Shown here: piece after piece, positions 1-64,000 of the stretch
How positions within the stretch are numbered: position 1 is the stretch's first letter
Layout: each line of letters opens with the position of its first letter
Assembly: GCA_947259575.1 (NCBI GenBank)
Contig: CAMYMU010000046.1
Coordinates: forward strand, 124,001-188,000
From: an uncultured Ectothiorhodospiraceae bacterium
GTDB lineage: Bacteria > Pseudomonadota > Gammaproteobacteria > UBA6429 > Thiohalophilaceae
Reading direction: 5' to 3'
Length of the DNA: 64,000 nt
The notes under the pieces: model-generated
What the model was told of the DNA's origin: nothing
Database searches by the model: none
Seen by the model: only the letters and a program-made list of their open reading frames with translations
Position numbers and translations under genes: made by a program

Positions 1-426
1 CTGTTTACCAACCGCTGCATCAGTAACATCATATATAACGATACCAATATTTTTAATCATTCCATTGGTACCCATAAGTGGCAGAAAAGTTATATTCTGA
101 TACATAAAGGGTGAAGCACCGGTGATGGGACGATAATTTTTAAATTTAAATACGTAGGGGCGTTGTTCCCAGGTCGTAAAAGCACGGTTTGCCAATGTAT
201 AAACAGATTCGACTTTACGCTCAAACCATTGTTGCGGTACTTCAGGAAACAGATCTAACAGTTTTTTTCCCATGACTGCATCTGCACGTTTACCGCTGCG
301 ATTCTCCATGAAGCTATTCCATAGTTTAATTGTATAATTTCGGTCAATAACGATAATACCCACGTTAATAGAGTGCACGACCCCCATTAACCAGTGTAGT
401 TCGTCAAGATCTGTATCGTCATTCAT
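1..426 (-). CDS. PAS-domain sensor protein, N-terminal part (cut by window edge)
   Basis: The reading frame starts at an ATG at 426 and stays open to base 1 (142 residues). The visible part looks like a PAS domain: a start of the type LHWLMGVVHSINVGIIVIDR, then a W-N...G.....MGKKLLDLFPE stretch typical of a PAS core, and a C-terminal segment resembling GMIKNIGIVIYDVTDAA that usually leads into an effector such as GGDEF or a histidine kinase. The effector lies outside the window, so enzymatic function cannot be given. It begins 2 bases after the stop of the receiver-CheC gene, so the two are almost certainly one operon and one signalling pathway. Confidence 0.7.
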   Translation of the reverse strand, partial: MNDDTDLDELHWLMGVVHSINVGIIVIDRNYTIKLWNSFMENRSGKRADAVMGKKLLDLFPEVPQQWFERKVESVYTLANRAFTTWEQRPYVFKFKNYRPITGASPFMYQNITFLPLMGTNGMIKNIGIVIYDVTDAAVGKQ

Positions 427-428
427 AA

Positions 429-1415
429 CTATGCCGCAACATATGAGATTAGTTGGTTAAACCTGGGTATCGAATCTTCAGTGAAGAGTAATAACAGGTT
501 CACGTGAACATCTTTATTTTCAATCGATATCTGCATATCGATTGCCAAGGTACTTTTCCAAAAATCATTTCCATTCTTTATAATATCTTCGCTCTTGGCA
601 TGTCTCCCCAGGACCATGGGGTGACTCAGACTCATATTGATATCAAACTGTTCTGCTATCCCATTTATGCAGGCACCAATCAGAATATTCGACAGATCCA
701 TCAATAATTCCATTTCGGCGGTATCATCCAACTCACCATCAAACTGGGTCATCTCTGCGATGTCTTGATAACTGGAGTCGGAAAAAACCAGCATGACCTC
801 GCCTGCCAGACCGCCGCCAATAAAGCCTTGGCAAACGGCAGAAGTACTTTCATGTTCGGTTGCTTGATGCACGGCCATTTGCAACTCACTGACTTCGAGC
901 ATACTGACATTGGGAATAGGCATGATCACGAAGGAATCCAGCACACTAGCAAGCAGTGCCGCAGCCTGCCCCATTGCAACGTTAGTAACTTCTCGATAAG
1001 CATCAAATAATTCCAGGTCCTGGGTATCATTTGCTGAATCTAATTGTTCATTATCGAGATCATATTCTTTAATGATGCCGCCCATATCAACGTTGTTGAC
1101 TGGCTTCTTAATAAAAGCCGCAGCCCCAAGACTCATCACACGCTCATTTGCCTCCGGCTGAATATCACCAGAAACGACGATAACTTTGATGTTCATTTTT
1201 TCATCATAGATATGCTGCAGGACACCATAGCCATCAAGAATAGGCATATTTAAATCAAGGAAAAGTACTTTGATTTTTCCTGTCTTGAGAATCTCGATCG
1301 CCTCTACACCATTATTGGCAAAACTCAACTCCGCATCGAAATCTTCAGGTAATGCGCGCATTAGCTGTTTTTGAGCAAAACTAGAGTCGTCGCATATGAG
1401 AACAGGGATGGCCAT
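429..1415 (-). CDS. Response regulator with N-terminal receiver and C-terminal CheC-like phosphatase domain
   Basis: 328 residues. Residues 1-120 are a receiver domain: acidic pair D9-D10, phospho-acceptor D54 in LFLDLNMP, and K104-P105. Residues 135-320 are CheC/CheX-like. The CheC-type active-site pattern D/S-x3-E-x2-N-x22-P is exact at D138/E142/N145. A second copy near SNILIGACING has the acidic residues swapped (E-x3-D-x2-N-x22-P). CheC family enzymes dephosphorylate CheY-P, so this protein may act on its own or a partner receiver domain. It sits directly upstream of a PAS protein gene. The role is inferred from domains; the partner kinase is not visible. Confidence 0.85.
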   Translation of the reverse strand: MAIPVLICDDSSFAQKQLMRALPEDFDAELSFANNGVEAIEILKTGKIKVLFLDLNMPILDGYGVLQHIYDEKMNIKVIVVSGDIQPEANERVMSLGAAAFIKKPVNNVDMGGIIKEYDLDNEQLDSANDTQDLELFDAYREVTNVAMGQAAALLASVLDSFVIMPIPNVSMLEVSELQMAVHQATEHESTSAVCQGFIGGGLAGEVMLVFSDSSYQDIAEMTQFDGELDDTAEMELLMDLSNILIGACINGIAEQFDINMSLSHPMVLGRHAKSEDIIKNGNDFWKSTLAIDMQISIENKDVHVNLLLLFTEDSIPRFNQLISYVAA

Positions 1416-1564
1416 GCTAATTACTATCGGCGATCCGCCTATTACATTTAGCGTTGGTGATGATAATTGGCTGGTAATTAGCTGAAAATGGACGGCTAGG
1501 ACAAAGACAGGGGGGGCCAGCTCTAAGCTGGTGAAATTATAGGCAAAATAAGTCTAGATCGGAC

Positions 1565-2080
<516 letters not shown>

Positions 2081-2099
2081 TCAAGGCGATAATGGCAAG

Positions 2100-2161
2100 G
2101 AGGAAGTTGACGAAAAAGCGTAGTTTACATGCAAGTAAATGAGCATTTTGAGGAAACTTCT
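2100..2161. repeat. Nested inverted repeat between guaA and tadA
   Basis: The centre TTTACATGCAAGTAAA (2124-2139) is palindromic in 14 of 16 positions. It is flanked by GAAGTT (2103-2108) and AACTTC (2155-2160), which are inverted copies of each other. No T-run follows on either strand, so it is not a standard terminator. It may be a dispersed intergenic element or an RNA processing/attenuation structure between guaA and tadA. I recall similar-looking sequences in intergenic regions of other gammaproteobacteria but cannot verify this. Confidence 0.45.
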
Positions 2162-2191
2162 AACGAAGCCAGTGCGCCTTCAGCGGATTCA

Positions 2192-3781
2192 TCATTCCCA
2201 CTCAATGGTGCCAGGAGGCTTTCCGGTCACGTCATACACCACCCGTGATATACCATCAATTTCGTTGACGATGCGACGTGAGACTAAATCTAAAAAGTCA
2301 TAAGGTAAGTGAGCCCAGCGAGCAGTCATAAAGTCGATGGTCTCAACTGCGCGCATCGCTACTACATACTGGTAACGGCGACCATCACCGGTCACACCCA
2401 CTGATTTTACGGGTAGAAATACGGTAAAGGCTTGTGAGATTCCGTGGTACAAATCGTGTTTGAATAATTCTTCGATAAAAATATTATCGGCAAGCCGCAG
2501 CAGATCAGCATATTCTTTTTTTACTTCACCCAGAATTCGTACGCCCAAACCAGGTCCAGGGAATGGGTGACGGTAAACCATGTCATAGGGCAAACCAAGT
2601 TCTACCCCAAGCTTACGTACTTCATCTTTGAACAGTTCGCGTAAAGGCTCGCATAATTTTAATTTCATATGCTCAGGCAAACCGCCGACGTTGTGATGTG
2701 ACTTAATTAAATGCGCCTTGCCTGTTTTAGCACCCGCAGATTCGATCACATCTGGATAAATCGTTCCCTGTGCCAGCCACTTAGCTTGCTTAAGCTTACC
2801 TGCTTCTTCTTCAAAGACTTCGATAAATAAATTTCCGATTACTTTGCGTTTGCGCTCCGGTTCATCCACACCTTTGAGGGCAGCGAGAAAACGCTGTTCG
2901 GCATCGACTCGAATCACTTTCACGCCCATATGCTCAGCGAAGGTTGCCATGACCTGATCACCTTCATTTAAACGTAACAGGCCATTATCGACAAATACGC
3001 AAGTAAGCTGATCGCCTATCGCCTTATGCAGTAATGCTGCTACAACTGATGAATCTACGCCACCCGACAAGCCTAAAATAACTTCATCGTCACCAACACT
3101 TTCTCGAACGCTAGCAATCGCATCGTCAACAATATTGCTTGGATTCCATAAAGATGCACAGCCACAAATATCATGCACAAAGCGTTCGATGATTCGCTGT
3201 CCCTGCTGGGTATGAGTCACTTCCGGATGAAACTGTAACCCATAGAAATGTTTTTCTTCATTGGCGATCCCGGCAATCGGTGCAGAGTCTGTTGAGGCCA
3301 TCAATTTAAAACCATCAGGCAACTCAGTCACGTGATCACCATGACTCATCCAGACATCAAGCAGGCCATACCCTTGTTCCGATATTTCATCTTCAATGTC
3401 TTTTAACAACGCGGTGTGACCACGGGCACGCACTTTAGCAAAGCCATATTCATGCTGATCTGCATTTTCGACTTTGCCGCCTAACTGTGACGCCATAGTC
3501 TGCATGCCATAGCAAATACCTAAGACGGGTACCCCAAGTTCAAAGACCGCTTGCGGTGCTTCAGGCGCATCATCACCGATTGTACTTTCAGGGCCACCGG
3601 ATAAAATGATGCCACTTGGCTTAAAATTATTGACGTCCTCATCGCTGATATCCCAGGCGTAGAGCTCGCAATAGACTCCGGCTTCGCGGATACGACGCGC
3701 AATAAGTTGTGTGTACTGGGAACCGAAATCCAGAATTAAGATACGGTCCTGATGGATGTTTTTATGAGTTGAATCTGACAC
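2192..3781 (-). CDS. guaA: GMP synthase (glutamine-hydrolysing)
   Basis: 529 residues. Converts XMP to GMP using glutamine and ATP. N-terminal class-I glutamine amidotransferase: nucleophile Cys in GICYGMQ and the His/Glu pair in [10 protein letters not shown]. The central ATP-pyrophosphatase P-loop is LSGGVDSS, and the C-terminal dimerisation domain ends in the conserved GTIEWE. It begins 10 bases after the guaB stop, the usual guaB-guaA operon. Confidence 0.97.
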
Positions 3782-3791
3782 TTGCCAGCGA

Positions 3792-5261
3792 CTAGCTTTC
3801 GGTTCGGTAGTTGGGCGCTTCTTTCGTAATGGTCACATCGTGCACGTGACTTTCACGCATACCTGCATTGGTTACTCTGACAAACTTGGGTTTAGTACGC
3901 ATTTCTTCAATCGTGCGGCAACCGGTATAACCCATACTGGAGCGAATGCCACCTAACAGTTGGTGGACAACAGGCATCATCGACCCCTTAAACGGCACCC
4001 GACCTTCAATACCTTCCGGTACCAATTTCTCTGCCTCTCCACCTTCCTGGAAATAGCGATCACTAGAGCCATGCTGTTTACTCATCGCCCCCATCGAACC
4101 CATGCCACGATAAGACTTGTAGGAACGACCTTGATAGAGCTCCACTTCACCCGGTGACTCCTCGGTACCAGCAAACATACTGCCGATCATCACACAATCA
4201 GCACCAGCCACTAAGGCCTTTGAGATATCACCAGAATAACGAATGCCACCATCGGCAATAACTGGGATATTTTTGCCATTCAAGGCTTCGACTACATTGG
4301 CAATAGCACTGATCTGAGGAACACCAACACCCGCCACAATTCGAGTGGTACAGATTGAACCTGGGCCAATGCCCACCTTGACGGCATCGGCGCCCGCTTT
4401 CGCAAGTGCCAGTGCAGCTTCCGGGGTGGCGATATTTCCACCAATCACCTGCATACTAGGGTAATTCTTCTTAACCCAGGCAACTCTGTCTAGTACTCCC
4501 TGGGAGTGACCATGAGCCGTATCGACCACGATCACATCTACACCAGCCTCAACCAGTAATTTCACACGCTCATCGGTGCCTTCACCCACACCCACAGCCG
4601 CGCCAACGCGAAGCTGACCATCAGCATCTTTGCATGCATTTGGGAATTCTTTGGCTTTCTGGATATCTTTGACAGTAACCAGACCACGCAGCTGAAAATC
4701 TCCGTTAACCATCAGTACCTTCTCGATGCGATGTTTATGCAATAGAGCCTGAACCTCGGCCTTGCTCGCCCCTTCAGTGACGGTCACCAGGCGATCCTTT
4801 GGGGTCATGATATTGCTGACCGGGTCATCCAATCGTGTCTCAAAACGAAGGTCGCGGCTGGTTACAATACCGACTAATTCTTCACCATCTACTACTGGCA
4901 CGCCTGAAATGCTGCGTGCATGGGTCAGGTCCATGACTTCCCGAATACTGACATTTGGTGAGACAGTGATAGGGTCTTTAATCACACCGCTCTCGAACTT
5001 CTTCACAGCATGCACCATAGCGGCCTGGGCATCGGCAGTCATATTCTTATGAACTATGCCTACCCCACCCTCCTGGGCAATAGCAATGGCCAGACGGGCC
5101 TCCGTAACGGTGTCCATCGCGGCTGATAATAAAGGGATATTTAATTGAATCTGGGCTGTCAAGCGGGTTTTCAGACTGACATCGCGAGGCAGAATGTCCG
5201 AATGGGCAGGGACGAGGAGTACGTCATCAAAGGTTAGGGCTTCCTCAATAATTCTCAGCAT
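3792..5261 (-). CDS. guaB: Inosine-5'-monophosphate dehydrogenase
   Basis: 489 residues. Oxidises IMP to XMP with NAD+, the committed step to GMP. The TIM barrel starts [14 protein letters not shown]; two CBS domains are inserted at about residues 95-200 ([15 protein letters not shown] and [13 protein letters not shown]). The catalytic Cys is in [15 protein letters not shown]. The flap [10 protein letters not shown] and the C-terminal [10 protein letters not shown] are conserved. First gene of guaB-guaA; divergent from the SoxK-like gene across a 245-base spacer. Confidence 0.97.
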
Positions 5262-5506
5262 CGAGCGGCATCCACATCCAGTTGCGTTAAAGTCGCGGAT
5301 TATAAAGATTTTCTAATACAGCGACAATCAAAACTTTTTTCTTCCGTCAAGCCCTTCTTGGCATTGCCAAGTACATCATCTTATGCGCATAATGTTCGAG
5401 TTGCGTGTGACCGGCCCGCCAGGGCAGGATACAAATTATATATCACACGAAAACAGCTAATTAGCATTTTCTTAAGAATTAAACGCGTTTGATTTTGGAG
5501 GAACAC
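5262..5506. other. Divergent intergenic region guaB / SoxK-like gene
   Basis: This spacer must hold the promoters of guaB (minus) and the SoxK-like gene (plus). A perfect 6-3-6 inverted repeat, CTTGGC-att-GCCAAG, lies at 5357-5371. No convincing -35/-10 pair could be chosen by eye, and I recognise no known operator. Confidence 0.4.
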
Positions 5507-5818
5507 ATGAGAAAAATTATTCCATTCGCCATAGCAGCAGCTTTTGCACTGGGTGCCTGTGCCAGTGGTGGCGGATCTTCTGAAGCTAATAAGGGTGATG
5601 CGAGTTCAGCAATCACAGCAGCCGAGCATGAGAAAAAGCGTGCAAAGGGTAAAGGCTATGAGTGGCGTGATACTGGCAAGATTATTAAAAAAGCCAAGAA
5701 AGCAATGAAAGCCGGTGACTATGATAAAGCCGTTAAGCTTGCTAACAAGGCGAAGCGCCAAAGTACTAATGCACTTGCACAGTACGAACAGCAAAAAAAT
5801 GCAGGACCAAACTACTAA
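5507..5818 (+). CDS. SoxXA-binding protein-like (SoxK-type) small lipoprotein
   Basis: 103 residues from the ATG at 5507, chosen because GGAGG (5497-5501) lies 5 bases upstream. The N-terminus is a lipoprotein signal peptide with lipobox ALGAC. The mature part is Lys/Ala-rich, with the pattern GYEWRDTGKIIKKA, AGDYDKAVKLANKAKRQ and a C-terminal QKNAGPNY, which matches my memory of the SoxXA-binding protein (SoxK/SAXB) family, known to stimulate the SoxXA cytochrome in thiosulfate oxidisers. No sox genes are nearby and family members occur outside sox clusters, so the function is tentative. Followed by a strong terminator at 5841. Confidence 0.6.
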   Translation: MRKIIPFAIAAAFALGACASGGGSSEANKGDASSAITAAEHEKKRAKGKGYEWRDTGKIIKKAKKAMKAGDYDKAVKLANKAKRQSTNALAQYEQQKNAGPNY

Positions 5819-5840
5819 TTCATACACGATTTAGTTGAAG

Positions 5841-5870
5841 AAAAGGCCGGGATTTTCCCGGCCTTTTTTA
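5841..5870 (+). terminator. Rho-independent terminator after SoxK-like gene
   Basis: Stem AAAGGCCGGGA / TCCCGGCCTTT around a short T-rich loop, followed by a T-run (TTTTTT). It sits 23 bases past the SoxK-like stop, making that gene monocistronic. Confidence 0.9.
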
Positions 5871-5936
5871 TTGCATGTTACTTTTTCTGTCGAACTAATA
5901 CATGAAGAAATCAGCAACACAGGATATTATGTGGAA

Positions 5937-7295
5937 ATGAGTGACCATCCGATGAACACGACAATCCAACGCGATATTTATTCAATCAGTCGCTTGAACT
6001 CAGAAGCAAAAAGCCTGCTCGAAGGCAGCTTTCCTTTGCTTTGGGTGGAAGGTGAGATCTCTAACCTCGCCTGCCCTGCCTCGGGTCATTGGTATTTTTC
6101 CCTAAAAGATCAAAAGGCCCAGGTCCGCTGCGCTATGTTTCGCAATCGAAATGCTCACCTTGGCTTTGTCCCTAAAAACGGCATGCAAATATTGATCAGG
6201 GCACGAATTAGTCTTTATGAAGCACGAGGTGATTTCCAGATCATTGCCGAACACATGGAAGAATCTGGCGATGGTGCCTTACGTAGAGCATTCGAGGAAT
6301 TAAAAAAACGCCTGCAAAGTGAAGGTCTATTTGCAGCTGAACACAAACAGGCTCTACCTGAACACATCGAAACTATTGGCGTGATTACATCACCCAGTGG
6401 TGCAGCGATTAGGGATATCCTGACCACTTTGAAACGACGTTACCCTGCGGCTAGCATCAACATCTACCCGGTCGCGGTGCAGGGAAATGAAAGTGCAGCA
6501 CAAATTGCCGATATGCTCAAAACCGTCGACAAAAGAAACGAGTGTGACGTCATCCTCTTGGCAAGAGGTGGTGGCTCCCTTGAAGACCTCTGGTCCTTTA
6601 ATGAAGAAGTTGTTGCACGCGCTATTTTCAGTTGCTCAATACCAATAGTCTCTGGCATCGGTCATGAGATCGATTTCACCATCGCCGATATGACAGCTGA
6701 TATTCGCGCTGCTACCCCAACTGCAGCGGCTGAAATAGTCAGCCCTAATCAGTACGAGTTACGAGCACGGTTACAACAATCCATCTCACGATTGAGCAAT
6801 GTAATGTCGAGGACATTACATCGATATACTCAGCAGGTCAGCTGGCTAAGCCAGCGGCTGCAACATCCGGGGCGCCGCTTACAGGATTTATCGCAACGCC
6901 TGGATGACTTGCAGCTCAGAATGAGTCAGGCACAAACTCGTTATCTGCGCCACACCTCAATGCGCGTTAGTCATCTGAAAGATAAATTGGCAAGCCTGCA
7001 CCCCAAGCAAGCTATTGGTGTTAAGAAACAGCGGCTGGTATATTTATCACACCAGTTAAAACAAACGACAGAACAGTTGTTAAAAGCAAAACAACATCGC
7101 TTTATTCAAACAATGAAAACACTTAACGCGGTTAGTCCGCTAGCGACATTGGAACGTGGATACGCCATTGTCACCAAGCCTACTAAGGGTGAAATCTTAC
7201 GAGATGCGCACGATGTAAAAACTGGTGATAAAGTTCATGCAAAGCTGCATATTGGACAATTAATCTGTACCGTCGATAATATAGATTATGATTAA
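5937..7295 (+). CDS. xseA: Exodeoxyribonuclease VII large subunit
   Basis: About 452 residues from the ATG at 5937. The frame is open further upstream, but that part overlaps the preceding terminator, and the family N-terminus (MNTTIQRDIYSISRLN) begins near here; a GTG at 5931 with AGGA at 5921 or the ATG at 5952 are alternatives. It forms the ssDNA-degrading ExoVII complex with XseB. OB-fold N-terminal domain (WVEGEISNLACPASGHWYFS), catalytic core with VITSPSGAAIRDI, LARGGGSLEDLW and SGIGHEIDFT, and a long coiled-coil C-terminal half. The partner gene xseB is far away at 55026. Overlaps the next gene by 8 bases. Confidence 0.93.
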   Translation: MSDHPMNTTIQRDIYSISRLNSEAKSLLEGSFPLLWVEGEISNLACPASGHWYFSLKDQKAQVRCAMFRNRNAHLGFVPKNGMQILIRARISLYEARGDFQIIAEHMEESGDGALRRAFEELKKRLQSEGLFAAEHKQALPEHIETIGVITSPSGAAIRDILTTLKRRYPAASINIYPVAVQGNESAAQIADMLKTVDKRNECDVILLARGGGSLEDLWSFNEEVVARAIFSCSIPIVSGIGHEIDFTIADMTADIRAATPTAAAEIVSPNQYELRARLQQSISRLSNVMSRTLHRYTQQVSWLSQRLQHPGRRLQDLSQRLDDLQLRMSQAQTRYLRHTSMRVSHLKDKLASLHPKQAIGVKKQRLVYLSHQLKQTTEQLLKAKQHRFIQTMKTLNAVSPLATLERGYAIVTKPTKGEILRDAHDVKTGDKVHAKLHIGQLICTVDNIDYD

Positions 7296-8136
7296 ACGCT
7301 TAACTCTCACTTTACTTGTACTGTTTATAGTTACAACTAGCTATGCCGGTAGTCTACCAAGACATTACCCTGTCCCAGGTGGAATCGCAGTTATCGAACT
7401 CGGTAGTCACCGCCCTGACAAAGTTACATTTAAAAAACGCAAAGTGCTGGTCACTCAATCTGGAAAGAAGTGGCATGCAGTTGTCGGGATCCCACTTTCG
7501 AGTAAAGCAGGCAAATACAAACTCATAGTGACTCGTCAGAAGCAGCAAAAGCAAATCAAATTCAATGTGATTAAAAAGCAGTATCAAACGCAGCATCTGG
7601 AGATAAAAAACAAGCGGAAGGTAAACCCCTACGCTAAAGATATGGATCGCATAATTAAGGAAAAGAAAATAATTGGTGCCGCATTAAAGGCATGGACTGA
7701 AGCACACGATATATCCTTCACATTCGATTTACCGGTTGAAGGTCGGTTTAGTAGTCCATTTGGATTACGCCGATTTTTCAATGGCCAAGCGCGCCGTCCC
7801 CATAGTGGATTAGATATTGCAGCACCTGAAGGCACACCAATACTGGCACCCGCAGAAGGCACCATCATCAATACGGGTGATTATTTTTTTAATGGCAATA
7901 CTGTATTCATCGATCATGGGCAAGGACTGATTACAATGTATTGCCATCTAAACAGAATATCAGTCAAAGCAGGTGACACAGTAAAGCGTGGTGATTCAAT
8001 TGGCGAAGTCGGTATGACCGGGAGAGTGACAGGCCCACACTTGCACTGGAGTGTGAGCCTGAATAACGCGCGTATTGAGCCTAAGTTATTTCTAGCTAAA
8101 AAGTACCAGAACGGTTTACAACTAAAACACGAATAA
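7288..8136 (+). CDS. M23-family murein endopeptidase, exported
   Basis: 282 residues. Signal peptide about residues 1-20 (LTLTLLVLFIVTTSYA). Residues 21-100 form an Ig-like N-terminal domain of the Peptidase_M23_N type; residues 145-275 are a LytM/M23 zinc peptidase: HSGLD (zinc His and Asp) and HLHW (zinc/catalytic His). The conserved frame RRPHSGLDIAAPEGTPILAPA is intact, so an active peptidoglycan endopeptidase in the periplasm is expected. Translationally coupled to xseA. Specific physiological role unknown. Confidence 0.88.
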   Translation: MIKRLTLTLLVLFIVTTSYAGSLPRHYPVPGGIAVIELGSHRPDKVTFKKRKVLVTQSGKKWHAVVGIPLSSKAGKYKLIVTRQKQQKQIKFNVIKKQYQTQHLEIKNKRKVNPYAKDMDRIIKEKKIIGAALKAWTEAHDISFTFDLPVEGRFSSPFGLRRFFNGQARRPHSGLDIAAPEGTPILAPAEGTIINTGDYFFNGNTVFIDHGQGLITMYCHLNRISVKAGDTVKRGDSIGEVGMTGRVTGPHLHWSVSLNNARIEPKLFLAKKYQNGLQLKHE

Positions 8137-8160
8137 TGGAAACCTAATTACCAAACCTTG

Positions 8161-8505
8161 CTAGTGAATGTTTTGTAATTGTTCAGGTTGTACGGGTAAA
8201 CCAGCTATACGCATCCATTGTGAAACTGGTTTGTTTGGAAACAACACTTCAAGATAAGCCTTTCCGTCTGTTAATCGAAAGTCCTTCTCTAGTTTGCGAA
8301 CAATTAATTCATCATCATAATTATTTCCAAACTTATCATAATCCGCTCTTAGCCAAAGTATCACTTCGATATGTTCCTGAGTCAGATTGATGCCTTCTGC
8401 GGCCGCAAGACCATAGGCCGTAATCAGACTCCAATATTGTAGCGAGTCAAGGTAATGAATTTTTTCCTGTAAGGGTACCGCAGTGTTAGGGGATGTGACT
8501 GACAT
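8161..8505 (-). CDS. DsrC/TusE-family protein lacking all cysteines (RspA-like)
   Basis: 114 residues from the ATG at 8505, chosen because AAAGGAGG lies 6 bases upstream; a longer frame exists without such a site. The pattern AAEGINLTQEHIEVILWLRADY and the C-terminal LFPNKPVSQWMRIAGLP correspond to the DsrC/TusE fold. DsrC carries two redox cysteines at the C-terminal arm and TusE one; here the arm ends LPVQPEQLQNIH and the protein has no Cys at all. Cysteine-free homologues have been described as RspA, presumed regulatory. It therefore cannot act as a sulfur carrier by the known mechanism. Convergent with the M23 peptidase gene and divergent from the ECF sigma gene. Confidence 0.72.
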   Translation of the reverse strand: MSVTSPNTAVPLQEKIHYLDSLQYWSLITAYGLAAAEGINLTQEHIEVILWLRADYDKFGNNYDDELIVRKLEKDFRLTDGKAYLEVLFPNKPVSQWMRIAGLPVQPEQLQNIH

Positions 8506-9091
8506 GTGTTGCCTCCTTTCTATCTGTAGCCAGAATTGATAAAAACTAGTTTCAAAAGTCATTGCATCTATCAAATCTAGTCGTTCAGCTGCAGCCCTTT
8601 ATATCCAAAGTGCGTTAGGGTAAACATATAATAGACGATTTTTTTACTAATCCAGCCGCTGACTTAACCCTGGAACACTACTATCTGCGTTTATCCTAGT
8701 TAATTTGGGTAATTAGCGACAAGAGTTTATAAATAGTCGATAAATTACATGTATCTTATTGTTTTTATGCTGAATTTTCATGAGATTTACAGAACTATAA
8801 AAAATAATAATTAGTAAACAGCATCTATTCTAGGTGCAATTAGCTTACACCGCAGGAAGGTCCATAAGCAGGAGGCGTTTTTATCCGCAAACTTAAGTAA
8901 TGCGCAAAAAGCGTGAAGGAACGACAGAGATGAACACAACAACTCACCCCAGGTTGTGCTCGAATTGGCAGTCCAACTTTCCATTGCGATTCGAACAAAA
9001 GTGCTTTGCAGAATATTTAAGCAGTCACTATGCTGCTCGTAGTTTGCTGAGACTAGGCAAGTTGTTGATAATCGCGTACATTAAGCCCAAC
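8506..9091. other. Intergenic region between DsrC-like gene and ECF sigma factor gene
   Basis: AT-rich spacer. A frame in line with the sigma gene is open from 8900 but its product before 9092 does not resemble any sigma domain. An isolated AGGAGG at 8870-8875 has no suitable start codon just after it. TATTAT-like boxes occur on the minus strand near 8625-8635 ahead of the DsrC-like gene. No terminator or known riboswitch recognised. Confidence 0.35.
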
Positions 9092-9661
9092 ATGCGTGAT
9101 GAAATTACTAACGAACAATTAATGCTGCAGTACAAGGATGGAGATGCCAACGCCTTTGAGGTGTTGTATACACGCTTTCGTCTACCCATGTTTCGTTACC
9201 TAAAAAACCAGTGTGGTAATGAGGCTGTTGCAGAGGAAATATTCCAGGATGTCTGGATGAATCTTGTCCGCGCCCGAGAGCGTTACCAGGTAACCGCCAG
9301 CTTCAAGACGTATATATACCGTCTTGCTCATAACCGATTAATCGATCACTACCGTAAACAAAAACATGGTGTGCCCAGCTCGTATGATGAGCATGAAGGC
9401 CTTCTAAATACTGAGGACACGGCTAACCACCTTACACCACAGCGTCAGGTAAATTCTGATCGGCAAGTCGACAAATTATTAAATGCCATAGCTGAGTTAC
9501 CCGAAGCACAACGCGAGGCATTTTTACTAAAAGAGGAATCCGGTCTCTCGGTCGAAGAAATTGCCGACATGACCAATGTAAAACCCGAGACAGCGAAAAG
9601 CCGACTTCGCTATGCAATGAATAAGCTTAAACAAGCAGTTGAGTTAGAACACTATGGCTGA
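9092..9661 (+). CDS. RNA polymerase sigma factor, ECF (sigma-70 family)
   Basis: 189 residues if started at the ATG at 9092, where family similarity begins (NEQLMLQYKDGDANAFEVLY). Region 2: FRYLKNQCGNEAVAEEIFQDVWMNL with YRLAHNRLIDHYRK; region 4: LPEAQREAFLLKEESGLSVEEIADMTNVKPETAKSRLRYA split over residues about 130-175. The frame is open to 8900, which would add 64 non-conserved residues; no clear ribosome binding site decides the matter. Overlaps the downstream gene by 8 bases, the arrangement expected of a sigma/anti-sigma pair. Confidence 0.82.
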   Translation: MRDEITNEQLMLQYKDGDANAFEVLYTRFRLPMFRYLKNQCGNEAVAEEIFQDVWMNLVRARERYQVTASFKTYIYRLAHNRLIDHYRKQKHGVPSSYDEHEGLLNTEDTANHLTPQRQVNSDRQVDKLLNAIAELPEAQREAFLLKEESGLSVEEIADMTNVKPETAKSRLRYAMNKLKQAVELEHYG

Positions 9662-10145
9662 TCAAAAGACAAGTGATACAGAATTCGATGACTACCTAAA
9701 AGGTGAGTCTGCCCTGTCTGATCTTTACCACCAGAGTGAGACCGATGGTCCAGGTAAAGATATTGATAATGCTATCCTCAGCGCCGCACGCCAGGAGGTA
9801 AAACAAACTTCGTCAGGTTCATCCAGTAAAAACTATCGTTGGTATGTCCCGCTGGCACTAGCTGCCAGCCTGATTATTGCTGTGTTTGCCATACGCATCA
9901 TCCCTCTCGACAACTCGCTCGACCCGGATCAAGTGGCCGAAAATGATCAGCAAGCTAATACAGGACAACACGTCGGCTCAGGTAAGGCGGCACCTGATGT
10001 AATGCTTGAAAAAATTAATGAATTAGTCGCGAGCGGTAATAAAGACGAGGCTCAACAAGAGATAGATCTGTTTGTTGAGTTATTCCCTGATTATAAGATA
10101 GATTTTAGTAAGTATCCGGCTTTAAAAGAGCTCTCAATAAAATAA
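9654..10145 (+). CDS. Putative anti-sigma factor, single-pass membrane protein
   Basis: 163 residues. Cytoplasmic N-terminal part (about 1-60) with DDYLKGESALSDLYHQ, a pattern common in proteins encoded after ECF sigma factors; one membrane helix at about residues 63-83 (WYVPLALAASLIIAVFAI); then a periplasmic C-terminal region that looks helical (LEKINELVASGNKDEAQQEI). No zinc-binding HxxxCxxC is present, so it is not a ZAS-type anti-sigma. Function is inferred from overlap with the sigma gene and topology. Confidence 0.6.
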   Translation: MADQKTSDTEFDDYLKGESALSDLYHQSETDGPGKDIDNAILSAARQEVKQTSSGSSSKNYRWYVPLALAASLIIAVFAIRIIPLDNSLDPDQVAENDQQANTGQHVGSGKAAPDVMLEKINELVASGNKDEAQQEIDLFVELFPDYKIDFSKYPALKELSIK

Positions 10146-10147
10146 CG

Positions 10148-11542
10148 TTATTTGCGTTTTGCGTGTTTCATTAAACGCCGACGTTTTGCTACCTGTCGCG
10201 GGGTTAATTTGTTTTTTCGACCTTTGAACGGATTATCACCTGTTTTGAATTCGACCCGCACTGGTGTTCCCATCAATTTTAAGTGCTTGCGAAAACTATT
10301 AATCAAGTAACGTTTGTAACTATCAGGTAACGACTGAGTCTGGTTGCCATGAATAACAATCACCGGAGGATTTTTACCCCCCTGGTGTGCATAACGTAAT
10401 TTCACCCGGCGACCATGTACTAAAGGTGGTGGGTTGGCATTAACCAAATCGGTCATTAAACGTGTCAATCTGGGAGTAGGAATATTAACCATCGCTGATC
10501 GATATGCCTTTAGAATAGAGCCAAACAAATCCCCTACTCCGCTTCCATGTAGCGCAGAGATAAAATGTTGCTTAGCATAATTAATAAAAGGAAGCTTAAA
10601 GTCCAGCTCACGTCTTACTTTATCGCGCTGATCTTGTGACAGACCATCCCATTTGTTGATCGCAATAACCAGTGCTCTTCCAGAATCAGTTACAAATCCG
10701 ATTAAACTTGCATCCTGTTCTGTCACACCTTCTGAGGCATCCAGTATCATTAGTACTACATGTGAATCGGCAATAGCTTGTAGTGCCTTAATCACACTAA
10801 ACTTTTCGATCATTTCATTGACGCGACCACGACGTCGCACACCAGCAGTATCAATCAAGGTGTACTTTTGACCATCGCGTTCAAACGGTAAATAAATGCT
10901 ATCGCGTGTCGTGCCCGGCATATCAAAGGTCACAACACGTTCTTCGCCAAGGATGCGATTTGCCAGTGTCGACTTTCCAACATTCGGTCGACCGACGATG
11001 GCGACCTTTATTCCTGATAAATCATCTTCTTCATCGTCCTCAGTTTCAAAATCACCTGTTAGCTCTGTGATCATGGCCGTCACACCGCGACCATGCTCAG
11101 CTGCAATCGGGTACATACTTTCGAAACCAAGCTGATAAAAATCATTCAGAACCAGATCTTCATTCAGGCCATCAATTTTATTAACAATAAGGTGTACGGG
11201 TTTGCCGGTTTGTCTGATCCGATCGGCAATCTTCTGATCGCCTGGTAACAAACCGTCACGTGCATCAACAAGGAATAAAATCTGATCGGCTTCTTCTACT
11301 GCCTGCCAGGACTGGATTGCCATAATGCTATTAATGTCTTCCTGATCATCACTAAGCCCACCCGTGTCGATAACCAGGTATTTGGCACCGCCTAGCTTGC
11401 CTTCACCGTATTTACGATCACGCGTCAAACCTGGCTTGTTTGCAACGAGAGCATCACGTGTACGTGTCAAACGATTAAACAGCGTCGACTTGCCCACATT
11501 TGGACGTCCAACCAGTGCTAGTACAGGTTTTAAAGCAGACAT
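10148..11542 (-). CDS. der: Ribosome assembly GTPase Der (EngA)
   Basis: 464 residues. Two tandem G domains, each with GRPNVGKST (about residues 12-19 and 183-190), DTGG/DTAG and NKxD motifs, then a KH-like C-terminal domain ending in basic residues ([11 protein letters not shown]). Acts in 50S ribosomal subunit maturation. Distal gene of the minus-strand cluster from ndk/rlmN; lies next to bamB as in most gammaproteobacteria. Convergent with the anti-sigma gene, only 2 bases apart. Confidence 0.96.
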
Positions 11543-11583
11543 TTTATTTTCCGATCTTAAAGAGTGTAGTGACGAAGCAGAAA

Positions 11584-12792
11584 TTACGGATAAGAGGCTT
11601 TAAAAGCTTCCGTATTCCCGTGTCGATCAATGGCGATCAATACATTACCCGTAGTTATCGGTGTGGCTAAAATATCTTTAGATTTCGGATATTCGAGATC
11701 TTCTTGTTCATCCAGGCTAGGGTCTGTGAAATCAAAAGAATCTAATCGTACCCTGGCAGCAAGTTTTCCACTATCACGTTTAATCCAATGCAAGTATCCA
11801 TTAAAATCACCGAGCACAATATAATTTGAATGTAAGACAGGCTTGGTAGCGCTACGTCGTAGCAAAGAATCCTGCTTCCACTGCGCCACCCCATTACTTT
11901 TATCCAGCGCCCATATTTTTGAGTTTGAATCGACGACGTATATTCTGTACGGATCGACCACCATGCCAATATAAGAATCAATATCTCGACTCCAGATAAT
12001 CTGACCCGAACCCAATGAAACCGCTGCCAATTTCCCCTGGAAAGCAATGGTATAGGCGACATCATCCGAAACCACAATATCTGCATCGATATCTACCAGA
12101 CGCTCTAGTGTAGTACGACCACGAGCATCAGCTATCTTTCTTTGCCAAACAACTCTGCCAGTTTGTAAATTGTAGGCAATCAGTTTTCCATTATCGAAAG
12201 CACTTAAAACTAAATCATTTGAAATAACCGGTGCACTGGTACCACGCAGTGTTAACGAAGGAGTAACTTGTCTATCAGTCCAGACTTTTTCCCCGTCAGA
12301 AGCCTTAAATGTATAGATCTCACCATTAACACAGCGCGCGACTACGTAACCTCTACCTACAGCAGGTGCGGCAAGCACCTCACTGCCGACACGAGCCTTC
12401 CAGATGACCTTGCCTGTTTTACGCTCAATCGCAACAAGGTAACCTTCACTGGTACCAAGATAGAGTGTTTCACCACTCAATGTAAGCGGGCTCCCTACGT
12501 CCATATCAAGTTTCGTTTCCCAGCGAAAACTACGATCACTAATTCTAAGCGCAGAGACGACACCAGTATGATCAACGCTATACAATATATTCTCATGCAA
12601 GACCGGGGTCAGCCTTAAATAATTATCACCCGCACCATCACCTACCTGAAACTGCCAAAGTTTCTCGATCGAAAATGTATTTGAAACTTTCTGTAGCGTT
12701 TTTGGCGGCTCTAAAAGTGAGCTAGAACAACTTGCCAGAAATAATAAAATCAATGGCAGCAGTGTTATGGAATGTAACTTTGGGCGTAACAT
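11584..12792 (-). CDS. bamB: Outer membrane assembly lipoprotein BamB
   Basis: 402 residues. Lipoprotein signal with lipobox LASC near residue 22. The mature protein is an eight-bladed beta-propeller with PQQ-like repeats, visible as recurring [23 protein letters not shown]-type blocks. A non-essential subunit of the Bam complex inserting beta-barrel proteins. Located between yfgM and der, the canonical order; 2 bases separate it from yfgM. Confidence 0.93.
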
Positions 12793-12794
12793 AA

Positions 12795-13469
12795 TTATTC
12801 GCTATCCCCAGTTTTGCCTATCTCTGGTTTAGCTGCAGCTGGCTTAGCTCCCAAATCGTCCAGCTTCATTTGGACAAGCTCACGCTGCTTACCTCCAAAT
12901 GATGTAGAAGCCAGGGCTAATTCATATGCACTACGTGCCTTCTCAATATCGCCGCGCATTCTATAGATATCACCTTTGATCACTGCATATTTAGCATCAA
13001 AAGCAGGCTCACTGATATCTTTTAACAACTTCTCAGCCTCATCTAGTGCATTTTTTGCGACCAGCATCTTGGCTAAACGAAGCCGTGCGATATGTCCGAC
13101 TGAATCATGCCCTGGGTGTGAAGTTGCCCAGCGCAAATGTTCTATTGCTTTATCCGTATCACCTTTTGCATAGTCAACTGCAGCCATGCGCAGTGCTGAT
13201 AAAGCCGCATATGTGGTTCCTTCATAATCTTTTTTTAATGACTCATAACTTGTGGCTGCATCAATCTTTTCATCACCAATCGCTGTTACAAACTCATCAT
13301 AAAGTGCAGACGCTGCCAGAGATCGTGTCTCTTTGTATTCGGTCCACTTCCAGAATCCAATGATGGCACCAACACCAATCACAATACCAACTACAATAGC
13401 GGTACCATTTTCCTTCCACCATTTTTTCAATACTTCTACTTGTTCGTCATCTGTTAACTGTTCACTCAT
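12795..13469 (-). CDS. yfgM: YfgM family TPR protein, ancillary SecYEG translocon subunit
   Basis: 224 residues. N-terminal cytoplasmic EQVEVLKKWWKENG, one membrane helix about residues 23-42 (GTAIVVGIVIGVGAIIGFW), then periplasmic tetratricopeptide-like repeats. In E. coli YfgM associates with PpiD and SecYEG. Placed between hisS and bamB as in the family's usual neighbourhood. Confidence 0.88.
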   Translation of the reverse strand: MSEQLTDDEQVEVLKKWWKENGTAIVVGIVIGVGAIIGFWKWTEYKETRSLAASALYDEFVTAIGDEKIDAATSYESLKKDYEGTTYAALSALRMAAVDYAKGDTDKAIEHLRWATSHPGHDSVGHIARLRLAKMLVAKNALDEAEKLLKDISEPAFDAKYAVIKGDIYRMRGDIEKARSAYELALASTSFGGKQRELVQMKLDDLGAKPAAAKPEIGKTGDSE

Positions 13470-13486
13470 TATCTTTAACCATTAGT

Positions 13487-14773
13487 TTAGGAATTCGTTT
13501 GATTTGCATAATTTTGCAACCAGGCCAATAACTCTGATTGCTTTATCGTTACTTGTTCTGCACCCGTTCGAAGCTGCTTAATTGTTATTTGGGATGATGC
13601 CATTTCATCTTCACCCAATATAAGCGCTAATTTTGCCTGACTTTTGTCTGCCCGTTTCATCTGACTTTTCAGGCTACCACCACCAGCGTGCACATGAAGT
13701 CTCAATGCTGGAAGCTCGTCGCGTAACGATTCGGCCAATCGTCGCCCATGGATCTGAGCTTCTGGGCTTAGCATTATAAAATAAGCGTCCGGTAGTTGGA
13801 CAGAATTCGCTAGAAAATCTCCATCCAACAGTGAAATTAATCGTTCAATTCCCATGGCAAAACCCACCGCTACAGTGTCGCGCCCACCTAATTGTTTGAC
13901 TAAGCCATCATAGCGCCCACCCGCACAGACTGTACCCTGTGCACCGAGGTGATCAGTAACCCATTCAAAGACCGTTCTGTTGTAATAGTCCAAACCGCGT
14001 ACCAGGCAGGGATTGATTCGATATTTGATACCGTGCTCATCAAGAATTAAGCACAATTCCTTAAAGTGTTGCTCCGACTCCTGATCAAGGTGTTCAGCCA
14101 GTTTTGGTGCTGCCTCAACGATCTCGCGCATGTCAGGATTTTTGCTATCAAGAATACGTAATGGATTGGAGGTTAAACGCCTCTTTGAATCTTCATCCAG
14201 CTTATCTTCATGACCTTTAAAATAATCCACCAGGATGTCACGATAAGCTGCGCGCGCTTGATTAGAACCAAGAGAATTTATTTCAAGTTCGACTTTGTCC
14301 TGAATTTCAAGCAGTTTCCAGAACCTGGCTGTCATCAGAATCAATTCTGCGTCAATATCAGGACTTGCAATACCAAAGACTTCAACACCCAGTTGGTGGA
14401 ACTGACGGTAACGGCCTTTCTGTGGACGTTCATGCCGAAACATAGGACCGGCATACCACAGCTTCTGAACCTGGTTATGCAATAACCCATTTTGCATGGC
14501 TGCTCGTACACAACTCGCGGTTCCTTCCGGGCGCAAAGTTAAACTATCACCGTTACGATCGTCAAAAGTATACATTTCTTTTTCGACAATATCGGTCACT
14601 TCACCAATGGAGCGTTTAAACAGACTGGTCATCTCCAGTAATGGCATACGAATTTCTTCGTAACCATAATTATCCATCAGTTGCTGGAAGACACGCTCAA
14701 CTAATTGCCAGCTTTTAATATCCGCTGGCAAGATATCGTTCATTCCACGAATTGCTTGAATTGACTTACTCAC
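13487..14773 (-). CDS. hisS: Histidyl-tRNA synthetase
   Basis: 428 residues. Class II synthetase: motif 1 around [18 protein letters not shown], motif 2 [20 protein letters not shown], the histidine signature [15 protein letters not shown], motif 3 GFAMGIERL, and a C-terminal anticodon-binding domain. Begins 10 bases after the rodZ stop. In many relatives ispG lies between rodZ and hisS; it is absent here. Confidence 0.97.
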
Positions 14774-14783
14774 GATATGACTT

Positions 14784-15707
14784 TTATTCTTCTGTTAAAC
14801 CAAGGCGAAAATATGCTATTTGATCTCGTTGATAACGCTTGTGATTAAATGATTTATTCTTATAAAAAACCGCAACGCCCTCAGCATTTCCTAGTAAAAT
14901 TGTATACGGTGCAACTCCGTTGACATGTATTTCTGTGTCCTTCGCAGCTAGGCGGTAAACATGACGCTTACCTTCAGAGTCTGTAATTTCAATCCAGGAG
15001 TCTTCACTAACGACTAGTTTCAAGTCTCCACTTTCTACCTGCTCTGCTACTACAGCTGCTTCAACCGCAACATCACCTTCATCAATAAGTAATGGCGAGG
15101 GAGATGCTGACTCTTCGTTTTGTGCAATAGCCACTTCGGTTCGTTCTGCATTAAATTGTTGTATCTGCTCCTGAACCTGAGCTGGCCGTTCAATAACGGC
15201 TGATTGATTCATCTCTGGTTGATTCATATCTGGAACTGGTACATCAATCGTAGTTGATTCAGTATTGGCGGTAGTGTCAAACATTTGAAACTTCTCAGCA
15301 AACCACATGAAGCCCGCTGCGACTAATAATGCAATAAGAATAAGCACCACAAACTTAATTATTCCGGGATTGATCTTTTTTTCTGGTTCCATACTCACGG
15401 TTTCTGGAATCAGAGCTGCATTGATCTCCTGTCCTTTGCTATACGCACTAACTATTTCATCCTCAGGTAATTTAAGGATACGTGCATATGAACGTAAGTA
15501 ACCACAAATATACGCCGGTGAGGGTAAGTCATCGTACTTGTCGGTCTCAAGCGCCTCGACAATATTGACATCAAGATGAAGGTGATGAGCAACCTCATCT
15601 TTACTAAGATGCAAGTCTTCACGAGTTAACTTTAATCGGTGCCCGGGTAAAGCAACAGTTGGTGCTTCTTTTTCCTGGGTCTCTGTTTCTTGATCATGCT
15701 CAGACAT
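14784..15707 (-). CDS. rodZ: Cytoskeletal protein RodZ
   Basis: 307 residues. N-terminal cytoplasmic helix-turn-helix of the HTH_25 type ([19 protein letters not shown]...[18 protein letters not shown]), a single membrane helix about residues 112-132 ([20 protein letters not shown]), a Gln/Pro/Asn-rich periplasmic linker and a C-terminal DUF4115-type domain ([18 protein letters not shown]). It links MreB to the cell-wall elongation machinery. Two bases from pilW upstream. Confidence 0.9.
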
Positions 15708-15709
15708 GG

Positions 15710-16468
15710 TTATATCTTGCCCTGCCGTTCAAGTTTGATAAGTAGTTTCGCTTCCTTCGAGTCAGGGTACTTACCCTTCAGCTTGACTTTATAACTCGCG
15801 ACTGTATTTTTAGCTCCACGTGCATTTTCCAACAAAATCCCCAACCATAGACTCTCAGAATTATGTGGCGCAATTGCGACATAACGGGAATAGAGTGAAT
15901 AGGAAGCCTCACTGTTGCCAGCATCAAACCGTATTTGTGCTAGTTGCAACAAACTCTTTGCCATTCTGGGGTTAATCTTTAATGCTTCAGAAAAAGCCTT
16001 TTCCGCCTGAGTAACAAGCCCTTGCCGTAACCGACACAAACCAATATTTTCGTATGAGCTCGCTTTATTTGCATATAGCGAATCAGATAATGGCTTTTTG
16101 AAAAGAGCGATAGCTTCATCATACTTGCCTAAATCGCAAAGATAGACGCCATAATTATTTTGAATAGTAAGATTGTCAGGCTGTAGATTCATTGCAATTT
16201 GAAAATGTTTATCTGCATTTTCAGGGTCGTCTAAACGGCGATAGAGTTCTGCCTTGTAATGATGAGCATCCGCATTTTCCGGATCAAACTTTAATGACTT
16301 ATCTAATTTGACGAGTGCTCGCTGGAACTGTCCCTGCTGCATGTAGCCTAATCCAAGTTGCGCATTCAGTTGTGACGCTCGCTTTACATCCGTCGGAGCA
16401 AGAACTGTTTCAGTGGTACAGGCGACCAAAAAAAGCATTAAACAACATATGCCCAGAGTCTTTCTCAT
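15710..16468 (-). CDS. pilW: Type IV pilus biogenesis lipoprotein PilW/PilF (TPR)
   Basis: 252 residues. Lipobox LVAC near residue 16. At least five tetratricopeptide repeats follow, for example [20 protein letters not shown] and [20 protein letters not shown]. The family (PilF in Pseudomonas, PilW in Neisseria) is the pilotin for the PilQ secretin. No other pilus genes are in the window. It overlaps the rlmN stop by 4 bases (ATGA), so translation is coupled. Confidence 0.88.
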
Positions 16469-17565
16469 CGAGTTATTCCTCCACTATCGCGTCTCAATTT
16501 TCTTTTGGTTCGATCCATTACCTGACCTGCCAACTGGCCGCAGGCAGCATCAATATCTTCACCGCGTGTCTTACGAGTAATTGTTGTAAGTCCCTTCGCG
16601 ATGAGCACATCACGGAAGGCATCAATTTTTTCTTGTGATGAGCAACGGTAATTAGTGTTGGGAAAAGGATTAAAGGGAATTAAATTCACTTTTGAGGGAA
16701 TGTTCTTGAGTAACTTAGCTAAAGCCAATGCATCCTGCCTCGAATCATTGATACCTTCCAGCATTACATATTCAAACGTGATTTTACGCCGCGGTTCATC
16801 CGCAATGTAATTTTTACAAGCCTGCATCAATTCTTTGATTGGATATTTTTGATTCAAAGGAACGATTTCATTTCGCAATTCATCATTAGGTGCATGTAGC
16901 GATACCGCAAGACTAACATCGCTCACTTCCTTTAAGCGATTCATTGCCGGAACAACACCAGAAGTACTTAAGGTTACACGCCGTTTAGACAACCCATAAG
17001 CATCATCTTCAAGCATTAGTGATATCGCTTTAATCACATTATCAAAATTCAGTAATGGCTCACCCATACCCATCAATACAATATTTGAAATCATTCGTTG
17101 TTCACGTGGCTGACAACCCATCGCCTGATTAGCAACCCACAATTGCCCAATAATTTCAGATACAGTTAAATTTCTGTTAAATCCCTGCTGCGCTGTCGAA
17201 CAAAAACGACAGTCAAGTGCACAGCCTACCTGCGAAGAGATACACAAGGTGCCCCTGTCGGCCTCTGGAATAAAAACGGTCTCGATGCAATTCTTCTCGT
17301 CCAGCTTTAAGACCCACTTGATAGTGCCATCATGGGAGCGATGTTCGCTGAGCATTTCAGGTGGTCTGACCTCCGCAATCTCGATTAATTTTTCGCGCAA
17401 GGACTTGCTCAAGTTCGACATTGAGTTAAAGTCTCTGACCCCAAACTGGTAAATCCACTTCAGTACTTGCGAAGCACGAAAGGGCTTTTCCCCTAGTTCA
17501 GAAAAAAAGGCTTCTAATCCGGCTTTATCCAGATCAAGCAAATTAACTTTTAAATTTGAATCCAA
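16465..17565 (-). CDS. rlmN: Dual-specificity 23S rRNA/tRNA adenine-C2 methyltransferase RlmN
   Basis: 366 residues. Radical-SAM enzyme methylating A2503 of 23S rRNA and A37 of some tRNAs. The 4Fe-4S ligands are C115, C119 and C122 in GCALDCRFC. The SAM-binding MGMGEPLLN and the C-terminal catalytic Cys in AACGQLAG are present, as is the second catalytic Cys region near YRCSSQEK. Lies between ndk and pilW as in pseudomonads and relatives. Confidence 0.96.
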
Positions 17566-17582
17566 TTGACAACCTTCGCAAA

Positions 17583-18014
17583 TTAACGAGTACGCGGACA
17601 GAGCCCATCATCGCCGAAGAAAAATGCAATTTCAGTGGCCGCCGTCTCAGCCGCGTCGGAACCATGTACCGCATTTTCAGTAATATCCGTGGCAAAATCG
17701 GCCCTTATAGTTCCCGCCGCTGCCTCTTTGGGGTTAGTGGCGCCCATTACTTCACGATTTTTCGCAATGGCATCTTCGCCTTCAAGCACCTGGACCATAA
17801 TGGGGCCTGAAGTCATATAGTCCACTAACTCACCATAAAACGGACGTTCTTTATGCACAGCATAAAATTCGCCTGCCTGTTCTTTAGTTAAATGCATCAT
17901 CCGGGCTGCGATAATTTTCAGCCCCGCCTTCTCAAATCGAGCATAAATCTCACCGATAACATTCTTTGCCACGGCATCAGGTTTGATAATCGAGATGGTA
18001 CGTTCAACAGACAT
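17583..18014 (-). CDS. ndk: Nucleoside diphosphate kinase
   Basis: 143 residues. Transfers the gamma phosphate of ATP to NDPs through a phospho-histidine; the catalytic His is in [12 protein letters not shown]. The N-terminal [15 protein letters not shown] is typical. Upstream of rlmN by 17 bases. A hairpin at 18055-18072 separates it from the isc operon. Confidence 0.97.
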
Positions 18015-18052
18015 TTGAAACTCCAGAAAATTCCAATATTTACAATAACATA

Positions 18053-18074
18053 AACCCGCACCTTAGCGCGGGCT
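18053..18074 (-). terminator. Candidate weak terminator of the isc operon
   Basis: GC stem CCCGC / GCGGG (18055-18059 with 18068-18072) in the spacer between iscX and ndk; read on the minus strand it is followed by TTTATGTTATTG, only a weak T-run. A second small hairpin, CGGG-CTATAA-CCCG, lies just after the iscX stop at 18157-18170. Together they may end or attenuate isc transcription before ndk. Confidence 0.4.
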
Positions 18075-18172
18075 ACATTCACAAATCCACAAGGATTTGA
18101 TCGGAAATTGTATCTGTTCGGAGGGAGTTTGGGAAATGAAAAACCTAGCTAAATTGCGGGTTATAGCCCGGT

Positions 18173-18373
18173 TTAATCGCGTTCCTCAAGCCAGGCCATC
18201 TGAATAGCTTCCAGGATCCGCTCACCCGAATGCTCCGGGTCGTCATCAAATTCGTCCAACGCCATCACCCAGTTGCGCAGATCGACAAAATTCACTGTTT
18301 TAGGGTCCATATCGGGGTAGGCCTCATCTAGCTGAATCGCTATTTCCAGGCTATCGGTCCATTTCAGGCTCAT
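18173..18373 (-). CDS. iscX: Fe-S assembly protein IscX (YfhJ)
   Basis: 66 residues, family size. Starts MSLKWTDSLEIAIQLDEAYPD and contains the conserved VNFVDLRNWV and acidic EFDDDPEHS. Small acidic protein that binds IscS and iron and modulates cluster synthesis. Last gene of the isc operon, 29 bases after the fdx stop. Confidence 0.95.
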   Translation of the reverse strand: MSLKWTDSLEIAIQLDEAYPDMDPKTVNFVDLRNWVMALDEFDDDPEHSGERILEAIQMAWLEERD

Positions 18374-18402
18374 GTTTCACTCCTCTTCACTCGTCATACC
18401 AC

Positions 18403-18741
18403 TTAATGGTTTTCAGAAACCATATTTATAGTGTATTTGGGAATCTCGATAACCAGGTCCTCATCGGCAACAATCGCCTGACATGACAGTCGTGAATCTG
18501 GCTCTAATCCCCAGGCCTTATCCAGATAATCATCCTCTTCTTCAGTGGACTCCTCCAGAGAATCAAACCCTTCTCGCACATATACATGGCATGTTGTGCA
18601 GGCACAGGATTTTTCACAGGCATGTTCGATATCAATGCCGTTCGACAAGGCCGCATCACAGATGCTGGTACCAGGCTCGGCCTCAATCACTGCCCCTTCT
18701 GGGCAAATCTCTTCGTGAGGTAAAAAAATTAATTTCGTCAT
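18403..18741 (-). CDS. fdx: 2Fe-2S ferredoxin of the ISC system
   Basis: 112 residues from the ATG at 18741, which aligns with the family start (TKLIFLPHEEICPEGA); an in-frame ATG at 18765 would add 8 residues and lacks a clear ribosome binding site. Cluster ligands are the four Cys in HACEKSCACTTCH and LSCQA. Adrenodoxin type; supplies electrons for cluster assembly on IscU. Confidence 0.95.
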   Translation of the reverse strand: MTKLIFLPHEEICPEGAVIEAEPGTSICDAALSNGIDIEHACEKSCACTTCHVYVREGFDSLEESTEEEDDYLDKAWGLEPDSRLSCQAIVADEDLVIEIPKYTINMVSENH

Positions 18742-18833
18742 TGTTCCAGTAACACCTTTACTCATAATTTTTGCGGAAATCCTGATTTATTCAGAGGTTC
18801 CTGCGGCACATGGATGAATTGTTCAGAGATACA

Positions 18834-20708
18834 TTAGTCAAACTCATCGACTTGATGGCCAGCCAATGCTTGCTTGATGCTTTTGTTCATCCTTCTTGCC
18901 GCAAAATCAGTGGTTGCTTCATTAAGCTTGTCGATCGCGCTTTTAATCTTGTGATGGTCTTCACCATCTCTAACTTTATGGAGTGCAAGTAATGCTTTTT
19001 CAATCGTCTTAACTTCTTCTGCAGTTAACAAATCGCCGTCTTGTTGCAAAGCAATCTGTAAGGCATCCATTACCCGATCCGCTTCTACCTGTTGCTCCCG
19101 GACATTCCTTAATTCAACATCATCTTTTGCATGCTCAATAGAGTCTTTCAGCATCGACTCTATTTCTGTATCCGTTAACCCGTATGAAGGCTTAATCTGG
19201 ATACTAGCTTCAACACGTTTGGTCTCTTCTTCCGCTGTAACCGACAACAAGCCATCTGCATCGACCTGAAAAGTCACCCGAATGCGCGCAGCCCCCGCCA
19301 CCATGGCAGGAATACCCTGCAGACTAAATTGGCCAAGTGAGCGACAGTCAGACACCAGCTCTCGTTCACCTTGTAGAACATGCACCGTCATCCCAGTTTG
19401 ACCATCTTTAAATGTCGTAAAATCCTGTGCACGAGCAACCGGAATCGTTGTATTGCGCGGAATGATTTTTTCTACCAGACCGCCCATCGTTTCCAATCCT
19501 AATGATAGCGGTATCACATCCAGCAACAATAATTCATCATCGGGTTTATTGCCGGCTAACACATCGGCCTGAATAGCAGCACCAACAGCAACCACTTTAT
19601 CCGGATCAATATCGACCATAGGTGGTTGTCCAAAAAATTCTTCAATTTTTTCACGTACCCGTAAAGTACGAGTTGAACCACCGACCATGACGACTGCTTT
19701 TACTTCATCAACGGACACATTTGCATCGCGTAATGCGCGCCGCGAGGTGATGAGCGTCTTTTGAATGAGTGGATCGATAAGCTTATTCAGCTGTTCGCGA
19801 TCAAGCTGACCTTGCCAGGCACTGCCATCTTGCAAATCGATATTTAACTCGACTGATTCAACATCTGCCAGTGCTTCTTTAGCGCTGCGGGCATCATGTA
19901 AAAGTCGACGTATTACGCCATGACTCGCGTCTTCACCAATATTTGCCTGAGACATAATCCACTGTGCAATAGCATGATCAAAATCATCCCCGCCCAGTGC
20001 TGTATCCCCAGCTGTTGAGAGCACTTCAAACACGCCTTTATTCAGACGTAATATGGAAATATCAAAGGTACCGCCGCCAAGATCAAAAACTGCGGTTATT
20101 CCCTCTGCACTTTTATCCAGACCATATGCAACTGCAGCAGCCGTAGGCTCATTCAACAGGCGCATGACATTAAGCCCAGCAAGTTTGCCCGCATCTTTCG
20201 TCGCCTGACGTTGTGCATCATCAAAATATGCAGGGACAGTGATCACTACGCCTTTTAACTCATCGCCTAATGTTTTCTCTGCACGTTTTTTTAGGACATG
20301 CAGAATTTCGGCCGAAACCTCAATCGGACTCTTGTCACCCGCGACTGTTTTAATTCGCGGCACACTGGTATCAGTCTGCACAAATTCATAGGGCAAACGA
20401 TCACCAAGGTGTTTGATATCTTTTACTCCACGTCCCATAAACCGTTTTACAGAAGAAATCGTGTTGAGGGGATCGTCCGCAGCAGACTGGATAGCCTGCG
20501 TGCCAACCACAGGTGCTTGTTCATTATCTAAATAACGAACAACTGAGGGTAACAGGTGTTCACCCTGTTCATCTGGCAAGGTATCGGTTTGGCCACTTCG
20601 CACGGTTGCCACTAGTGAATTTGTCGTACCCAGATCAATACCTGCAGCGAAACGACGCTCATGCGGTTTGGTAGATTGACCAGGTTCACTGATTTGTAGC
20701 AATGCCAT
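18834..20708 (-). CDS. hscA: Fe-S assembly Hsp70 chaperone HscA
   Basis: 624 residues. Hsp70 ATPase domain ([43 protein letters not shown]) and substrate-binding domain from about residue 395. HscA recognises the LPPVK motif, which is present in the IscU encoded here (LPPVKIHC). Divided from hscB by 26 bases. Confidence 0.96.
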
Positions 20709-20734
20709 AGGATTCTCTTTGTTTCGACTCTTGT

Positions 20735-21274
20735 TTACAGGGCATCCGCTAGATCTTGTTCAAGACTTTCGCATTCAAATATCAGCTTTTCGAGGAATTG
20801 GAGTTTCTGAACCTGCATTTTAGCAGCTTCATACTCTTGAGTGCTGATTAATTCCTGTAAGCGAGCAATCATCGTGCTTTGTTTATGATTAATCGATTCC
20901 ATTAACTCGTTTAAGCTGGCAAAGGGGTCATCTTGCTTACGTACATCAGCGACGGCCTCACGTAATTCCATTTGTTCCATCAAAAACTCAGGATCCATGG
21001 TCGTCTCTTTTTCGTCATCAAACTCAACACCATTAAGTTCTAGTAAATAGCGTGCCCGTTTTAATGGCAGTTTCAGGGTGTTTAGTGCTTCATTGATATT
21101 TGCGGCTTGTTGGACCGCGAGGCGACGGTCCCGATCGCTTGCATTCGCATAGCGGTCAGGGTGTACCGTTTTTTGGAGTTCCCGATAACGCTCTGTTAAT
21201 AGGGACGTATCGATTTGAAAATCTACCGGCAGGCCGAAAATCTCAAAATAATTTTGCGTAAACTCCACGGCCAT
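20735..21274 (-). CDS. hscB: Fe-S assembly J-protein co-chaperone HscB
   Basis: 179 residues. N-terminal J domain with HPD in [11 protein letters not shown] and a C-terminal three-helix domain that binds IscU. Stimulates HscA ATPase and delivers IscU. Follows iscA by 14 bases. Confidence 0.95.
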
Positions 21275-21288
21275 GATGACTTCTACCT

Positions 21289-21612
21289 TTAGACCGTGAA
21301 GCTCTCACCACAACCGCAGGCATCTTTCTCATTTGGATTGTTGAATTTAAATCCTTCATTGAGTCCTTCCTTGGCAAAATCCAGTTCAGTGCCATCGATA
21401 TAAATCAGACTCTTGGGATCAACAAATATTTTTACACCCTGTGACTCAAAAACCTCATCACCTTCGTCTGCGCCATCGGCAAACTCCAGTACATAAGCCA
21501 TACCTGAACAGCCGGTAGTCTTAACGCCAAGGCGCAAACCATCACCAGAACCGCGGTTGGAAAGAAAATCTTTTACGCGTTGCGCTGCTGCTTCTGTAAG
21601 CGTAATTGCCAT
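21289..21612 (-). CDS. iscA: Fe-S assembly A-type carrier IscA
   Basis: 107 residues. The three conserved Cys are present: [11 protein letters not shown] and the C-terminal DACGCGESF. Iron/cluster carrier. Starts 15 bases after the iscU stop. Confidence 0.96.
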
Positions 21613-21627
21613 AACTAACTAAAACTC

Positions 21628-22029
21628 TTAGGCGCTTTTCTTTTCTTCTTGATCATGCTTACCTTTGTAATCCGTGATCGCTGCTTTAATCGCATCTTCG
21701 GCAAGAACAGAGCAATGGATTTTTACTGGAGGTAACTCAAGCTCTTCAGCAATCTCTGTATTCTTGATCTCTGCTGCCTCATCCAGTGTCTTGCCTTTAA
21801 CCCACTCTGTTAACAGTGAACTAGACGCAATCGCTGAACCACAGCCATAAGTCTTGAACTTGGCGTCTTCGATAATACCGTCTTCACCCACTTTAATTTG
21901 CAAGCGCATCACATCGCCACAGGCAGGTGCACCGACCATGCCGGTACCGACATCCTGATCATCTTTATCCATGTTGCCAACGTTACGAGGATTTTCGTAA
22001 TGATCGATAACTTTTTCGCTGTATGCCAT
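21628..22029 (-). CDS. iscU: Fe-S cluster scaffold IscU
   Basis: 133 residues. Cluster ligand Cys in GAPACGDV, YGCGSAI and KIHCSVLAEDA, with the stabilising Asp after the first. The chaperone-binding LPPVK precedes the third Cys. C-terminal Lys/Glu-rich tail (YKGKHDQEEKKSA) is slightly longer than usual. Confidence 0.97.
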   Translation of the reverse strand: MAYSEKVIDHYENPRNVGNMDKDDQDVGTGMVGAPACGDVMRLQIKVGEDGIIEDAKFKTYGCGSAIASSSLLTEWVKGKTLDEAAEIKNTEIAEELELPPVKIHCSVLAEDAIKAAITDYKGKHDQEEKKSA

Positions 22030-22081
22030 GACTTACCTCTTTAAAAAACTCAATAATTAATTGTTAGCTTGACACTAAAAA

Positions 22082-23296
22082 TTAGTGTGCAGCCCATTCG
22101 ATACTATTCAAATCAATACCGTCTTTATACATTTCCCAAAGTGGTGATAACTCACGCAATTTATCAATATTCTTACGAATCGCGTCAATTGCGAAGTCCA
22201 CTTCTTCTTCTGTTGAATAACGTCCAAGTGTAAATCTGATTGAACTGTGCGCTAATTCATCGGAACGACCTAATGCACGTAGTACATAGGAAGGTTCCAA
22301 TGAAGCTGAGGTACAGGCTGAGCCTGATGATACCGCCAGGTCCTTAAGCGCCATAATCAACGATTCGCCTTCAACAAAATTAAAACTAATATTCAGATTG
22401 TGTGGAATACGCTGTTCCATATCGCCATTGATATAGACCTCTTCAATATCTTCTAAACCTTTAAGAAGACGATCACGTAACATGCGGATACGCTCATTAT
22501 CGGCAGCCATTTCTTCTTTGGCATATTTAAATGCTTCACCGATTCCCACGATCTGGTGTGTCGCTAATGTGCCTGAACGTAGACCACGCTCATGACCACC
22601 ACCGTGCATTTGAGCTTCCAGGCGTGCACGTGGTTTACGGCGTACGTATAGGGCACCAACACCTTTAGGTCCATAAATCTTATGTGCTGAAAACGACATA
22701 AGATCAACATTCAAATCTTGTACATCGATGGGCACTTTACCAGCACTTTGTGCGGCGTCCACATGGAACATAATCTTGCGTTCACGGGTAATGTCACCGA
22801 TTGCTTTAATATCCTGGATCACACCGATTTCATTATTGACGTGCATGATGCTTACTAAAACAGTGTCATCACGTAGAGCCGCTTTGAACTTATCTAAATC
22901 AATTAGACCATTGTCTTCAGGATCAAGATAAGTAACTTCATAACCCTCACGCTCTAGTTGACGGCAAGAATCCAGCACCGCTTTGTGTTCGGTCTTGCAG
23001 GTGACGATATGCTTACCCTTCTTATTGTAGAAGTGGGCAGCACCTTTTATCGCAAGGTTGTTAGACTCGGTTGCACCCGATGTAAAAATAATTTCTTTAG
23101 GATCCGCATTGAGTAATGCTGCAACATTGGCTCTTGCTTCATCAATCACTTTCTCCGCATCCCAGCCATAGGTGTGCGAGCGTGAAGCGGGGTTACCAAA
23201 ATTGCCTTCCAGTGTAAGACATTGACACATCTTATCAGCTACGCGCTTGTCCACTGGCGTGGTTGCTGAATAGTCAAAGTATACAGGTGTCTTCAT
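22082..23296 (-). CDS. iscS: Cysteine desulfurase IscS
   Basis: 404 residues. PLP enzyme that removes sulfur from cysteine. PLP-binding Lys in [14 protein letters not shown]; mobile catalytic Cys in [21 protein letters not shown] (split). N-terminal [12 protein letters not shown] is canonical, as is the C-terminal [16 protein letters not shown]. Also supplies sulfur for tRNA thiolation. Confidence 0.97.
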
Positions 23297-23319
23297 ATGT
23301 TTATTTCTCTCTACTTGCG

Positions 23320-23805
23320 TTAGGAAACAGCGACTGTTTCACGTTCAACTGTATCAAGATTGATCTTCTGGTTACCGTCCTGTCTTGCCGCGACATCTTG
23401 AATAGTCTGGCGGCTAACCAGGTTACCGAGGCTAATACCACTCAGGAAGTTATAGATTTGATCACTCAGCTCAGTCCACAAATCGTGGGTCAGGCAGCGT
23501 TCGTCTTCCTGACAATTACCAAGGCCACCACAGCGAGTTGTTTCCAGCTTTTCGTCAACGGCGATAATAACATCTGCGACAGGGATTTCGGCAGGTATAC
23601 GACTCAGTCGATAACCACCGCCCGGCCCTCGTGTGCTGTCCACCAGTCCTTTGCGGCGAAGCTTGGCGAACAATTGCTCAAGATAGGAAAGGGATATACC
23701 CTGGCGTTGTGAAATATCGGCCAGAGTAATGGGACCATCTTCGTAGTGAATGGCCAAATCCAGCATTGCGGTAACAGCGTACCGACCTTTTGTTGTAAGT
23801 CTCAT
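23320..23805 (-). CDS. iscR: Fe-S cluster-sensing regulator IscR
   Basis: 161 residues, Rrf2 family. Winged helix N-terminus ([34 protein letters not shown]). Cluster ligands C92, C98, C104 and H107 in [17 protein letters not shown], the exact IscR spacing. Represses its own operon when it carries a cluster; two matching operator sites and a promoter are visible upstream. Confidence 0.97.
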
Positions 23806-23860
23806 TGCGACATCCTAAGTATTTTAGTAATCTATGAATTACCGATGTACGGAAAGTCAT

Positions 23861-23888
23861 ATTATACTTACCCGAGTGTTTTAGTCAA
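23861..23888 (-). promoter_or_regulatory. iscR operon promoter (sigma-70 type)
   Basis: Read on the minus strand: -35 TTGACT (23883-23888), 16-base spacer, -10 TATAAT (23861-23866). The -35 box lies inside the proximal IscR site, so bound IscR would block RNA polymerase. The iscR ATG is at 23805, giving a leader of roughly 50 bases. Confidence 0.85.
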
Positions 23889-23892
23889 GTAT
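23868..23892 (-). promoter_or_regulatory. IscR Type 1 binding site, proximal
   Basis: 25-base sequence read on the minus strand as ATACTTGACT-AAAAC-ACTCGGGTAA. By eye 23 of 25 positions agree with the E. coli Type 1 consensus (ATAsyyGACTrwwwyAGTCrrstAT, recalled). Overlaps the -35 of the isc promoter. Confidence 0.8.
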
Positions 23893-23917
23893 ATTTCCTA
23901 CTATTTTACTCAACTAA
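23893..23917 (-). promoter_or_regulatory. IscR Type 1 binding site, distal
   Basis: Directly abuts the proximal site. Minus-strand sequence TTAGTTGAGT-AAAATAGTAGGAAAT in two parts agrees with the recalled Type 1 consensus at about 20 of 25 positions. A tandem pair of Type 1 sites is also the arrangement at E. coli iscR. Confidence 0.65.
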
Positions 23918-23952
23918 TAACCCCCGCATACCAAGGCTTTTAGCCCGTTAAC

Positions 23953-24753
23953 TTACTGTTTTTCCTCAGAATCCTCTTCCAGCTTGGTCTGGTATTTCTG
24001 CTCGCTGACAATATCGCAAGGCCCCAGGTCAGGTAGTTTGACCTCATCGATCTCCATTCCTAGTGATTTAATCGAGTGGCACATGTTCTTCATCTGCTCA
24101 TCCATGGCATGTACATGGTCCAATAAGGCATCAATGGCATTGGCAACCGGGTCTGGCATATCCTTGGTGGTGCCATAAGCGTCAAAACCAATTTTTTCGG
24201 CAAAGGCGGCGCGACGTTCGTGCCCTTCTTTGACCTTTTTGGCTGTCACCATCCGGCCAGGCACACCCACTACCGAGGCACCTGGTTTTACATCACGGAC
24301 CACGACCGCATTTGAACCTATACGGGCACCTTCACCAATCATGATTGGCCCAAGCACCTTCGCCCCGGCACCCACAACAGTATTATTCTCCAGGGTAGGA
24401 TGTCGTTTACCTTTATCCCAGCTCGTCCCGCCCAGGGTCACGCCATGATACAAGGTAACATCATCACCAATCTCTGCTGTCTCGCCGATCACGACGCCCA
24501 TGCCGTGGTCAATAAAAAAACGTCGACCGATTGTCGCGCCCGGGTGAATTTCAATCCCTGTCAGCCAACGCGAAATCGTCGATATCCAGCGCGCCAACCA
24601 CTTTAGTTTCCACTTCCAAAGGCGATGACTTATCCGATGGTATAGCACGGCATGCACACCAGGATAGGTCGTGATCACTTCAAACCGGTGTCGCGCAGCC
24701 GGGTCCCGCCCAAATACGCAATCGATATCTTCTATGAATCTGAATATGGCCAT
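23953..24753 (-). CDS. cysE: Serine O-acetyltransferase
   Basis: 266 residues from the ATG at 24753, where family similarity starts ([19 protein letters not shown]); an upstream in-frame Met would add 25 unrelated residues. First step of cysteine synthesis. Left-handed beta-helix with [18 protein letters not shown] and [17 protein letters not shown]. Shorter N-terminal domain than E. coli CysE; belongs to the type found next to iscR in many gammaproteobacteria. Provides cysteine, the substrate of IscS next door. Confidence 0.93.
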
Positions 24754-24784
24754 GCATTCACAATAGAGTTGATAAGCCTTTATT

Positions 24785-25519
24785 TCAATTGTTTTTTTTC
24801 GGTGATTCTGCGGCCGCCAGAATGCCACGCAAGATATTCATCTCCATCGAGTCGAGTTGAGCTCGATTAAATAAACGGCGCAAGCGACGCATTAATTGAC
24901 GAGGATTTTTCGGATCGTAAAAACCAATGGTTTCGAGGGCTTGTTCAAAGTGGGCATATAAACCTTCCATTTCCTCTGCGGTCGACATAGGGTAATCATT
25001 ACTGACCTTTAGCGTTTCATTTGTCTGTTCTCGTTTGGCCATGTGTATTTCATAAGTTAGTACTTGCACCGCCGCGGCAATGTTGAGCGAGCTGTATTCT
25101 TCATTTGCAGGGATATGCACCAACTTATGACAGCGCTCCAATTCCTCATTGGTCAGTCCTGAATTTTCACGACCGAAAATAAGTGCCACCTTGCCTTGCT
25201 CAGATTGTTGTACCAAATTCTTCGCCGCTTCACGCGCATCGACAAGGGGCCAGGGTATAGCTCGCAGTCGAGCACTGGCGCCCACCACCAGTTGGCAATC
25301 AGCAATGGCCGCTCCTAGATCATCTACAACCCGGGTGCGTTCCAGGATGTCCAGGGCACTGGAGGCCCTTGCCCGTGCCTTGCCACTGGGAAACTCAGCC
25401 TCGGGCGAGACCAGCACCAGGTCTGATAAGCACATGTTTTTCATGGCCCTTGCAACACCACCAATATTGCCCGGATGAGACGTACCGACCAAAACCACTC
25501 TAATATTCTCGTAACTCAC
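24785..25519 (-). CDS. trmJ: tRNA (cytidine/uridine-32-2'-O)-methyltransferase TrmJ
   Basis: 244 residues. SPOUT/SpoU knotted methyltransferase: motif 1 [20 protein letters not shown], motif 2 [16 protein letters not shown], motif 3 [16 protein letters not shown]-terminal helical domain with [12 protein letters not shown]. Order trmJ-cysE-iscR with divergent suhB is a common gammaproteobacterial arrangement. Confidence 0.94.
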
Positions 25520-25653
25520 ACTTTCCTTCCTTATTTCATCGCTTTGCAGCTTATGTTTTATGTCTTGGGATTACCACATTGTCAGCCATACTGTTAGAAT
25601 GCGCGTCCGCTGTCATGCGGTTGTTCTTTAATAGTCTTGTCGAGGTTTGTTTT

Positions 25654-26451
25654 ATGAATGCAATGTTAAATATTGCTGTCCGTGCTGCACGCAAAGCAGG
25701 TGACATTATCGCGCGTTCCTGTGATCAATTGGAAAGTTTAACCGTTACTACAAAGTCTAAAAACGATTATGTCAGTGAAGTTGATCACCGTGCCGAACAA
25801 GTCATTATCGAGACTATACAAAAAGCCTATCCAGATCACAGCATCCTGGCCGAAGAAAGTGGCGCCCATAGTGGTAATGAATTTGAGTGGATTATCGACC
25901 CCTTAGATGGCACCACCAATTTCCTACGCGGCATCCCTCAATATGCTGTCTCCATCGCGCTTCGGCAAAAGGGCAAACTTCAGCAAGCGGTCGTATATGA
26001 TCCTATTAAACAGGAACTTTTCACCGCTGGGCGTGGTGAAGGTGCACAATTAAACAACAAACGTATTCGCGTCAGCCAGTGCAAAGGCATTGAAGGCGCC
26101 TTACTTGGTACCGGTATCCCCTTCCGGGAAAGCCACCTAGATGTTCTTGAAGACTACCTGGGCATGATGCAGGAACTCATACCCGGCAGCGCTGGCATCC
26201 GCCGTGCCGGTTCGGCCGCGCTCGATCTGGCTTATGTTGCGGCGGGCCGTTTTGATGGCTTTTGGGAATATGACCTGAATCAATGGGATATGGCAGCCGG
26301 TGTGCTGCTGGTTGAAGAGGCCGGCGGTATGGTCAGTGACTTCTCAGGCGGCTTCGATTACCTCGAATCGGGCAATATCATTGCCGCGAGCCCAAAGCTG
26401 TTCAAGCATATGTTGCAGGTAATTCAGCCTCGCTACAAAAAAGACCAGTAA
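25654..26451 (+). CDS. suhB: Inositol-1-monophosphatase / ribosome-associated SuhB
   Basis: 265 residues from the ATG at 25654, preceded by GAGG 8 bases upstream; the frame is open further upstream without support. Metal-binding motifs: DYVSEVDHRAEQ, ILAEESG, WIIDPLDGTTNF and QWDMAAG. In E. coli SuhB also takes part in rRNA antitermination complexes with Nus factors. Divergent from trmJ. Confidence 0.94.
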   Translation: MNAMLNIAVRAARKAGDIIARSCDQLESLTVTTKSKNDYVSEVDHRAEQVIIETIQKAYPDHSILAEESGAHSGNEFEWIIDPLDGTTNFLRGIPQYAVSIALRQKGKLQQAVVYDPIKQELFTAGRGEGAQLNNKRIRVSQCKGIEGALLGTGIPFRESHLDVLEDYLGMMQELIPGSAGIRRAGSAALDLAYVAAGRFDGFWEYDLNQWDMAAGVLLVEEAGGMVSDFSGGFDYLESGNIIAASPKLFKHMLQVIQPRYKKDQ

Positions 26452-26550
26452 AAAAATAGTCAAAAAGTTCAGGCCAGGTGCCATCAAGTTCCACCGATCC
26501 CGGACGCTACTCCCCTAGGTCAGGCATGAAATGAAATCGGATCGGGATAG

Positions 26551-26826
26551 ATGGCGAAATCACTCAACAGGGCCCCAATTGAGGGGGGGAAAGCGCTAGA
26601 AATAGCGATGCGGGATACTATGGAAGGTCTGGCCGACTCTGCGGCCTACTTCGCCTACCGCTCAAACCCAGAAACTCTGCAAATTCTCTCCATTGAGCCC
26701 CCAAAAACACTTAACTTCGAGAAAAAACTGGCGAATGTCACTCAAGTCAAACCCAGCCAGGACATCACAGATTATCTGATTCAACGCGAGCTTCGCCTGG
26801 AACGCATCAGTCCCGCCTGCCCCTAG
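26551..26826 (+). CDS. Possible small protein of unknown function
   Basis: 91 codons from ATG to stop, starting MAKSLNRAPIEGGKALEIA. No signal peptide, membrane segment or recognised motif; charged residues are evenly spread as in a soluble protein. The ribosome binding site is poor (GGGATAG just before ATG). It lies alone between suhB and a small membrane protein gene. It may be real, but nothing proves it. Confidence 0.35.
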   Translation: MAKSLNRAPIEGGKALEIAMRDTMEGLADSAAYFAYRSNPETLQILSIEPPKTLNFEKKLANVTQVKPSQDITDYLIQRELRLERISPACP

Positions 26827-26972
26827 GCTTCCCATTCTGCACCCAAAAGTCAGTAATACCAGATAAGTGCACCAGGATTGACCTATTTGCTGTATTAAGG
26901 TCTAATCAAGGCAGTATCTGAGCTTTTATGTGGATATTTGCCCACATGAAATTAGAGATTTTTAGGAAACGA

Positions 26973-27323
26973 ATGAAAAGACTATTACTCACTTTCCTGA
27001 TTCCACCTATTGCCGTGTGCCGCTATGGCTGCGCAGGCTGCTGTGCCGCCCCCATCGGTGTCATGTGGATTGCGAGTATCATTGGCATTATCTATGGTTT
27101 CGCAGGTGGCCCCACCGAAATGGAAACGGTCAGCTGGGCTACTGTCGGTCTAGGTATGGTTCTATGGGCCATTGCATTTATCTGGGCGCTGACCGTCGTA
27201 CGTGGTGTCAACGATGATAAAGCCGATCCGAAATGTCAGCACAAACGCAGTACGGTCTGCAACATTGTTAAAAATGATGATGACAATGATCCAATGACAG
27301 ACATCAACAAATTAACTCAATAA
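26973..27323 (+). CDS. Conserved-looking small membrane protein with Cys-rich N-terminus
   Basis: 116 residues from the ATG at 26973, with AGGA about 5 bases upstream; an open frame extends to 26928. A first hydrophobic segment (LLLTFLIPPIAVC) runs into CRYGCAGCCAAPIG, then two further hydrophobic stretches (VMWIASIIGIIYGFAGG; WATVGLGMVLWAIAFIWALTVV), then a soluble acidic tail with CQHKRSTVCNIV. Four Cys cluster near the first membrane segment and two more lie in the tail, suggesting metal binding or disulfides. I do not recognise a named family. Confidence 0.6.
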   Translation: MKRLLLTFLIPPIAVCRYGCAGCCAAPIGVMWIASIIGIIYGFAGGPTEMETVSWATVGLGMVLWAIAFIWALTVVRGVNDDKADPKCQHKRSTVCNIVKNDDDNDPMTDINKLTQ

Positions 27324-27465
27324 CGCTTAATTCCTATCAGGCGCATCACCGCCAGAACAATTGCTAGCAGACGTTCAAGATAAACACACCCTTACCAGGT
27401 TGAACCGATATCATCTGCTCAAGTCAGCAGGTGTACAAGCCAATAAGCCAGGATGTTATCGACTA

Positions 27466-28404
27466 CTAAGGATGGTCTTGCTGTTTCTCTTCTTTGGTGA
27501 CCGGTAGTAGATGACTGCGGTCGATTTTGAGTGCTAGAACCATGCTGCTCGCAACATAGATAGAGGAATAAGTACCGACCAATACACCGATAATCAGTGC
27601 GATCGCAAACGGTCGAATAGTCTCACCGCCGAAAAAGAACATCGCCAGCAACACCACCAACGTGGTCAACGAGGTAATTATCGTTCTTGATAAGGTCTGG
27701 TTCAAAGATGTATTGGTCACATCAATAGTTGTACCCTTTCGAATCTTACGGAAGTTCTCTCGAATTCGGTCATACACCACGATGGTGTCATTCAATGAGT
27801 AACCGATCACCGCTAACAGGGCTGCCAACACGGTCAAATCAAAGTTCCATTTGAAGACGGAAAAGAAACCCAGGGTAATAAACACGTCATGCACCAACGC
27901 GGTAATCGCGCCAACTGCAAATCGCCATTCGAAGCGAAGCATGACATAAATCAGGATACCGGCCATCGCAATCAGCATCGCAAAGCCACCTCTTTCACGC
28001 AATTCTTCACCCACTTTAGCACCAACAAATTCACGCCGGCGTATTTCAATCTCTTCACTGCTATTGGTTTCTAATATTTCGACAACCCGATTACTAATCT
28101 CAGCTTTCGAGGTGTTATCTTTTCCAGATATACGCACGGTCACGAATCTTTCAGTCGGACCAATAAACTGAACTACAGCATCTTTGAAGCCGTTGTTGCT
28201 CAAGGTCGAACGAATGTCTTCGACTTTGACGACCTTGCTATAGCCAATCTCAAGTAAAATACCGCCCTTAAAATCAAGTCCAAGGTTCAGCTTATTCACT
28301 GACAGAGAGGCAATGGAGCCGACAAATAGAACAACTGATATTATGAGTGCAAACTTTCGTTTACCTACAAAATCAAAATTCGGAGTTTTGGAAAAAAAAC
28401 GCAT
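27466..28404 (-). CDS. secF: Protein translocase subunit SecF
   Basis: 312 residues. Six predicted membrane helices with a periplasmic loop after the first. Family signatures: LNLGLDFKGGILLEI and the C-terminal NDTIVVYDRIRENFRK with TTLVVLLAMFFFGG. Works with SecD to drive protein release from SecYEG using proton motive force. Directly after secD. Confidence 0.96.
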   Translation of the reverse strand: MRFFSKTPNFDFVGKRKFALIISVVLFVGSIASLSVNKLNLGLDFKGGILLEIGYSKVVKVEDIRSTLSNNGFKDAVVQFIGPTERFVTVRISGKDNTSKAEISNRVVEILETNSSEEIEIRRREFVGAKVGEELRERGGFAMLIAMAGILIYVMLRFEWRFAVGAITALVHDVFITLGFFSVFKWNFDLTVLAALLAVIGYSLNDTIVVYDRIRENFRKIRKGTTIDVTNTSLNQTLSRTIITSLTTLVVLLAMFFFGGETIRPFAIALIIGVLVGTYSSIYVASSMVLALKIDRSHLLPVTKEEKQQDHP

Positions 28405-28433
28405 AATTAGTTTATCTCGTAAATTTTATATTT

Positions 28434-30296
28434 TTAAATCGATAGCTTAGACAATTTCTTGGTGCCCACGGCCAGATTGACAATGGCACGGGTACCCATA
28501 ATCGCGGTAAACATCGATGTTGCAATACCAATTGTCAGGGTAGTCGCGAAACCTTTAACCGGGCCTGTACCCACACTCATTAATACAATGGCGGCGATTA
28601 AGGTCGTAATGTTCGCATCGAAAATTGTAGAGTAAGCCTTTGCATAACCAGAGTTGATGCTGGCCTGTGGCGTATTACCAATCGCGAGTTCTTCTCGTAT
28701 CCGTTGAAAGATCAATACATTGGCATCCACTGCCATACCAACGGTTAATACAATACCGGCGATACCTGGCAAGGTGAGTGTAGCCTGAAACATCGATAAC
28801 ACTGCCACGATCAGAACCAGGTTTACTATCAAAGCCGTGTTCGCGACGATACCAAAACCACGATACCAGACCAGCATAAAGGCCACGACCAGGATGAAAC
28901 CAATTATCACCGACATCATTCCCTTGTCGATATTCTCCTTGCCCATGCTTGGTCCTACGGTACGTTCTTCGACAATCTCGATCGGCGCAGCCAGGGCACC
29001 TGCACGTAACAATAAAGCTAACTGCGTAGACTCGGCCCGACTCAGTCCGGTAATCTGAAAGCGTTTAGAAAACAGGCCTTGAATCGTGGCAAGTGAAATG
29101 ACTTCTTTCACTTCTCTTTTTACTACGACGGTCTTACCGTCTTTTTCGACATAATCTTTTTCGTATTCAATGAAGACTACGCCCATGCGTTTACCTAAAT
29201 TCTTTTGGGTATTATCTTTCATGATAGAGGCGCCGGTGCTATTCAGCGTGACTGATACGGCTGGCTGACCATTTTCGTCCGAGGTGGCGGTGGCGTGGGT
29301 GATGTCCTGACCGGTAATAATCAGTTTGTTCTTGAGTAAGACCTTACTACCATCCTCACGCATAGTGTAAATACTTGCACCCAGTGCCTTTCCGGCCTGT
29401 GCATCCTGAATTGAGTAACCGGTGTGTTCCATTCTAAATTCCAGACTGGCCGCTGCCAGTAAGACTTCCATCAGTTCCTTACTGTCCTGGATACCTGGAA
29501 ACTCAGCGACGATTCGACTATCACCCTGACGAACAATCACTGGCTCCATCAAGCCCTGGTACTTATCGTCGATACGTTTTTTCAATACAGTAATAATTTG
29601 CGTAATCGTATTGCTACGATGTTCTTCGATCTTGGCCTTGGTGATCTCGGCTTTAATATAGAAGGCACCCCCTCGATCAAAGCTTGAATAGACCAGTTCG
29701 TTGACGCGATTACGTAACAAACTCATCACTTCATCACGCTTGGCTTCGTCTTTGTATTTCAGCTCAATCACGTTGTCTTTTATGATCATCGAGCGAGCAC
29801 GTAATTTTTTCTTTTTGTTCGCTTTAAAATAGTCAAAGATATCGTTCTTATAACGCTCTAGCTGCTGCTGGAACGCGGTATCCATTTCGATCTCAATCAG
29901 GAAGTGCAGACCACCACGTAGATCCAGACCCATATACATAGGCAAGGCATTAATCGACCTTAGGAAATCAGGTGTAGTACGCGCATAGTTTTGCGCGACC
30001 ACATAATTTGGACCCAGCAACTCTTTTAATGATTTCCAGGCTTTGGCGCGAACCTTTTCATCACTAAAACGAATCAGCATCCCTTTTTCATCGATGACCG
30101 CTGACTTATAGTCCAAACCACTGTCTTTTAATGAACTTTCGATCCGCTTAAGTGTGTTTTCATCAACGGTTACTTTTTTATTACCCGCAATCTGCACAGC
30201 AGGATCGTCTACATAGAGATTCGGTGACGCATAAATAGCACCAATTAACAGAACAAGCAGTATGACTACATACTTCCAGGCAGGATATCGATTCAT
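28434..30296 (-). CDS. secD: Protein translocase subunit SecD
   Basis: 620 residues. First helix near the N-terminus (YVVILLVLLIGAIYASPNLY), LGLDLRGGLHFLIEIE, a large periplasmic domain (about 60-450) and five C-terminal helices with GMAVDANVLIFQRIREEL. Member of the yajC-secD-secF operon following tgt. Confidence 0.96.
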   Translation of the reverse strand: MNRYPAWKYVVILLVLLIGAIYASPNLYVDDPAVQIAGNKKVTVDENTLKRIESSLKDSGLDYKSAVIDEKGMLIRFSDEKVRAKAWKSLKELLGPNYVVAQNYARTTPDFLRSINALPMYMGLDLRGGLHFLIEIEMDTAFQQQLERYKNDIFDYFKANKKKKLRARSMIIKDNVIELKYKDEAKRDEVMSLLRNRVNELVYSSFDRGGAFYIKAEITKAKIEEHRSNTITQIITVLKKRIDDKYQGLMEPVIVRQGDSRIVAEFPGIQDSKELMEVLLAAASLEFRMEHTGYSIQDAQAGKALGASIYTMREDGSKVLLKNKLIITGQDITHATATSDENGQPAVSVTLNSTGASIMKDNTQKNLGKRMGVVFIEYEKDYVEKDGKTVVVKREVKEVISLATIQGLFSKRFQITGLSRAESTQLALLLRAGALAAPIEIVEERTVGPSMGKENIDKGMMSVIIGFILVVAFMLVWYRGFGIVANTALIVNLVLIVAVLSMFQATLTLPGIAGIVLTVGMAVDANVLIFQRIREELAIGNTPQASINSGYAKAYSTIFDANITTLIAAIVLMSVGTGPVKGFATTLTIGIATSMFTAIMGTRAIVNLAVGTKKLSKLSI

Positions 30297-30337
30297 AATG
30301 TGATTTCTTTATTAGGTCTAAATTATTTTAATTATTA

Positions 30338-30685
30338 TCAGTCTTTGTCAGCAGCCTTGAGACTACCTTTTGGCAAAACAGTGGAAACTGCACTACGCTG
30401 AACCTTGATTTGTACATTGTCAGCAATTTCAACGGTCATGTACTGGTCGCTCAGTTCGACAATCTTACCGAGTATGCCGCCGTTAGTAACGACCTCATCA
30501 CCCTTGCCAATGGCTTCAACCATTTTACGGTGTTCCTTGGCGCGTTTTTGTTGTGGACGAATTAACAGGAAATAGAAAATGACAATCATGCCGACGAAGA
30601 ACAACATGCTCATCATTGGATCAGACCCTTGCTGACCTGCAGCAGCACCGCCTTCAGCGTATGCCTGTGAAATAAAAAAGCTCAT
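30338..30685 (-). CDS. yajC: SecDF accessory protein YajC
   Basis: 115 residues from the ATG at 30685, preceded by AAGGGTG; an upstream in-frame start would add 21 residues without family support. One membrane helix (MSMLFFVGMIVIFYFLLI) followed by RPQQKRAKEHRKM and the YajC core EVVTNGGILGKI. Lies between tgt and secD. Confidence 0.95.
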   Translation of the reverse strand: MSFFISQAYAEGGAAAGQQGSDPMMSMLFFVGMIVIFYFLLIRPQQKRAKEHRKMVEAIGKGDEVVTNGGILGKIVELSDQYMTVEIADNVQIKVQRSAVSTVLPKGSLKAADKD

Positions 30686-30764
30686 TTGAACACCCTTATA
30701 TTTAAATAGTAATCGTTTGTTAGTGTGGCCAGATGCCATCCATAACAATAGTGGAGGCGTATTA

Positions 30765-31895
<1,131 letters not shown>

Positions 31896-31919
31896 TTAAA
31901 GTGTAATAGAAACCTGGAA

Positions 31920-32957
31920 TTACAGACAGTGATCAACCCCATGTATAAACATGGCATCACCATAACTGAAAAAGCGATATTCTTTCTCGACCGCATGTTG
32001 ATAAGCCTTCATCATCAACTCATAACCCGCAAAGGCAGAGACCAGCATCAGCAAGGTTGATTCGGGTAAATGAAAATTGGTGAGGAGTCCATCAACCACT
32101 TTAAATTCAAAACCGGGGGTAATAAAAATATCGGTTTCCGCCTCCAGTGGTTGTAGAGAGCCGCTAAACGCAGCGGACTCAAGGCTGCGTACTGTAGTAG
32201 TACCGACAGCAATCACTCGGCCACCTGCTTGTTTGGTTTTCTCAATCTGTTTCACGACATCTTCGCTAACACTTACCCACTCCGTATGCATTTTATGATC
32301 AGAAATGTTTTCAACTCGAACAGGTTGATAAGTGCCCGCCCCCACGTGCAGCGTTACATAAGCAAACTCCACGCCTTTGTCTCGTAGTCGTGTTAGTAAC
32401 TCTTTATCGAAGTGCAGACCCGCCGTGGGTGCCGCAACCGCACCTGGTTGCTCCGCATAAACGGTTTGATAGCGTTCAATATCATCATTGTCATCGCTAC
32501 GTTCGATATAAGGCGGTAAAGGAATGTGACCAATGCGATCTAATATATCCAGAACAGATTGTTTGCCCTCAAAACGCAGTTGAAAAAAAGAGTCCACACG
32601 AGCAATAACTTCCGCGCTTATATTGTCACCGAGTTCAATAGTTGAACCCGGCTTCGGTGATTTACTGGCACGCACCTGCGCCAACACCTCGTGCTCATTC
32701 AAAATACGCTCAACCAGCACCTCCAGCTTACCGCCACTGTGTTTGTGTCCAAATAAACGTGCAGGTATTACCCGGGTGTTATTCATGACCAACAGGTCAC
32801 CAGGATTAATGAGTGACTCAATATCAGTGAATTGCTTATCAGCAATTTCATTCGTTCTGGAATTGACCACGAGTAAACGACTCGCACTACGCTGTTCAGT
32901 AGGAAACTGCGCGATTAGATCTTTTGGCAGGTGATAATGGAAGTCCTTGAGTTTCAT
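31920..32957 (-). CDS. queA: S-adenosylmethionine:tRNA ribosyltransferase-isomerase
   Basis: 345 residues. Adds the epoxycyclopentane moiety from SAM onto preQ1-tRNA. Conserved [15 protein letters not shown] start, [28 protein letters not shown], and [16 protein letters not shown]. First gene of the tgt/sec cluster. Another queuosine gene, queD, is at 58243. Confidence 0.97.
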
Positions 32958-33117
32958 TTTTGTATTTTATCATTAAATTGTGTTTATCGTTCCCATTAAA
33001 GGGGAACATTATTTTCTATATTTTTTGTTTTCGTCATTCCCCTGGCCCCCTCTATTTAGTTTTTTTAGGGGCACTACGAAAGGGGAATCTACTCTTTTTT
33101 CAATTTATTTTTATTTC

Positions 33118-33600
33118 GTCCTACTGGGCCGAGGTACTTTTCTTTGCTTGTCCAAAGAAAAGTACCCAAAAGAAATGACACCCCGTTGCGGGTGTAAGCC
33201 GTGAGTTTTCCTGTTTTTCGCCCTGTCCGGTTTTGATTCGCATCCCTGCTCAGCAAAACCGGGCTCGCCGTCCATGGCTAACTCACACACCCACACATGG
33301 GGGAATTTTTGCTCACATGAAGATTAGAGATTAATTCTTGGCAATTTCGCAATGAGCTCGCTAAGTGAAGTATCCCCTTGAGCTGCCATGAGAGGCGTTT
33401 GGCTAAACGCAGGTGAAACCCGAACGGGGCGAGGCAGGACGCCGAGCCTTTGTGATGAGCCATGGAGGGCGAATCACAAAGTTTCACTGAGTAAGCCAAT
33501 AAGCCTCGAATGATTGGCAAGCACAGGGGAAGAGTTTCTTTGCCTACTTTCTTGTCGATACAAGAAAGTAGGTCGCTCTCAGCGAGAGCGAAAAAACTCA
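33118..33600. repeat. Dispersed intergenic repeat module bounded by long hairpins
   Basis: Between queA and ppc. The left edge is a perfect hairpin with a 14-bp stem GGTACTTTTCTTTG / CAAAGAAAAGTACC (33133-33146, 33153-33166, loop CTTGTC). The right edge is a 12-bp hairpin CCTACTTTCTTG / CAAGAAAGTAGG (33543-33554, 33561-33572, loop TCGATA), followed by TCGCTCTC/GAGAGCGA (33573-33591). The interior is open in several frames but reads like the spurious proteins often predicted from intergenic repeats. The sequence type resembles repeats I recall from many gamma- and betaproteobacterial genomes. Only one copy is in this window, so copy number cannot be shown. Confidence 0.65.
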
Positions 33601-33631
33601 TATATTCGTAAAACGAAATGGAAATAAAATA

Positions 33632-36466
33632 CTAACCTGTATTCCGCATACCCGCTGCAATAGCATTAATGCTTCGCAGTAATGGATCCAACCAAACCTC
33701 TCGATCTTCTTCACTCACAGACTCATCACGATAACGTTGCAACAACATGAGTTGGATCTGGTTAAGCGGGTCAAGATATGGATTGCGTCGACTGAGTGAT
33801 AACGCAAGTTGGGGTGTCTCGGCCATAAGATAAGGCAGTTTTGAAATGGTTAAGACATTCTGCACAGTACGCTCGTGTTCATTGTGCATCTTTCTGTAGA
33901 CATCGGTGCCTGTCTTTTGATCCAGACACAGACTGACATAGGTCTGGGCTATGTGCATTTGTGCTTTGAACAGGGCCATCTGTGAATTACTCAATAGTGC
34001 CCTGAAAAAAGGCCACTGTTGGTACATCTCTTGTAATTTATGCAAGCGCTCTTGACTGTTGTTGGCCCACTTATGTAGTGCACTACCAATGCCATACCAG
34101 GCAGGCATGGTGTGGCGTGACTGTGCCCAGCCAAACACCCAACCAATGGCACGTACAGAACCTTTAGAGCGATCGCTCTTCTTGCGATGCGATGGACGCG
34201 AACCGATATTCATTAATGCGATTTCCGAGACCGGTGTCGCTTCATAGAAGTAGTCCAAAAATCCCGGAGTACGATCAGTCAGTTCACGGTATGTTTGCTC
34301 ACCCGTGTCGGCCAGTTCTTTCATGATCTGACAATATTCTTCATTCTGTTCTGATTCTGGCTTGATCAAGTTCTGGCTAGCTTTCAACAGGCCAGTCAAT
34401 CCGACGGTCAGCTCATAAATCGCTGTTTCCTGGTTACTATACTTATAGGACAGTACTTCACCCTGCTCAGTGAATTTGATCTCACCGTGTACCGTGCCCT
34501 CAGGCTGAGACAAAATAGCTTCGTGGGTAGGGCCGCCGCCACGACCGATAGTACCGCCTCGACCATGGAACAAACGACATTTAATCCCACGTGATTTAGT
34601 TAATGCAGTAATTTTTTGTTGCGCCTGATAAAGACTCCATGCCGAAGACAATATGCCACCGTCTTTACAGGAATCTGAATAACCCAGCATGACTTCCTGT
34701 CGATTACCAGATGCCTTAAGCAAGTCTGCATAAACTGCATTATCCAATAACTGAGTCATGACCGGTTCTATGTGGGCCAGATCATCGATGGTTTCAAATA
34801 ACGGCGATATGCGCACATGGCAGTACCAGTCTTTTCCGTTATAACCGGCTAGACCTGTTAGCCAGGCAAGGAACATGACTTCCATAACATGACTGGCTTC
34901 ATGGGTCATAGAAATAACGTAGTTACCAAATGCGTTCGGACTAACGACCTGACGCATACTCGCGATGACTCCAAAGATCTCAACGGTTTCTTTAGACATG
35001 TCGGCTAGTTGTTCTATGTCTAAGTCTGCTTTTGGTGCGGATAGAAATTTTGTCAGTGTGCTAAGGCGGTCTTCTTCTGAAAGTGATAAATAATCTGCAA
35101 CGCCTAATTGCTTGAGGACTTCAGAGACAGTCTGTGAATGAATCGTTGACTCTTGACGAATATCTAATTGCGTCAGGAAGAAACCAAAGGTCTCTGCCAA
35201 TCTAATCAGATCTTTAAGTTCACCATCGGCAACAATCGCATCGCCATGGCTGTTTAACGAATCACGAATCAAATACAGGTCATGTAATAGGCCCTGTTCA
35301 TTTTCATATCCACAGCCACCTTCAGCGGGCGTTTCACCATTCATGAGAATATCAATTTTCTCTAGCGAACACGCCAGGCGACTCATCATGATATAAAGCT
35401 TGCGGCGATATGGCTCCTGTTTAAAACGCTCAGGTTTTTTCGCGAAGGTCTCAGGCACTTCTTTTTCATCTTTAGCCAGACTCTGAGTAAAGGCCTCACT
35501 TGGCTGACACAGTTTGCTGGACTGAGTCAGTATGTGCGACAGCTTCAGTAAGCGCTTCTCATATTCATTCAAGATTTCCCGTGCCTGCAGACAAAGCGCC
35601 ATAACAGTAGTCTGGGGTTTAACAAAAGGATTACCGTCTCGGTCGCCACCTATCCAGGAACCAAAACGAATAAAGCTTGGTACTTTAACCGGCTCAGGGC
35701 TATCGGAATAAATACGCTCTACAGAACGCTCCACGTTGCGATAAACCTGAGGCACAGCCTTGAACAGGCTTTCCTTAAAAAAGTGCAGACCATTCTTAAC
35801 TTCATCAAGCACTTCGAGGCGACGCTCACGTACTTCGTTGGTCTTATAGAGAATCTGAACTTCCCTTTCGAGTTCAGAAACAGTTTGTTCTCGCTCAATA
35901 CGAGTGAGTCGAGTATTAAGCTTTTCACTGATTAAGAAAATACGGCGAACGGTATCCATCACTGTGCGACGCTTAGACTCTGTTGGATGAGCTGTAATGA
36001 CAGGTATATAGGCCATTTGATCAAATAGACTTTGTATTTGATCCTGAGTAACGTTCTGTTCTTTTAACTCACGCAGAGTTTTAACAAATGAACCATTCCA
36101 GGTTGGGCCAAAACGATCCACATCATTACGACGTTGCTTGAGACTATAGGATTCTTCAGCAATATTGACCAGACTAAAATAAATACTGAATGCACGCACA
36201 ACATGGCTCAATGATTCAGGGTCTAACGACTCGATCAATCGTGCCAGCTTGCGGCGCTTGGCCGGATCTTCCCCTTTACGCAGATTAATGTGCCCTTTGC
36301 GCAGTGCCTCGACCGCAGCAAACACCCTTTGCCCGGCCTGTTCGCTTAAAATTTTACCCAAAGTGTTACCAAACAGTTTTACCTGTTGGCGTAGTGGCTT
36401 ATCATTGACTGACGATGCGGGAATCTCAGTCTTGCTAGAGGGAAAAGTTTTAATTTCAGCGGTCAT
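33632..36466 (-). CDS. ppc: Phosphoenolpyruvate carboxylase
   Basis: About 944 residues from the ATG at 36466 (an in-frame TTG three codons upstream is less likely). Makes oxaloacetate from PEP and bicarbonate. Catalytic motifs: VITAHPTESKRR, GYSDSCKDGG, RLFHGRGGTIGRGGGPTHEA and the conserved C-terminal RNTG. Slightly longer than E. coli Ppc (883). No obvious ribosome binding site. Divergent from pgi. Confidence 0.97.
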   Translation of the reverse strand: MTAEIKTFPSSKTEIPASSVNDKPLRQQVKLFGNTLGKILSEQAGQRVFAAVEALRKGHINLRKGEDPAKRRKLARLIESLDPESLSHVVRAFSIYFSLVNIAEESYSLKQRRNDVDRFGPTWNGSFVKTLRELKEQNVTQDQIQSLFDQMAYIPVITAHPTESKRRTVMDTVRRIFLISEKLNTRLTRIEREQTVSELEREVQILYKTNEVRERRLEVLDEVKNGLHFFKESLFKAVPQVYRNVERSVERIYSDSPEPVKVPSFIRFGSWIGGDRDGNPFVKPQTTVMALCLQAREILNEYEKRLLKLSHILTQSSKLCQPSEAFTQSLAKDEKEVPETFAKKPERFKQEPYRRKLYIMMSRLACSLEKIDILMNGETPAEGGCGYENEQGLLHDLYLIRDSLNSHGDAIVADGELKDLIRLAETFGFFLTQLDIRQESTIHSQTVSEVLKQLGVADYLSLSEEDRLSTLTKFLSAPKADLDIEQLADMSKETVEIFGVIASMRQVVSPNAFGNYVISMTHEASHVMEVMFLAWLTGLAGYNGKDWYCHVRISPLFETIDDLAHIEPVMTQLLDNAVYADLLKASGNRQEVMLGYSDSCKDGGILSSAWSLYQAQQKITALTKSRGIKCRLFHGRGGTIGRGGGPTHEAILSQPEGTVHGEIKFTEQGEVLSYKYSNQETAIYELTVGLTGLLKASQNLIKPESEQNEEYCQIMKELADTGEQTYRELTDRTPGFLDYFYEATPVSEIALMNIGSRPSHRKKSDRSKGSVRAIGWVFGWAQSRHTMPAWYGIGSALHKWANNSQERLHKLQEMYQQWPFFRALLSNSQMALFKAQMHIAQTYVSLCLDQKTGTDVYRKMHNEHERTVQNVLTISKLPYLMAETPQLALSLSRRNPYLDPLNQIQLMLLQRYRDESVSEEDREVWLDPLLRSINAIAAGMRNTG

Positions 36467-36563
36467 GATTTTCAATATTTGGTCAAATAGAAGGCTTATT
36501 ATACAGAAATCAACATCGCTGTACCTCTTGACATCTATGAAATGATTAGGGATTTTGCTTGAT

Positions 36564-36578
36564 ATAACAGCATGTTAT
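36564..36578. promoter_or_regulatory. Inverted repeat in the ppc/pgi divergent promoter region
   Basis: Perfect 6-3-6 repeat ATAACA-gca-TGTTAT, 98 bases before ppc and 26 bases before pgi. Position fits an operator shared by the two genes or one controlling pgi; the binding protein is unknown. Confidence 0.4.
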
Positions 36579-36603
36579 TATTTCGAAAAGGATAAAGAAA
36601 GAT

Positions 36604-38256
36604 ATGTCGAAACTAACACAATCAACTGCCTGGCAGGCGCTAGAATCCCATTTCGAGGAGATTCGTGATCTCCATATGCGTGATCAGTTTGCCGAGGATC
36701 CCGAGCGATTTAGTCGCTTTTCGCTGCAGTTAGATGACTTGCTGTTCGATTTTTCCAAAAACCGCATAACTGATAAGACCGTAAAACTACTCTGTCAGCT
36801 TGCGGAGGACTGTCAGGTCCCCGCCTGGATAGAAAAAATGTTTGCCGGCGATTCGATCAACCACACCGAACAACGTGCGGTATTACACATTGCCCTACGT
36901 AATCGCAACAACCAGGCAATCAAGACCGATGGCCAGGACGTGATGCCCGATGTCAGAGCCATGCTCGACAAAATGCGTCAGTTCAGCGAGCAGATCCGCT
37001 CTCGTCAGTGGCGAGGGTACACCGAACAACCTATCACAGACATCGTCAATATTGGTGTTGGAGGCTCTGATCTCGGGCCGCTGATGGCTACCGAGGCATT
37101 GCGTCCCTACGCAATTCATGACTTGAACATGCACTTCGTCTCTAATGTCGATGAAAACCACATCAGTGATACTTTGGAGACACTCAAACCCGAAACCACG
37201 CTCTTCATTCTCGCATCAAAGAGTTTCACCACCAGTGATACTCTGGTAAATGCACATACAGCACGCAAATGGTTTTTGAAAACGGCTGCCGATAATGCCG
37301 CCATCGGCAAACACTTCGTGGCCGTTTCCAACAACACCGGCGCGGCTATCGATTTCGGCATTCAACCTGACAATATCTTTAAGATGTGGGATTGGGTAGG
37401 TGGTCGCTACTCGATGTGGTCTGCAGTCGGACTACCAATTGCGATTTCCATTGGCATGGATCACTTCGAGCAACTCCTGCAAGGCGCACATGAAATGGAT
37501 GAGCACTTCCGTACTGCGCCATTAGAGAAAAATATGCCGGTCATCCTGGCCCTGTTAGGTATCTGGTATAGCAACTTTTTCAAATCCCAGGCCTATGCCC
37601 TTCTTCCTTATGACCAACACCTAAGATACCTGCCAGATTATTTACGACAGGCAGATATGGAAAGTAATGGTAAGCGCATTGATCGCGATGGTAATGTGGT
37701 TGACTATGACACCGGCCCTATTGTATTTGGGCAATTAGGCATTACCGGTCAGCACGCGTTTTACCAGCTGATGCATCAGGGTACAAAACTTATCCCGGCA
37801 GACATCATTGCACCGATCAGCAATATGCAGTGCATCCGTGGCCACCACCGCTTGCTAATGGCCAATGTCTTTGCACAAGCCGAGGCCTTTATGCGCGGTA
37901 AGACTGAGGATGAAGCACGTGCCGAACTCAAAGCTGAGGGTCTTAACAAAGAGCTGATAGAGATACTCTTGCCTAACAAGATCTTCCCAGGCAATAAACC
38001 CACCAACACGCTACTGTTCAAAACCTTGAACCCGCTTTCACTGGGTCGCTTGATTTCCCTTTATGAACACAAAATTTTTGTCCAGGGCATCATTTGGAAC
38101 ATTAATTCATATGATCAATGGGGGGTTGAACTGGGTAAGCAATTGGCTAGTAATGTACTCGCAGAACTCGAAGACCATAATGAAGTGACATCCCATGACA
38201 GCTCAACCAATGGACTAATAAATTACTACAAACGTTCCCGCCCCCATAACGACTAG
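36604..38256 (+). CDS. pgi: Glucose-6-phosphate isomerase
   Basis: 550 residues. Interconverts glucose-6-P and fructose-6-P. Family signatures: VNIGVGGSDLGPLMATEAL, MWDWVGGRYSMWSAVGLP, and the C-terminal NSYDQWGVELGKQLA with Lys. AAGGATAAAGAAAG precedes the ATG. The stop codon lies inside a perfect 18-base palindrome. Confidence 0.97.
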   Translation: MSKLTQSTAWQALESHFEEIRDLHMRDQFAEDPERFSRFSLQLDDLLFDFSKNRITDKTVKLLCQLAEDCQVPAWIEKMFAGDSINHTEQRAVLHIALRNRNNQAIKTDGQDVMPDVRAMLDKMRQFSEQIRSRQWRGYTEQPITDIVNIGVGGSDLGPLMATEALRPYAIHDLNMHFVSNVDENHISDTLETLKPETTLFILASKSFTTSDTLVNAHTARKWFLKTAADNAAIGKHFVAVSNNTGAAIDFGIQPDNIFKMWDWVGGRYSMWSAVGLPIAISIGMDHFEQLLQGAHEMDEHFRTAPLEKNMPVILALLGIWYSNFFKSQAYALLPYDQHLRYLPDYLRQADMESNGKRIDRDGNVVDYDTGPIVFGQLGITGQHAFYQLMHQGTKLIPADIIAPISNMQCIRGHHRLLMANVFAQAEAFMRGKTEDEARAELKAEGLNKELIEILLPNKIFPGNKPTNTLLFKTLNPLSLGRLISLYEHKIFVQGIIWNINSYDQWGVELGKQLASNVLAELEDHNEVTSHDSSTNGLINYYKRSRPHND

Positions 38257-38263
38257 TCGTTAT
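38246..38263. repeat. Perfect 18-base palindrome over the pgi stop codon
   Basis: ATAACGACTAGTCGTTAT is self-complementary and contains the TAG stop of pgi. No T-run follows. It could be a short mRNA 3' hairpin or a site for a dimeric DNA-binding protein. Confidence 0.6.
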
Positions 38264-38310
38264 CTATACGAAAGCAATTCACTAAATTAGGGGAATCTGG
38301 ACATTTAAAG

Positions 38311-38324
38311 TGGTAGCCGAGGAC
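38311..38324 (-). repeat. Partial copy of the tRNA-Leu 3' end (14 bases)
   Basis: TGGTAGCCGAGGAC is identical to the first 14 bases of the intact tRNA-Leu gene at 38510 (its CCA end and 3' acceptor strand). The match stops sharply after that. Confidence 0.7.
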
Positions 38325-38391
38325 TTGGCCGCTTCGGGCATCCATGCACTTCAGTCGAGCTTAATCTATATCAAAAAATAAAGTTCAATTA

Positions 38392-38413
38392 TGGTAGCCG
38401 AGCCCGGAGTCGA
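38392..38413 (-). repeat. Partial copy of the tRNA-Leu 3' end (22 bases)
   Basis: Starting TGGTAGCCGAG, this 22-base stretch agrees with 38510-38531 at 20 positions, covering CCA end, acceptor 3' strand and part of the T-arm. Together with the copy at 38311 it shows that the tRNA 3' end is present three times within 220 bases. Confidence 0.75.
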
Positions 38414-38482
38414 CAGTTTTGTCTGGAACAAAACTGGACAGCCGTAGGCTGCCCGTAGGGTTCGGCACAGGGATGTGCCGAA
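38414..38482. repeat. Three consecutive hairpins between pgi and tRNA-Leu
   Basis: Hairpin 1: CAGTTTTGT-ctgga-ACAAAACTG (38414-38436). Hairpin 2: CAGCC-gta-GGCTG (38439-38451). Hairpin 3: TTCGGCACA-ggga-TGTGCCGAA (38461-38482). The 69-base segment is almost fully paired and lies directly after a tRNA 3'-end fragment. It may be a dispersed extragenic repeat or a small structured RNA. Confidence 0.55.
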
Positions 38483-38509
38483 TCAACCGTTACGGATATA
38501 GCTTTGACT

Positions 38510-38594
38510 TGGTAGCCGAGGACGGAGTCGAACCGTCACTTCCGAAGAAACAGCATTTTGAGTGCTGCGTGTCTACCAGTTCCACCACTCGGCC
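38510..38594 (-). tRNA. tRNA-Leu (anticodon CAA)
   Basis: 85 bases with encoded CCA. Read on the minus strand: acceptor GGCCGAG pairs with CTCGGCT (G1-U72 wobble, six Watson-Crick pairs), then the D-arm with GGTAGACACG typical of leucine tRNAs, anticodon stem CAGCA/TGCTG with loop CTCAAAA (anticodon CAA), a long class-II variable arm, and T-arm GACGG-TTCGACT-CCGTC. Decodes UUG. Confidence 0.95.
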
Positions 38595-38665
38595 AATGCG
38601 GCACGGATTATAGCAGGTAACCTATCACCCGTGACAATCTGAAAACTTCTGAGGGATTATATCTT

Positions 38666-39046
38666 CTAAGCTACCTGGACCGGGATCGTATTGCGCGTAT
38701 GCGAAATCCGGTTCTCTTCATCAAGATAAACCAGGGTAGGTTTAAAACTGGCTAGCTCGCGCTGATCAAGCTGAATGTAGGCGGCAATAATGATGACATC
38801 TTCAGGCTCAGCCTTATGTGCAGCGGCACCGTTGATTGAAATGATGCCGGAATTATCTTCTGCACGGATCGCGTAGGTCGTGAAACGCTCGCCATTGGTA
38901 ATGTTGTAGATCTCGATCTGCTGATATTCCCGAATCCCCGAGGTATCCAGCAAATGGCCATCAATGGCACACGAGCCCTCATATTCCAGTTCTGAGTGCG
39001 TAACATGGGCGCGGTGTAACTTTGTCTGAAGCATTGTTGCTAACAT
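38666..39046 (-). CDS. panD: Aspartate 1-decarboxylase
   Basis: 126 residues. Makes beta-alanine from aspartate; pyruvoyl enzyme self-cleaving between Gly24 and Ser25 in YEGSCAID. The N-terminus [20 protein letters not shown] matches the family. Supplies the second substrate of PanC, encoded next. Confidence 0.96.
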
Positions 39047-39122
39047 TACCAGTCCTGCTTATTTATTGTTCAATCAGTGCTCTAATCCCGTAATTTTACC
39101 ATGCCAGCCGAGCTGTGCCAGT

Positions 39123-39968
39123 TCATACACGTAAATTATCGATTAATCGGGTCTTTCCAAGCCGTGCTGCTGCTAAAATAACCAGAGAATCTGTAGGATT
39201 TTCAGGTTCTTGCAGCGTCTCGCTCTGCCGGATAGCAACATAGTCGGGGGCAAAGCCCTTTTGTTCAAGCTGCATAATAGCCGCCTGTTCCAAATCGGCG
39301 ATCGCCATATTCTGCAGCAAGATACGCTCTCGTAGTTCGGACAAAACTGCGTACAAGCCAGCAGCTTGTTGCCGCTCCTGCTTAGTAAGGTGTTGATTAC
39401 GGGAACTCAAGGCCAGACCATCCCCTTCGCGAATGGTTGGCTCGCCGACAATCTCGATTGGAAGATTCAAATCATGCACCAACTGACGGATCACCAGGAG
39501 TTGTTGGAAGTCCTTCTCACCGAAGACGGCCAGATCGGGCTGCACGACATTAAATAGCTTGGTGACAATGGTTGCCACACCACGAAAGTGCCCAGGTCTG
39601 TGAGCGCCCTCCAGTTGAGTGGAGAGCCAGCTTGGAACCTCGACAAAACTGCTCTGCTCAATTCCATCGGGGTACATTGATTCATCATCCGGTGTGAACA
39701 CCAGATCAACCCCCAACTTTTCGAGTTTCTGCAAATCCTGCTTCAGGGTACGTGGGTAGTTAGTGAAATCATCACTTTCGCCAAATTGCATGGGATTCAC
39801 ATAAATGCTGACCACGACACGATCTGTATTTCGCTGCGCGGCCTTAACCAGACGTAAATGGCCTTCATGTAAATTACCCATGGTGGGCACAAAACCGATC
39901 CGATCTGAATTGCGCTGCCAGTCACGAACAACCGGCGTTACATCCCAACTTGAGTTAAGCACTTGCAT
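39123..39968 (-). CDS. panC: Pantothenate synthetase
   Basis: 281 residues. Joins pantoate and beta-alanine with ATP. HIGH-like region in VPTMGNLHEGHLRLV, YVNPMQF, FGEKDFQQL and GLALSSRNQHL. 15 bases downstream of panB. Confidence 0.96.
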   Translation of the reverse strand: MQVLNSSWDVTPVVRDWQRNSDRIGFVPTMGNLHEGHLRLVKAAQRNTDRVVVSIYVNPMQFGESDDFTNYPRTLKQDLQKLEKLGVDLVFTPDDESMYPDGIEQSSFVEVPSWLSTQLEGAHRPGHFRGVATIVTKLFNVVQPDLAVFGEKDFQQLLVIRQLVHDLNLPIEIVGEPTIREGDGLALSSRNQHLTKQERQQAAGLYAVLSELRERILLQNMAIADLEQAAIMQLEQKGFAPDYVAIRQSETLQEPENPTDSLVILAAARLGKTRLIDNLRV

Positions 39969-39983
39969 AATCGAGTATGGACG

Positions 39984-40823
39984 CTATTCGAAGGTGTGTT
40001 GGTCAGCGGGAAACTGTTTTTGTTTAACCGCCTGCACATATGCACGCACCGCAGCCTCGATACTGATCTCTCCTGTAAGATCAGCGATAAAATCTTTTGA
40101 GAATTTTGGCCGGTGCCCCATGGAAATCCCCAGCAAGTCATAAAGCACTAACACCTGTGAATCACAGTCACGGCCTGCACCGATACCAATGGTCGGAATT
40201 GAAAGTGTCTCGGTTATAGTTTTTGCCAGTGAAGCAGGAACACATTCGAGTAAGAGTAAGTCAGCCCCCGCATCTTGCATCGCCTTCGCATCATTCAACA
40301 TAGTCTGCGCGGCTTCTTTTTCACGACCCTGGACACGATAACCACCCAGCTTGTGAACGGATTGAGGTTGTAAACCCAGGTGCCCACAAACAGGTACACC
40401 ATGCTTGGCCAGATTTTCAACGACACGGATCGTATCACCCCCGCCTTCGAGTTTTACGATTTGTGCACCTCCTTCCTGCATGAGACGCGAGGCATTATCT
40501 AAGGCACGGCCCGGATCTGAAAAGCTCATAAAGGGCATGTCTGACATCAGCAGTGCATTGTTGCGCACCCGAGCAACTAAGGAGGTATGATAGACCATAT
40601 GATCAATAGTAACTGGCACAGTGGTTTCGTGCCCCTGCACAACCATACCAAGTGAGTCTCCGGTAAACAGAACTTCCACACCCGCATTTTCCAACACGGC
40701 TGCGAAACTGGCATCATAAACGGTCAGCACCACAAACTTTTCACCCGCCTGCTTCATCTTTTTCAGGGTATTGATCGTGATCGTCTGCATAGAATTGTCT
40801 GAACCGTAGGTAGGCTTACTCAT
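39984..40823 (-). CDS. panB: 3-methyl-2-oxobutanoate hydroxymethyltransferase
   Basis: 279 residues from the ATG at 40823, which has AGGA seven bases upstream; an internal ATG at 40790 fits the shortest family members. First step of pantothenate synthesis. TIM-barrel motifs LFTGDSLGMVVQGHETTVPVT (split) and GIGAGRDCDSQVLVLYD. Directly follows the nucleoside kinase gene by one base. Confidence 0.96.
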   Translation of the reverse strand: MSKPTYGSDNSMQTITINTLKKMKQAGEKFVVLTVYDASFAAVLENAGVEVLFTGDSLGMVVQGHETTVPVTIDHMVYHTSLVARVRNNALLMSDMPFMSFSDPGRALDNASRLMQEGGAQIVKLEGGGDTIRVVENLAKHGVPVCGHLGLQPQSVHKLGGYRVQGREKEAAQTMLNDAKAMQDAGADLLLLECVPASLAKTITETLSIPTIGIGAGRDCDSQVLVLYDLLGISMGHRPKFSKDFIADLTGEISIEAAVRAYVQAVKQKQFPADQHTFE

Positions 40824-40824
40824 T

Positions 40825-41472
40825 TTAAATTCCTAATGATGCAGGATTGAAATAACGTCGACCGCTTTGTGTCTTGTTAATCTGTTCTAATAGTAGTTGA
40901 TAGTCTGACTCGTTATTTACCAGATCCAGTTCAGCCGCGTTCACAATAAGTAATGGCGCTGCTGTATAGTCATAAAAAAAACGTGTATAAGATTCATTAA
41001 TTCGATCCAGGTAATCCGCATCCATATGTCGTTCATAATCACGGCCCCGTTTCGAGACACGTTTTACCAGCACATCAACTGGGGCCTGAAGGTACACGAC
41101 TAAATCAGGCGTCGGTGCATCGATCGTCACGTGTTCATATACCTGCTCATAAAGTTTGTATTCTTCATCGTCCAGCGTCATTTGTGCAAACAAGCGATCC
41201 TTTTCCATAATGAAGTCAGCCACATGTACCGGGCGAAACATATCTGCCTGGCGTAATTCCTGAAGTTGACGCGCACGTTGAAATAAAAAAAATAATTGTG
41301 TTTGTAGTGCTGCACTCTTTGGGTCCTGGTAAAACCGTTCGATGAACGGATTCTCATCGGCCCCTTCAAGCAAGAGGTCCGAACCAAAACTCTCAGCCAG
41401 ACGTTTGGCCAGGGTGGTCTTACCCACGCCAATTGGTCCTTCAACAACAATAAAATCCAACTCTGAGTTCAT
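40825..41472 (-). CDS. Deoxynucleoside kinase family protein (dCK/dGK type)
   Basis: 215 residues. P-loop VEGPIGVGKTTLAKRL, ENPFIERFY, the DRxF-type EKDRLFAQMTL and lid KRGRDYERHMDADYL. Phosphorylates deoxynucleosides; substrate preference cannot be read from sequence. Placed between folK and panB, as in many gammaproteobacteria. Overlaps the folK stop by 4 bases. Confidence 0.88.
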   Translation of the reverse strand: MNSELDFIVVEGPIGVGKTTLAKRLAESFGSDLLLEGADENPFIERFYQDPKSAALQTQLFFLFQRARQLQELRQADMFRPVHVADFIMEKDRLFAQMTLDDEEYKLYEQVYEHVTIDAPTPDLVVYLQAPVDVLVKRVSKRGRDYERHMDADYLDRINESYTRFFYDYTAAPLLIVNAAELDLVNNESDYQLLLEQINKTQSGRRYFNPASLGI

Positions 41473-41984
41473 GCGTCGTGTAGTCGCTCCAGTCCTTCAT
41501 CATCACAGCGCGCGATTAACTCCTGCAAAGAAACACTCTTTTGGGAATCGTGATCCGGGATAGACAGATCGGGCGCAATCTCCTGTAAAGGATACAGGAC
41601 GAAGCTACGTTCATGTAGCCCTGGATGCGGAATGATCAACCTTGCATGATTGATTATTTTATCATCAATTAATAAAACATCCAGATCAAGCGGTCGCGGT
41701 CCCCAACGCTCGCCATCTCTGACTCGCCCGTGCTGGCGTTCAATTGCCTGTAATTCATCCAATAGGTTAAGGGCATCGCGTTCTGTTTCTATAGCAAGAA
41801 CGGCATTGATGTAATCAGGCTGAGACGGAGGGGCCAATGGTGATGTCAGCGGCCTACTCTTATAAAGACCGGATGCCGTCAAAAAACGGCATTCACTGAG
41901 TATTCCAAGTTCGGCGATGGCTTGCCGGACATGTTGCAGCGGGTTATCAAGATTACTCCCGATACCTATATATATAGTCGCCAT
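41469..41984 (-). CDS. folK: 2-amino-4-hydroxy-6-hydroxymethyldihydropteridine pyrophosphokinase
   Basis: 171 residues. Pyrophosphorylates the pterin before folate assembly. Conserved YIGIGSNLDNPLQHVRQAI, RDGERWGPRPLDLDVLLID and IPHPGLHERSFVLYPL. Five bases after the pcnB stop. Confidence 0.96.
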   Translation of the reverse strand: MATIYIGIGSNLDNPLQHVRQAIAELGILSECRFLTASGLYKSRPLTSPLAPPSQPDYINAVLAIETERDALNLLDELQAIERQHGRVRDGERWGPRPLDLDVLLIDDKIINHARLIIPHPGLHERSFVLYPLQEIAPDLSIPDHDSQKSVSLQELIARCDDEGLERLHDA

Positions 41985-41989
41985 GATAC

Positions 41990-43369
41990 TCAGGTGTCGC
42001 TGGAGGGCTGGGCAGGCTTATGTCTCGTCTTTTTCTTTTTCGGCCGTCGGGGTTGTTGGCCCTGACGCGCCTGATGCAATGCCTGGCACATCGCTTTCTT
42101 TTGTTTGTCATCGGCCACCTGAAATTCAGTCCACCAATCACATAATGGCTGTAAATCGGGTTGATAAGACTGACAACGCAATAACAGAAAGTCATAAGCT
42201 GCTCGAAAACGGGGTTGGCCTAACAAGGCATAGGGTCGTCGTCCACGCCGGTTATTCAAGCGCGCCTGACTGGTCCATATCTCACGAATAGGCAATCGAA
42301 ACCGTTTCGGAATCGAGATCTGCCCGGATTCCTGATTGAGTACTGCACGACCTGCTTCCTGTAGGGCCTGAATCGGTGACATATTATTCGATTCGAATTC
42401 CATAGCACGTGTAAATGTCGGTCCCCACAACATAAAGGCAAACAAAAAGGCTGGGGTTACCGGTTTTCCATCGGCAATACGTTGATCCGTATTTTTACAG
42501 GCCTGGGCAATAAAGTTATGCATATGTGCATGCTCGGACAGGTGCTTCGCGGTCGCCGGAAACAATTGCACCAGTAGGTCATATTCATTTAGCAATTCAA
42601 ACGTGGAATGGGCGTGGCCACTCATGAATAACTTTAATACTTCATCGAATAGTCGTGCTGGCGGCACTGCCTCAATGCGATGTCCCTGATTTTCAATCGC
42701 CTGCCGCATATCTTGATCAGGTTTAAAACCCAGTTTGGCAGCAAAGCGGATGGCACGCAGCATTCGTACCGGATCTTCCTGACAACGTACATCGGCATCG
42801 CCGATCATCCTTAAGCATTTAGCCTTAAGGTCTGCCATGCCACCTGTATAATCCACTACGGTAAAATCTGCGATGTTGTAGTACAGAGCATTCACACTAA
42901 AGTCACGGCGCCAGGCATCTTCAGCCAGCGTACCAAATACATTGTCACGCACAATCATGCCATCACGGGTTGAACCTTCGCTTTCATTCTCAGCCTGTTC
43001 ATGATGACCACGAAAGGTGGCGACTTCGACGATCTCACGCCCAAAGTGAATATGCGCGAGTCGAAAGCGTCGGCCAATGAGACGACAATTTTTAAAAAGA
43101 TCTTTAACTTGCTCCGGAGTAGCATCAGTAGCCACATCATAATCTTTCGGGTGACCACCCAGAATAAGATCACGTACCGCACCACCAACCAGGAAGGCCT
43201 GATAACCCGCCTTATGCAAGCGATAAAGTACTTTCAGGGCAGAGTCATCAATATTGTCACGTGAAACATTGTGATCGGCACGACCATAAATGACAGGCTC
43301 ATCTGAAGGGATCTGCCCGGAATTCACAGCGGTGCTATTGTTGTCTTGTTCTGTATTGTTTTCAGACAT
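41990..43369 (-). CDS. pcnB: Poly(A) polymerase I
   Basis: 459 residues. Nucleotidyltransferase head: LVGGAVRDLILGGHPKDYDVATDATPEQV (split) with the DxD pair, then RRDFSVNALYYN and RFAAKLGF. A C-terminal basic tail (RPKKKKTRHKP) is typical of PcnB and separates it from CCA-adding enzymes. Adds poly(A) to RNA 3' ends and promotes decay. Upstream of folK as usual. Confidence 0.93.
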   Translation of the reverse strand: MSENNTEQDNNSTAVNSGQIPSDEPVIYGRADHNVSRDNIDDSALKVLYRLHKAGYQAFLVGGAVRDLILGGHPKDYDVATDATPEQVKDLFKNCRLIGRRFRLAHIHFGREIVEVATFRGHHEQAENESEGSTRDGMIVRDNVFGTLAEDAWRRDFSVNALYYNIADFTVVDYTGGMADLKAKCLRMIGDADVRCQEDPVRMLRAIRFAAKLGFKPDQDMRQAIENQGHRIEAVPPARLFDEVLKLFMSGHAHSTFELLNEYDLLVQLFPATAKHLSEHAHMHNFIAQACKNTDQRIADGKPVTPAFLFAFMLWGPTFTRAMEFESNNMSPIQALQEAGRAVLNQESGQISIPKRFRLPIREIWTSQARLNNRRGRRPYALLGQPRFRAAYDFLLLRCQSYQPDLQPLCDWWTEFQVADDKQKKAMCQALHQARQGQQPRRPKKKKTRHKPAQPSSDT

Positions 43370-43436
43370 GTTTCATGTTCGAGATAGTGACAGTTAGAAT
43401 GAGCATTATATGGAAATAACGGGTGTGAGCCTATTA

Positions 43437-44351
43437 TTACTTACGCAAATTCGGTGCGAATGCGATCGCGGCAAGCTTCAGCACAATGGACAGTAACACT
43501 AACCAAATACTCAGGGTAAACATCATGTTGGCAGTGGCATTACTGGCTTTAAGAATTTGAAACTCATCCACGAAAACAACCTCACAAGCACGCTTGCCTG
43601 TATCTTTTCGGGTGATGCTGGAGTTTCGTTTCCAATTCGGTTGCGATGCCCAGGCATAATTTACCAACATCCCCTTCATATGGACCTGATCACCGATTTG
43701 CACATCACGTATAGTTTCCCTGACCTTCTGACTATCCGATAACAGGTGATTGTTTGAGAGTTTGTCATGATAAAAACGGATTTGCCGGCCATAAGAAAAA
43801 AAGCAGGTAAAATCACCACTGCTATAACTCACATCGCGGTAATCATTACTCTTGATGTTATTGCCCCAGACAACACAAATATCTTTGATGTCGACCGAGT
43901 CCTCGGTGTGAGTGATATCAGTCATACCAGTGATATCGTTGTGGGTCACCACCACACCCCACAGCTCATAATCGGCCACAGGCTCAACCAGATATTTTTC
44001 ACCCCGGTAATCAAAATCAAACGGCTTAGTACGCGTCGGTTGTTGAATGGGCTCATTCACCATTTCTTCAACAATCGCATCGACTTTTGGTAATTGTTTT
44101 GAGGCCCAGAATGAAACTGTCAAGCTGATTAAACAGGCAAAAAAGAAAATCGTTAATACCCAATCAAGCCCAGTACGTTTGCCATACTGGTTTTTAATCT
44201 GGTGGTCAGGTCGCCCCGATGCTTTTAAGCGCTGATTAACCCCCATTGCCTTAGCGTAGGCAACACCACATGCAGGGCACTGCCAGTCCGGAGCATTATC
44301 TGTTTCTTTACGAATATATTGGCAATTGGGGCAGGGTTGAGAAAAGGCCAT
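43437..44351 (-). CDS. Unknown membrane protein with N-terminal zinc ribbon
   Basis: 304 residues. Residues 7-28 hold CPNC...CPAC, a zinc-ribbon pattern. A membrane helix follows at about 64-86 (WVLTIFFFACLISLTVSFWA), then a periplasmic domain of about 190 residues (starting near KQLPKVDAIVEEMVNEP) and a second helix at about 278-298 (LSIWLVLLSIVLKLAAIAFA). The outer domain has no motif I recognise. Faces the pcnB start, but both are on the minus strand, so it may share transcription. Confidence 0.7.
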   Translation of the reverse strand: MAFSQPCPNCQYIRKETDNAPDWQCPACGVAYAKAMGVNQRLKASGRPDHQIKNQYGKRTGLDWVLTIFFFACLISLTVSFWASKQLPKVDAIVEEMVNEPIQQPTRTKPFDFDYRGEKYLVEPVADYELWGVVVTHNDITGMTDITHTEDSVDIKDICVVWGNNIKSNDYRDVSYSSGDFTCFFSYGRQIRFYHDKLSNNHLLSDSQKVRETIRDVQIGDQVHMKGMLVNYAWASQPNWKRNSSITRKDTGKRACEVVFVDEFQILKASNATANMMFTLSIWLVLLSIVLKLAAIAFAPNLRK

Positions 44352-44424
44352 CGTCCATTAAAACCGAAAATTATTCCTATTTATTGTATAGCGACAGGAA
44401 AAGCGAGAAGTTTAGACTGAACGG

Positions 44425-44685
44425 CTAGGCCGAATAAGGCTTGGCCTTATAATTGATGATATCGCGCTTACCCTCTTCCAGCGCCTCTTTATCGTTTGCG
44501 AGCTCGATAAATACACGGCGTGTCTCATTCACCAGTTCGCCCGCACGGGTCATAAATTCTGGATTATTAATGTTCATCGCTTTTTGCCTGGCTTCGGTCG
44601 CCTTCATTAAATTAAAGGCGGCTTGCGCCAAGACACCCTGCGAACCTGCCTGCGCTGCTCCGGCAAGCAAATTAATAATCGACAT
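44425..44685 (-). CDS. Small conserved-looking helical protein, function unknown
   Basis: 86 residues from the ATG at 44685, preceded by the purine-rich AAAGAAGAAGA; an in-frame start at 44757 would add 24 residues with weaker support. N-terminal half is Ala/Gly-rich (INLLAGAAQAGSQGVLAQAAF), and the rest is charged and helical (ARQKAMNINNPEFM; NETRRVFIELANDKEAL). No signal peptide or known family recognised. Confidence 0.55.
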   Translation of the reverse strand: MSIINLLAGAAQAGSQGVLAQAAFNLMKATEARQKAMNINNPEFMTRAGELVNETRRVFIELANDKEALEEGKRDIINYKAKPYSA

Positions 44686-44952
44686 AACATCTTCTTCTTT
44701 ATCCATAGATCTATAGTAGGCATATTTAGTTGCTTCTACCAGCCTTAACCTGAGCATTTTCCATGGCTATTTACCAATTCATAATTTATTTGTGTGCAGA
44801 TATTTAATTTTCTAATTTGTTCCTTTCAGACAACTTAGTTGATCTATATCAGATACTTCTAATGTGATTCCATGTCCAATGTGCCTCGCAAAATTGTTCT
44901 GTAAAAGCTGTGAATCTTGCAGTTTGATTTATTAATTCAGGAGTAGATCGTG

Positions 44953-45582
44953 ATGTTTAGTAAGAAAAAGATTTATCGTGTGTTATTGGGCGCTATTGTT
45001 ATTGGTCTTTCGTCTCAAACCCTTGCAGTAAGCAAAGGTGACTGGCTAGTACGATTTGGTGGCGCAAGTGTCAATCCAAATGATAGTAGTGGCACATTGT
45101 CGTTAGCACCCACCGTTGGGGTAGCTGTTGATAGCGGCGTGGCGGCATTTGCTAACGTCAGCTATATGATACGAGACAACATCGCATTGGAATTACTTGC
45201 GGCCACACCATTTTCACATGACATCAGTGCAACAGGTGCCTTATCTGGCAAAATTGCTGAAGTGAAACATCTACCACCTACTTTCAGCGTTCAATACCAT
45301 TTTGCTCCTAAGAGTAATGTACGACCTTATGTCGGTGGTGGCATTAACTACACCACATTCTTCAGCGAAAAAGCGACCGCTGTTATCACCAGTATCAGTC
45401 TTGATGACTCGTGGGGTCTGGCCGCGCAGGCAGGCGTGGATGTCGATATTAATCAAAACTGGTTCTTCAACGCTGATTTGCGTTATATCGATATTGAAAC
45501 AACCGCAACAACAAACCTGGGCACAGTCGATGTAACGATTGATCCCTGGGTATTAAGTGTTGGTGTCGGCACAACATTTTAA
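44953..45582 (+). CDS. OmpW-family outer membrane protein
   Basis: About 210 residues from the ATG at 44953 (GTG at 44950 is alternative; AGGAG lies at 44939-44943). Signal peptide 1-26 ending LSSQTLA. Mature protein begins with KGDWLVRFGGASVNP, an OmpW hallmark, and continues as alternating beta strands to a C-terminal Phe (VGVGTTF). Eight-stranded barrel for small hydrophobic molecules. Followed by a hairpin at 45590. Single-gene unit. Confidence 0.88.
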   Translation: MFSKKKIYRVLLGAIVIGLSSQTLAVSKGDWLVRFGGASVNPNDSSGTLSLAPTVGVAVDSGVAAFANVSYMIRDNIALELLAATPFSHDISATGALSGKIAEVKHLPPTFSVQYHFAPKSNVRPYVGGGINYTTFFSEKATAVITSISLDDSWGLAAQAGVDVDINQNWFFNADLRYIDIETTATTNLGTVDVTIDPWVLSVGVGTTF

Positions 45583-45589
45583 GATATTA

Positions 45590-45621
45590 CAAACGGGGTC
45601 GAGTCAATTTGACCCCGTTTG
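45590..45621 (+). terminator. Hairpin after OmpW-like gene, terminator-like
   Basis: Stem CAAACGGGGTC / GACCCCGTTTG around the loop gagtcaattt, 8 bases past the stop. Only a few T residues follow (GTTTGGTTCTG), so termination may be partial. The GGGGTC-GAGTCAATTT-GACCCC core also resembles REP-like repeats. Confidence 0.6.
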
Positions 45622-45735
45622 GTTCTGTTAGTGGATCGCCAGGTACTCAGCAAGAAATTTGATCGTTTCTATTACATAGCTCTTGATTCACCCGTGGACA
45701 CTAAGAAAAACCAAGATACTCTTGGCCTATAGTGA

Positions 45736-47400
45736 TTAGACACTCGCTGCGCTAGCTACAAACTTTTTCATTCGCTCAAGGGCGTCATCAATGGTGTTGG
45801 AATCTATATTCAATCTGCGTGCAGCTAAACTATCGGCGAGGTCTTCATTATCATCTTCGACTAAACTGAAATCATGCTTGCGAGTCATTAAATTGGCAAG
45901 GGACACGATCAACAGTTCCTGTGAAAGCTCTGAATCTTCGTCTAGTGAGTGGTGATGTTGTGCAATACTGACAAACTCATCAGTGAATCCCCATTTCTTC
46001 AATAGCGCCGCACCAAATTCCATGTGCTGTGCATTTAGGATGTCGAGGATGCTGGTTTCATCCATCTCACGTCCATCCTGCTGTAATTCCAGCAACACCT
46101 GAATCAATAATAGTTTACCCATATCGTGCAACATGCCCAAAGTAAACAGGTGATTCAGATCTTTATATTTAACGGCTTTGCCAATTAGACGTGCCGCCTC
46201 TGCCGTTGCCAGAGAATGTTCCCAAAGATCATTCAACAAATGGTTAAATGGTGGTGAATCAACTTCAAACAGCGCACGATTTGTAAAGAGCAAGAGGTAA
46301 TTCTGTGTTTCCCTCATGCCTAAGCGAAGGATAGCATCTTCAATTGTTTTTATTTCTATTGAGCTTCTGTAATAACTACTATTGGATATACTGATCAAAC
46401 GCATGGTCAGTGTTGGATCTGGTTTAATGATCTCGCATACCTCTTCAGGCGTAACATCATCCTTTTCTTTAAGTAATTTATTAACCTTAACTGCCACATC
46501 AGGCATCACGGGGAATTTTATTTTGTCATTCTTCAGCCGTTGCACCAAACTTAAAACAATGTCTTGCGGCTTTGATGGTGAGGCTTTACCTTTGACATTA
46601 CCTCTCTCATCGACGATCAAACATGATTGAATACGTGTGTTTAATAGCACCGTATTAAAAGGTTTCATAACATAATCATCCGCTCCCGCCGCTAAACACT
46701 TGTCGATAGTAGCGGGACGATCATCAGCAGATACCATGATCACGGGTATATGCCGACTCTTTTCATTTTCTTTTATCTTTTGCAGCGTTTGAAAACCATC
46801 AAGCTCAGGCATCATCACGTCGAGTAAAATAAGATCGAAATCAGACTCTTCCAATGCCGCCAAAGCTTCGGCACCACTTTTTGCCTGTTGCACTATATGA
46901 TCATTTTCAACCAGCCGATAATGTAGAATCGCTCTTAGCATTTCATCATCATCAACCATCAGGATCCGTGCCCTACCCTGGCTTTTGGTGCTTTTAGTAG
47001 GCCCGCTACCTGTTAGTCCTTTATGCTTTTGTAAGCAGCGCCAAACCCGTGATCGTAGTAACTCAGAGTCTGCCGGCTTTTTAATATAATCAGCCGCCCC
47101 CATGCTGATACATTTCAATACCGTTTCATTATCATGTTCAGCGGATAACATCATTACCGGAAGATCGGTGAGTTCATCTTGCGATTTAATATACTCAAGG
47201 ACTTGCACGCCATTGATCTTAGGCATATTGATGTCGAGCAGTAACAAATCAAACTTCTCGACTTTCAGTATATCGATTGCCCTTTGCCCACTCGCAACCG
47301 TACGTGTTAGATAGCCCGCCTTTGTCAGGACATGACTGAACACATCGAGAAGAAGTTGCTCGTCGTCAACGAGGAGAATTGAGCTAGTGGTTACGTCCAT
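45736..47400 (-). CDS. Double-receiver HDOD signalling protein
   Basis: 554 residues. Receiver 1 (about 7-125) with LLLLDINMP and IKKP; receiver 2 (about 145-265) with LILLDVMMP and VMKP; both keep the phospho-Asp and Lys. C-terminal HDOD domain (about 290-500) with FPVMPDVAVKV, DPTLTMRLISISNSSYY and LFTLGMLHDMGKL. HDOD proteins usually relay signals to secondary-messenger or motility systems. No kinase is adjacent. Confidence 0.9.
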   Translation of the reverse strand: MDVTTSSILLVDDEQLLLDVFSHVLTKAGYLTRTVASGQRAIDILKVEKFDLLLLDINMPKINGVQVLEYIKSQDELTDLPVMMLSAEHDNETVLKCISMGAADYIKKPADSELLRSRVWRCLQKHKGLTGSGPTKSTKSQGRARILMVDDDEMLRAILHYRLVENDHIVQQAKSGAEALAALEESDFDLILLDVMMPELDGFQTLQKIKENEKSRHIPVIMVSADDRPATIDKCLAAGADDYVMKPFNTVLLNTRIQSCLIVDERGNVKGKASPSKPQDIVLSLVQRLKNDKIKFPVMPDVAVKVNKLLKEKDDVTPEEVCEIIKPDPTLTMRLISISNSSYYRSSIEIKTIEDAILRLGMRETQNYLLLFTNRALFEVDSPPFNHLLNDLWEHSLATAEAARLIGKAVKYKDLNHLFTLGMLHDMGKLLLIQVLLELQQDGREMDETSILDILNAQHMEFGAALLKKWGFTDEFVSIAQHHHSLDEDSELSQELLIVSLANLMTRKHDFSLVEDDNEDLADSLAARRLNIDSNTIDDALERMKKFVASAASV

Positions 47401-47633
47401 GGTTTCTGGTAAAAGGGCTGGTTTAAATTTTCCGTCACTACATTATCGACCTAAGTTAAAGATAACTATAGCTTATTTTGTATTTCAGACCGGTTAATAC
47501 AAGGTCAACGAGCTAAAACGCGTAATAATTAACCAATAGCTGAAAATCCCTCCTGCCAGGCCCAGACAAACCAAATCTAGCCATATATTAATTAATCACA
47601 TTTTTTTCACTCCCGATAAGGGAATTTATCTGT
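47401..47633. other. Intergenic region upstream of the HDOD gene
   Basis: AT-rich. It must contain the promoter of the HDOD gene on the minus strand. A weak hairpin TCCC-GATAA-GGGA occurs at about 47611-47623. Nothing else could be recognised. Confidence 0.35.
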
Positions 47634-47701
47634 TTTTGTCGCCTTAGTGGGTAAGGCAGCCGTAATTAGCTGCAAAACTGTCCACCAGTGAGGGGACAAA
47701 A
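47634..47701 (+). ncRNA. Structured 5' leader, possible cis-regulatory RNA
   Basis: The RNA can fold into a closed multi-stem structure: closing stem TTTTGTC / GACAAAA (47634-47640 with 47695-47701), P2 GCCTTA-GTGGG-TAAGGC (47641-47657), P3 AGC/GCT (47658-47660 with 47669-47671), P4 ACTG-TCCAC-CAGT (47777 offset aside, at 47677-47689). The strong Shine-Dalgarno GAGGGG (47690-47695) overlaps the closing stem by its last G. It does not match the riboswitch classes I checked from memory (c-di-GMP-I, TPP, cobalamin, FMN). Confidence 0.35.
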
Positions 47702-47702
47702 C

Positions 47703-47855
47703 ATGAAAAATCCAGGTACTGCCGTCGCTGGTGGTGGTACCACCGTAGGTAAGTTCCCTACAAAATTGATCACCATTTCGATCAAACACATTGTTGGAAG
47801 CATCATCGTTGACCTGGATAACACTAAAAATATCGCCGAGGCTGTTTGTAACTAA
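47703..47855 (+). CDS. Possible 50-residue protein after structured leader
   Basis: ATG at 47703 is 7 bases after GAGGGG, and the stop is 26 bases before a terminator, so leader, frame and terminator form a tidy unit. The product MKNPGTAVAGGG... has a Gly-rich N-terminus, then a hydrophobic segment LITISIKHIVGSIIVDL. No known family. The minus strand of the same region is also open, so coding is not proven. Confidence 0.35.
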   Translation: MKNPGTAVAGGGTTVGKFPTKLITISIKHIVGSIIVDLDNTKNIAEAVCN

Positions 47856-47880
47856 GACTAAAATAATATTTTCCAACAAC

Positions 47881-47906
47881 CGGGGAGCTTAGCTCCCCTT
47901 TTTTTA
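47881..47906 (+). terminator. Rho-independent terminator
   Basis: GGGGAGCT-T-AGCTCCCC (47882-47898) followed by seven T residues. No annotated gene of normal size precedes it on the plus strand, so it argues for a short transcript from about 47.6 kb. Confidence 0.85.
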
Positions 47907-48078
47907 TTTATACTGAAGTGCTTCTAGTTCAACACAGTTAACACTAATAACGGATCTGTATCACAATACTCTAAAATAGGCCTATAAATGTGTTGTAGTT
48001 CACAGGCAAAACTCCAACTGTTTAACTCGGGTCCACAAGATAGTCTGCTATGTTTCGCGTGCACAATGTGTGTCGCAA

Positions 48079-48103
48079 GGGAATCGCGATGATTCCCAAG
48101 GAG
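48079..48103 (+). promoter_or_regulatory. Hairpin abutting the ribosome binding site of the PDC-like gene
   Basis: Stem GGGAATC / GATTCCC (48079-48085, 48091-48097; loop gcgat) is immediately followed by the Shine-Dalgarno AAGGAG (48098-48103), 7 bases before the ATG at 48111. The position suggests it may influence translation initiation. Confidence 0.55.
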
Positions 48104-48110
48104 CAAGACG

Positions 48111-49100
48111 ATGTGGATAGATAAAAATATAGGACAAAAGAAACGTTTATTATCAGGTTGTATTAAAAAGCCAATGCTGAAACTGGTTCGGCACTGTTCA
48201 AGCCATTGGGGTAACCCGGATCAGTTAACGAAAATTCTACACCAGCAGATCGAGTCAATTCCAAACTGCCAGTTACTTTATTGTTTTGATGTCATGGGTA
48301 AGCAATTTAGTGGCAGCGTTTTCAAACACGGGACAGATATGTCGGTGTTGGGGCAATCACTCAAAGACCGGCCCTATTTCCAGGGACTTTTGCCTTATAA
48401 CGGCATGGCTTTGTCTTCTATCTATTTAAGTGCCAAAAACCAGCAACCGTGCATCACTGCAACCTTTGCGATCAAAAACAGACAGGACTTACTCGGCTTC
48501 GTCGCCGCTGATTTTTATATAAATGATCTACCTAGAATAGTCAGGCAAACCTCTGAGCAGAAATGTGACTGGACCCAGTACAAAGGTGACCCATCGATAC
48601 GCAGCACGGTGTTTATGCAAAAGCGCAGCACTAGCCTCTTCGATCAACGTCTTGATCGTGTCATTTACCTGGTCTACATCTTGTTGAGAAAGCATGGCAT
48701 TTTTCATGTGCAAATCGATTTCTCCAGTTCACGGCTCGTCATCTGGTCAACGGATACACCTTGTGACTTCCAGGTACTCTCTGTCGATGAATTGTTTTCT
48801 AACCAGCTCATGCAGACCTATGAGAAACAACCCTATCCCAGTGATGCAATGGTGCCTGAAAGCACCATCATGGATGTGATGTCACAATTTAAGTTGTTGC
48901 GACAGGCAGATGAAACCATTTACTTGCGCAGTGGCACGTTTAACATCATTAACGGTACCGTGGGGCTGACATTTTCCTGCGACGGTTATCATCTGATGTC
49001 AGTAAACGAATTCTTGTCAAAAGATATTCAATTTTGGATCGGTAATACTGCCGCCCCTCCACAACCATGGCGCAATATACCGATGCTTGAAAGCGCATAA
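48111..49100 (+). CDS. PDC/Cache sensor-domain-like protein
   Basis: 329 residues. Residues about 45-150 resemble a PDC sensor: LLYCFDVMGKQFSG, GQSLKDRPYFQGL, MALSSIYLSAKNQQPCITATFAI and LLGFVAADFYINDLP. No signal peptide, membrane helix or output domain was found; the C-terminal half (VIWSTDTPCDFQVLSVDELF; DVMSQFKLLRQADETIYL) is unassigned. It may be a soluble ligand-binding protein acting with a partner. Strong AAGGAG upstream. Confidence 0.65.
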   Translation: MWIDKNIGQKKRLLSGCIKKPMLKLVRHCSSHWGNPDQLTKILHQQIESIPNCQLLYCFDVMGKQFSGSVFKHGTDMSVLGQSLKDRPYFQGLLPYNGMALSSIYLSAKNQQPCITATFAIKNRQDLLGFVAADFYINDLPRIVRQTSEQKCDWTQYKGDPSIRSTVFMQKRSTSLFDQRLDRVIYLVYILLRKHGIFHVQIDFSSSRLVIWSTDTPCDFQVLSVDELFSNQLMQTYEKQPYPSDAMVPESTIMDVMSQFKLLRQADETIYLRSGTFNIINGTVGLTFSCDGYHLMSVNEFLSKDIQFWIGNTAAPPQPWRNIPMLESA

Positions 49101-49246
49101 CCTATTCCGGCTGTACGCTATATTTTTAGTTTCACGGGCTTGAGACGATCCGGCTCTGTTTTAGGAGGTGATTGGCAAAATAACAGATGATGTGCCAGAT
49201 ACATGTTATATAATCGACACAGACTTATATTAAGGACTATACAACG

Positions 49247-49771
49247 ATGTATCGATTTCGCACCTATAATGCTTTTTTCACTGCGCTGATTGGACTCACG
49301 CTGCTGTTTGCCAATGCCTCTGCACAAGCAGATGTCGCAGGTGTCTTCTCCAAAGGCAGAACCCACTTTACAATCTATGGTGGAACGGGTTACGCATTTA
49401 ATGATGACTACTTTGTCATTGGTGCCCGCGGTAGTTATTACTTTGCCAATGGCTTCAATGCCGCACTCGGTGCCGAAGTCTGGACAGGGGGAAATCCGGA
49501 TATATCAAAAATCACACCTTCGATTCAGTATGTGTTCTATAAACGCCAGGTTACCAAGCCATATGTCGGCGCCTTCTATCGTCGAACCTATATAGAGAAT
49601 TTACCTGACCTGGAATCGACCGGTGTCCGCGCAGGGGTTTATATTGCGAGTAGCAAAAACCTGTATATTGGTATCGGTGCTGTCTATGAATCGTATCTGG
49701 ATTGTGAAGAAACGATTTATCGCACCTGTGATGACAGCTATCCAGAAATTAGTTTTACCTTTGCGCTTTGA
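49247..49771 (+). CDS. Small outer-membrane beta-barrel protein
   Basis: 174 residues. AAGGA lies 10 bases upstream. Signal peptide about 1-28 (ALIGLTLLFANASAQA). The mature part alternates polar and aromatic residues (FTIYGGTGYAFNDDYFVIGARGSYYF, in parts) and ends ISFTFAL, consistent with an eight-stranded barrel. Two Cys (DCEETIYRTC) may form a disulfide. Specific function unknown. Confidence 0.7.
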   Translation: MYRFRTYNAFFTALIGLTLLFANASAQADVAGVFSKGRTHFTIYGGTGYAFNDDYFVIGARGSYYFANGFNAALGAEVWTGGNPDISKITPSIQYVFYKRQVTKPYVGAFYRRTYIENLPDLESTGVRAGVYIASSKNLYIGIGAVYESYLDCEETIYRTCDDSYPEISFTFAL

Positions 49772-49901
49772 GCATCATCGCTGTGAGCACCACTAAAATC
49801 TGGGGCAAAATACAATTTTAATATCCTTTTGAGTCTATTTTTTAGTTTTTACTAGCACAGACTTAGCTAGGTCCGAGCCCGTCAGGTAGCGTAGCGCCCT
49901 C

Positions 49902-50243
49902 TTAGGAATTATTGGCTTTTTCGATTGTATGACTGCTTCGCTTATCGACGATCAATTGATAATTACCAAGGCGAATAATGTCACCTGGTAGCAAGATACG
50001 TTTCTTAACCGCTTTATCATTAACAAACGTTCCATTAGAACTGTCCAGGTCCTCAATATACGACACTGATAAGTATGTATAAATTCTGGCATGAAGTGCG
50101 CTCACAGTCGGATCCTCAATGCTGACAGTACACTGCTTAGATCGACCTAGGATAACTTCACCATGATGTAATTCAGCAACAATGGAAAAATCATCTTTTC
50201 GCCGTATGAGCATACCCAAGAGTTGTTTCATTTTATCGATCAT
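49902..50243 (-). CDS. FHA-domain protein
   Basis: 113 residues from the ATG at 50243; the frame is open to 50351 but the extra part looks unlike a leader. FHA core: GEVILGRSKQC, VSALHARIY and DLDSSNGTFVND, with the phosphothreonine-binding Arg, Ser and Asn-Gly. Binds phospho-Thr peptides. No Ser/Thr kinase gene is close. Divergent from the DUF4332 operon. Confidence 0.8.
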   Translation of the reverse strand: MIDKMKQLLGMLIRRKDDFSIVAELHHGEVILGRSKQCTVSIEDPTVSALHARIYTYLSVSYIEDLDSSNGTFVNDKAVKKRILLPGDIIRLGNYQLIVDKRSSHTIEKANNS

Positions 50244-50651
50244 GCTTTTTTTCCATTCATTGTGGATAACTCTGCATGCAATATATCCGAAAGTTAAAAC
50301 TCGGCCTATGTTTGAAATGTAAGATAGTGTCAGATTTAAGTATACATTCACGTCATCATATACTCAAGTCTATATAGGCTTAGATATGTTTGCGCCAAAT
50401 CATAGCTTGCCTAAATACTTTTCTAATCGACGACCTATCCGAAATTTTTCAATCTCATTAAACTACGTCTCTTTCACGGCAATGTCAGACATTGTCAGAT
50501 CTATCTCATTGCGGATTGTGTTTTAACGCGAAGGTTTTACTATCAGCGACAAATGAAAACGGTGGACGCACCTTATTTAAACCACCACTACATTGTGTGT
50601 TTCATGTAAAACAACGTTTCAAAATATTATTTGCTCAATGGGAGAATCAAT
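50244..50651. other. Divergent regulatory region FHA gene / DUF4332 operon
   Basis: A palindrome AATGTC-A-GACATT (50481-50493) is followed by a further TTGTCAGAT, giving tandem TGTCAGA elements; a third GTGTCAGAT lies at about 50327-50335. These could be binding sites for a regulator of either operon. No promoter boxes were chosen with confidence. Confidence 0.4.
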
Positions 50652-51059
50652 ATGTCAAAAAAACTATCAGATATCGAAGGTATAGGTGAAAGCTACGCAG
50701 AAAAACTCGTCGCCGCAGGAATCAATAATCAGGAAGCACTACTCAATAATGGCTCAACTGCAAAGGGCCGTAAGGAGTTGGCTGAAAAGGCAGGCGTTAG
50801 CGAAAAAAGATTATTAAACTGGTGTAATCGTGCTGACCTGGCACGCATCAAAGGCGTAGGCGAGGAATATGCCGATTTACTCGAACACGGTGGCGTCGAC
50901 ACTGTGCCCGAACTGGCACAACGCAACGCGGCTAACCTGCATGAGAAACTCAATGAAATTAACGAAGAAAAGAAGCTTGTGCGTCACACACCATCATTAA
51001 GCAAAATCGAAGATTGGGTGAAACAGGCAAAAGACTTGCCACGCGTGATCACTCATTAA
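50652..51059 (+). CDS. DUF4332 helix-hairpin-helix protein
   Basis: 135 residues from the ATG at 50652, with GGGAG 7 bases upstream. Two helix-hairpin-helix-like repeats: LSDIEGIGESYAEKLVAAGI and LARIKGVGEEYADLLEHGGV. This arrangement is that of DUF4332 proteins, thought to bind nucleic acid or act as scaffolds, though function is unproven. First gene of a three-gene operon with a DUF937 and a BON-LysM protein. Confidence 0.8.
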   Translation: MSKKLSDIEGIGESYAEKLVAAGINNQEALLNNGSTAKGRKELAEKAGVSEKRLLNWCNRADLARIKGVGEEYADLLEHGGVDTVPELAQRNAANLHEKLNEINEEKKLVRHTPSLSKIEDWVKQAKDLPRVITH

Positions 51060-51094
51060 AGGTCTGGCAGGCTATATATCAAAGGAGGACGCAA

Positions 51095-51508
51095 ATGGAT
51101 TTATTAAAAACAGCAACCGAGTTATTCATGAGTAATTCAAAGTCCAGCAATCTCGATACTGGATCCGTGATGAATGGTTTGAAAGGACTACTCGCAGATA
51201 AATCAGGAAACATCGACTTAGCAGGACTTGTCAGCAAATTTGGCACCAGTGGCTTGAGTTCATTAGTCACATCCTGGCTTGGTGACGGCGATAATGAAAA
51301 GTTGTCCACACAACAAATTACCGAAACCTTAGGTACGGACAAACTGGCTGGCTTTGCTACAAGCCTGGGCATGGACACCGACTCCGCAGCAAATGGACTC
51401 GCATCCATGATTCCACAAATGATCGATAAGTCCAGTAGCGGTGGTTCGTTACTAAACAATGACAGCCTAGGTAAAACGCTCGGCAGTCTCGGCGGATTAT
51501 TCAAATAA
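51095..51508 (+). CDS. YidB-like DUF937 family protein
   Basis: 137 residues from the ATG at 51095, preceded by AAAGGAGG. Ser/Gly/Leu-rich, with GLKGLLADKSGNIDLAGLV, FGTSGLSSLVTSWLGDGDN, and QQITETLGTDKLAGFA, the typical DUF937 repeat ending in LGSLGGLFK. Function unknown. Second gene of the operon; spacing 35 bases. Confidence 0.8.
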   Translation: MDLLKTATELFMSNSKSSNLDTGSVMNGLKGLLADKSGNIDLAGLVSKFGTSGLSSLVTSWLGDGDNEKLSTQQITETLGTDKLAGFATSLGMDTDSAANGLASMIPQMIDKSSSGGSLLNNDSLGKTLGSLGGLFK

Positions 51509-51542
51509 CAATCACACTTAACTATGATGAGAGGAAACGAAC

Positions 51543-51989
51543 ATGGGATTATTTGATTTTGTAACAGACATGGGTAAAAAGTTGTTTGGTAAAGATGATG
51601 ACCCTGCTGAAAAAATTCAGGCCGAGCTCGAAGCTAACAATCCTGGCATTGACGGTCTTGGCATTACTTTCAACGATAGCATCGTAAGCTTAGCCGGTAA
51701 GGCCAGCAGCGCGGCAGCAATGGAAAAAGCCGTATTGATCGCTGGTAATGTCCAGGGCGTCAAAGAAGTCGATATCAGCAAGCTGAGTGCACCCAAACAG
51801 GAAGCCAAGGTTGATTATTATACTGTGGCGAAAGGCGACACCCTATCTGGTATCGCTAAGAAAACACTAGGTAACGCGATGGATTATCCAAAACTATTTG
51901 AAGCCAATCGAGAAGTCATCAAAGACCCGGACCTGATCTATCCTGGTCAGAAGATTCGCATCCCGGTGCAGGAAGAGGTGACAGCATAA
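51543..51989 (+). CDS. Kbp/YgaU-like BON and LysM protein
   Basis: 148 residues, same size as E. coli YgaU (Kbp, a potassium-binding protein). Starts MGLFDFVTDMGKKLFG; BON domain about residues 25-90 (GITFNDSIVSLAGKA, VQGVKEVDIS) and LysM domain 96-144 (YTVAKGDTLSGIAKKTLGN; YPGQKIRIP). No signal peptide, which also fits Kbp. Ends at a strong terminator. Confidence 0.85.
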   Translation: MGLFDFVTDMGKKLFGKDDDPAEKIQAELEANNPGIDGLGITFNDSIVSLAGKASSAAAMEKAVLIAGNVQGVKEVDISKLSAPKQEAKVDYYTVAKGDTLSGIAKKTLGNAMDYPKLFEANREVIKDPDLIYPGQKIRIPVQEEVTA

Positions 51990-52003
51990 ACAGAAGTACC
52001 ACA

Positions 52004-52040
52004 AATGGGGCTGGTAAACATAGACCAGCCCCATTTTTAT
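52004..52040 (+). terminator. Rho-independent terminator after the Kbp-like gene
   Basis: Stem AAATGGGGCTGGT / ACCAGCCCCATTT (13 bp) with loop aaacatag, followed by TTTTTATT. Ends the DUF4332-DUF937-Kbp operon. Confidence 0.93.
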
Positions 52041-52117
52041 TGAGATTCTATATGTTATCGGACTTCACTTACTTCTTGAAAGTTATACGATTTACATCTT
52101 TTTACGGGTGATACTCA

Positions 52118-52223
52118 TACGATACCCATAGTCTTTTTGTAAGGTTTTATATAGACAAGAGTATGAAGAAGCTGAATCCCGGGTATCGTACCAATCAAAA
52201 ACTAATAGTAAGAGGGTATCGTA
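52118..52223. repeat. Three copies of the decamer GGGTATCGTA
   Basis: Copies at 52118-52127 (inverted), 52181-52190 and 52214-52223, all exact. They lie between the Kbp terminator and the convergent DUF3501 gene. An inverted pair could form a hairpin in RNA; two direct copies 33 bases apart could be protein sites. Confidence 0.55.
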
Positions 52224-52248
52224 GCCGAAATAACAAGTTCAGAGTTAT

Positions 52249-52833
52249 TTAGACGAAATCCGCCACCAATGAATCGCGTGAATCTGCAGGGATAGGTGCG
52301 AGTGTTTCAGTGTAAGCCTGATGTTCAATCCCCATAGAAATATCTTTGCCTAACTTGGCATCATTTACCATGTCATTGCTAAACTCAAAACGCATGAAGT
52401 GTACCGCTGAGGTTTTTTGTTCGTTATCACGCTCTAGGTCTTCATCGGCAATCGCGTAGACTTTGTCGTGGCCATTGACCTGGATCCAGACTTTGTCTTC
52501 GATGCCGATCATTTTTGCCAGGGCGTCACGGCGTTCGTTTTCATCACCGTATTCGATCATGAAGGTGGCTTTGAGGTTTTTGCCATCGGGGATCAGTGGA
52601 TTGTAGGCATTCAGTTCTTCCATGATGCCCTCTTCTTCAAAAATCTTTTCGATGCGCAGCATTTCCTGAATCTGGTATTGCATGGTCAGGCGATTTTCAA
52701 AATACAAGGTAGCGTGTTCGCCTAACTGGATCTTGCGAGGCTTTTTGTGGGCCAGTACCTGCTGACGAAACTCGGCGCGATTTTTTGCGTAGTCTTCCAG
52801 GCTCATTAAATCGTTTTTTGTTAGCTTGCTCAT
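52249..52833 (-). CDS. DUF3501 family protein
   Basis: 194 residues. Pattern LTKNDLMSLEDYAKNRAEFR, YFENRLTMQYQIQEMLRIE, and MRFEFSNDMVNDA fits DUF3501 as I recall it. It usually lies next to a rubrerythrin and an Fe-S oxidoreductase, as here. Biochemical function unknown. 13 bases after the oxidoreductase stop. Confidence 0.78.
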   Translation of the reverse strand: MSKLTKNDLMSLEDYAKNRAEFRQQVLAHKKPRKIQLGEHATLYFENRLTMQYQIQEMLRIEKIFEEEGIMEELNAYNPLIPDGKNLKATFMIEYGDENERRDALAKMIGIEDKVWIQVNGHDKVYAIADEDLERDNEQKTSAVHFMRFEFSNDMVNDAKLGKDISMGIEHQAYTETLAPIPADSRDSLVADFV

Positions 52834-52846
52834 CGATATATCTCTT

Positions 52847-54181
52847 TTAAATTCCGTAGGCTTGTCTTAACAGTGTAATGGGATGTGTGGTTTCACTGCC
52901 ATCGTCCATTGCGTTTTCGATGTGACGGCCAGCCATGGCGCAGTCACTGGTATAGTGATCGGCTTTCAATTCCTTTACTTTTCTTACGACGGGTTTGACG
53001 ATTTTCATCGAGACCTCATGGAATTCTTTTTTCACCGCATAGGTGCCGTCGTGGCCAGAGCAACGCTCGATCGCCTCGACCTCGGTGTCGGGGATCAGTT
53101 GCAGGACATCACGGGTTTTCAAACCGATCTTTTGTACCCGTTGGTGGCAGGCAACTTGATAAGCAATTTTGCCCAGCGACTTATTGAAGTCTGTGCGTAA
53201 CAAGTTATCTTTATGGCGCAGCATTAAATATTCAAACGGGTCGTACATCGCCTCTTTCACTTTCTGTACCTGTTCATCGTCCGGGAACATGAGAGGTAAC
53301 TCTTGTTTAAACATCAACACACAGGATGGCACCGGCGCAATGATGTCCCAGCCTTCGTCGACTAATTTAGCTAATGCGGGGATGTTGACTTCTTTTGCCT
53401 TGGCAACTGCCTCGATATCACCGAGCTCCAGCTTGGGCATGCCACAACAACGCTCTTTATCGACCAGGCGAATCGCAATATCGTTGTGTTCAAATACGGC
53501 CTGGAGATCATCACCGAGATGCGGTTCATTATAATTGCCGTAACAGGTGGCAAAGATCGCAACTTTGCCCGAGGTCTTCTCCCCTGCTTTCGCGGTGACA
53601 TCAGCGGAGGGTTTAAAGGCTTTTCGTAATGTCTTGCTGTGATACTCGGGTACTTTTGCATTCTCATGTACACCAAAGGCTTGCAGGGCTTTGCGGAATA
53701 CCGGCATTTTGTTTGCGGTGTTCACCATGTTAACCATCACCGGGATGCTCGCTAATTTGCCGACCGCATCGGTGCTGCTGAGTATTTTATTTCTCACACT
53801 CGTACCATGCTTTTTAAAGTGCACGGCCTTGGCGCGCAGCATGAGATGAGGAAAATCAACATTCCAATCGTGGGGTGGTACGTAGGGACACTTGACCAGA
53901 TAACACAGGTCACAGAGATAACAGTGATCGACGACTTTCCAGTAATCTTGCTTGGCGACACCATCGACTTCAAAGGTCTCGGATTCATCGACTAAATCAA
54001 ATAGAGTTGGAAAGGCATTGCAAAGGCTCACACAGCGGCGGCATCCATGACAGATGTCATATACCCGTTCCAGTTCTTCAAACAATTGTTCTTCGTTGTA
54101 AAACTCGGGGTCTTGCCAATTGATTGGATGACGGGTGGGTGCTTCGAGACTGCCTTCGCGTTGACTTCCGCTTGTACTCAT
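52847..54181 (-). CDS. Fe-S oxidoreductase, heterodisulfide-reductase/GlpC-like
   Basis: 444 residues. Two 4Fe-4S motifs: CHGCRRCVSLCNAFP and CYLCDLCYLVKCPYVPP; two CCG-type domains with FATCYGNYNEP, ERCCGMPKLELG, ACHQRVQKIG and CSGHDGTYAV. Similar to the C subunit of anaerobic glycerol-3-phosphate dehydrogenase and HdrD. No catalytic flavoprotein partner nearby. Electron donor or acceptor of the adjacent rubrerythrin is a reasonable inference. Confidence 0.82.
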   Translation of the reverse strand: MSTSGSQREGSLEAPTRHPINWQDPEFYNEEQLFEELERVYDICHGCRRCVSLCNAFPTLFDLVDESETFEVDGVAKQDYWKVVDHCYLCDLCYLVKCPYVPPHDWNVDFPHLMLRAKAVHFKKHGTSVRNKILSSTDAVGKLASIPVMVNMVNTANKMPVFRKALQAFGVHENAKVPEYHSKTLRKAFKPSADVTAKAGEKTSGKVAIFATCYGNYNEPHLGDDLQAVFEHNDIAIRLVDKERCCGMPKLELGDIEAVAKAKEVNIPALAKLVDEGWDIIAPVPSCVLMFKQELPLMFPDDEQVQKVKEAMYDPFEYLMLRHKDNLLRTDFNKSLGKIAYQVACHQRVQKIGLKTRDVLQLIPDTEVEAIERCSGHDGTYAVKKEFHEVSMKIVKPVVRKVKELKADHYTSDCAMAGRHIENAMDDGSETTHPITLLRQAYGI

Positions 54182-54227
54182 TTTCCTATGCTACTCATAA
54201 TCGGGACTCCTGATTTAAGTTCCAACA

Positions 54228-54258
54228 CTCCCCCCAGGTTTTAACAACCCGGGGGGAG
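54228..54258 (-). promoter_or_regulatory. Strong intercistronic hairpin between rubrerythrin and oxidoreductase genes
   Basis: Stem of 8 bp, CTCCCCCC / GGGGGGAG (54228-54235, 54251-54258), extended by GGTT/AACC after one mismatch. There is no T-run after it on the minus strand, so it is more likely a mRNA stability or attenuation element than a full terminator. It would allow more rubrerythrin than downstream products. Confidence 0.55.
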
Positions 54259-54288
54259 ATAGGAATATTCACTAACTGGTAGTGATAC

Positions 54289-54711
54289 TTAGCCGTCCAG
54301 GTTATCTAACGCTTTCTGGAAACGGTTGGCGTGTGAACGCTCAGCCTTTGCTAAGGTTTCAAACCAGTCCGCGATTTCATCAAAGTTTTCATCACGTGCT
54401 GATTTAGCCATGCCTGGATACATGTCGGTGTACTCGTGAGTCTCACCGGCAATCGAGGCCTTCAGGTTATCGCTGGTTCCACCAATTGGCAGGCCAGTAG
54501 CGGGATCGCCGGTTTGCTCGAGGTATTCAAGGTGTCCGTGTGCATGGCCTGTCTCACCTTCCGCAGTTGAACGGAATACAGCGGCAACGTCGTTATAACC
54601 TTCTACGTCGGCTTTTGATGCGAAGTAAAGATAGCGACGGTTTGCTTGAGATTCGCCAGCGAAGGCGTCCTTCAGATTTTGTTCGGTCTTGCTGCCTTTT
54701 AAATCGGCCAT
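54289..54711 (-). CDS. Rubrerythrin (ferritin-like domain, no rubredoxin domain)
   Basis: 140 residues. Diiron ligands in [39 protein letters not shown], and [11 protein letters not shown]. The usual C-terminal rubredoxin (two CxxC) is absent, so it is the short erythrin type that reduces peroxide using other electron donors. AGGTAATAAAA precedes the ATG (GGAGG at 54721-54725). Head of the oxidoreductase/DUF3501 cluster. Confidence 0.9.
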
Positions 54712-54765
54712 TTTTATTACCTCCAGATTGTGTTTATAAAGTCTGCTTTCGCAGGAAATTCCGTT

Positions 54766-54782
54766 TTTAGACTGAGTCTAAA
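54766..54782. promoter_or_regulatory. Candidate operator 1 of the rubrerythrin promoter
   Basis: Perfect palindrome TTTAGACT-G-AGTCTAAA. It lies just downstream of the predicted start of transcription. The 7-1-7 core TTAGACT-n-AGTCTAA has the same geometry as Fur/PerR-family boxes, though the sequence is not a canonical Fur or PerR box. Confidence 0.65.
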
Positions 54783-54793
54783 TCGTACAGAGA

Positions 54794-54822
54794 AAGATAG
54801 TCGAGGTGCAAGATACTGTCAA
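54794..54822 (-). promoter_or_regulatory. Rubrerythrin promoter
   Basis: Minus strand: -35 TTGACA (54817-54822), 17-base spacer, -10 TATCTT (54794-54799). Start of transcription expected near 54787, with operator 1 just after it and operator 2 over the -35. Confidence 0.75.
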
Positions 54823-54835
54823 GACTTATTCTAAA
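54819..54835. promoter_or_regulatory. Candidate operator 2 of the rubrerythrin promoter
   Basis: Same 17-position pattern as operator 1 with 13 matches (AGACT-t-ATTCTAAA half clear). Overlaps the -35 box, 53 bases centre to centre from operator 1, about five helical turns. Confidence 0.5.
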
Positions 54836-54839
54836 TTGC

Positions 54840-55025
54840 CATGATGTTGATCAGCATCGCGCGTTTTGCTGGCTAAGCCTACCGCTGAGTTGTCCCCCCT
54901 TCAACGTTATAGAGATTAAGGCTAAAAGCATGGGACTAGCGACGCCCCCATTGAAGCCAGGCGCGGTTTCGGATACCTTAGCGACCTTTCCAACACCCAG
55001 AATAAGCTAGGAAGATTACCAAACG
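54840..55025. other. Upstream region of xseB, divergent from rubrerythrin
   Basis: Contains a near-palindrome GATGTTGATCAGCATC (54842-54857) and presumably the xseB promoter. No riboswitch or further gene is visible. Confidence 0.35.
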
Positions 55026-55337
55026 ATGGCCGCAAAAAAGACAGCAGCAAAGAAAACCACCTCCAGGAAAGCAACCGCTTCAGTTGACGCCGACTCAGTC
55101 AATTTTGAAAAGGCCATGAATGAACTGGAGACACTGGTTGCCAATATGGAAAAAGGTGAGCACAGCCTGGAAGCGTCTTTAAAAGACTTCGAGCGCGGGG
55201 TTGAGTTGACCCGTATCTGCCAGTCGGCACTCAAAGAGGCCGAACAAAAGGTTCAGATCCTCTCCCAGAAAATGGGATCAGGAAATATGGGTGAAGAGAG
55301 TTTGGTGCCGTTTGACGAAGAAGACCTCGACGCGTGA
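55026..55337 (+). CDS. xseB: Exodeoxyribonuclease VII small subunit
   Basis: 103 residues. Lys/Ala-rich N-terminal extension (AAKKTAAKKTTSRKA) then the family core NFEKAMNELETLVANMEKGEHSLEASLKDFERGVELTR (split) and QSALKEAEQKV. Partner of XseA at 5937. First of xseB-ispA-dxs. Overlaps ispA by 4 bases. The basic extension is longer than in E. coli XseB (80 residues). Confidence 0.94.
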   Translation: MAAKKTAAKKTTSRKATASVDADSVNFEKAMNELETLVANMEKGEHSLEASLKDFERGVELTRICQSALKEAEQKVQILSQKMGSGNMGEESLVPFDEEDLDA

Positions 55338-56236
55338 CATTACAGCAAGAGAAAGCCAATTGGCAGGCACGCGTTGATGCCAGTCTGGATCGCTGGTTGC
55401 CGAAAGAGACTATCGAACCCGAGCAGCTTCATACCGCGATGCGCTATGCGGTATTTAATGGCGGTAAACGCATTCGGCCCGTTTTAGTCTACGCCGCGGG
55501 TCTGGCGGTGAATTCTCCGATCGAGATGCTGGACCATGCGGCCAGTGCGGTGGAGTGCATCCACGCCTATTCCCTGATTCACGATGACCTACCGGCGATG
55601 GACGATGACGATCTGCGCCGCGGCAAGCCGACCTGCCATAAAGCCTTCGATGAGGCGACTGCGATTCTGGCCGGCGATGCCTTGCAGGCCCTGTCTTTTC
55701 ATATTCTTAGCCATGGCCTTGATCAACCGATCCCGGCTGACACTCGCCTGGAGATGATCGATCTGTTGGCCATCGCCAGTGGCTCCCGCGGCATGGCCGG
55801 TGGCCAGGCGATTGACCTGGCGGCTGTTGGCAAAGCGATCAACGAGGCTGAGCTGGAGAACATGCACATCCATAAAACCGGGGCGCTGATCCGCGCTAGC
55901 GTTAAATTGGGTGCGCTTTGTGGATCTGGGGGTGCGCCAGGGCTGGATCCAGAAAAACTACGCAAACTGGATCACTACGCCAAATGCATTGGCCTCGCTT
56001 TCCAGATTACTGATGATATTCTCGATGAGACGGCCGATACCGAAGTCCTGGGCAAAACCCAGGGGGCAGATCGTGCTTTGAACAAACCCACTTACCCCAG
56101 TATTCTTGGTCTGGATGCCTCCCGCGAGCTGGCAAAAGAACTGATCGATGATGCGATTAGCTCTCTGAGTGGGTTTGACGACCAGGCGGAGGCATTGCGT
56201 GATATCGCTACTTATATACTAGAGCGCTCACATTAG
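55334..56236 (+). CDS. ispA: Geranyl/farnesyl diphosphate synthase
   Basis: 300 residues with a GTG start at 55334 overlapping the xseB stop. First Asp-rich motif IHDDLPAMDDDDLRRGKP, second Asp-rich motif QITDDILDETAD, and GGKRIRPVLVYAAG. Condenses IPP with DMAPP/GPP to FPP. Upstream of dxs in the usual arrangement. Confidence 0.95.
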   Translation: MTLQQEKANWQARVDASLDRWLPKETIEPEQLHTAMRYAVFNGGKRIRPVLVYAAGLAVNSPIEMLDHAASAVECIHAYSLIHDDLPAMDDDDLRRGKPTCHKAFDEATAILAGDALQALSFHILSHGLDQPIPADTRLEMIDLLAIASGSRGMAGGQAIDLAAVGKAINEAELENMHIHKTGALIRASVKLGALCGSGGAPGLDPEKLRKLDHYAKCIGLAFQITDDILDETADTEVLGKTQGADRALNKPTYPSILGLDASRELAKELIDDAISSLSGFDDQAEALRDIATYILERSH

Positions 56237-56322
56237 GTATTTTTATCGCCTAATCGGTTTTATCACTTTGCGAATTCCCTCTCAACGCATACTATATATA
56301 CTTAACTAACCGCGAATTCCTC

Positions 56323-58227
56323 ATGAGCCAGCCAACTTACCCACTTTTAAATTTAATTGACGATCCTGCGCAGCTGCGCGAGTTACCTGTGGAGCAACTG
56401 GATCAGTTGGCCGAAGAATTACGCCAATATCTTATTCACACGGTCAGTGATACCGGCGGCCATCTGGCAGCAGGCCTGGGTACTGTTGAGCTCACCGTTG
56501 CCCTGCACTACGTGTTTAATACTCCGGTCGATAAATTAGTGTGGGATGTCGGCCACCAGACTTATCCGCACAAAATCCTCACCGGTCGTCGTGATCAGAT
56601 GTCGAGCATGCGCAAGAAAGGCGGTTTGTCCGGATTCCCGAAAAGAGACGAAAGCCCCTATGATGCCTTTGGGGTGGGTCACTCCAGCACCTCGATTAGT
56701 GCTGCACTGGGCATGGCCCTGGCGGCCAAAAAACAGGAAAAAGATACGCAAGTCGTGGCGGTGATTGGTGACGGCGCGATGACCGCGGGGATGGCCTTCG
56801 AGGCCTTGAACCATGCCGGTGATCTGGATGCCAATCTGCTGGTCATCCTTAACGATAATGACATGTCGATCTCACCCAATGTTGGTGCCCTCTCCAACCA
56901 CCTGGCGCGTATCCTCTCCGGATCACTTTACTCAAGCATGCGCGAAGGCAGTCGCAAGGTACTGAGTGTGATGCCCTCGGTCTGGGAACTGGCGAAGAAG
57001 ACAGAAGAACATATGAAGGGCATGGTGGTGCCCGGCACCCTGTTTGAAGAACTTGGTTTTAACTACATCGGCCCGGTCGATGGCCACGACATCAATACCC
57101 TGGTCAAGACTCTAAAAAACCTGTCCAAGCTCAAAGGCCCACGCTTTTTACATATCGTCACCAAGAAGGGCAAAGGCTTTCAACCCGCTGAGGAAAATCC
57201 CTGCACCTACCACGGCGTCGGTAAGTTTCACCCTGAATCGGGCAAGCTGGAAAAATCAGCGCCGAAGGGCCCAACCTACACCCAGGTATTCAGTGATTGG
57301 CTATGTGACATGGCCGCAAAAGATGAACGACTGGTAGGTATCACCCCCGCCATGCGTGAAGGCTCCGGTCTGGTGAAATTTTCCGAGTTACACCCGGATC
57401 GCTATTTCGATGTCGGTATCGCCGAGCAACATGCGGTTACCCTGGCGGCCGGTCTGGCCTGCGAAGGGGTGAAACCCGTGGTCGCGATCTATTCGACCTT
57501 CCTGCAACGTGCCTATGATCAACTTATCCACGATGTCGCCCTGCAAAACCTGCCGGTCCTGTTCGCGATTGATCGGGCCGGTGTGGTGGGTCCGGATGGT
57601 TCTACCCATGCCGGTAGTTTTGATCTGAGCTATATGCGCTGTATCCCGAACATGATGATCATGGCCCCCGCCGATGAAAATGAGTGCCGTCAGTTACTTA
57701 GCACCGGCTTCCATCACGATGGTCCAGCTGCAGTGCGATATCCCCGTGGCCAGGGACTGGGTGTCGACGTCACCGATTCCCTCGATCCCCTGCCGATTGG
57801 CAAGGGTCAGCAACAACGCGATGGGAGTTCGGTTGCGATACTTTCATTCGGCAGTTTACTAGGTGAAGCCACCCAGGCGGCTGACGTGATGAATGCCAGC
57901 CTGGCCAATATGCGCTTCATCAAACCGCTGGATGAAGAGCTGATCCTGCAGCTGGCGAAAGACCATGAGTTTTTAGTGACAATAGAAGACAATACCGCTC
58001 TGGGCGGCGCGGGCAGTGCCGTCAATGAGTTCCTGCTCAATGCGGGCATCACGATCCCTGTGCTGAATCTTGGCTTACCGGATAAATTCCTGGCCCACGG
58101 TACCCAGACCGAGGTTTTAGCAGAGGCAGAATTGAGCGCAGATGGTATAATCCGCCGCGTGGAAGCCTTTTTACATGCGAATTCGCAAGTCAAACACACC
58201 ACACAAACACCGCTTTTCCGAGTATAA
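56323..58227 (+). CDS. dxs: 1-deoxy-D-xylulose-5-phosphate synthase
   Basis: 634 residues. Thiamine-diphosphate enzyme making DXP for isoprenoids, thiamine and pyridoxal. [20 protein letters not shown]-binding [18 protein letters not shown] with ILNDNDMSI, catalytic [14 protein letters not shown], and [15 protein letters not shown]. In contrast ispG is not in the window. Separated by 86 bases from ispA. Confidence 0.97.
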
Positions 58228-58242
58228 TCGTAGGATATTTTT

Positions 58243-58626
58243 ATGGCTGGCCGTTATCGGATGAAAATTGTGACCGATTTTGCTGCTGCACATTTGTTGC
58301 GTGGCTATCCGGGAGTTTGTAGTCGTTTACACGGCCATAACTGGAAAGTAGATGTGGAAGTCTCCGCCAGCGAGCTCGACGAGATCGGCATGGGTATGGA
58401 CTTTCGGGACATCAAGGCGGGAACCAACAAGTTAATTGGTGCATTAGATCACAGGAATCTAAATGACATACCGCCCTTTGATGAGATAAACCCCACTGCT
58501 GAAAATATTGCAGCATACATCTACAAGGGTTTGAGCGAAGAATTAAACAATGAACGTGTCAATGTTCATGCGGTTACGATTTGGGAAACCGATCGCGCAT
58601 GCGTGACATATTCAGAGGATGAATAA
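58243..58626 (+). CDS. queD: 6-carboxy-5,6,7,8-tetrahydropterin synthase (QueD/PTPS family)
   Basis: 127 residues. Zinc-binding His in [22 protein letters not shown] (split; three His), catalytic Cys in GVCSRLHGH and the Asp-His pair ALDHRNLND. Second step of queuosine synthesis. The product of the next gene, FolE2, makes its substrate. Overlaps folE2 by up to 8 bases. Confidence 0.9.
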
Positions 58627-58627
58627 C

Positions 58628-59437
58628 ATGAACAGCAAGGTAAGTGAACTCGTGATTGAAGACGTACAAAACAGAGCTGACACCCGTAATATCCCAATCA
58701 ATAAAGTTGGGATCAAAGATATTCGTCATCCTGTCCGTGTACGTGATCGTAGTGGTGGTGAACAACACACAATCGCTAACTTCAATATGTATGTGAACTT
58801 ACCGCATAACTTCAAAGGCACGCACATGTCTCGCTTTGTTGAGATCCTGCATCATCATGAGCATGAGATTACTGTGAAGTCGTTTAAAGAGATGTTGTCT
58901 GAAATGACCGATCGTCTAGAGGCAGGTTCAGGTCATATCGAAATGAACTTCCCCTACTTCATTAGCAAGAAGGCACCTGTCTCAGGTGTCGAAAGTTTGA
59001 TGGACTACGATGTTTCTTTTGTCGGTGAAATCCATGATGGCAAGCCTGAAACAATTGTAAAAGTTGTTGTACCGGTCACCAGTCTTTGCCCTTGTTCAAA
59101 GAAAATTTCTGAGCGTGGTGCACATAATCAGCGTTCACATGTGACGGTCACTGCGCGCATCGCTGAATTTGTCTGGATTGAAGAGTTGATTGATATCGTC
59201 GAGCAAGAGGCCTCTTGCGAACTATATGGGCTATTAAAGCGTCCCGACGAAAAGAATGTGACTGAACGTGCCTATGACAATCCAAAGTTTGTTGAAGATA
59301 TGGTGCGCGATGTTGCTGCGCGATTAAATAGCGACGATCGTGTTAGCTATTATGTGGTTGAATCAGAAAACTTTGAGTCAATCCATAACCACTCTGCTTA
59401 CGCGCTGATTGAAAAAGATAAATCTAAAGAAGATTAA
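58628..59437 (+). CDS. folE2: GTP cyclohydrolase FolE2 (COG1469 type)
   Basis: 269 residues from the ATG at 58628, 9 bases after AGAGG; the ATG at 58619 has no spacing. Signatures: [32 protein letters not shown], active-site Cys in [23 protein letters not shown] (split). FolE2 makes 7,8-dihydroneopterin triphosphate and tolerates low zinc. It feeds both folate and QueD. The stop overlaps that of the convergent exported protein gene. Confidence 0.94.
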
Positions 59438-59841
59438 TTAGTCTTACGGCGAATCTGATAACGCTTGCCTTTATCTTGTTTCAGATTGATCCTTACCCGC
59501 TGTTTACTCCAACCGTGCACTTTGTCGCTGGCCTCAATATAAACAATTGTTTTGCCTTTGGGCACCAGGACATTCGCTAAGCTACGGGTGAAGGGTTGTT
59601 CATCTTCATGAGGGTGCCAGAGTTTGCGCATGCCAAGCTCATTACCGTCTTCATCCACTACACGCCATCCATTTGCATAGTGATCCCAGCCTTTATCATC
59701 ATGCTTTAAAGTGACGTGAAAGGTCCAGCGATGTGCACTTGGCTCAATCATGACCTTAACAATTTCAACTTCATTCGCAACGCCTGTATTAGAAACCAAA
59801 ACACAAGCCATCACACACAAACCGGTAATGATATTTTTCAT
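59434..59841 (-). CDS. Small exported protein of unknown function
   Basis: 135 residues. Signal peptide about 1-22 ([19 protein letters not shown]). Mature part is polar with aromatic residues: [32 protein letters not shown] (in parts) and [17 protein letters not shown], looking like a beta-sandwich. Conserved family suspected, but I cannot name it. Periplasmic. Confidence 0.7.
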
Positions 59842-59883
59842 TTAGAAACCCCTTACAAACTTTACGATCTAAATAGCGTTGTC

Positions 59884-60393
59884 CTACAGGACCAAAGTCG
59901 TCTCAATTATTCCCGTAAACCGGGCAATAAGCTGCATACAAACTAGTGCCATCACACCCGCGATAACATCGTCAAGCATAACACCAATGCCACCTTTTAC
60001 ACGTGAATCGATCACAGATATGGGCCATGGTTTTAGAATATCGAAAATCCGAAACAGAATAAACCCCAGCAGAATAGAGGTCAGGCTGGGTGTGATAAAT
60101 AACATGGTAATTAAAAAACCGATTATCTCATCCCAGACGATCCCCGGATGATCCTGCACCCCCAGACTTTTACTGGTTCGTTCACATAAATAAAAGCCCA
60201 GGACCAGACCGGAACTACAGGCAATGATGTAGACGATTTCTGAATGCGTCAGGATAAGTAATAAATACAGCGGGATTGCGGCCAGCGTACCAAATGTCCC
60301 CGGCGCCACGGGCGAGAGTCCGCTGCCAAAGCCCAAACTGAGTAGATGCAATGGGTCTTTTAGTAATTCTGTGGGTATCGGTTTAACACTCAT
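59884..60393 (-). CDS. pgpA: Phosphatidylglycerophosphatase A
   Basis: 169 residues. Membrane enzyme that makes phosphatidylglycerol. GFGSGLSPVAPGTFGTLAAIPLYLLL, VQDHPGIVWDEIIGFLI, DILKPWPI and KGGIGVMLDDVIAGVMA (each in parts) are conserved. Overlaps the thiL stop by 4 bases. Confidence 0.95.
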   Translation of the reverse strand: MSVKPIPTELLKDPLHLLSLGFGSGLSPVAPGTFGTLAAIPLYLLLILTHSEIVYIIACSSGLVLGFYLCERTSKSLGVQDHPGIVWDEIIGFLITMLFITPSLTSILLGFILFRIFDILKPWPISVIDSRVKGGIGVMLDDVIAGVMALVCMQLIARFTGIIETTLVL

Positions 60394-61403
60394 GATTTTG
60401 CAAAATGATCAAAGCCAGTTTCAGTTATAGCAATTCGTTGTTCTTTTTCTATTATATACAAACCTTGCTCCTCAATAATCGATCCTATGTTTGAAATAGG
60501 ACATTCGCTCTGTTGGCTTATCATCTCAATCGCCAGTCGTTCGGATTGCGGTGCGGTAAAACAAAGTTCGTAATCATCACCACCATGTAAGGCTAACGCC
60601 TGTTGTTTCTCAACCGCTAAACCACTTTGTTGTAGTGACTCTGACAAAGGAATCCGGTCTAAGTGCAGTTCAGCACCTAATTTGTTTGCCTCAGAAGAAC
60701 TTCTTTCAAGTATATGCCCTAAATCACCTGCCAGGCCATCTGAAATATCGATACAGGCACTGGCATGTTTTCTAATTGCTATTCCCACATTAACGCGTGG
60801 TATGGGCCGATGCAGGCGATCGATCAGCGTCTGTTGATAAGCATTAATCTTCTTTTCGCCTTGTTGCAGCAAGCTTAAACCTGCTGCGCCATCGCCAAGC
60901 GAACCCGTCACATAGATATCATCGCCGGGCCTGGCGCCACTTCGTTTCAGAGCCTGTTGCGCAGGAACCTTGCCTGCAATTTGAATGGTAATACTTAAGG
61001 GACCGCTTGTTGTATCGCCGCCGATAAGTTTGATCGCGTGTTGGTTCGCCATCTCAGACAAACCGGTACAGAAGTCCTTTAACCAGTCGTGATCTATCTT
61101 CGGTAGACTAATTGCTAAGGTGAACCATAAAGGTTGTCCACCCATCGCGGCGATGTCGCTGACATTCACGGCCAGGGCTTTATAGCCAATATCCGCAGGC
61201 GCAGTATCTTCAAGAAAATGAACACCGGCATTGAGGGTGTCAACAGCGATGAGTTGTTGCTCTGTTTGAGAAGAATTAAAGGGGGCAGTATTTAATATTG
61301 CCGCATCATCACCGATGCCAGTATCTAACCAGTCAGGCTGCTGAGATGTTTCACCATCTAGGTGAAAATAGTTTTTGATAATGTCGAATTCTGATTCTGA
61401 CAT
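60390..61403 (-). CDS. thiL: Thiamine-monophosphate kinase
   Basis: 337 residues. Phosphorylates TMP to the TPP cofactor used by Dxs. IGDDAAIL, VDTLNAGVHF, NVSDIAAMGG, GGDTTSGPLSI, TGSLGDGAAGL, ACIDISDGLAGDLGHI and LHGGDDYELCF are all present. Overlaps pgpA; follows nusB. Confidence 0.96.
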   Translation of the reverse strand: MSESEFDIIKNYFHLDGETSQQPDWLDTGIGDDAAILNTAPFNSSQTEQQLIAVDTLNAGVHFLEDTAPADIGYKALAVNVSDIAAMGGQPLWFTLAISLPKIDHDWLKDFCTGLSEMANQHAIKLIGGDTTSGPLSITIQIAGKVPAQQALKRSGARPGDDIYVTGSLGDGAAGLSLLQQGEKKINAYQQTLIDRLHRPIPRVNVGIAIRKHASACIDISDGLAGDLGHILERSSSEANKLGAELHLDRIPLSESLQQSGLAVEKQQALALHGGDDYELCFTAPQSERLAIEMISQQSECPISNIGSIIEEQGLYIIEKEQRIAITETGFDHFAKS

Positions 61404-61420
61404 GGCGACTCATATTATAA

Positions 61421-61855
61421 CTATTTAGATCTTTTAGCTTTGACCTCCATCGGTCGAAGGTCCAGAGCTACTTTATCGAGTATACCGTTAATAAACTTAT
61501 GTCCTGCCTCCCCACCAAAGGTTTTGGCCAGCTCGATCGATTCGTTGATCACAACACGGTAGGGAACATCCGCTCGAAACTGTAATTCATAACAAGCCAA
61601 TCTGAGTATGGCTAGTTCGACCGGGTCAGTTTCTTTAATGGGACGAGACAAATGGGCTTCGATGGCCCTGTCCAGTTCCTGCTGTTTTGCCGGAACACTC
61701 AACATGAGTTCTTTGAAATAGTCTTGATCGACTTTCTTCAAATCATGTTCGTGCAGATAGATATTATAAACATCAAGCGGATCATTGCCGGCGACCTGCC
61801 ATTCATACAGGCCCTGCATCGCCATACGTCTTGCCCGAGAGCGCGCTTTACTCAT
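61421..61855 (-). CDS. nusB: Transcription antitermination factor NusB
   Basis: 144 residues. Starts KARSRARRMAMQGLYEWQ; later VPYRVVINESIELAKTFGGEAGHKFINGILDKVA (split). Binds boxA with NusE in rRNA operons. Follows ribH after 71 bases. Confidence 0.96.
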   Translation of the reverse strand: MSKARSRARRMAMQGLYEWQVAGNDPLDVYNIYLHEHDLKKVDQDYFKELMLSVPAKQQELDRAIEAHLSRPIKETDPVELAILRLACYELQFRADVPYRVVINESIELAKTFGGEAGHKFINGILDKVALDLRPMEVKAKRSK

Positions 61856-61926
61856 TTATATACCTATCTGTTAAAGAACAAACTCAAGCAGAAAATCTGC
61901 TGCGAGTTATTTGTTGCTAAAATATT

Positions 61927-62400
61927 TTACGAAAATTGCTTTAATAAGTTAACCATTTCAATCACGGATAAAGTAGCCTCTTCACCCTTATTACCTGCCT
62001 TGGTACCGGCTCGCTCAATGGCTTGTTCAATGGTATCGACAGTCAAGACACCAAATGCAACCGGTAGACTCTTTTGCATCATCACTTGTGACATGCCTTT
62101 CACACACTCGCCGGCAACATAATCAAAATGCGGTGTGCCACCACGAATCACAGCACCAAGTGCAATGATCGCATCATAGCCACCTTTATCCGCCATCACC
62201 TGAACTGCCAGGGGTAGTTCGTATGCGCCCGGTACTCTGACAATCTCGATATCGCCGTCATCTGCACCATGTCGTTTTAAAGTATCAACCGCACCGTTTA
62301 ACAAACTTTCGGTGATGAAACTGTTAAAACGCGCGACAACAATACCAAACTTGCTGTTGCGACAAACCAGATCGCCTTCAATTATTTTTGGCTTGCTCAT
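61927..62400 (-). CDS. ribH: 6,7-dimethyl-8-ribityllumazine synthase
   Basis: 157 residues. Condenses DHBP with the ribitylaminopyrimidine to lumazine. Conserved [48 protein letters not shown] and [18 protein letters not shown]. Next to ribBA. Confidence 0.96.
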
Positions 62401-62417
62401 CTTGACTAACCTTTTTA

Positions 62418-63530
62418 TTAATTGATGTATTCAACCACTTCCAGGTCAAAACCGGAAAGTGCATGTAATTTCTTGGGTGCGCTCAGTACGCGCATCTTGC
62501 GTACGCCCAGATCTGTCAGGATTTGCGCACCAATACCAAAGGTCCTTAGATCTTCAGTCCCTTCGTTGCTGGGAAGATCTTGACCGGCATCTTCCGCTGC
62601 ATAATCTTTTAAATGCTGGATCAATTGCTCATTATCTTCTGGTAAGCGTAGTATAACGGCAACACCGCTGCCTTCGTTTTCGATACGTTGTAACACATCA
62701 TCCACAGGCCAGCCGCAACCACTGCGCTCGCTACCAAATACATCGCACAGAGTATTCTCGACATGGACGCGTACCATGGTTGGTGTATTGCGGTTGATCT
62801 CACCCTTGACCAACGCCATATGCACAATGCCATCATTGATATTGCGATAAGAATGTAGTTTAAAGTTTCCGTAACGCGTCGGCATATCACATACGCTAAT
62901 ACGCTCAATAGATTTCTCGTAGTGCATTCGGTAATGGATTAAATCTGCAACCGTACCAATCTTAATGTCGTGTTTCTTGGCAAACTCTTCGAGGTCCGGA
63001 CGGCGCGCCATGGTGCCATCTTCATTGAGAATCTCAACAATAACCGCAGCGGGTTCCAATCCTGCCATGCGTGCTAAATCAGACCCGGCCTCGGTATGTC
63101 CGGCACGTGTGAGTACGCCACCGGGTTGCGCCATCAGTGGAAAGACATGGCCAGGTTGGACCAGGTCGGAGGGTTTCGCATCAGGTGCGACTGCACTTAG
63201 TACCGTCGCAGCACGATCAGCGGCAGAGATGCCAGTAGTCACACCTTCCGCTGCTTCGATGGATACGGTGAAATTGGTGCCATGTCGATCATTGGTGCTA
63301 CTGACCATCAGGGGCAAACGCAAACGCTCACATCGTTCCTTGGTCATCGTCATACAAATCAGACCACGTCCATACATTGCCATAAAGTTGATCGATTCTG
63401 CGCTTACCTTCTCAGCAGCCATAGTGAGGTCGCCTTCATTTTCTCGATCTTCGTCATCCATCAGGATCACCATCTTGCCCTGGCGAATATCCTCGATGAT
63501 CTCTTCAACTGTATTTAGACGTGATTCCAA
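62418..63530 (-). CDS. ribBA: 3,4-dihydroxy-2-butanone-4-phosphate synthase with degenerate GTP cyclohydrolase II domain (RibBA/RibBX type)
   Basis: 370 residues. N-terminal DHBP synthase (1-205) looks active: [31 protein letters not shown] and [11 protein letters not shown]. The C-terminal domain (206-370) resembles cyclohydrolase II but breaks its zinc site: C262 and C272 remain while the middle Cys is S270 (ERSGCGW instead of RCDCG), and the catalytic RQEGRGIGL stretch is replaced by [10 protein letters not shown] (295-304). So it probably provides only DHBP, like RibBX proteins, and a separate RibA should exist elsewhere. Confidence 0.9.
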
Positions 63531-63700
63531 TTGTTTTTCTCTGATTGATATGTCTTTCGTTGGTTATTTCTTGATTCAAGTATTCGTAAGTTTTGTCTCA
63601 ATCCGAGAGTCGTGGATATGGTGCAAACCCATGAATTTCAAGAAGAAAATTTGATTAAGTATAGCTTATCGCAGCAAACAGTCCCAAACAGCCGCGCAGT

Positions 63701-64000
63701 CTACTTGATAAAGCCATGTTTCGCGAGAAATTCCTCGGTGATCATATTGGAAATCAGGCCAGAATTGGCCATTCCCTGGGTATTTTCTGGGCTATTCCCA
63801 GTGAGTAAACGTTCCAGGTAGCGGGCGATGATATCGACTTCCAGATTAACCTCCTGCCCCACTTTATACTGATCCATCGTAGTCTCCTGCAAGGTATGGG
63901 GCACGATATTCAGGTCAAACACACTACCGTTAACGTCATTGACGGTCAGGCTGATGCCATCCACACAGATCGAGCCCTTTTTAGCAATATAGTGCGCCAG
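63701..64000 (-). CDS. ribE: Riboflavin synthase alpha chain, C-terminal part (cut by window edge)
   Basis: 100 codons visible; the frame continues past base 64000 (LAHYIAKKGSICVDG at the cut). Second barrel repeat shows GISLTVNDVNG, NIVPHTLQETTM and VNLEVDIIARYLERLL, characteristic of riboflavin synthase, which converts two lumazines to riboflavin and a pyrimidine. Upstream of ribBA and ribH. No FMN riboswitch is seen in the 170 bases before ribBA. Confidence 0.93.
   Translation of the reverse strand: MAHYIAKKGSICVDGISLTVNDVNGSVFDLNIVPHTLQETTMDQYKVGQEVNLEVDIIARYLERLLTGNSPENTQGMANSGLISNMITEEFLAKHGFIK

Follow-up and report, generated by a model that had tools for sequence, protein, structure and literature searches.

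A cysteine-free, apparently functional paralogue of the DsrC family in an uncultured gammaproteobacterium

We describe a gene of the DsrC family whose product contains no cysteine, located in a 64,000-nucleotide stretch of genomic DNA that we refer to as the window. We conclude that it is a real, apparently functional, cysteine-free DsrC-family paralogue with a mechanism that we infer. The reading we prefer, with a probability of roughly 0.55, is that of a functional, genus-restricted paralogue that carries no sulfur and works as a protein-docking module in an adaptor or regulatory capacity. The features of the locus are as follows.

7288–8136, forward strand: M23 peptidase gene, convergent neighbour; in three other genera the sigma gene comes immediately after a homologue of it (identified by eye)
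8161–8505, reverse strand: cysteine-free DsrC-family gene, 114 amino acids plus stop (from translation, profiles and predicted fold)
8512–8519, reverse strand: Shine-Dalgarno sequence AAAGGAGG, separated by 6 nt from the ATG at 8505 (from the sequence)
8620–8794, no strand assigned: conserved non-coding block, 86 of 180 columns identical among the own genome (G000), G002 and G003
9092–9661, forward strand: ECF sigma factor gene, divergent neighbour; the start at 9092 was chosen by conservation
9654–10145, forward strand: gene of a putative anti-sigma factor that overlaps the sigma gene; its product matches no domain and has a single hydrophobic stretch, seen by eye

Identity, integrity and distribution of the gene

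The 114-residue translation of 8161–8505 contains 0 cysteines, and profile searches assign it to the DsrC family: the match to PF04358 scores 61.3 bits (E 1.3e-16, cut-off 24.9) and that to the DsrC/TusE family TIGR03342 lies just above its threshold (54.3 versus 53.5). The protein has family and fold in common with TusE but lacks the C-terminal cysteine that TusE requires, and it falls far below the TusE equivalog NF008562 (42.6 versus 191). Canonical DsrC carries a pair of redox cysteines in its C-terminal arm and is encoded within a dsr cluster; the window protein has neither cysteine, and its gene lies outside such a cluster (neighbours read by eye). The first-pass annotation, which was made from the sequence, had described a DsrC/TusE-fold protein without cysteine whose arm had lost both redox residues, and both statements are confirmed. 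Without the redox cysteines the known route of persulfide relay is closed, which supports the annotation's further claim that sulfur transfer by that route is impossible; a role other than carrying sulfur is the sensible default. Cysteine-free homologues of DsrC are reportedly called RspA, and the window protein agrees with that definition, a DsrC-family protein without the conserved cysteines. A literature search for RspA together with DsrC returned unrelated papers only.

It is unlikely that a sequencing error or frameshift hides the cysteines. The orthologues in two genomes of the same genus (G002 and G003) likewise have no cysteine at either arm position, and an AGLP..C arm is absent from both of the other frames around the 3' end of 8161–8505. 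The G003 orthologue has one cysteine in its tail, one residue past the usual place by our own count, so the zero-cysteine statement is true of the window protein and the G002 orthologue and not of G003. The ribosome-binding site of the gene is strong. Between G002 and G003 the dN/dS ratio is 0.13 (dS 1.30; synonymous sites are saturated when this gene is compared with that of G000), and the gene is under purifying selection. This ratio is the highest of six genes compared between the two genomes, the others being the putative anti-sigma gene (0.08), bamB (0.07), the M23 peptidase gene (0.05), der (0.02) and the sigma gene (0.01). Error or decay is unlikely because G002 and G003 share the loss of the arm cysteines and show this ratio between them.

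Of 58 genomes, the own one included, the window protein has a match in 44 and PF04358 in 45; clear orthologues at the same place occur only in G002 (52%) and G003 (54%). Within the genus an orthologue is found in 3 of 4 genomes, the relevant contig of the fourth (G001) having its first base about 170 bp upstream of the sigma gene. Among named genomes, a scan with two narrow peptide patterns recovered only the same two orthologues (2 loci). Of 369 genomes sampled from the class, 160 had a match at E <= 1e-9; none scored as high as the own gene (192 bits), the next best reaching 78 bits (G124).

Predicted fold, family placement and conserved surface

An AlphaFold (AF2) model of the window protein, built on a 48-row alignment, has a pLDDT of 80.0 and a pTM of 0.67. 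When this predicted model is used as the query, ranks 1–7 in Foldseek are all members of the DsrC family (best E 1.2e-3), and VIA-align returns eight DsrC-family chains at Z 8.5–12.9, followed by a next row at 4.8; in a sequence search against solved structures, ranks 1–4 of 8 are likewise DsrC-family proteins. The predicted structure has the DsrC fold. The first-pass assignment to the family withstands the two objections raised with it, namely a tree or structure model outside the family and a sequencing error: the predicted fold matches, and the orthologues are cysteine-free at the arm. The core is less well kept than it states: three conserved residues are replaced (W46, R66 and Y86, see below), and the N-terminal 15 residues are modelled at low confidence without strands and bear no recognisable likeness to the VNGK..ETDEE segment of DsrC.

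For the family trees we collected 118 domains from 113 distinct proteins, which are not an unbiased sample. By their arm cysteines, 40 domains have neither, 39 both, 21 the first only and 14 the second only, and 4 are not readable by the rule used. Leaving out 21 near-identical canonical DsrC rows gave a first tree of 97 rows, and removal of three long branches gave a second tree of 94; both come from a quick search on few columns with no bootstrap, and the program warns that the window protein is a long branch. The window clade (3 rows) has an SH-aLRT of 99 in the 97-row tree, where it is grouped (SH-aLRT 98) with 3 other rows and all 26 members of a cysteine-depleted DsrC clade with an SFGSV-like tail, for which we coined the label FG-tail. 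In the 94-row tree the corresponding set consists of the 26 FG-tail rows, the 3 window-clade rows and 1 other row (SH-aLRT 98). The FG-tail group includes 13 proteins with neither arm cysteine, 12 with the first only, 1 with the second only and 0 with both. It is the nearest group in the trees and has the LFP..PV.Q...AG block in common with the window protein, which differs in a near-frozen helix 1 and in an arm that ends VQPEQLQNIH in place of the SFG[ST]-like tail.

The cysteine-free KGGY proteins, 16 in number, group apart in a clade of their own (SH-aLRT 100). Fourteen of these 16 are in genomes searched for dsrA, and 9 of the 14 lie 2.1–2.9 kb from it (in G007 the reference is a partial dsrA that scores below the cut-off), with the other 5 on another contig. 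This clade, often near dsrA, served as our stand-in for RspA. A tree joining the window clade with the FG-tail proteins improved on the free search by 3.1 log units (p-AU 0.60). Two alternatives were not rejected by the AU test: the window protein with the KGGY clade (p 0.27) and the window protein with DsrC/TusE (p 0.23). By these sequence comparisons the placement with the FG-tail proteins is favoured, not proven. The DsrC/TusE/RspA tree proposed in the first-pass annotation leaves two alternatives to the favoured position unrejected; the RspA-type reading is not supported as worded there, both trees setting the protein apart from the KGGY clade, although the AU test does not reject that grouping.

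Other variants of the family were observed as well. In fused double-domain DsrC proteins (L022 1066–1794, L034 1024–1770, L038 1477–2217, L039 1039–1770 and L086 7564–8310) the first domain has lost both cysteines and the second keeps the last one. Tandem two-cysteine DsrC-like genes with an extended C-terminus (NDCVDWP, NDCVDWPA or NDCVDWPG) lie at L126 1093–1839 and L131 1101–1842. A variant with a shifted first cysteine, IKCANK[VI]AGLPRPKGCS, was read in G000, G003, G001 and G034 (L007 8497–8832, L093 7484–7834, L119 7364–7714 and L120 6350–6685).

Viral relatives of the family were also considered. Passages of two papers report phage DsrC sequences with both cysteine motifs (23), the second only (112), the first only (1) or neither (5) (PMC8190135), and viral dsrC without the second cysteine (PMC4164917). 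A viral origin of the window gene was rejected: a scan with the FG-tail alignment and one peptide pattern found 38 viral loci, in which 0 of 37 arms read were cysteine-free or FG-tailed, and a viral scan with the window clade found no relative. A phage collection contained one weak match, a DsrC/TusE-like stretch with 37.5% identity in Salmonella phage OR851037.1 (1363–1626 of a 3.2-kb record), which may be host DNA.

Several landmarks of DsrC are kept by the window clade, namely W25, H45, R53, LFP and AGLP, the last two within a block LFP..P..Q....AGLP next to the arm. In contrast, W46 is replaced by I, R66 by E, V or I, and Y86 by E, H or Q in its three rows, at positions conserved in 85%, 92% and 90%, respectively, of 61 other aligned rows (the FG-tail, KGGY, DsrC, NDC and TusE groups, with other variants left out). 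The arm is variable in the clade. Residues 17–41, comprising helix 1 and the following turn, are invariant among the three orthologues at 20 of 25 positions, compared with 5 of 31 for residues 54–84 (Fisher p 2e-6), a pattern read from three sequences of one genus in regions picked after the alignment was seen. The same comparison gives 10/25 versus 13/31 (p 1.0) for the paralogue at a flagellar locus (G000, G001 and G003), and 24/25 versus 24/31 (p 0.06, same direction) for the KCAN paralogue, which is nearly invariant throughout. In canonical DsrC the order is reversed, with mean pairwise identities of 0.52 (17–41) and 0.86 (54–84), and in the FG-tail group the two regions are about level (0.30 and 0.34). 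The conserved face of helix 1 reads Y-W-S-x-I-x-A-Y-G-L-A-A-A-E-G-I. The residues retained and lost suggest a changed working surface.

Gene neighbourhood and relation to the dsr genes

In all three genus genomes in which the arrangement can be tested (3/3), the DsrC-like gene is divergent to the sigma gene and sits reversed between the peptidase and sigma genes. G003 has two genes inserted on the peptidase side; a two-component system (by eye) lies between its peptidase and DsrC-like genes (L073 8693–10755). The first-pass annotation had placed the gene divergent to an ECF sigma/anti-sigma pair, which stands for the sigma gene but less firmly for its partner at 9654–10145, for which neither Pfam nor NCBIfam gives a match at E <= 0.01. 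A small gene with an F..YL.G.S.LS..Y-like motif (by eye), common to the putative anti-sigma, follows sigma in several genera.

Homologues of the sigma factor occur in G019 (67%), G007 (68%), G022 (64%) and G037 (56%); weaker ones in G047 and G012 lie elsewhere. A peptidase gene (by eye) directly precedes sigma in G019, G022 and G037, with a small partner gene after it; in G007 another gene stands between peptidase and sigma, and the partner gene is not listed. The DsrC-like gene is absent between peptidase and sigma in all four. As sigma occurs there without it, the association looks recent, and the simplest reading is that the DsrC-like gene is a later insertion between the two genes in this genus, with losses elsewhere being possible.

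The conserved block at 8620–8794, single-copy in the genome, may be where the DsrC-like gene has its promoter. Among the same three genomes, the interval 8795–9004 is poorly conserved (30 of 210 columns identical) and conservation resumes before sigma (46 of 106 columns). With one block nearer each gene, this looks like two separate promoters, as judged from three sequences. A promoter scan gave 3 hits against 3.1 expected and a terminator scan 0 against 0.9. We rejected a hidden RNA element in the gap: Rfam gave no match at E <= 0.5 over 8100–9200, and the predicted RNA fold of 8600–8800 on either strand showed nothing unusual.

Six PF04358 members, the window protein among them, are present in the own genome, which is 95.85% complete with 3.45 Mb in 70 contigs; none of the six is a canonical two-cysteine DsrC. 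One ends IKCANKVAGLPRPKGCS and one ITKYGGLPKPTGCV. A cysteine-free member with the terminus RKGGY is encoded 2.5 kb away from dsrA in divergent orientation, and the gene of a member with the terminus SFGTSC is flanked by flagellar hook-associated and flagellin genes, as judged by eye. The search for a canonical DsrC elsewhere in the genome, suggested in the first-pass annotation, is thus negative among the six members, but the contig ends inside the dsrB-like gene next to dsrA (TIGR02064 601 bits), so the assembly may just have failed to capture a canonical gene. An FG-tail paralogue between flgL-like and flagellin genes (by eye) is present in 3 of 4 genus genomes (L010 8457–8819 in the own genome, C1; L076 8299–8652; L077 1990–2349), flanked in G001 and G003 by an ORF of 95–101 amino acids, the G003 copy having no Pfam match. 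The sixth DsrC-family gene is split by a frame change (L011, C49:39000-56000, about 8296–8596) and has an intact relative in G008 (L100 7492–7827).

Within the genus, dsrA exceeds the cut-off in 1 of 4 genomes, compared with the DsrC-like orthologue in 3 of 4. G003, which is 99% complete, keeps the orthologue, and its best dsrA match of 50 bits is far below the cut-off; G001 and G002, also without dsrA over the cut-off, are 86% and 70% complete, absence from drafts being weak evidence. G034, which carries an FG-tail protein, has no dsrA at E <= 1e-60. The DsrC-like gene appears not to depend on DsrAB. Proteins of the DsrE family (PF02635) exceed the cut-off in 4 of 4 genus genomes, the own genome having 7 matches at E <= 0.001 and 6 over the cut-off, with DsrE, DsrF and DsrH not distinguished. 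DsrEFH and IscS had been named as candidate partners, and neither dsrEFH nor iscS was seen by eye beside the gene in positions 1–20000 of the window or at two orthologous loci, so that the gene neighbourhood lends this proposal no support. Across 23 FG-tail and window-clade loci, gene families recurring between genera are mostly broad or housekeeping (named by eye); a DUF4389 gene recurs in two. Elsewhere in the window, 5489–5818 encodes a small lipoprotein-like product scoring just under the cut-off of the SoxAX-binding protein NCBIfam (92.5 versus 95).

Proposed role and competing explanations

Our preferred docking role draws on the absence of cysteine, the predicted DsrC fold, purifying selection, the further residue losses and the constraint on helix 1, and an adaptor function is proposed because the chemical residues are lost. 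Helix 1 would bind a putative partner protein through its conserved face, the altered arm would no longer be the working part, and the gene would be a duplicate, derived from the cysteine-depleted FG-tail clade, that inserted between the genes for the M23 peptidase and the sigma factor. A more specific account, which we advance tentatively and with the odds somewhat against it, is that one genus has turned a sulfur carrier with a swinging arm into a docking protein that acts via helix 1 without DsrAB or thiol chemistry, as the extreme of an FG-tail radiation outside dsr operons.

A regulator of the RspA type, that is, a cysteine-free DsrC homologue acting on gene expression and perhaps binding DNA through a winged-helix-like core, seems unlikely. 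The missing cysteines and the unrejected grouping with the KGGY proteins are compatible with it, as are the winged-helix or helix-turn-helix proteins PerR (Z 4.8), LexA (3.8) and KorA (2.6), which appear together with proteins of other kinds among the unrelated structures ranked lower than the DsrC chains, and PMC7787665, in a passage citing Venceslau 2014, mentions a putative function of DsrC in regulating transcription. However, the trees separate the window protein from the KGGY clade, and no sulfur gene was seen adjacent by eye in the window or at two orthologous loci. Of 11 groups compared, the window clade has the lowest mean net charge (-6.3, 3 rows), which does not favour DNA binding, an argument that is weak because canonical DsrC is also acidic (-4.6). 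It is improbable that the protein is a decoy that occupies a partner of DsrC or TusE (DsrEFH/TusBCD or MnmA) without taking sulfur, tuning sulfur flux. The block kept next to the arm and the DsrE-family proteins in every genus genome would suit such a competitor, but R66 and Y86 are lost, the arm is variable, and in Allochromatium vinosum the contact between DsrC and DsrEFH strictly requires DsrC-Cys111 and DsrE-Cys78, according to a passage of PMC3397948.

We consider it very improbable that the protein is part of the adjoining ECF sigma/anti-sigma system, although the divergent arrangement recurs throughout the testable genus genomes and an FG-tail gene in G055 also adjoins, convergently, a sigma-factor gene (DUF6596 type). 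Against this, sigma does without the DsrC-like gene in four genomes, three of which have the partner gene, the conserved non-coding blocks stand apart, and no adjoining sigma gene was seen at the other FG-tail loci listed (by eye, on longest-ORF calls that are poor in GC-rich genomes). The signalling role that the first-pass annotation drew from this neighbourhood is not supported as stated, the association being apparently recent. A decaying duplicate without function, already disfavoured, seems to us scarcely credible: divergence from the orthologues is fast (46–50% identity), about that of the putative anti-sigma gene (44–49%), but it is opposed by the dN/dS ratio, a frame open in three species, the strong ribosome-binding site and the nearly frozen helix 1.

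Sulfur oxidisers carry several DsrC-family genes with unsettled roles. A. vinosum has four besides dsrC, with roles listed as unresolved in a passage of PMC3368242, and expression changes of its DsrC paralogues are mentioned in part of PMC11267869. What is new here is the loss of three further widely conserved residues together with a near-frozen helix 1. A cysteine-free paralogue under selection, present also in a relative without dsrA over the cut-off, suggests that the DsrC fold is used independently of the sulfur relay, and the conserved face of helix 1 offers a concrete surface for a partner search.
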